From positions 1 to 21,936 of the IMG/VR virus record IMGVR_UViG_3300006737_000259: 21,936 nt of DNA; one strand, 5' to 3'. Source of the stretch: a virus. The first letter of the stretch is position 1, and the number at the start of each line of letters is the position of its first letter. Made by a program: the position numbers and the translations under genes. Below the pieces are notes generated by a model. It searched no databases. It saw only the letters and a program-made list of their open reading frames with translations, and was not told the DNA's origin. This document shows positions 1 to 21,936 of the stretch, in pieces.

Positions 1-1268
1 GACATAATATTACGACCAGGTGCATATACATCAACTCTTTCTTCAAAATTACTAAAAACTGCTTTAGTTTCTGATACTGTTGCTGCTGTTGCACCAACGT
101 TTATCATATTAGTTGTAGTACCTGGTGTCCCTCCTCTAATTGGATAGTATGTTACTCCACTAACAGTTACACTATTATTATAGTCTTCACCACCACTAAC
201 ATCAGTTGGCATATAATCATTTCCAGCAGCAGAACAAAAAATCACACCATCATTCATACAATCTATTATATCTGCGTCAACAGATGCTACAATTTTATTA
301 AAATTAGGAATAGTGGAACTGCCTGGAACGGAAATTCTTTTTGATTGTAATGTAGTTTTCTTTTGCGAATCAGTCTGACCACTAAGGTTTGTTGAATATT
401 CAGTTCTATATTTTACAGCAGTAACTGCTGATAAATTTGGTTCATCACTAAACTCTGCAAAACTCCAACTATTATTAACAATTGTTGGATTTCTTCTACC
501 AGTTGCAGCATTTATTGGTTTATTATTATGAAAATGTCTAATATATTCATACATAATATTATACCAAAATAAACCACTTATACCATTACCACCACCAGCA
601 TCTGATGCAAATGACATGTTGTAAATATTAGCATCTCTTGCCCAACCTTGAGTATTTCCTGCAACTGTACCTGCAACATGAGTTCCATGACTACTAGTGC
701 CACCAGTATAAACATATGTTGCTGCAGTATTACCACTATAACCTAAAGCAGCACTATATTGAAACCAATTAAATTCAACTGCTCTATTACTTCCACTTCC
801 ATTTGGATTTGCTTTAAACTCTGGATGACCAAAATTGATATGACTATCAACAATTATCACATCTACATTTTTACCAGAACTTGTTGTATTGTATGAACCT
901 GTTTGTTGCGATGTTCCATTACTGCCCCAAGATGCAGTTGCTTGTCCATCAATACACCTTTTAATTCCCCAATTTTTATCAGCAGCACCATCAGGAGTTT
1001 TATCCCAATCACCATTTTGTGCAGACGACCATAACTCTTTAGTATTTAATGCAACATTTTCTTCACATGCTAAAACTCTAGAGTCATTTAATAATTCAGT
1101 TGCTTCAGTATCAGATAAAGTAAAAACTGTATTTCTACTTTTAGGTCTCATCAAATCACATGTACATGCCCTACTAGGAATAGAACCACTCCCACTAGAA
1201 GCAGTCATTTCATTACAAAAAGTTGTTTTATCAGAAAAATTATTAAGAGTGACTATATACTCTTTCAT
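1..1268 (-). CDS. Subtilisin-like serine protease (S8 family), C-terminus cut by window edge
   Basis: The reading frame is open from the ATG at 1268 to the left edge (422 codons visible). Residues 1-71 look like an I9-type propeptide, starting MKEYIVTLNN and ending in RVLACEEN. The catalytic Asp is D141 in VIIVDSHINFGHPEF, the catalytic His is H194 in SSHGTHVAGTVAG, and the oxyanion-hole Asn is N350 in CSAAGNDY. The catalytic Ser (usually in GTSMA) would follow the last visible residues, VYAPGRNIM, and lies outside the window. The S8 fold cleaves peptide bonds; in a phage tail operon a role in virion maturation or host-surface degradation is inference. A strong GGAGG (1274-1278) sits 5 nt before the start, and the ATG directly follows the stop of the fibre-like gene, so the two are probably translationally coupled. 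Asp is followed by Ser-His rather than the usual Thr/Ser-Gly. Whether it is active cannot be judged without the Ser. Confidence 0.88.
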   Translation of the reverse strand, partial: MKEYIVTLNNFSDKTTFCNEMTASSGSGSIPSRACTCDLMRPKSRNTVFTLSDTEATELLNDSRVLACEENVALNTKELWSSAQNGDWDKTPDGAADKNWGIKRCIDGQATASWGSNGTSQQTGSYNTTSSGKNVDVIIVDSHINFGHPEFKANPNGSGSNRAVEFNWFQYSAALGYSGNTAATYVYTGGTSSHGTHVAGTVAGNTQGWARDANIYNMSFASDAGGGNGISGLFWYNIMYEYIRHFHNNKPINAATGRRNPTIVNNSWSFAEFSDEPNLSAVTAVKYRTEYSTNLSGQTDSQKKTTLQSKRISVPGSSTIPNFNKIVASVDADIIDCMNDGVIFCSAAGNDYMPTDVSGGEDYNNSVTVSGVTYYPIRGGTPGTTTNMINVGATAATVSETKAVFSNFEERVDVYAPGRNIM

Positions 1269-2315
1269 TTATGCCTCCGCTTGTATCAGAGTTAGAGTTA
1301 CTGTAATTGCACGAGCAGAAGAATCCTTGTTGGTTACTTTTGCATAAACAGTTGTGCTAGGAGTTCCTTCATCACTCCATCCAAAAACTCCTGGCGACAT
1401 ATTGAATGTGCTTGCCCCTGCAGTTGTAGTTAAAACTTCTGCAATAACACCTGAACCTGGTGTAGGATCTGTTCCCTCTGTTCTACTAGCATCATTTCCT
1501 CTAGTAACAGTAGATGTATAAAGTCTAACCCAAGCAGGATGATTTACTGCTATTTTAAGCAAATGATATCCTTTGAATGCATTAGTTATATCCAAATCAC
1601 CTGAAGCAGCAGCATTAAGAGAAGCAGTGGTAGCACTCTTTGTAGTTCTGGATTGTAGTGATCCTCCACCACCAGCAATGGTGATTGTTTTTGTTGCTCC
1701 TGTTCCCGATGCTACAACACCAGATCCAACAAAATTAAGTGTTGTTGCTAAAGTTGATAACGCAGAACCTTCATCTTGAACTGTTATTCCAGATCCACCA
1801 CCACTAGCATTAATAGTGACCGCACCAGTAGCACCAGATACCGTTACATTACTTCCTGCTACTATTGATGTTACAATTCCTGTTATATTTGTACCATTAA
1901 TTGCTGCTGCTGTTCCAGTTAATTTGGATGCATTAAGAGAAGTTATTCTACCAGCAGGAACTGTGCCGCTATTTAAATTACTTGCATTTAAATTACCATT
2001 AAATGAAGTAGCAGTTACAACTCCAGCAGCACTTATATTATTAAAGAAAGATGTTCCTGTAGTGCTAATACCTGCAATACTTCCACCACCACCTCCACCA
2101 CTAGCATTAATAGTGACTACACCAGTAGCACCAGATATCGTTACATTATTTCCTGCAACTATAGAAGTTACAATTCCTGCTAGTAAATTAGTTCCATCAC
2201 CTAAAAGATCATAAACCTCAGTAAAGTTAGAATTAATTGCATTTGCACCTGCAAGCAATGTGCTACCATCTCCCGCATTTGGTGCTGACCCCGTGTTTAT
2301 CCCTACTTTAGCCAT
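1269..2315 (-). CDS. Tail-fibre-like structural protein with internal repeats
   Basis: This 348-residue protein has a modular, low-complexity make-up. Residues 1-45 match an N-terminal module I know from many marine phage structural proteins (NAGDGSTLLAGANAINSNF, then TEVYDLLGDGTN). Two copies of a glycine/valine/threonine repeat follow at about 46-73 and 145-172, each reading close to VTSIVAGNNVTISGATG and ending in a Gly-rich linker. Residues from about 245 to the end form a distinct C-terminal domain (HLLKIAVNHPAWVRLYTST to LTLIQAEA) that could be a trimeric beta head. There is no signal peptide or membrane segment. The gene lies 36 nt after the giant structural gene and abuts the protease gene, suggesting an accessory fibre or decoration protein at the tail tip or capsid. 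No good Shine-Dalgarno is visible. The exact role is unknown; the structural class is likely. Confidence 0.75.
   Translation of the reverse strand: MAKVGINTGSAPNAGDGSTLLAGANAINSNFTEVYDLLGDGTNLLAGIVTSIVAGNNVTISGATGVVTINASGGGGGGSIAGISTTGTSFFNNISAAGVVTATSFNGNLNASNLNSGTVPAGRITSLNASKLTGTAAAINGTNITGIVTSIVAGSNVTVSGATGAVTINASGGGSGITVQDEGSALSTLATTLNFVGSGVVASGTGATKTITIAGGGGSLQSRTTKSATTASLNAAASGDLDITNAFKGYHLLKIAVNHPAWVRLYTSTVTRGNDASRTEGTDPTPGSGVIAEVLTTTAGASTFNMSPGVFGWSDEGTPSTTVYAKVTNKDSSARAITVTLTLIQAEA
1798..1881. repeat. 84-bp direct repeat, copy 1 (inside fibre-like gene)
   Basis: This stretch is matched with few differences by 2095-2178, exactly 297 nt (99 codons) away, so the reading frame is kept. 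It encodes the Val/Thr/Gly-rich repeat and its Gly linker. The differences are mostly silent or conservative, which suggests duplication followed by selection on the protein. Confidence 0.9.
2095..2178. repeat. 84-bp direct repeat, copy 2 (inside fibre-like gene)
   Basis: Second copy of the repeat at 1798-1881, offset 297 nt. This copy has a longer glycine linker (GGGGGGS). Recombination between the copies would delete 99 codons in frame. Confidence 0.9.
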
Positions 2316-2337
2316 TATTGATAGTTTAAGTTTGAAA

Positions 2338-2345
2338 TATTTAGA
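2338..2345 (-). promoter_or_regulatory. Possible T4-type late promoter
   Basis: The minus strand reads TCTAAATA, one base off the T4 late consensus TATAAATA, in the 36-nt gap before the fibre-like gene and about 22 nt before its ATG. In AT-rich DNA such a match can arise by chance. Position is the main support. Confidence 0.25.
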
Positions 2346-2351
2346 AGATTA

Positions 2352-5300
2352 CTAAACATCATAATTTTTAAAACTCAATCTATTAGTTCTGGTTACTAGA
2401 GGTCCAGTATTAATTCCAAGAACTCCATTTTGACCTTCAAATGTATATGTGTTAGTTTTACTTCTTCCCTTGACATCTATTCTACCCCAACTAAATTCGC
2501 CTAAGAATGGTCTATTGATAAATGGACCAGTGTAACCTATTGATACATCAGAACCTCCACCAATATCAGAATTTTGATTATCAAAGCTATAATTTGTAGA
2601 ATCAAAATATATCGATGATGACGAGAAGTTAAATGTAGATATTCCACTTATTCTAGTCTCAACTCTAACAACACTTGTTAAAGCAGTTCCAACAGTAGAT
2701 ATTCCTATGTGAGTATTTGCAACACTAACGATAGATGCAGAATCTACTTGATAAACATTATCAAAGAAAGACTTACCTGTTGCAACTATAGTATTATCTA
2801 AACTTCTAGAGATTATAGAGGTTTGTGCAAATCCAATATTTGAATTATTGATTACAAAGTAATCACCAATACTGATGCCACTTAATGTTGTTGCTGTACC
2901 TACAATATCAGAGTCTCTTAAGAAAGAGTTTTGAGGAATATAGAAATCAAATATTAGTTTATCAATATTTGATGAAACAGTAGTTCCAAATCCAACAACT
3001 GTTCCAGAGTCCCCATTATAGGAAGATACTGTGTTTGTTTCGGTAATTAATGTAGGAGGATCGATAAGAACCTGTGGAGCAGATGTATATCCTGTTCCTC
3101 CATAAGTTACCGATATTGAAGTTACTTGACCATTAGAAATAGCAGCAGTTGCTGTTGCTGTTGATCCTATTCCAGTAGGTGTTTGTATAGAAACATTAGG
3201 AACACTTACATATCCAGAACCTGAACTTACTACGCTAATTGAAGTAACAGAACCACTTGATATAGTAGCAGATGAAATTGTTCCAATCTTGTCTTGTTGA
3301 GATGTTATCGTTACTTTGTCTTGTACGCTCTCTCTAACACTAGCACTAGCATTTTCATTTACTGGATTAAAGAATGGTCTAATATTATCAACAAAGAAGG
3401 AAGTTGACCCTATACCAACTGATTTTAATATTACAGTTGCTGGATGTATATTTGGTTCATAAAACTCTCTATCCTTACCTATTTCAACATCATTAATAAT
3501 TCTATCTTCTGTTTGTCTACAAAGTTTCACAGGACGTATTAAAGTTTCATCTTCAGTATTACCTGGTCCAAAGTATGGATTGGTGGATACAATATCTGTT
3601 GAATCAATTCTGGTAACAATTCTTTCCTCTTCTTGCACATTTGGTGTTTGTCCAATTGATGCATCAAAATTAATTGTTAAATCATCACCCTTTTTAACTG
3701 TTTCAATAACACTTCTTGGTTTTACGTCAATAGCACCACTTCCCTTATAGAATATAACTTTACAAGTATCTCCTACTTTAGGTGCTTCAGTAAATGTAAT
3801 TATACTTCCTCCTGTAAAGGTATAACCTTTACCTGGAACTTGAAGTACATCATTAACAAATACTAATATAACATCTTGAACATTTATTTTAGAACCTACT
3901 GCAGCAATAATAGAAACGATTTCCCCATCTTTTTCTAATTGGAAAGCAACCGTTTCTCCATCAAAGAATTTTTCTGGACTATCTAATGGTTCTAATTGAC
4001 CTAATGACCAACCATTGAATTCATCACTAAAGATTTCGTCAATTGTTAATTGGAATTCTTTATATGAACTTGTAGTTGGGATTCCTGTTGCACCACCAAT
4101 AGGCAATGTTAAAATTTCCCCAATACCAAATCCATATCCAGTATTCTGTATATTAAATTCCGTTACACTAGAACCTTGTCCTACAACAACGTCAACAACC
4201 GCATCTGAACCTACACCTGAGACTGAATTAGAACTATATTGTAGAGGTATGCCTGTATATGATAATGGATTATCAAAGATAATATCTAATGGTTTTTCAA
4301 CTTTACCGCATCTAGAATATGTGTGTGCTCTAGTCGAAATTCCTGTATTAACTACAAATTTCTTGTTAGTCAATACTCTAAGAACATTAGTTCCATTGAA
4401 TGCAGAATCTCTGCCAGTGCCAGAGTTATTAACTGCTCTTGGTGCTATAATAGCTCCCTGTGCAGTTCCTCCAGATGAATAAAATGTAGGTACTGTAGAT
4501 ACGCCTGCATTAACTTCAAATTCAGTAGCACTATTAACTGCAGTAACAGGGGTTCCGCAATACACAGGATCTGTAGTTCTTGGGTAAACATGTGTAGAAC
4601 TGCCGTTATCTAAACCACACGTAAATGCTAGTCCTGCTAATACAACGTCACTTCTTTGACCTGTTGTAGACAATCCGTGAGCAGCTGCAGTAGTAACTGT
4701 CATAATACCAGTTACATTGTTATAAATTGCATTAGTAACATTAACTGAAGTAGCACCACTATAATTACAAGTAAATACTATACCAGATAGTTTAATTTCA
4801 TCATTTCTTTGCAATCCATGATTTGCTGACGTGGTTACTGTTGTAATACCTGTAGTATTATCATAAAGAACATTAGAAATATTCTTTGGTGCATAGAATA
4901 CATGATCAGTGGTTATACCAACGGAACTTACATGACCATCCGATATGGTTGCAGTTCCTATTTTAACAATCGATGCCCCTTCAAGACTTTCTCGCTGTAT
5001 TGATACATTAACAGTTTGTATTCCTGATCGATAACCAGAACCACTATTACCAATAGCAACAGAGGTAATTGTTCCTGCAGCAGATACAATTGCTGTTCCT
5101 CCAGCAGCAACTAATGGTTGATATCCAAATCCTTCAGTAGAACCAACAGAAAGTATAACACCTCCTAGAGGTAAAGATGTAAGATTTGCATCTGTTGTGG
5201 AAGATGCTGTTCCAACAAAACTAATAGATGTAATACCTGCATTTTCGCTTAAACTATATGATTGAATAGGATTTTGGAATACATCATTAACTAAGATTAC

Positions 5301-8300
5301 AGCATTATCATTTGCTATACCACTGACATTAGAACCTTCAGATTTTAATACAAAATCTTTTTTGATTCCATTAAACTCATGAGATACACTATCAAAAATA
5401 TAATTTTTTGAATATGTTTCATTAGAACTATTTTCAATACCAGAACGAAGGAATGATCTACCTTGGAAACTAGAACTAGTTGATATACCTGTCCAATCTC
5501 TACTATCAGGTGGATTTGTTGATGTGCTTAGTGGTAGATTTCCAAATGGTGCTTCAATAAAATTAAGAACATTTTCTACAATGTTATAATTACCATCAAC
5601 TTTAGTAACTAAGGATGATGTAGAATGACCTGCTATGGAGGTTCCCATCCAACCTCTACGCACTCTAATATTAGTAGCACTTCCAATACCAACACCTTCA
5701 ATCTTCATTATCTCACTTCCAATCCTAATTAAATCGCCACCGAAGAATGATGTGATCCCTGTAAATGGAATAATGTCAGAAGTTGTAAATACTTGATTTG
5801 CAATAGTTGTTGTTACAGCAGTTGCTACAACTGGTGATTGAATTATATTATCTAAACAAAGAAGAACTTTTGCATTTTGATTTGTTGATACAAATCTATG
5901 CGATGTTCCAATACCTACGCTCGTGAGGTCAACTGTTTCTGGGATTGAAAGTAATGCTTTTTGTGCAGTCTCTGCAATTTTTATCTTATTATCATCAACT
6001 TTTACTGCAAATACATTAGATGGTAATTTATCAGTTGTACCTATCCCAACAAATCCATTAGTAGCAGAAATACCAATTGCTTGAGTTGTACCTGCACCAG
6101 CATGAACATAATTAATTTTTTCACCACTTACAAAGAAGTGATTTGGAATTTCAATTGTATCATTTGCAGTACTAACTACTTGCGAATTAGAAGCATTGAA
6201 ACTTCTTTCAAATATTGGAAGTCCTGCATGAGTTAAATTAAAAGCACGTTTGATATCTCTATCAGTTCCTGTATATGATCCAGATTCAACTTCAATAGAT
6301 GAATTGTTTCCAAAATCAACAACATCTTTTTCATCATCTTCAATTCTTAATGCATTCATAAACACCTTAACATTAGTTGCAGTGTTAGGAAGTGGAGTAA
6401 ATAATAATCGAGTATCATTACCATTTAAATCTGTATGGAATGTTCCTAATCCAGAAAGAGTTAAATTTTCTGTGGTTGTAATAACTGCATACTCATCCGT
6501 AGTGTAAGTTTCTGTAGAATCGTTAATTACAATTAATTCTGCTATAGCAGACTCATTATTAGTAGTATCAGTTACTTGAATATTAAAGTAAGCAGAACTA
6601 TACAAATCATTAGTATCCTGTGTATTAGGATAAGAACCAACAACATTTGCAGTTGGTGATCCTGAAGATGCTATTTGAGTAGATCTACTTGTTAATCTAG
6701 CATGTTTCAAATCAATAGTAGAAGCTGCACTTACTGCTTCATTTGAATTAGCAACTACAAGTGCATTAACAACTGCAGTTGTTCCAATTCCAGTATTGGG
6801 GTGGAAATTAATATTAAAATTAGAACCACTAATTTCTGCAGAATATGTTCCAAACCCTGTAATATCTACATTGTTTAGAGTGGTTGTCATCTCTCCATAT
6901 TCAAGAAGTTGAACATCGGTTCCATCATGAACAATATTTAATTCTTCAAATTCAAACTCATCCAGTAATCCAACTTCTTCACTATTAGCAGTAATTTGTA
7001 AAACAACTTTAGCTGATGTATAAGTTTTTCCAATTGATACAATAGTTGTAGATGGATTTGATTTTGGAACTAATGTGCTGTGAGAATCTATTAATGTAGT
7101 TCCTAATGCAGTTGATCCTACACTCGCAAGATTATCATCTAAGTTATATGATAAAGATACTATATCATAATCGTTGACTGTAGACTTATTTGGGAAGAAT
7201 AATAATTGTCCATCAGATCCAACAATAGAGAAATCAAATGCTCCCATATCATACTGACTTTCAATTCTTCCATATTGATTAATATATCCAAACGAACCAT
7301 CATGAATTAAATCGACAATCATCAATTGTCTTTGACCAGTAAACCTTTTATCTCTAACAAAAGTAATATACTTTTTAGCTCTATGATCTATAAGAGGAAA
7401 TGTATCTACGACACTGAATGGGGTAGAACGTGGATTACTATTAAATGATCCACTCATATCATCTATTGAAAGAACTCTATTTCCAATAGACTCTTCGTAA
7501 TCAGATAATATTCTACTAGAAAATATTATTTTATCCGAAATAACTCCTGAAGGAGTGTTAATTGAATTTTCTTTTACTAAATCAAAGTCATTAACACAAT
7601 TTAAATCTACTTGACTAATTAAATCATTTACGATATTTAAGTAAGTAGTCTCTGTATTTAAACCAACTGATATTGGTCTTTCTTGAGTAGATTCAAGTTG
7701 GAAATCTGCAAACTTTTTATATCCTAATGTATGGTTTAAAGCACTAACAACATCATCCCAATCACGGAATGCAACTTTAGATTTTAATGAGTATGAGAAG
7801 TTTTGATAGTAATCATTATCTTGTATTCTTTGAGTATCATTATTTAAATAACCAGAAGTTGTTTCCCATCCATTTTCTACTTTAGAGAATGAATCTATTT
7901 TTAAACTAGCATCATATTGAGATACATCTTTAGCAACACCTTGAGTTTTAGATGATACTCCTTTAATAACTTGATCTTTTTTAAATACATCTTTAGAAGA
8001 TACTACTAAAGTTTCATTGCTAGGATCCCAAGTTTCTACAATACCTTCAGATAAATCTGCAGTTACTTTTTCCCCTATAAAGTAATCGTTAGTTGATAAC
8101 TTTATATCAAATAATGGGAAATGTTTTTTAGGTATTACTCTTGCAGCAGTAGAATTTTTTGGATCATAAGTTCCAGGAAACTCTCCGACTAACAAACTAT
8201 TTGCTAAACTGAAAGTTACTATTCCAATCCCACCAAGATTTGGATCAACTGAGCTTACTGTAAATAACTCATAATCATACTCAGCAGAATTAAATCCTCT

Positions 8301-11300
8301 TTGAGTAGTACCAATACCAACACTAACATTTTCAATTAATATTTTATCACCAGTTTCAAACGGGAATGAATTTTCTGTACTAAATCCAACAGATAAAGTT
8401 AATGTAACATCCTTTGTTGTTGAATTATATCTGACAGTACTGATACCAACTCCATTAGAGTTTTGAGTAGGGATAATTTCAGGAGTAACTTGACTAATAC
8501 CAGTTGTATTTTTTAAAATAGAAACTTGAGGATCACCTAACTTATAAGTGATATCTATATCAGTTATTTGCTTTTTAGTTTCTCCATCAAATACTAATAA
8601 TTTAGGAGCAGTCGAATAACCTCTACCAACAGATGAAATTCCAATTGATTCAAATGATGTTAAAGATTTTAAATCTATAATTTGAGGTAAAGCAACCGAT
8701 GGACTTAATGTTGTATCTGAGGGGAAATTAAATCCAATATTTTTTATTTCTGTTTTCTTAATTACACCTATACTTGTACTTGCAGCACTAACAACTGCAT
8801 TTTTACCAAAAAATGTCGTAATGGTTGAAATACCAGGTACTACCTTATAATTTCTTCCAGCATCTTTAATACGGAATTTTGAAATTGCACCATATGCAGT
8901 TTTTGATGTTGTTGTGTATTTAAGAACAGAAGCAGCATCAGTATATGTATTTCTTTCTGGGAATTGTTTTACGGTATATGTAAATGAACTAGTTGAACCA
9001 ACGCCAACTGTAACTTTATGTTCTCCATTGTATAAACTACCCTTTACTTGAATTTCATCACTGTTTGGAACTTCTAAATCAATAATTGGATTTTGTTTTG
9101 CTAAAGGAGAATCTCCTTCAAATACAGGTTCTAATTTATAGAATAAAGTTTTGGGAATATTGTTATTAACTGTTAAAGAAATTTTTGCATCAGAAGTAAT
9201 ACCAATCGCACCTGTTTGTTTAACTTCAAATGCATCACTATCTTTAGTTTTATTAAATTGCTTAGTTAAATTTCTGTCATTATAGAAATTAAAATTAAAC
9301 GCAGAGAATGATACTCCTTGATTTACATATCCTAAAGAATTATCTGAAAGATTAAAATCTACTACAGAATCTGCAAATACTTTTATTGGAGGATTTACTG
9401 GATTGATAGTTCCTGTTCCAGTATTTTGTAAATTAACAATAATTGGTTTAATTATTGTTGAATTATAATAAGTATCTGATAATTTAATTGTATTTGTATC
9501 AATTACAACAACATAATAAATCCTATCATTACTTAAACCTGATATGGGTGTTGCTGCAGTATGAATTACTTTTTGACCAGTAGAATATCCATGATCCAAT
9601 ATTCTTATAGTGTTATTAGGAACATTAATATCCGCATCAGCAAAATCTCTAGGATTTATTATAATTCTTCTATTAAAATCATTATATAAAACATTAAATG
9701 TAGCAGCAACCGATGGATTTACATCAATAATTACTTTATCATCTGTAACCAATCCATGAGAACTTCCAGCAGAAACAGTTATTAAATTTCTCGTTACAGT
9801 TCCTGTTATTGGTTTGTAATTAGTTTTTAAACTATGAAATACTCCTGTTCCTATTCCAGAAAACGCTAATGTACTAGCACTTGTTTCAACTCCAACAAAA
9901 CCACCTGTAGTTCCTAAACCAACACGAACGGTTGCTACACCAACTAAGTCGGATGTTATTTTTGCAGCAAATAATGTTTGACTATCAACTAAATCGAATG
10001 AAGTAGAACCATTATCAACTTTTAAAGGAGTTCCACCATTAGCAAAATATGTTAATTGATCACCAGTTTCTAATCCATGATTTTTTAAGAAAATAGATTT
10101 AGTTGGTATGAATAAACTAGTTACGCCAACACCAGGTCTATTAAAGAATACAGTACTACCAATTCCAACACCAACATCTGTTCCCTGTGCTACTGTTTCG
10201 GTAGGATTGAAATAAATTTCTTTATTTCTTTTCGCCTTTGAAGTTGTTTCAATACCAGCATTAATTGTAATAATACGAGGTTTTTTACTTACTACGGTAG
10301 TTACCGTATGTTGTATCCCAACAGTTCCCTCTTGACCCCGTAAGGCTCTTACTCTACTAAAACCTTTTTCTACATTTAAAACTTTAATATTTTCATCACC
10401 CACTTCAAGAATATCATTTTCCGTAAGATCTTCAAAATTACCAGATAAATTAAAGAAAGTAACTACTCCTGTTGTTGCTACATTTTCTACAGCAATTGTA
10501 GTAGTTCCTATACCAGTTAAAGCAAAACTGGATGTAGATATTCCAGCATCATAATCTCCTTCCAATCCAGAAGAAGTTGTAGACAATCCAGATAAAACAA
10601 CAATTTCTAAGTTATTAAAATTATGAGGACTATCACAAATAACATCCCACTTACCCGTTGAATTGGGATATATTTCAGTATTGTTGATTGCACTTATACC
10701 ACCACTAACTTGGTTGATAGATTTTCCTAAAATATCAGATACGATTACATTTGCACCAAAACCTTGTTCTGTTTTTTCAAATACTATGGAGTCTCCAACT
10801 TGATAAGATTCACCAGATGTTTCGATACCTATTTTTTCTATTACACCAGGTAAAATAGATTTAACATCTATTTTTTGTGATAAATTGTCAGGTACATATG
10901 CATAATTATATCTGGTAACTTGATTCTCTATCAAATTATAAGGAGTTGTATTTCTACGGAAAGAAGACTTATCTAAATTAAAGTCTGTTTGATTTGAAAA
11001 AATACTAAAGTTAAAATTATTTGGAATAGATTGATATGTATTACCTATTAAATATGGGAATACTGGTCTTTTAAACTTATCAAAAGTCCCTGCGGAATCT
11101 GCATTACCTGGTTCAAGAGTAGTAAAGTAAGCATAAGTTCCTTTTGGAAATTCTGGTGTTACACAAAATCTTCCATTGTTTTCATCAAGAACAGACTCAT
11201 CTTTAACTTTTTTGTAAGAAAAATCATTTACAAAAAATCCTAGAGGGTATATTGAAACTGATGGTCTATTTGGTTGTAACTTTAATGAATATCCAGATTT

Positions 11301-14300
11301 TAATTGTGAGATAACCCCACCTTGATTTGTAGTATATCCATAAGGTCCATAAATTGGATTGCCATCATACGCCCATCCTATGATAGGAGAATGATTATCC
11401 GAAACATTTTCTATTCCATTTATTTTTGTTAAATCAGGTTTTCCAAATAATATTCTACCTGCTTGATCTCTTTGGAATACAGACTCTCTTAATTTCCTTG
11501 GAGCATATAAATGAGAATATTGTAATCCTTTATTAGGAGTAAATTTATGTGATAAGAATCCATCATCTTCTGTAAATGTATTGAAATATTTTTCAAATAG
11601 ATTAACTCTCCATGTTTGAATAATAGGTCTAAATTTAGCACCAACACCAGATGGAGTAATAGTTATTTTTGTATCGTTTTGAGTATATCCAATACCAGAT
11701 TCAATAACTTTAACAGAAATTAATTTATTATTTTCTATAATGGGTGTTAAAACAGCACCAATACCAGAACCAAAAATATTAATATTTGGCGAAGAATTAT
11801 ATTCATCACCTGAATTCTGAACTAAGACTTCAACAATCTTTCCATCAACTATAATTGGAGAAAGTTGAGCATTTTTACCAGAACTTAATATTATATTAGG
11901 TCTTCTATTAAAATTAAGAATTTCAGGATCACCATAGTTTTCTCCATTATCAAATAAATGGATAGATTTTATTTCTCCTCTAATAATAGGTTCAATCTTA
12001 GCACCAAAGGTTTCATGGACATCACCACTAAATCCTGCAGTACTAATTCCTATTTGACCAGATATAGAAACATTTATATCTTGATAATTAAAAGTATGTG
12101 TTCCAAGTCCAACAGAAGTTAAATTAACATATTGTTTAGTATCATAGAAAAATTGTTTATTTCCAGTATCAATTCCTACTGCAGATAATTTGAAACTATG
12201 ATCATCAATCTTAGTTACAAAATATTCAGACTTGTCAGATAATCCACCAACAGGAGTTTCTGCTGCTGTATATTTTATTATTTCCCCAGAATTATATCCA
12301 TGCTCAGAAATTGAAATAATATTAGATGAAGTATTAATTCCTGCAGGAGTAGACGTTACTTTATTATTAGCATAACCAGAACCACTGGATATTATATTAA
12401 TACTTTCAACAACTGATTTTTTAGAGGTTGTTTTAAAATCATGTCTACCAACACCTAGTGATGTTAATTGAACAGTATTAATCCCAGCTATTGCATCTCT
12501 TTCAGTCAAATGCAATTTAACGTTTGTTGTATCAACTACTGATGCAAAATAAACAGCATCAGTTGAGATTCCACCTACAGGTCTTTGTCCTTTTGTTTCA
12601 TAAATTATTGCTTCAGCATTTCTAAATTTATGGAAAGTACTGAAACCAATAGTATTATTATCTACAGCACTAGTTGATTGTGAATTAAATGAAACTTGAT
12701 GTTCAATTAATTTTGTATTTACAGTGGCAACTGCATCTTTACCATTACCACCATTAATTGAAACTACTGGTGTATCTACATAATCAAATCCAGAATTAAC
12801 AACTCTAATTTCTTCAAACGCACCAGAAACTGAAACATACCCAGTTGCTCCTGTACCTACATTATCTTTAATAGTTAAATTTGGTGGATTTATAACATCA
12901 TACTTTGTACCGCCAGATAAAACTTCCACTCTATCTAATTGACCAAAGTATATTACATCCTTAGATTTATAATTTAAAATCTCTACACCATTAATTAATA
13001 TGCCAGTAAATCCAATTTCAGTATCATATCTCAATCCATCATTTTGAACTGGAGATATTTCTCTAAAAATATCTTGAGACTGTAGAGTTTTGCCCTCAAA
13101 ATTAAATGGTTGAATAATATTATCTTCTATTGTAACTGGGGTCTCAATAGATATAAAATTAGAATTTTCTAGATCTGTTCTACTTCGTGAAAGTTTAATC
13201 GTTAAAGCATTGACTCTTTTTATAAAATACAATCCTGCATTAGTAGCTTTCTCATCTGCCTCAATAACACCAAGATCTTCAGAGAATAAAGATGATTTTA
13301 TAACATCTCTTGTTGATAAAATATTATTTGCATCATAGAATTGTTCAGGAACTCTTTGTGGTGAATAATAAACAGCATCACCTGTATGGAAACCATGATC
13401 TCCTCTAAAAATAATTTTAAAATCACTTCCACTAAAAGTACCACCAAAATTTATTGCTTGACTAAAAACATTTAATGGTTGAGCATTATAAGTTGGTATT
13501 GACGAAGATGCAACCAAATATTTGTTTCCGTCTTTATAGAGGTTTTGAACATTGGTTGAGAATATAGACGCATCAGGGAAGGTATTAGAAACTGCCTTAG
13601 AAATATTTCTTTTTACTATGTACTTAAGACTAGTATCAATTAGTCCTTGTCCCTTTAATGTTATAGAAGTCTCACTGTCAATATTAATTAATGTAGATAT
13701 TTCTAATTCATTTCCCGCAGTATCATCTAGTGTTACTGTATCGCCATTTTTAAATGCATGTTCTACAAAAAATTCTATTCTATATGTTTGATCGGTGGCA
13801 TCAACTAAGGTAATTTCTTTGACTTCTAATGTGGGGGCAAGATTATAAAACCAATTCTTAGCGATAAAACTATCATCGTTTACACCTAAAGTTTTGATTT
13901 CTGCAGTTTCTCCAACTGAAAAATTATGAGTATTTCCACTAATTTCTAATTCATTCAAAACTGCAGTTATATTTACTCTAATCTCATCCGTTGGATCTAA
14001 GTTGGATGTACCAAATGCATAAGTATTAATTCCAATATTTGAAGCATCTGCAATTTTTGCAGTTACGCCACTACATCCATAGAACTGATTTACTGATTTT
14101 GATGTATATGAAACAATTCCATTTGTAGCATCAGTAAAGACTACTTTTAATTCTCCTTGATCAGGAAATCCTATTGTAGAATCAACATCAACTACAGTTG
14201 CTCCAATAGAAACAACTCCTATATTTTTAGTTTTATCATGAACAACAAAATTACCATAGATAGCACCCCTAACTCTAATATCTCTATCATAACCAGAGTC

Positions 14301-15188
14301 AAAACTGATTTTATAATATGTCTCTCCTACTCCAACATTAATTGGTTCTACAGATCCAACTGGTGCATATGCTTTATCAATACTTTCGGAACTACCTTGA
14401 AATAAAGTAGAATTTTCTAAATTTCTTGGATCTCCCTGAACTGGTTCAACTACAATGTCATTTGTAATCTTAAAGTTTGCATTAGATGGAGTGAGAAGAA
14501 AATCTCTAGGTTTTATGACCTGAACATTTTGATTATAGAGTGCTTTGAATAAAATTTCAAAAGATCTATCAGTTCCTTTACTTAAGTAAAAATCTTTTGA
14601 TTGTTTTATGAAAAGATTTTGATCTAGGTCTTTATCAAGACTTCTATTCTCTAAACCAGGTAAAATTAAATGTTTTGTTTTTAATAAGAACTCTTTAAGA
14701 AACAGACTACTTAAATTTTGTATCTTAGACCCACCTGTATGCCCCTCAGAGGTGCTTGAATTGAATACTAGTACATCTGGATTGTTTATTGCTTTATATG
14801 ACGTTATACCACAAAATCCTCTTACACAACCTGTAAACGAAGTAGTTGTAATTCCAGTATATGTTATAATCTCATTATCAATTTTTAAAAGTCCATAAGA
14901 CTTAGGAAATCCATCAGTTCCTCTTGGGAAGTTGACCATATCAACTTCAATAGTCTCATCACTAATTGTAACATCAGTTCTTAATCCAACAGACTCTGTA
15001 AGGTTGGTTATATTTTCAATTTTAACATATTCATCAATATTTTGAATTAAATCAATAGGACCGCCTTGATATTCTTGTCCTTGGTAATAAGACTTTAAAA
15101 ATTCAGAAACTAAAGGGAACTCACTCTGTGTAAACACAGGAAGTTGATTTTGAACAATGTTATTAAACTGGATTCTTGTTTCTGGCAT
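2352..15188 (-). CDS. Giant (4278 aa) virion protein with gp7-like N-terminus and YHYH domain
   Basis: One uninterrupted frame of 4278 codons starts 1 nt after the gp6 stop (TAA-A-ATG). Residues 1-240 are non-repetitive and include LFLKEFLLKTKHLILPGLEN, the charged stretch DQNLFIKQSKDFYLSKGTDR and then SFEILFKALYNQ (about 162-219). I associate this pattern with baseplate wedge proteins, and the place after gp6 is that of T4 gene 7 (T4 gp7 is about 1030 aa). The rest is beta-repeat sequence: HG-x-x-(S/T)G-(D/E) modules starting at H598, H853, H963, H1704, H1866 and H3017; Gly-Tyr repeats, for example 1068-1190 and 3968-4045; a YHYH domain at about 1265-1385 (GWAYDGNPIYGPYGY, later CVTPEFPKGTYAYF); a duplicated domain at 2740-2830 and 2873-2960; and an FTC-to-YPRTTDP module near Y3535. 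No signal peptide or membrane helix is seen. It probably builds the outer baseplate and long fibre-like extensions. The structural role is secure by context; the gp7 link is inference. Confidence 0.85.
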   Translation of the reverse strand: MPETRIQFNNIVQNQLPVFTQSEFPLVSEFLKSYYQGQEYQGGPIDLIQNIDEYVKIENITNLTESVGLRTDVTISDETIEVDMVNFPRGTDGFPKSYGLLKIDNEIITYTGITTTSFTGCVRGFCGITSYKAINNPDVLVFNSSTSEGHTGGSKIQNLSSLFLKEFLLKTKHLILPGLENRSLDKDLDQNLFIKQSKDFYLSKGTDRSFEILFKALYNQNVQVIKPRDFLLTPSNANFKITNDIVVEPVQGDPRNLENSTLFQGSSESIDKAYAPVGSVEPINVGVGETYYKISFDSGYDRDIRVRGAIYGNFVVHDKTKNIGVVSIGATVVDVDSTIGFPDQGELKVVFTDATNGIVSYTSKSVNQFYGCSGVTAKIADASNIGINTYAFGTSNLDPTDEIRVNITAVLNELEISGNTHNFSVGETAEIKTLGVNDDSFIAKNWFYNLAPTLEVKEITLVDATDQTYRIEFFVEHAFKNGDTVTLDDTAGNELEISTLINIDSETSITLKGQGLIDTSLKYIVKRNISKAVSNTFPDASIFSTNVQNLYKDGNKYLVASSSIPTYNAQPLNVFSQAINFGGTFSGSDFKIIFRGDHGFHTGDAVYYSPQRVPEQFYDANNILSTRDVIKSSLFSEDLGVIEADEKATNAGLYFIKRVNALTIKLSRSRTDLENSNFISIETPVTIEDNIIQPFNFEGKTLQSQDIFREISPVQNDGLRYDTEIGFTGILINGVEILNYKSKDVIYFGQLDRVEVLSGGTKYDVINPPNLTIKDNVGTGATGYVSVSGAFEEIRVVNSGFDYVDTPVVSINGGNGKDAVATVNTKLIEHQVSFNSQSTSAVDNNTIGFSTFHKFRNAEAIIYETKGQRPVGGISTDAVYFASVVDTTNVKLHLTERDAIAGINTVQLTSLGVGRHDFKTTSKKSVVESINIISSGSGYANNKVTSTPAGINTSSNIISISEHGYNSGEIIKYTAAETPVGGLSDKSEYFVTKIDDHSFKLSAVGIDTGNKQFFYDTKQYVNLTSVGLGTHTFNYQDINVSISGQIGISTAGFSGDVHETFGAKIEPIIRGEIKSIHLFDNGENYGDPEILNFNRRPNIILSSGKNAQLSPIIVDGKIVEVLVQNSGDEYNSSPNINIFGSGIGAVLTPIIENNKLISVKVIESGIGYTQNDTKITITPSGVGAKFRPIIQTWRVNLFEKYFNTFTEDDGFLSHKFTPNKGLQYSHLYAPRKLRESVFQRDQAGRILFGKPDLTKINGIENVSDNHSPIIGWAYDGNPIYGPYGYTTNQGGVISQLKSGYSLKLQPNRPSVSIYPLGFFVNDFSYKKVKDESVLDENNGRFCVTPEFPKGTYAYFTTLEPGNADSAGTFDKFKRPVFPYLIGNTYQSIPNNFNFSIFSNQTDFNLDKSSFRRNTTPYNLIENQVTRYNYAYVPDNLSQKIDVKSILPGVIEKIGIETSGESYQVGDSIVFEKTEQGFGANVIVSDILGKSINQVSGGISAINNTEIYPNSTGKWDVICDSPHNFNNLEIVVLSGLSTTSSGLEGDYDAGISTSSFALTGIGTTTIAVENVATTGVVTFFNLSGNFEDLTENDILEVGDENIKVLNVEKGFSRVRALRGQEGTVGIQHTVTTVVSKKPRIITINAGIETTSKAKRNKEIYFNPTETVAQGTDVGVGIGSTVFFNRPGVGVTSLFIPTKSIFLKNHGLETGDQLTYFANGGTPLKVDNGSTSFDLVDSQTLFAAKITSDLVGVATVRVGLGTTGGFVGVETSASTLAFSGIGTGVFHSLKTNYKPITGTVTRNLITVSAGSSHGLVTDDKVIIDVNPSVAATFNVLYNDFNRRIIINPRDFADADINVPNNTIRILDHGYSTGQKVIHTAATPISGLSNDRIYYVVVIDTNTIKLSDTYYNSTIIKPIIVNLQNTGTGTINPVNPPIKVFADSVVDFNLSDNSLGYVNQGVSFSAFNFNFYNDRNLTKQFNKTKDSDAFEVKQTGAIGITSDAKISLTVNNNIPKTLFYKLEPVFEGDSPLAKQNPIIDLEVPNSDEIQVKGSLYNGEHKVTVGVGSTSSFTYTVKQFPERNTYTDAASVLKYTTTSKTAYGAISKFRIKDAGRNYKVVPGISTITTFFGKNAVVSAASTSIGVIKKTEIKNIGFNFPSDTTLSPSVALPQIIDLKSLTSFESIGISSVGRGYSTAPKLLVFDGETKKQITDIDITYKLGDPQVSILKNTTGISQVTPEIIPTQNSNGVGISTVRYNSTTKDVTLTLSVGFSTENSFPFETGDKILIENVSVGIGTTQRGFNSAEYDYELFTVSSVDPNLGGIGIVTFSLANSLLVGEFPGTYDPKNSTAARVIPKKHFPLFDIKLSTNDYFIGEKVTADLSEGIVETWDPSNETLVVSSKDVFKKDQVIKGVSSKTQGVAKDVSQYDASLKIDSFSKVENGWETTSGYLNNDTQRIQDNDYYQNFSYSLKSKVAFRDWDDVVSALNHTLGYKKFADFQLESTQERPISVGLNTETTYLNIVNDLISQVDLNCVNDFDLVKENSINTPSGVISDKIIFSSRILSDYEESIGNRVLSIDDMSGSFNSNPRSTPFSVVDTFPLIDHRAKKYITFVRDKRFTGQRQLMIVDLIHDGSFGYINQYGRIESQYDMGAFDFSIVGSDGQLLFFPNKSTVNDYDIVSLSYNLDDNLASVGSTALGTTLIDSHSTLVPKSNPSTTIVSIGKTYTSAKVVLQITANSEEVGLLDEFEFEELNIVHDGTDVQLLEYGEMTTTLNNVDITGFGTYSAEISGSNFNINFHPNTGIGTTAVVNALVVANSNEAVSAASTIDLKHARLTSRSTQIASSGSPTANVVGSYPNTQDTNDLYSSAYFNIQVTDTTNNESAIAELIVINDSTETYTTDEYAVITTTENLTLSGLGTFHTDLNGNDTRLLFTPLPNTATNVKVFMNALRIEDDEKDVVDFGNNSSIEVESGSYTGTDRDIKRAFNLTHAGLPIFERSFNASNSQVVSTANDTIEIPNHFFVSGEKINYVHAGAGTTQAIGISATNGFVGIGTTDKLPSNVFAVKVDDNKIKIAETAQKALLSIPETVDLTSVGIGTSHRFVSTNQNAKVLLCLDNIIQSPVVATAVTTTIANQVFTTSDIIPFTGITSFFGGDLIRIGSEIMKIEGVGIGSATNIRVRRGWMGTSIAGHSTSSLVTKVDGNYNIVENVLNFIEAPFGNLPLSTSTNPPDSRDWTGISTSSSFQGRSFLRSGIENSSNETYSKNYIFDSVSHEFNGIKKDFVLKSEGSNVSGIANDNAVILVNDVFQNPIQSYSLSENAGITSISFVGTASSTTDANLTSLPLGGVILSVGSTEGFGYQPLVAAGGTAIVSAAGTITSVAIGNSGSGYRSGIQTVNVSIQRESLEGASIVKIGTATISDGHVSSVGITTDHVFYAPKNISNVLYDNTTGITTVTTSANHGLQRNDEIKLSGIVFTCNYSGATSVNVTNAIYNNVTGIMTVTTAAAHGLSTTGQRSDVVLAGLAFTCGLDNGSSTHVYPRTTDPVYCGTPVTAVNSATEFEVNAGVSTVPTFYSSGGTAQGAIIAPRAVNNSGTGRDSAFNGTNVLRVLTNKKFVVNTGISTRAHTYSRCGKVEKPLDIIFDNPLSYTGIPLQYSSNSVSGVGSDAVVDVVVGQGSSVTEFNIQNTGYGFGIGEILTLPIGGATGIPTTSSYKEFQLTIDEIFSDEFNGWSLGQLEPLDSPEKFFDGETVAFQLEKDGEIVSIIAAVGSKINVQDVILVFVNDVLQVPGKGYTFTGGSIITFTEAPKVGDTCKVIFYKGSGAIDVKPRSVIETVKKGDDLTINFDASIGQTPNVQEEERIVTRIDSTDIVSTNPYFGPGNTEDETLIRPVKLCRQTEDRIINDVEIGKDREFYEPNIHPATVILKSVGIGSTSFFVDNIRPFFNPVNENASASVRESVQDKVTITSQQDKIGTISSATISSGSVTSISVVSSGSGYVSVPNVSIQTPTGIGSTATATAAISNGQVTSISVTYGGTGYTSAPQVLIDPPTLITETNTVSSYNGDSGTVVGFGTTVSSNIDKLIFDFYIPQNSFLRDSDIVGTATTLSGISIGDYFVINNSNIGFAQTSIISRSLDNTIVATGKSFFDNVYQVDSASIVSVANTHIGISTVGTALTSVVRVETRISGISTFNFSSSSIYFDSTNYSFDNQNSDIGGGSDVSIGYTGPFINRPFLGEFSWGRIDVKGRSKTNTYTFEGQNGVLGINTGPLVTRTNRLSFKNYDV

Positions 15189-15189
15189 T

Positions 15190-17115
15190 TTATGATCTTA
15201 CTAGGTTCCCGTTATGGTAGCTGGATGTAACAATATAGTTAGATGCAGATGGATCAAGTCCAGATGCAATTTCATCAATAACAGTATCAAAATTACTCTT
15301 ACTAATATCTAGTTGTAAATATAAATCCTGTAATCCAATCACGTCATTGGATTTTGGACAAGCAGAAAGTTCAATAATTGGTTGACCATCTTTTAATTTT
15401 CCGCTTATAATATTAATTGGGTTAATTGTTATGATCCCTTTCTTATAATTTATATTACCAACGTTCCTCCTCACTATAGTTGGTGTAGTTGAATTTTCGG
15501 AAGGTAATGTAAATAAAAATAGAGATCCTGTTATTCTATTAGTGTCAGGTATGTCAGAAAGGTAAACATTATCAGAAATATCATTAATTCTGAATGCAGA
15601 TGATTTAATATTATAACCATCCATACTCTTTATATAAAATTCATTACCAAAACCTATTTGATACTCTGCAAAAGAATTTGCAGCAATTCTTAGGTCTCTT
15701 CTCATTAAAATTGTTGTAATATTAGATGTTACTGCTTCAGTACTATCATCTATGACTGTTAAAAATTTACTATACTTAAATCTGGCACCATATCTATTTA
15801 ATTCACTTGATTCTGAGTACTTTGTAGCATTTTCTTGAACCAAAGTAGAGACAAATTCAGCAGAAGGTGCTAAATTGGAGTTATAATACACTTTTGAGTC
15901 AATTTCAATAAACAAATACTTCAAATCAAGTATTTCTGGAACAATTCCAGCAACTGCAAATTTCTTCAACTTCATTTTGATGTTTTCTTTGATTAAATTA
16001 GGAAGAAAATCACCATTTCTTGGTTTTATGCTTATAAAGACCTTTCCAAATTGAGGTGGTACTAATTCTTCACCTCCAAAAACAGAAATTGACTCTGTTT
16101 CGGGATAAATCTTTGCTGGAATTAATGTTTCATAGTCATTTGCTGTTAAAGCACGGTTTTGAGAGGCATAAATTCGTGGTGCAAACTTTTTAATTGAATC
16201 CACACTCTCAATTACCTCTCCACCTTGAGCAGAAACGCTTGTAGTAAGCAAAGAGATGCCTGTTGTAACTGTATACTCGATTGAATTACGAATATACGTT
16301 AATTTACCTGAAAATTGAAATTGATTTATACCATTTGCACTATCACCATTGCAAGTTATGTAATCTACAGTAATAAAATTACCTTCTTCTAGTTTTTCTC
16401 CAAAAATTCCATCTCCAAAAAATATTTCATACCTTTCATTTTCAATTTCTTGTAAAAAATAAACTTTTGAGTTAGATTTTACGTCTAAAAGACTATCTTG
16501 TGTTGTATATTTTGTAGAAGTAGTAGATTGTTCATTTCCTTTTACAGAAACTGCGATTAATTCAGTATCAATACCACTATTTGGTAAAACAAATTTCTGA
16601 TTTGGGGTTCTAGAATTAAAAGTAAAGTTTGAAGTTAAAAATGTTCCCTCAGAAACAGGAAGATCGTCAAAAGATGCAATTCCATCAATAACAGGAACGG
16701 TAATATCACTTAAAATTGAAAAAACAAACGACTGATTACCGAAAGTTCCTTCAGATGCAGCAATTGGACCTCTTTTAAGAGTTAATGTTGCAGGAGTTGG
16801 TACAATACTTGAACAATCTACGAAAAAATTAACATTTGCTGTTGCTGCTTTTCTTGATCTTGGTACATATCCTATATTTCTTGCTAAAGATACTACATTT
16901 TCTCTTAAAGTAGCACTATCAATGAACACTTCGTTCGTTACCATGTTGGCATTGTACGAAGTAATGTAAGTATTATATGCCAATACGTCAATTATTGACG
17001 AAAGGTTAGAACCCTCGAAGTCGTAATCTGTAAAATTAGAATTAGCTTGTAGGTAATCCTTAAGAGTTGTCTTAATCTGCTCAAAATCCAGATTAGAAAA
17101 GTTAACTAATGGCAT
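15190..17115 (-). CDS. 6: Baseplate wedge protein gp6
   Basis: The 641-residue length fits T4 gp6 (660 aa), the dimeric ring-forming subunit that joins neighbouring baseplate wedges. The N-terminal part is the family's best-kept region, with SNLSSIIDVLAYNTYITSYN, then NMVTNEVFIDSATLRENV and ARNIGYVPRSRKA (about residues 36-92). A baseplate-J-like central region follows, including AQGGEVIESVDSIKKFAPR and the ALTANDYETLIPAKIYPE stretch, which is typical of phage wedge proteins. The gene sits between gp25 and the giant protein, as T4 gene 6 precedes gene 7. Start and stop sites are packed as TAA-A-ATG at both ends, so translation is likely coupled. No strong Shine-Dalgarno is visible. The start at 17115 is supported by the family-like N-terminus MPLVNFSNLDFEQIK. 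Confidence 0.93.
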   Translation of the reverse strand: MPLVNFSNLDFEQIKTTLKDYLQANSNFTDYDFEGSNLSSIIDVLAYNTYITSYNANMVTNEVFIDSATLRENVVSLARNIGYVPRSRKAATANVNFFVDCSSIVPTPATLTLKRGPIAASEGTFGNQSFVFSILSDITVPVIDGIASFDDLPVSEGTFLTSNFTFNSRTPNQKFVLPNSGIDTELIAVSVKGNEQSTTSTKYTTQDSLLDVKSNSKVYFLQEIENERYEIFFGDGIFGEKLEEGNFITVDYITCNGDSANGINQFQFSGKLTYIRNSIEYTVTTGISLLTTSVSAQGGEVIESVDSIKKFAPRIYASQNRALTANDYETLIPAKIYPETESISVFGGEELVPPQFGKVFISIKPRNGDFLPNLIKENIKMKLKKFAVAGIVPEILDLKYLFIEIDSKVYYNSNLAPSAEFVSTLVQENATKYSESSELNRYGARFKYSKFLTVIDDSTEAVTSNITTILMRRDLRIAANSFAEYQIGFGNEFYIKSMDGYNIKSSAFRINDISDNVYLSDIPDTNRITGSLFLFTLPSENSTTPTIVRRNVGNINYKKGIITINPINIISGKLKDGQPIIELSACPKSNDVIGLQDLYLQLDISKSNFDTVIDEIASGLDPSASNYIVTSSYHNGNLVRS

Positions 17116-17116
17116 T

Positions 17117-17518
17117 TTATCTTGTCGGCAACAATGCGAATTGTAATTCTTGTGGTGGAACGTCTGCTCCTATAATCTCATAGTTCACAAGCACATCAAA
17201 CGAATTGTTTTCCATGTCAGGAAATGCCTCTACGTTAATTAAATTAACTCTTGGTTCAAAATTTTCAATAGATTCGGTGATTTGACTGACAATTAATGAA
17301 GCACTGATGTCATCTACGTTATCAAACAACACTTCATTAACATTAGATCCAAAAGATTCGTTAAAAAATCTTTCACCTGGTAGTGTAAATACAATATTTC
17401 TTATGGAACGGGCAATAGCGTTCTCATTTTTAAGACCAATCAAGTCTGAATTCAGTGGATTAGACTGAAACGTCATGCTAAGATCTTTAAATCCCCTACT
17501 AACCCGTTCTAAAGGCAT
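17117..17518 (-). CDS. 25: Baseplate wedge protein gp25 (GPW/gp25 family)
   Basis: The 133-residue protein matches the length of T4 gp25 (132 aa), the wedge component that contacts the first sheath ring and helps start sheath assembly. The family's Glu-Pro-Arg motif is present at residues 88-90 (ENFEPRVNLINVEA), preceded by the usual helix around RSIRNIVFTLPGERFFNESF. It begins the packed structural run gp25, gp6, giant protein, fibre, protease. A TATAAATA-like box lies 31-38 nt upstream on the same strand, so late transcription of the structural block may begin here. No clear Shine-Dalgarno precedes the ATG. Only the assignment of the start is slightly uncertain; the identity is firm from sequence and neighbourhood. 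Confidence 0.93.
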   Translation of the reverse strand: MPLERVSRGFKDLSMTFQSNPLNSDLIGLKNENAIARSIRNIVFTLPGERFFNESFGSNVNEVLFDNVDDISASLIVSQITESIENFEPRVNLINVEAFPDMENNSFDVLVNYEIIGADVPPQELQFALLPTR

Positions 17519-17548
17519 TTATTTTAATTGTTATACAAGAATATTAAT

Positions 17549-17556
17549 TATTTATC
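17549..17556 (-). promoter_or_regulatory. Candidate T4-type late promoter for the gp25 operon
   Basis: The minus strand reads GATAAATA, seven of eight bases of the T4 late consensus TATAAATA. It lies in the 50-nt non-coding gap between the 55-aa gene and gp25, 31 nt before the gp25 ATG. T4-like phages use gp55/gp33 with this box to express virion genes. One mismatch and the AT-rich setting limit certainty. Confidence 0.4.
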
Positions 17557-17568
17557 ACCTATTTTTTA

Positions 17569-17736
17569 TCAAATTTCTGCACCCCCATAACATTCATCGT
17601 CAAAGTCTAGTCCCTCATAGAAATCATTGTCTGATTTCTTCTCATATAGGTCATTCTGTACACTAAAATCATGCTTCTTCGGTGTTATCTGGTCGTTGGA
17701 TATCTCCCTTAACATTTTCTTGTTGTTCATTGTCAT
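17569..17736 (-). CDS. Small acidic protein of unknown function (55 aa)
   Basis: I do not recognise a family. The ATG at 17736 is preferred because AGAGG (complement of 17744-17748) lies 7 nt upstream; an in-frame ATG at 17781 would add 15 residues and has a weaker AGG. The first half is basic and polar (MTMNNKKMLREI), the second strongly acidic and aromatic (SDNDFYEGLDFDDECYGGAE), a pattern typical of small phage regulators or assembly factors, but no function can be assigned. Its first 68 nt overlap the 3' end of the 239-aa gene in another frame; the last 100 nt are its own. It is the last gene before gp25. The Shine-Dalgarno and tight packing support it as a real gene. Confidence 0.6.
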   Translation of the reverse strand: MTMNNKKMLREISNDQITPKKHDFSVQNDLYEKKSDNDFYEGLDFDDECYGGAEI

Positions 17737-18388
17737 TTTCTTTCCTCTCTTTAGTGGTTTTCCAGAAATAATTTTCATCACTACCTAATCCATCCCTATC
17801 ATGACCATTCTCAACCTGATAAAAGACTGTTGAAACCTTAAAATCAGGAGTTTTAGGTGGTTCAGGGGTTAGACTATTATCATAGATACGTATTCTATTG
17901 TTAGGATAGAGTGCAAATTGCCCGTTGTCTAACTCAATTAGGTTATGAGACTTATGTTCAGGTGGATTCTCACTTGTAGAGTAGTCAACCGCATCAACAT
18001 CTTGATGATAGTTGTCTAATGTACAAATATATGTACCTGTTTGTGTCCCATAATCTCTTGTATATAGTTCATAATGCATAGACCCTACAAACTGCTTCTG
18101 AACGGCAACTACGCCATAGTCCATACAATTCCAAAACTGTAGGTTATGTAGGGTTAAATCAGGATCTGGTATCTCAGGCTCACTTAAGAATGCTGATATC
18201 GGTAACTTATCAAACATTGCCGCATAATCAGGTAGATATGTTTCAAAGTAAAAGGCACGTCCAGGTATGCTCTTAGCAGATACCCAGATACCTTTTACAA
18301 ATTCTCCATGACCTCCTTTATGATCTAGGAGGTATTCTTTTCTTACCCATACTTCATATGCAGGTAAGTTACAGATTAGTGCTGGCAT
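17669..18388 (-). CDS. Conserved cyanophage protein of unknown function (239 aa)
   Basis: The N-terminus MPALICNLPAYEVWVRKEYL and the aromatic-rich core (SIPGRAFYFETYLPDYAAMF, LQFWNCMDYGVVAVQKQF, ICTLDNYHQDVDAVDYSTSE, NGQFALYPNNRIRIYD) look like a conserved single-domain protein that I remember from T4-like marine cyanophages, always near the baseplate genes. No catalytic motif is evident to me. The last 30 residues (WKTTKERKENDNEQQENVKG onward) are charged and disordered-looking, and that part overlaps the 55-aa gene. The AGGA box 9 nt before the ATG supports the start, and only 3 nt separate it from the stop of the 46-aa gene upstream, so the two are co-translated. A virion or virion-assembly role is inferred from location only. 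Confidence 0.8.
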   Translation of the reverse strand: MPALICNLPAYEVWVRKEYLLDHKGGHGEFVKGIWVSAKSIPGRAFYFETYLPDYAAMFDKLPISAFLSEPEIPDPDLTLHNLQFWNCMDYGVVAVQKQFVGSMHYELYTRDYGTQTGTYICTLDNYHQDVDAVDYSTSENPPEHKSHNLIELDNGQFALYPNNRIRIYDNSLTPEPPKTPDFKVSTVFYQVENGHDRDGLGSDENYFWKTTKERKENDNEQQENVKGDIQRPDNTEEA

Positions 18389-18391
18389 AGT

Positions 18392-18532
18392 TTACTTTCC
18401 TTGACCTCTGTTTTTCTTAGGAGCAGTATTACGAGAGGAGTTCGCATACTTGGTATGCTTTCCATTTCCTTGACGAGTTTTTTTCGGTTTGGACTCTATT
18501 TGCGTCCCACCTGTACTGTACATTTTTGCCAT
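18392..18532 (-). CDS. Small basic protein of unknown function (46 aa)
   Basis: This short gene fills the gap between the glycosyltransferase-like and 239-aa genes. It encodes MAKMYSTGGTQIESKPKKTR followed by a Lys/Arg/Asn/Gly-rich tail ending PKKNRGQGK. The composition is strongly basic and probably disordered, consistent with nucleic-acid or acidic-partner binding, but that is inference. I recall similar MAxMYSTG...ESKPKKTRQGNGK peptides as hypothetical proteins in cyanomyoviruses. The start is weakly supported by translation signals (only AAAG upstream) but is the first ATG after the preceding stop, 31 nt away. The stop lies 3 nt before the next ATG, and the next gene's AGGA is inside its last codons (CAA GGA AAG). 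Confidence 0.75.
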   Translation of the reverse strand: MAKMYSTGGTQIESKPKKTRQGNGKHTKYANSSRNTAPKKNRGQGK

Positions 18533-18563
18533 AATAACTTTAGATAAATTTACGAGACACGCC

Positions 18564-19331
18564 TTAAATTATACGAGTTTTTTCGTGACCCACCCTGATA
18601 CGAGGATCGCACCAAATCTCATAGTCTTTCTCTTTGGCATCTAAGCAGAACGATACGTCCTCTCCACACATGTCCTGAACATTACCAGACTCAAAGACTT
18701 GCATCTTAGGAGCAAACCAAGGGTATTCGAGGTTCTCAAAGACACCATTCTTAATCATAACCCATCCAAAACCTGTGTAGTCTACAGTGAATGGCTTACG
18801 ACGTTTGCTGATCGATTCCACAGTCTCGTGGTTCATTACTCCACCGTTCTTACGGAAGTCATCTTCTTCTAACCAGTGAGCAACAGAAGTAGTTGTGCCA
18901 TCCTCTGTAGCATACCATCCACCAGTTATAGGTCTCTCATCACCTTCAGCAGGTACTGCAAGGTCACATAACTGCCAGAACTTCTGTGTGTCAAAGACTA
19001 TATCCGAGTCAATCCATAACTGATAGTCATACTTGAGTTTACCATCCAAAGGTATCTGATTAGGTCCACGTAATACATTTGCTCCGAGACATTTGCATCT
19101 TGCAAAGTTTACCATAGAAGAGTAATCCTGAGATATCTGAATACTCATTCCATTCTGAACCATGTCGAAACATAGTTGTACAAAGTTCTTTAAAAATATA
19201 AACGAACATCCTCTGCCAGGTAAACAGAATACGATTGTTTTTCCTTTCATACGTGCTTTAATAGCATCGTAATCCCATTCCTCTTTTTTAACCGTAGGTG
19301 GTTTTGCCTTAACGGTAAATCCTTTTGCCAT
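18564..19331 (-). CDS. Glycosyltransferase-like protein (GT-A fold, DxD motif), 255 aa
   Basis: After a Lys-rich N-terminus the protein shows KTIVFCLPGRGCSFIFLKNF (31-50), a typical first beta strand and donor-binding loop, then YDYQLWIDSDIVF with the D108-S-D110 metal/nucleotide-sugar motif, GGWYATEDG (137-145), GFGWVMIKNGVFENLEYPWF (187-206), the acidic GEDVSFCLDAKEK (223-235, candidate catalytic E224/D225) and a terminal HEKT (249-252). This order fits GT-A glycosyltransferases that move a sugar from a nucleotide-sugar donor. Its place just upstream of the baseplate block suggests sugar decoration of a virion protein or host surface, which is inference. A perfect sigma70 promoter lies directly upstream; no Shine-Dalgarno is seen before the ATG. 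Base composition is visibly less AT-rich than in the giant gene. The substrate is unknown. Confidence 0.75.
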   Translation of the reverse strand: MAKGFTVKAKPPTVKKEEWDYDAIKARMKGKTIVFCLPGRGCSFIFLKNFVQLCFDMVQNGMSIQISQDYSSMVNFARCKCLGANVLRGPNQIPLDGKLKYDYQLWIDSDIVFDTQKFWQLCDLAVPAEGDERPITGGWYATEDGTTTSVAHWLEEDDFRKNGGVMNHETVESISKRRKPFTVDYTGFGWVMIKNGVFENLEYPWFAPKMQVFESGNVQDMCGEDVSFCLDAKEKDYEIWCDPRIRVGHEKTRII

Positions 19332-19353
19332 AACGTTTAGTAGCTACAAGTCA

Positions 19354-19382
19354 ATTATACTTGGTTACTATGTATATGTCAA
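19354..19382 (-). promoter_or_regulatory. Perfect sigma70-type promoter (TTGACA-N17-TATAAT)
   Basis: On the minus strand TTGACA (19382-19377) and TATAAT (19359-19354) are separated by exactly 17 nt. The expected start site is near 19347, giving a leader of about 16 nt before the glycosyltransferase-like ATG at 19331. The -35 box contains the stop codon of the 78-aa gene. This is the arrangement recognised by the host principal sigma factor and suggests early or host-polymerase transcription. Confidence 0.85.
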
Positions 19383-19615
19383 TACGAATCCTCTTCCCAC
19401 ATTGGTGCTTTAACTATAACTTTGCCTGGTCCTCCGACACCTATCTTAGGGGCGAGTTTGATATATGATAAGTCTCTCTCAGTATAGTCAGTCTTTAATA
19501 GACCTACCATTACTTGTAGTAGTTCCCACTTCTCATCGAAGTCTTCTTGATTTAAATTCCAATATAAACACTTGTCTTTTGCATATATGTGGTATGTGGT
19601 TTCTTCATGTCTCAA
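19379..19615 (-). CDS. Conserved small cyanophage protein (78 aa), TTG start
   Basis: The sequence (M)RHEETTYHIYAKDKCLYWNL and the ending MWEEDSY match a small alpha/beta protein that I remember as widespread and uncharacterised in T4-like cyanophages (general form: TTYxIYxKDxCLxxNLxEExF). No motif gives a function. The start is TTG: a GGAGG (complement of 19624-19628) lies 8 nt upstream of it, the nearby ATG at 19608 is in another frame, and the first in-frame ATG would remove 35 residues of the conserved part. The gene is preceded by a long non-coding leader with a promoter about 220 nt away, and its stop overlaps the promoter of the next gene. Confidence 0.8.
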   Translation of the reverse strand: MRHEETTYHIYAKDKCLYWNLNQEDFDEKWELLQVMVGLLKTDYTERDLSYIKLAPKIGVGGPGKVIVKAPMWEEDSY

Positions 19616-19836
19616 ACCTTATACCTCCAAAAATTTCATGGGCGATTTTTTTATATATTAAAAAATCTAAAAGGCGTTTTTTATACACCAAAAAATTTTT
19701 TGATATTGATATATCTCTCTCGGATTGTCACCTCTGTAGGTTAGGGTAGTTTGCTTTTTTTATAAACGGGGGCAACGCAAAACGCAACGATAATAACAAC
19801 GCCGCCAAATAACTGCCTATTAAGTGTCAATAACTC
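19616..19836 (-). other. Long AT-rich leader of the 78-aa gene
   Basis: No gene is seen on either strand. From the promoter at 19837-19865 the transcript would run about 215 nt before the TTG start. It contains a GC-rich patch (19768-19806) in which 19771-19777 and 19800-19806 can pair as seven bases with two G-U pairs, a perfect 14-bp palindrome at 19689-19702 (C-A6-T6-G), and an AT-only inverted repeat at 19644-19667. The length suggests post-transcriptional control, but no known riboswitch class is recognised. Confidence 0.4.
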
Positions 19837-20010
19837 ATCATAACATTGATGCTCTTAAATGTCAACAATGTCCTCTCAATCTTTGCAATGATTGTTTATA
19901 TAAATGTCCTTGCAATCTCTGGGCAATTGTTTATAATTAAGAGAGGCAATCTGTGTGTTGTTAAATGTTAATAATTGATTGCCAATCTGCTGTGAATTGT
20001 TTATAATAAA
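19820..20010. repeat. Cluster of ~35-bp imperfect repeats (iteron-like)
   Basis: The word caatct recurs at 19877, 19913, 19948 and 19983, at spacings of 36, 35 and 35 nt. The 10-mer attgtttata recurs exactly at 19891, 19926 and 19996, 13-14 nt after a caatct; the last two share the 13-mer aattgtttataat. Just to the left, ttaagtgtcaa (19820) and ttaaatgtcaa (19855) are also 35 nt apart. The cluster covers the promoter at 19837-19865, so the units could be operator sites or initiator-binding iterons. No coding frame explains the period. Confidence 0.7.
19837..19865 (-). promoter_or_regulatory. Strong sigma70-type promoter with extended -10
   Basis: The minus strand reads TTGACA (19865-19860), 17 nt, then TATGAT (19842-19837), preceded by an extended -10 TG (TGTTATGAT). 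Start site expected near 19830. It should drive the 78-aa gene after a long leader. A second TTGACA occurs 35 nt downstream (19830-19825) as part of the repeat cluster but lacks a -10 at the right distance. Confidence 0.75.
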
Positions 20011-20032
20011 GGGAGGTCATATTGCCTCCCTC
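20010..20032 (-). terminator. Hairpin, probable Rho-independent terminator after the 42-aa gene
   Basis: AGGGAGG and CCTCCCT form a perfect 7-bp stem around an 8-nt loop (+ strand positions 20010-20031). On the minus strand the stem is followed by TTTATTAT, a modest U-tract. It lies about 11 nt after the 42-aa gene's stop, as expected for its terminator. Confidence 0.5.
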
Positions 20033-20042
20033 TAAATGTTAT

Positions 20043-20171
20043 TTAAAGATAGGTATCTGCTCCTTCAAAAATATCATCTAAGACAGCAAGGATTTCAGTG
20101 CCATTGTTTGCATTTTCTAGCAGAAAGTTTGCGAAGGTTTCTGATACAAACTGTGTGCTTGAGTTTGTCAT
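20043..20171 (-). CDS. Small protein of unknown function (42 aa)
   Basis: The minus strand encodes MTNSSTQFVSETFANFLLEN followed by ANNGTEILAVLDDIFEGADT and YL. The pattern is an amphipathic helix-turn-helix-like pair of helices with an acidic C-terminal half. I recall similar short STQFVxxFxxxFL proteins as hypothetical ORFs in cyanomyoviruses; no function is known to me. AGGA (complement of 20181-20184) sits 9 nt before the ATG, supporting the start. The gene is followed by a hairpin terminator and lies 100 nt after the 57-aa gene, probably in the same transcript. Confidence 0.7.
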   Translation of the reverse strand: MTNSSTQFVSETFANFLLENANNGTEILAVLDDIFEGADTYL

Positions 20172-20243
20172 AATTAAGCGTCCTAATTAGGGTGGAGTTG
20201 TTATCAATGAAAGTTTAGAGACTTATCGAGGTCGTATACTATA

Positions 20244-20262
20244 GGGACAGTTTAATAGTCCC
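20244..20262 (-). other. Short hairpin after the 57-aa gene
   Basis: GGGAC and GTCCC form a 5-bp stem around 9 nt, starting 10 nt after the stop codon at 20272. No U-tract follows on the minus strand, so it could be an RNA-stabilising 3' element or pause site rather than a true terminator. Confidence 0.3.
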
Positions 20263-20271
20263 CCCTTGTTG

Positions 20272-20445
20272 TTAGTAACTGTCAGGGATTGTGAGGTTCT
20301 CGATATAACTTTCTACAGTCTCAATTGGTTCTAATTGTAATACTTTTCTCCAGTCAATCTGTGACGGGTTAAAGTCATTTAGTGTGGTAATATCAAGTGT
20401 TATTCTATACCTACTGTCTGTCTGTTGAAAGTAAGAAACTGTCAC
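20272..20445 (-). CDS. Small protein of unknown function (57 aa), GTG start
   Basis: The frame beginning with GTG at 20445 encodes (M)TVSYFQQTDSRYRITLDI, then TTLNDFNPSQIDWRKVLQLE and a tail ending ENLTIPDSY. Codon composition and the balanced, folded-looking sequence (beta strands then an amphipathic helix) support a real gene; I believe related short proteins occur in cyanophages but cannot name a family. AAGG (complement of 20453-20456) lies 7 nt upstream of GTG; there is no in-frame ATG nearby, and the ATG at 20473 hits a stop after four codons. A perfect sigma70 promoter ends about 31 nt upstream, giving a short leader. It is the first gene after the origin-like region. Confidence 0.72.
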   Translation of the reverse strand: MTVSYFQQTDSRYRITLDITTLNDFNPSQIDWRKVLQLEPIETVESYIENLTIPDSY

Positions 20446-20475
20446 AGGATTACCTTGGTTAGTTGTATATCATCT

Positions 20476-20504
20476 ATTATAATCTAACTGACAGTTCTTG
20501 TCAA
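20476..20504 (-). promoter_or_regulatory. Perfect sigma70-type promoter (TTGACA-N17-TATAAT)
   Basis: Minus strand TTGACA (20504-20499), 17-nt spacer, TATAAT (20481-20476). Start site expected near 20469, about 24 nt before the GTG of the 57-aa gene. It lies at the left end of the DnaA-box cluster, 33 nt from the nearest box. Confidence 0.85.
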
Positions 20505-20536
20505 CCCCACTGACGGATTGTTATGAAACTTGTATA

Positions 20537-20812
20537 TGTGGAAAACTTAATAACCCTACAAAATATTAACGAGGGTCTTGTAGTTTTGGGGCGTTCGTGT
20601 TATAATGAACTCGCTAAGATAACAACACTTCAACACATTTAAGACTATAATTTCCACACTAATTAACACCTTTTCCACAGATTAACTCCCTATTCATTAC
20701 ACATTGTGGAAAACCTTTACATCACTCAACTATATTTAATTTGCTATTTATAATGGTATTTTATACTCAAATACAATAGTTTTCCACAGAAACTAACAAT
20801 AACTGTGGAAAA
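20537..20812. other. Candidate replication origin: cluster of DnaA boxes with AT-rich core
   Basis: Six TTTTCCACA-type sites occur in 276 bp: exact matches at 20537-20545 (minus), 20671-20679 (plus), 20705-20713 (minus), 20780-20788 (plus) and 20804-20812 (minus), plus ATTTCCACA at 20650-20658 (plus). Four have the longer form GTTTTCCACA. TTTTCCACA is the DnaA box form reported for the Synechococcus oriC and differs by one base from the E. coli TTATCCACA. Between boxes 4 and 5, 20731-20766 is almost entirely A/T, a plausible unwinding element. No gene is seen in 20446-20829. I see no other exact copy of the box elsewhere in the window. The origin function is inference. Confidence 0.6.
20598..20606 (+). 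promoter_or_regulatory. Extended -10 promoter on the plus strand inside the origin-like region
   Basis: TGTTATAATG fits an extended -10 (TGnTATAAT). The -35 position 17 nt upstream reads TTGTAG (three of six). Transcription would run rightward through the DnaA boxes and the AT-rich core, against all genes of the window, with no plus-strand gene downstream. Confidence 0.35.
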
Positions 20813-20829
20813 CTCCTACTCAATTGTTG

Positions 20830-21102
20830 TTACTTAGTATCTGTTATCTTTGGATAGTTTGTATAACTGAACTTAGGAAATCTATAGTTCCAATCTTTAA
20901 TAATTTCACCATATAATCCTTCATCAAAGTTATAACTTGTCATTACATTTTCATCCTTAGCTATTACTTTGCTTTCTAATTGTTCAGAGATCTTATTACA
21001 AATACCTTCTAATTCTGCAACTAATTGTTCATCATCATTACCTACACAGTACCCCTCTAGACTATAAAGAATAGTCTCTAATTCCTTTTCTGTAAATGAC
21101 AT
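20830..21102 (-). CDS. Unknown protein (90 aa)
   Basis: I do not recognise a family. The sequence MSFTEKELETILYSLEGYCV through QLVAELEGICNKISEQLESK is predicted as two amphipathic helices with an acidic face, followed by an aromatic C-terminal part (LYGEIIKDWNYRFPKFSYTN). Two cysteines (C19, C35) are present without a metal-binding pattern. AGAGG (complement of 21111-21115) sits 8 nt before the ATG and fixes the start. It follows the 71-aa gene by 16 nt and is the last gene before the origin-like region, so a role connected to early phage metabolism or replication is possible but unsupported by sequence. Confidence 0.75.
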   Translation of the reverse strand: MSFTEKELETILYSLEGYCVGNDDEQLVAELEGICNKISEQLESKVIAKDENVMTSYNFDEGLYGEIIKDWNYRFPKFSYTNYPKITDTK

Positions 21103-21118
21103 TTAGTGTACCTCTCTA

Positions 21119-21334
21119 TTAGTAAAGTTTAACTTCAGATTTGACTTCAATTTGTGTAAAGAACTCAACCATATTTAATGCCTCTTGATATGTCTTAAAT
21201 GACACATATCTGCACTGCTGAGTGTTAGGAAACCAGTAACGAATTGTAGTGTTCATGTTAATAAAAGAAACGAAGTTTGTAGAATTAATGTTAATGTAAG
21301 TAAGTGAATCATAATGATAATTGTGGATTTTCAA
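21119..21334 (-). CDS. Unknown protein (71 aa), probable TTG start
   Basis: No family recognised. The frame opens with TTG at 21334 (KIHNYHYDSLTYININSTNF) and ends in MVEFFTQIEVKSEVKLY. The centre, TTIRYWFPNTQQCRYVSF and then KTYQEALNMVEFF, looks like a small beta-beta-beta-alpha fold. The start is uncertain: no Shine-Dalgarno precedes TTG, and the first in-frame ATG (21256) would leave 45 residues. The TTG form overlaps the end of the 87-aa gene by 26 nt, which could allow translational coupling. The two flanking genes have good ribosome sites and the frame fills the gap between them, which supports a real gene. Confidence 0.6.
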   Translation of the reverse strand: MKIHNYHYDSLTYININSTNFVSFINMNTTIRYWFPNTQQCRYVSFKTYQEALNMVEFFTQIEVKSEVKLY

Positions 21335-21572
21335 GTAGAATATCTCTAACTCTTTCTCTATCTAAACTATCATTATATCCCCAAGTATAGTTCTCACCAA
21401 ATGCCTTAATATAGGACGGGTTCTTATAACTTACTTTCAACAATCTTTGCTTATATTCAAAGATAGCAGCATAAACTTCATCCATAGTTAAACCTTTTAT
21501 CGGGTAAATACCGTCTTTAGGTGAATAGAATGACCATACATAATCGGCAAGGTCAGAAAATTTAGTAAGCAT
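21309..21572 (-). CDS. Unknown protein (87 aa)
   Basis: The sequence MLTKFSDLADYVWSFYSPKD, then GIYPIKGLTMDEVYAAIFEY, then DSLDRERVRDILLE and a terminal LENPQLSL suggests a compact helical protein with a domain resembling small phage DNA-metabolism accessory proteins, but I cannot assign a family. AGAGG (complement of 21582-21586) lies 9 nt before the ATG, inside the end of the preceding 43-aa gene. The start overlaps that gene's stop as TAATG, a classic coupling arrangement. Length and start are well supported; function is unknown. Confidence 0.78.
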   Translation of the reverse strand: MLTKFSDLADYVWSFYSPKDGIYPIKGLTMDEVYAAIFEYKQRLLKVSYKNPSYIKAFGENYTWGYNDSLDRERVRDILLENPQLSL

Positions 21573-21703
21573 TAGTTAGTACCTCTAGATGATTGTTCAA
21601 CGGCAACGATTTCACCAGTTGATTGATAATGTGCTTCAGCAATTTGAACTGCTTTGTTATAACTTTGAGTGAAAGTTACGGGAGAAGTAAACACTATAAA
21701 CAT
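21572..21703 (-). CDS. Small unknown protein (43 aa)
   Basis: The minus strand encodes MFIVFTSPVTFTQSYNKAVQ then IAEAHYQSTGEIVAVEQSSR and GTN. It looks like a beta strand, a helix and a second beta strand. Its ATG overlaps the stop of the 50-aa gene (TAATG), and its own stop overlaps the next ATG in the same way, so three genes in a row are coupled. A GGGGGT stretch 9 nt upstream may serve as ribosome-binding site. No function can be given. Confidence 0.65.
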   Translation of the reverse strand: MFIVFTSPVTFTQSYNKAVQIAEAHYQSTGEIVAVEQSSRGTN

Positions 21704-21855
21704 TACTTAGCACCCCCAAAATAGTAATCTTCGTTATAAAGATATGAGACGGAATTGTCATCATAACCTAAAAACATTTCATCAAATAGTTTGCTTCCAA
21801 ATTGTTCATAACTCTTGCAAACTTCTTTATATTCAGTTGTAGTTAAAATACGCAT
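21703..21855 (-). CDS. Small unknown protein (50 aa)
   Basis: The frame reads MRILTTTEYKEVCKSYEQFG then SKLFDEMFLGYDDNSVSYLY and NEDYYFGGAK. It is acidic and rich in Tyr and Phe, with an N-terminal helix; nothing identifies its function. It is the first gene of the coupled small-gene operon. No good Shine-Dalgarno is seen; the A/T-rich 5' region after the 21884-21908 hairpin may be enough. Support comes from the tight stop/start overlap with the next gene. Confidence 0.6.
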   Translation of the reverse strand: MRILTTTEYKEVCKSYEQFGSKLFDEMFLGYDDNSVSYLYNEDYYFGGAK

Positions 21856-21883
21856 AGTAATTAATAATAAAGGACAGAAAAAT

Positions 21884-21908
21884 AGGGAGACTAATTGTTA
21901 GTCTCCCT
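21884..21908 (-). terminator. Strong hairpin with U-tract upstream of the small-gene operon
   Basis: AGGGAGACTA and TAGTCTCCCT form a perfect 10-bp stem with a 5-nt loop. On the minus strand it is followed by ATTTTTC, the layout of a Rho-independent terminator. It could end a gene beyond the right edge. Because a TATAAT (21920-21915) lies just upstream, it could instead be a 5' attenuator or stabilising hairpin of the 50-aa gene's transcript. Confidence 0.7.
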
Positions 21909-21914
21909 GACCAT

Positions 21915-21920
21915 ATTATA
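21915..21920 (-). promoter_or_regulatory. Candidate -10 box (TATAAT) of the small-gene operon
   Basis: A perfect TATAAT on the minus strand with TG directly before it (CTGTATAAT). The -35 box at 17-nt spacing would fall just beyond the window end (from 21938), so it cannot be judged. A start near 21908 would place the 10-bp hairpin at the very 5' end of the RNA. Confidence 0.45.
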
Positions 21921-21936
21921 CAGTTTGTAGTGAATC

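Follow-up and report, generated by a model that had tools for sequence, protein, structure and literature searches.

A clustered array of cyanobacterial-type DnaA boxes upstream of gene 25 in T4-like cyanophages: a candidate host-DnaA-dependent replication origin

Genes and box cluster of the window

The window, i.e., the whole 21,936-bp stretch of DNA analyzed here, is a T4-like cyanophage record (IMG/VR IMGVR_UViG_3300006737_000259). Its minus strand encodes the baseplate wedge subunits gp6 (15190..17115) and gp25 (17117..17518), a protein of doubtful identity (17669-18388), and a protein with a weak glycosyltransferase match (phrog_1574, hereafter GT; 18564..19331). This order (gp6, gp25, "purM/ferredoxin", GT) matches that of S-SM2 and SynMITS9220M01. 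Relatives annotate the third protein variously as purM (AIR synthetase) or ferredoxin, and because it has no Pfam match, both names are doubtful. After gp6 lies a single ORF of 4,278 amino acids (2352-15188, minus strand), in the place where named relatives annotate a giant baseplate wedge initiator (gp7). Downstream of this giant baseplate gene is a gene for a subtilase-family serine protease (3-1268, minus strand; PF00082, E 1.2e-13) that is truncated by the contig end.

The region upstream of GT includes a gap (20446-20829) in which no credible genes are found. It is bordered by a 57-residue ORF of unknown function (phrog_12516; 20272..20445, minus strand) and, on the opposite side, by a 90-residue orphan ORF (20830..21102, minus strand) that is shared with only one near-identical contig in IMG/VR. 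Within this gap, and 1.2 kb from GT, 276 bp of non-coding DNA (20537-20812) hold five exact copies of TTTTCCACA and one copy of the variant ATTTCCACA. Box 1 (20804..20812, minus strand) has the orientation of gp25 and is convergent with box 2 (20780..20788, plus strand) at a start spacing of 24; the two form a perfect 12-bp inverted repeat with arms at 20778-20789 and 20803-20814 and a loop of 13 bp. Box 3 (20705..20713, minus strand) is followed at a start spacing of 34 by box 4 (20671..20679, plus strand), and the variant box (20650..20658, plus strand) lies 21 bp from box 4. Box 5 (20537..20545, minus strand) closes the array; boxes 4 and 5 are supported by exact match and by alignment. The count of five exact sites and one 8/9 match, in both orientations and in non-coding DNA, had been proposed by a first-pass annotation made without database searches, and it holds.

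A search of the whole record finds no further exact TTTTCCACA outside the cluster. Second-order Markov simulations predict 0.38 exact sites per window, and among 400 simulated windows no 276-bp stretch contains more than two. The Poisson probability of five exact sites in 276 bp, taken over the whole window, is ~1e-12, and it remains ~1e-12 under a model fitted to the intergenic DNA. Allowing one mismatch gives an ordinary whole-window count (12 vs 10.5 expected), and the signal is thus a cluster of exact sites rather than a genome-wide excess.

Between the two box groups lies an A/T-rich core (20731..20766) in which 31 of 36 positions are A/T (86%); over 20725-20774 the content is 80%. Its description in the first-pass annotation as almost pure A/T is slightly overstated, and part of it is a late promoter. 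That T4-type element, TATAAATA (20745..20752, minus strand), is directed at GT and gp25, and its position is constant within the window's clade; the cyanophage late promoter is described as NATAAATA (PMC2984593). A second A/T copy, TTAAATA, lies beside it on the minus strand (20733-20739), and the core elements AAAT and TAAAT are conserved in an alignment of 16 clade sequences. The idea that TATAAATA generally accompanies the boxes was rejected, because its position is fixed only in this clade. Just past the last box, a perfect sigma-70 promoter (TTGACA-17-TATAAT, 12/12 matches; 20476..20504, minus strand) points from the cluster to gp25 and is partly conserved in the clade. Both promoters could serve transcription, or they might aid opening as promoters do at other origins. 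The same 16-sequence alignment reveals a conserved non-coding block between the boxes, TTATCTTAGCGAG...TATAACACGAACG (20592..20622, minus strand), to which no role is assigned.

Occurrence among viral contigs and named cyanomyoviruses

The position of the boxes was assessed in two samples that were blind to them. The first comprises 80 IMG/VR contigs picked solely by their GT protein. Fifty-four of the 58 exact TTTTCCACA sites in this sample fall 0.65-2.7 kb upstream of GT, in 79 kb of DNA, and the remaining four are spread over 531 kb elsewhere. TTTTCCACA is by a wide margin the top enriched 9-mer upstream of GT (54 vs 0.8 expected, log10 p -78.6), the reversed 9-mer used as a control is flat, and of the 28 contigs that extend 2 kb or more upstream, 12 have at least two exact boxes. 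In the second sample, picked by gp25, the bins at 2-4 kb upstream account for 23 boxes and the remainder for five.

A complementary scan of 2.9 million viral contigs, based only on the motif, searched for convergent TTTTCCACA pairs and returned at least 120 contigs, and its counts are not prevalence figures. At least 64 of these contigs carry conserved proteins of the window, and another 27 show some resemblance to proteins of cyanomyoviruses. In all of the gp25-bearing contigs, the paired boxes lie upstream of gp25, at distances of 1.8-9 kb. Searching nucleotide sequences with the 400-bp intergenic stretch alone yields only short matches, because the spacers diverge. Two further groups of contigs stand out. 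Another cyanomyovirus lineage (L017, L022, L053, L078, and L107) shares a different array of 7-8 boxes, with at least three tandem boxes followed by a convergent pair ~150-240 bp away. Contigs of high GC content (0.54-0.69) from the motif scan have TTTTCCACA clusters and no cyanomyovirus-like protein, e.g., L072 (cluster at 6064-6179, GC 0.60), and their phage type and host are unresolved.

Among named cyanomyoviruses, the cluster is present in 11 of the 23 tested. Over whole genomes TTTTCCACA is infrequent, with 0-8 copies in each, close to the numbers for the reversed control. In S-SM2, S-PM2, Syn9, S-CREM1, P-TIM68, and ACG-2014g, the best cluster of the entire genome is at this locus, and homology mapping places it between a UvsW-like helicase gene and gp25; in S-PM2 this order spans the start point of the circular map. 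The cluster is likewise present in S-SM1 and S-ShM2. Three further phages whose boxes were not previously known, Syn33, S-MbCM6, and S-CAM8, were taken after the rule had been formed. All three have the cluster, by annotation between the helicase and gp25, and their only convergent pairs are found there. In five genomes beyond the first six, convergent pairs were found at this locus only, in keeping with a single locus per replicon.

The remaining 12 of the 23 lack a comparable cluster of exact boxes; they include P-SSM2, P-SSM4, P-HM2, S-T4, S-SSM7, S-CAM9, S-SKS1, Bellamy, SynMITS9220M01, S-RSM4, and ACG-2014f. The cluster is therefore widespread but patchy among T4-like cyanophages, and since it is missing in about half of the named phages, it cannot be the sole replication start of the group. 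The first-pass annotation had named an equal box density elsewhere in the genome and a lack of conservation in related phages as refutations of an origin. Neither applies: complete relatives that have the cluster have their best one here, and the position is kept in many relatives, with the absences just listed.

Individual genomes add some local detail. Syn9 and Syn33-type phages have small annotated ORFs that overlap the boxes. In S-PM2 a triple box lies at or inside the annotated coordinates of tRNA-Asn and tRNA-Leu (19.18-19.33 kb). These positions hold a box array and then A/T-rich DNA, so that the tRNA coordinates look shifted; repetitive AAATCTCA/TTAAGATT sequence comes next. P-SSM2 has 959 bp without annotated genes upstream of GT (68.3-69.2 kb), and a search of this non-coding stretch for boxes found none; it may represent another kind of origin or contain unannotated small genes.

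Box spacing, sequence variants, and the probable reader

Array anatomy was derived from 84 distinct clusters, with similar spacers removed before the period statistics. Convergent pairs are spaced by 13-14, 23-25, or 34-35 bp, with the 23-25 class, to which boxes 1 and 2 belong, being the commonest; tandem pairs are spaced by 11-12 or 20-22 bp. In both arrangements the spacing of neighboring boxes follows the helical repeat with a period of 10.5-10.6 bp (R = 0.76 at 10.5 bp and p ~3e-13 for 50 distinct convergent pairs; R = 0.82 and p ~2e-10 for 33 tandem pairs), which fits cooperative binding on one face of the helix.

The conservation pattern has the form of a footprint. Across the 16 aligned sequences of the window's clade, the box columns are invariant or nearly so (box 1 falls in such columns and box 3 is invariant), and the spacers have diverged. 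Among single-mismatch variants, TTATCCACA is enriched at the locus (11 vs 0.46 expected), as are ATTTCCACA in relatives (7 vs 0.64 expected) and TATTCCACA; the commonest other variants, TTTTCCAAA, TTTTCCATA, and TTTTCCAGA, show no enrichment there. Phasing, invariant boxes, and chosen variants together look like a cooperative, sequence-specific protein array, an inference from sequence alone.

TTTTCCACA is an experimentally bound cyanobacterial DnaA box, and in vitro domain IV of Cyanothece DnaA binds two neighboring copies and not clearly a single one (PMC4674748). The phage array resembles the dnaN-proximal oriC of cyanobacteria (Synechococcus elongatus PCC 7942, Anabaena 7120, and Cyanothece 51142) in its 9-mer, its flanks, its multiple boxes in both orientations, and its convergent pairs; it differs in being located on a lytic genome, upstream of gene 25, and without dnaA or dnaN nearby. 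A picocyanobacterial MAG has six copies of TTTTCCACA just upstream of dnaN, and the convergent pair in that MAG has a flank, TTTCTGTGGAAAACTAT, in common with the phage pair. The Bac_DnaA_C domain is absent from the six box-bearing phage genomes searched, with a control that is positive in 10 of 14. Owing to the identity of the cyanobacterial box, the likeness to the MAG oriC, and the lack of a phage DnaA DNA-binding domain, host DnaA is probably the reader and is the most economical one. Binding is assigned by analogy, as there are no binding data for the phage array.

The evidence does not support the boxes as a marker of host lineage. Their use as such a marker, suggested by the first-pass annotation, is rejected on two grounds: (i) paired TTTTCCACA also occurs in the genomes of many other bacterial phyla, and (ii) WH7803 is host both to phages that carry the cluster and to phages that lack it.

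The origin reading and its alternatives

Phage T4 is not known to use host DnaA for starting replication. Its genome has no DnaA-box cluster, only scattered sites (three of TTATCCACA and two of TTTTCCACA). The annotated position of T4 oriF (ori uvsY), 115321, falls between uvsW and gene 25, and the cyanophage cluster occupies the same interval between a UvsW-like helicase gene and gene 25; the helicase of Syn9 hits the same PHROG families as T4 UvsW. T4 and the cyanophages are unlike in gene orientation and in distances, so the positional equivalence with oriF is suggestive only. The two also differ in that the uvsY transcript supplies the primer at oriF, which fires from a MotA-dependent promoter. 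Since motA and asiA are both missing from cyanomyoviruses (PMC2984593), a T4-style origin in these phages would need another initiator. On this literature basis, the expectation of a MotA-dependent middle promoter with an R-loop is not met, and the window has a sigma-70 promoter instead.

The evidence tips, by a modest margin, toward the cluster being a host-DnaA-binding array that acts as a phage replication origin. In this view, host DnaA would bind cooperatively to convergent and tandem boxes along one helix face and would open the adjoining A/T-rich stretch, in the window possibly the core at 20731-20766 as a candidate unwinding element. The opening would provide the first loading site for the phage T4-type replisome (gp41 helicase, gp61 primase, and gp43 polymerase), and recombination-dependent replication would then take over, as in T4. 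What is shown is the basis of this reading, namely box identity, clustering, conservation of position, helical phasing, footprint conservation, likeness to host oriC, and, for six phages, the lack of a DnaA DNA-binding domain. That DnaA binds in vivo, opens the duplex, and starts replication is inferred; the host-DnaA-dependent origin that the first-pass annotation considered possible is supported to that extent.

Two lines of evidence give the origin reading little help. GC skew, whether raw, detrended, or at four-fold sites, gives no consistent origin signal in six genomes, and neither a skew minimum nor the skew switch proposed as a check by the first-pass annotation is found at the cluster. 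Skew is a weak test here because the genes are nearly all on one strand. As for an unwinding element, the core of the window is 80-86% A/T but contains the late promoter, and the increase in A/T over all clusters is slight (0.80 vs 0.75 for the richest 40-bp stretch, from sequences that are not independent).

Clusters of host DnaA boxes on a replicon are familiar from the datA-type titration locus and from P1 oriR. Neither corresponds fully to the phage array, since P1 oriR also requires its own RepA and datA is chromosomal and non-initiating. To our knowledge, neither kind has been described in T4-like phages.

Of the alternatives, DnaA titration and transcriptional control are both unlikely and cannot be excluded. 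In the former, the array would be a decoy similar to E. coli datA, with no role in starting phage replication: once the phage had replicated a few times, the array would soak up host DnaA, block host oriC, and free nucleotides. Exact host boxes that are clustered, often with little else around them, are compatible with titration, as is the merely modest A/T excess, and patchy presence is expected for an accessory anti-host device. Against it, a decoy could sit anywhere and would gain from more boxes, whereas these phages keep 2-7 at one locus, and fixed helical phasing with oriC-like pairing suits an ordered complex better than a sponge.

In the transcriptional alternative, DnaA would act on the sigma-70 (20504-20476) and late (20745-20752) promoters and thereby set the early-to-late switch of the operon toward gp25, gp6, and gp7. 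DnaA is a known transcriptional regulator in bacteria, and in the window's clade both promoters are within or adjoining the array. However, sense-strand copies of the late promoter occur within 250 bp of just 18 of the 84 clusters, the distance from cluster to gp25 ranges from 1.8 to 9 kb among contigs, and regulatory sites seldom need 5-7 boxes.

It is very unlikely that TTTTCCACA is read by a phage-encoded protein, whether in an origin, an operator, or a packaging signal. The small genes of the region are mostly without a known function, which leaves room for such a protein, but the motif, its flanking G and G/A, the enriched variants, and the pairing all match host oriC, no DnaA DNA-binding domain is found in six phages, and there is no reason for such a site to equal the host box. 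An RNA reading, in which convergent boxes form stem-loops or terminators in a transcript, is rejected and all but excluded, for although convergent pairs could form stems of 9-12 bp, 49 of 162 neighboring pairs are tandem and unable to pair mutually, the helical phasing of tandem boxes would be meaningless for RNA, and no U-tract terminator is called at the pairs.

Novelty and biological meaning of a possible host-DnaA origin

For the start of replication in T4-like cyanophages, a review records only one predicted origin, the single theta origin of Syn9 (Weigele et al. 2007, as cited in PMC2984593). Syn9 carries the cluster at 52565-52597, which may or may not coincide with that origin, and the prediction may partly anticipate the present finding. 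A literature search returned no report of this cluster, with two key genome papers lying outside that search. Origins with DnaA boxes are already known; the new element would be a host-type origin at a locus conserved among T4-like phages.

A bolder reading, whose parts are advanced jointly and which is somewhat more likely to prove wrong than right, is that in a large proportion of T4-like marine cyanophages the transcription-primed origin of T4 has given way to a copycat of host oriC at the same locus (uvsW - origin - gene 25), such that the first round of replication would be gated by host DnaA and thereby by the host cell cycle.

T4-like cyanophages rank with the most numerous viruses in the sunlit ocean, and how their replication starts is not established. 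The cluster provides an exact, conserved, and mutable site in the cultured phages Syn9, S-PM2, Syn33, S-SM1, and S-ShM2, together with a named host protein, and this opens the question to ordinary bench tests. If the origin reading is true, DNA synthesis by the phage would be coupled to the activity of DnaA and to the cell cycle of the host, with a bearing on diel patterns of infection, and these phages would show that the mechanism of an origin can be swapped while the replisome is kept.
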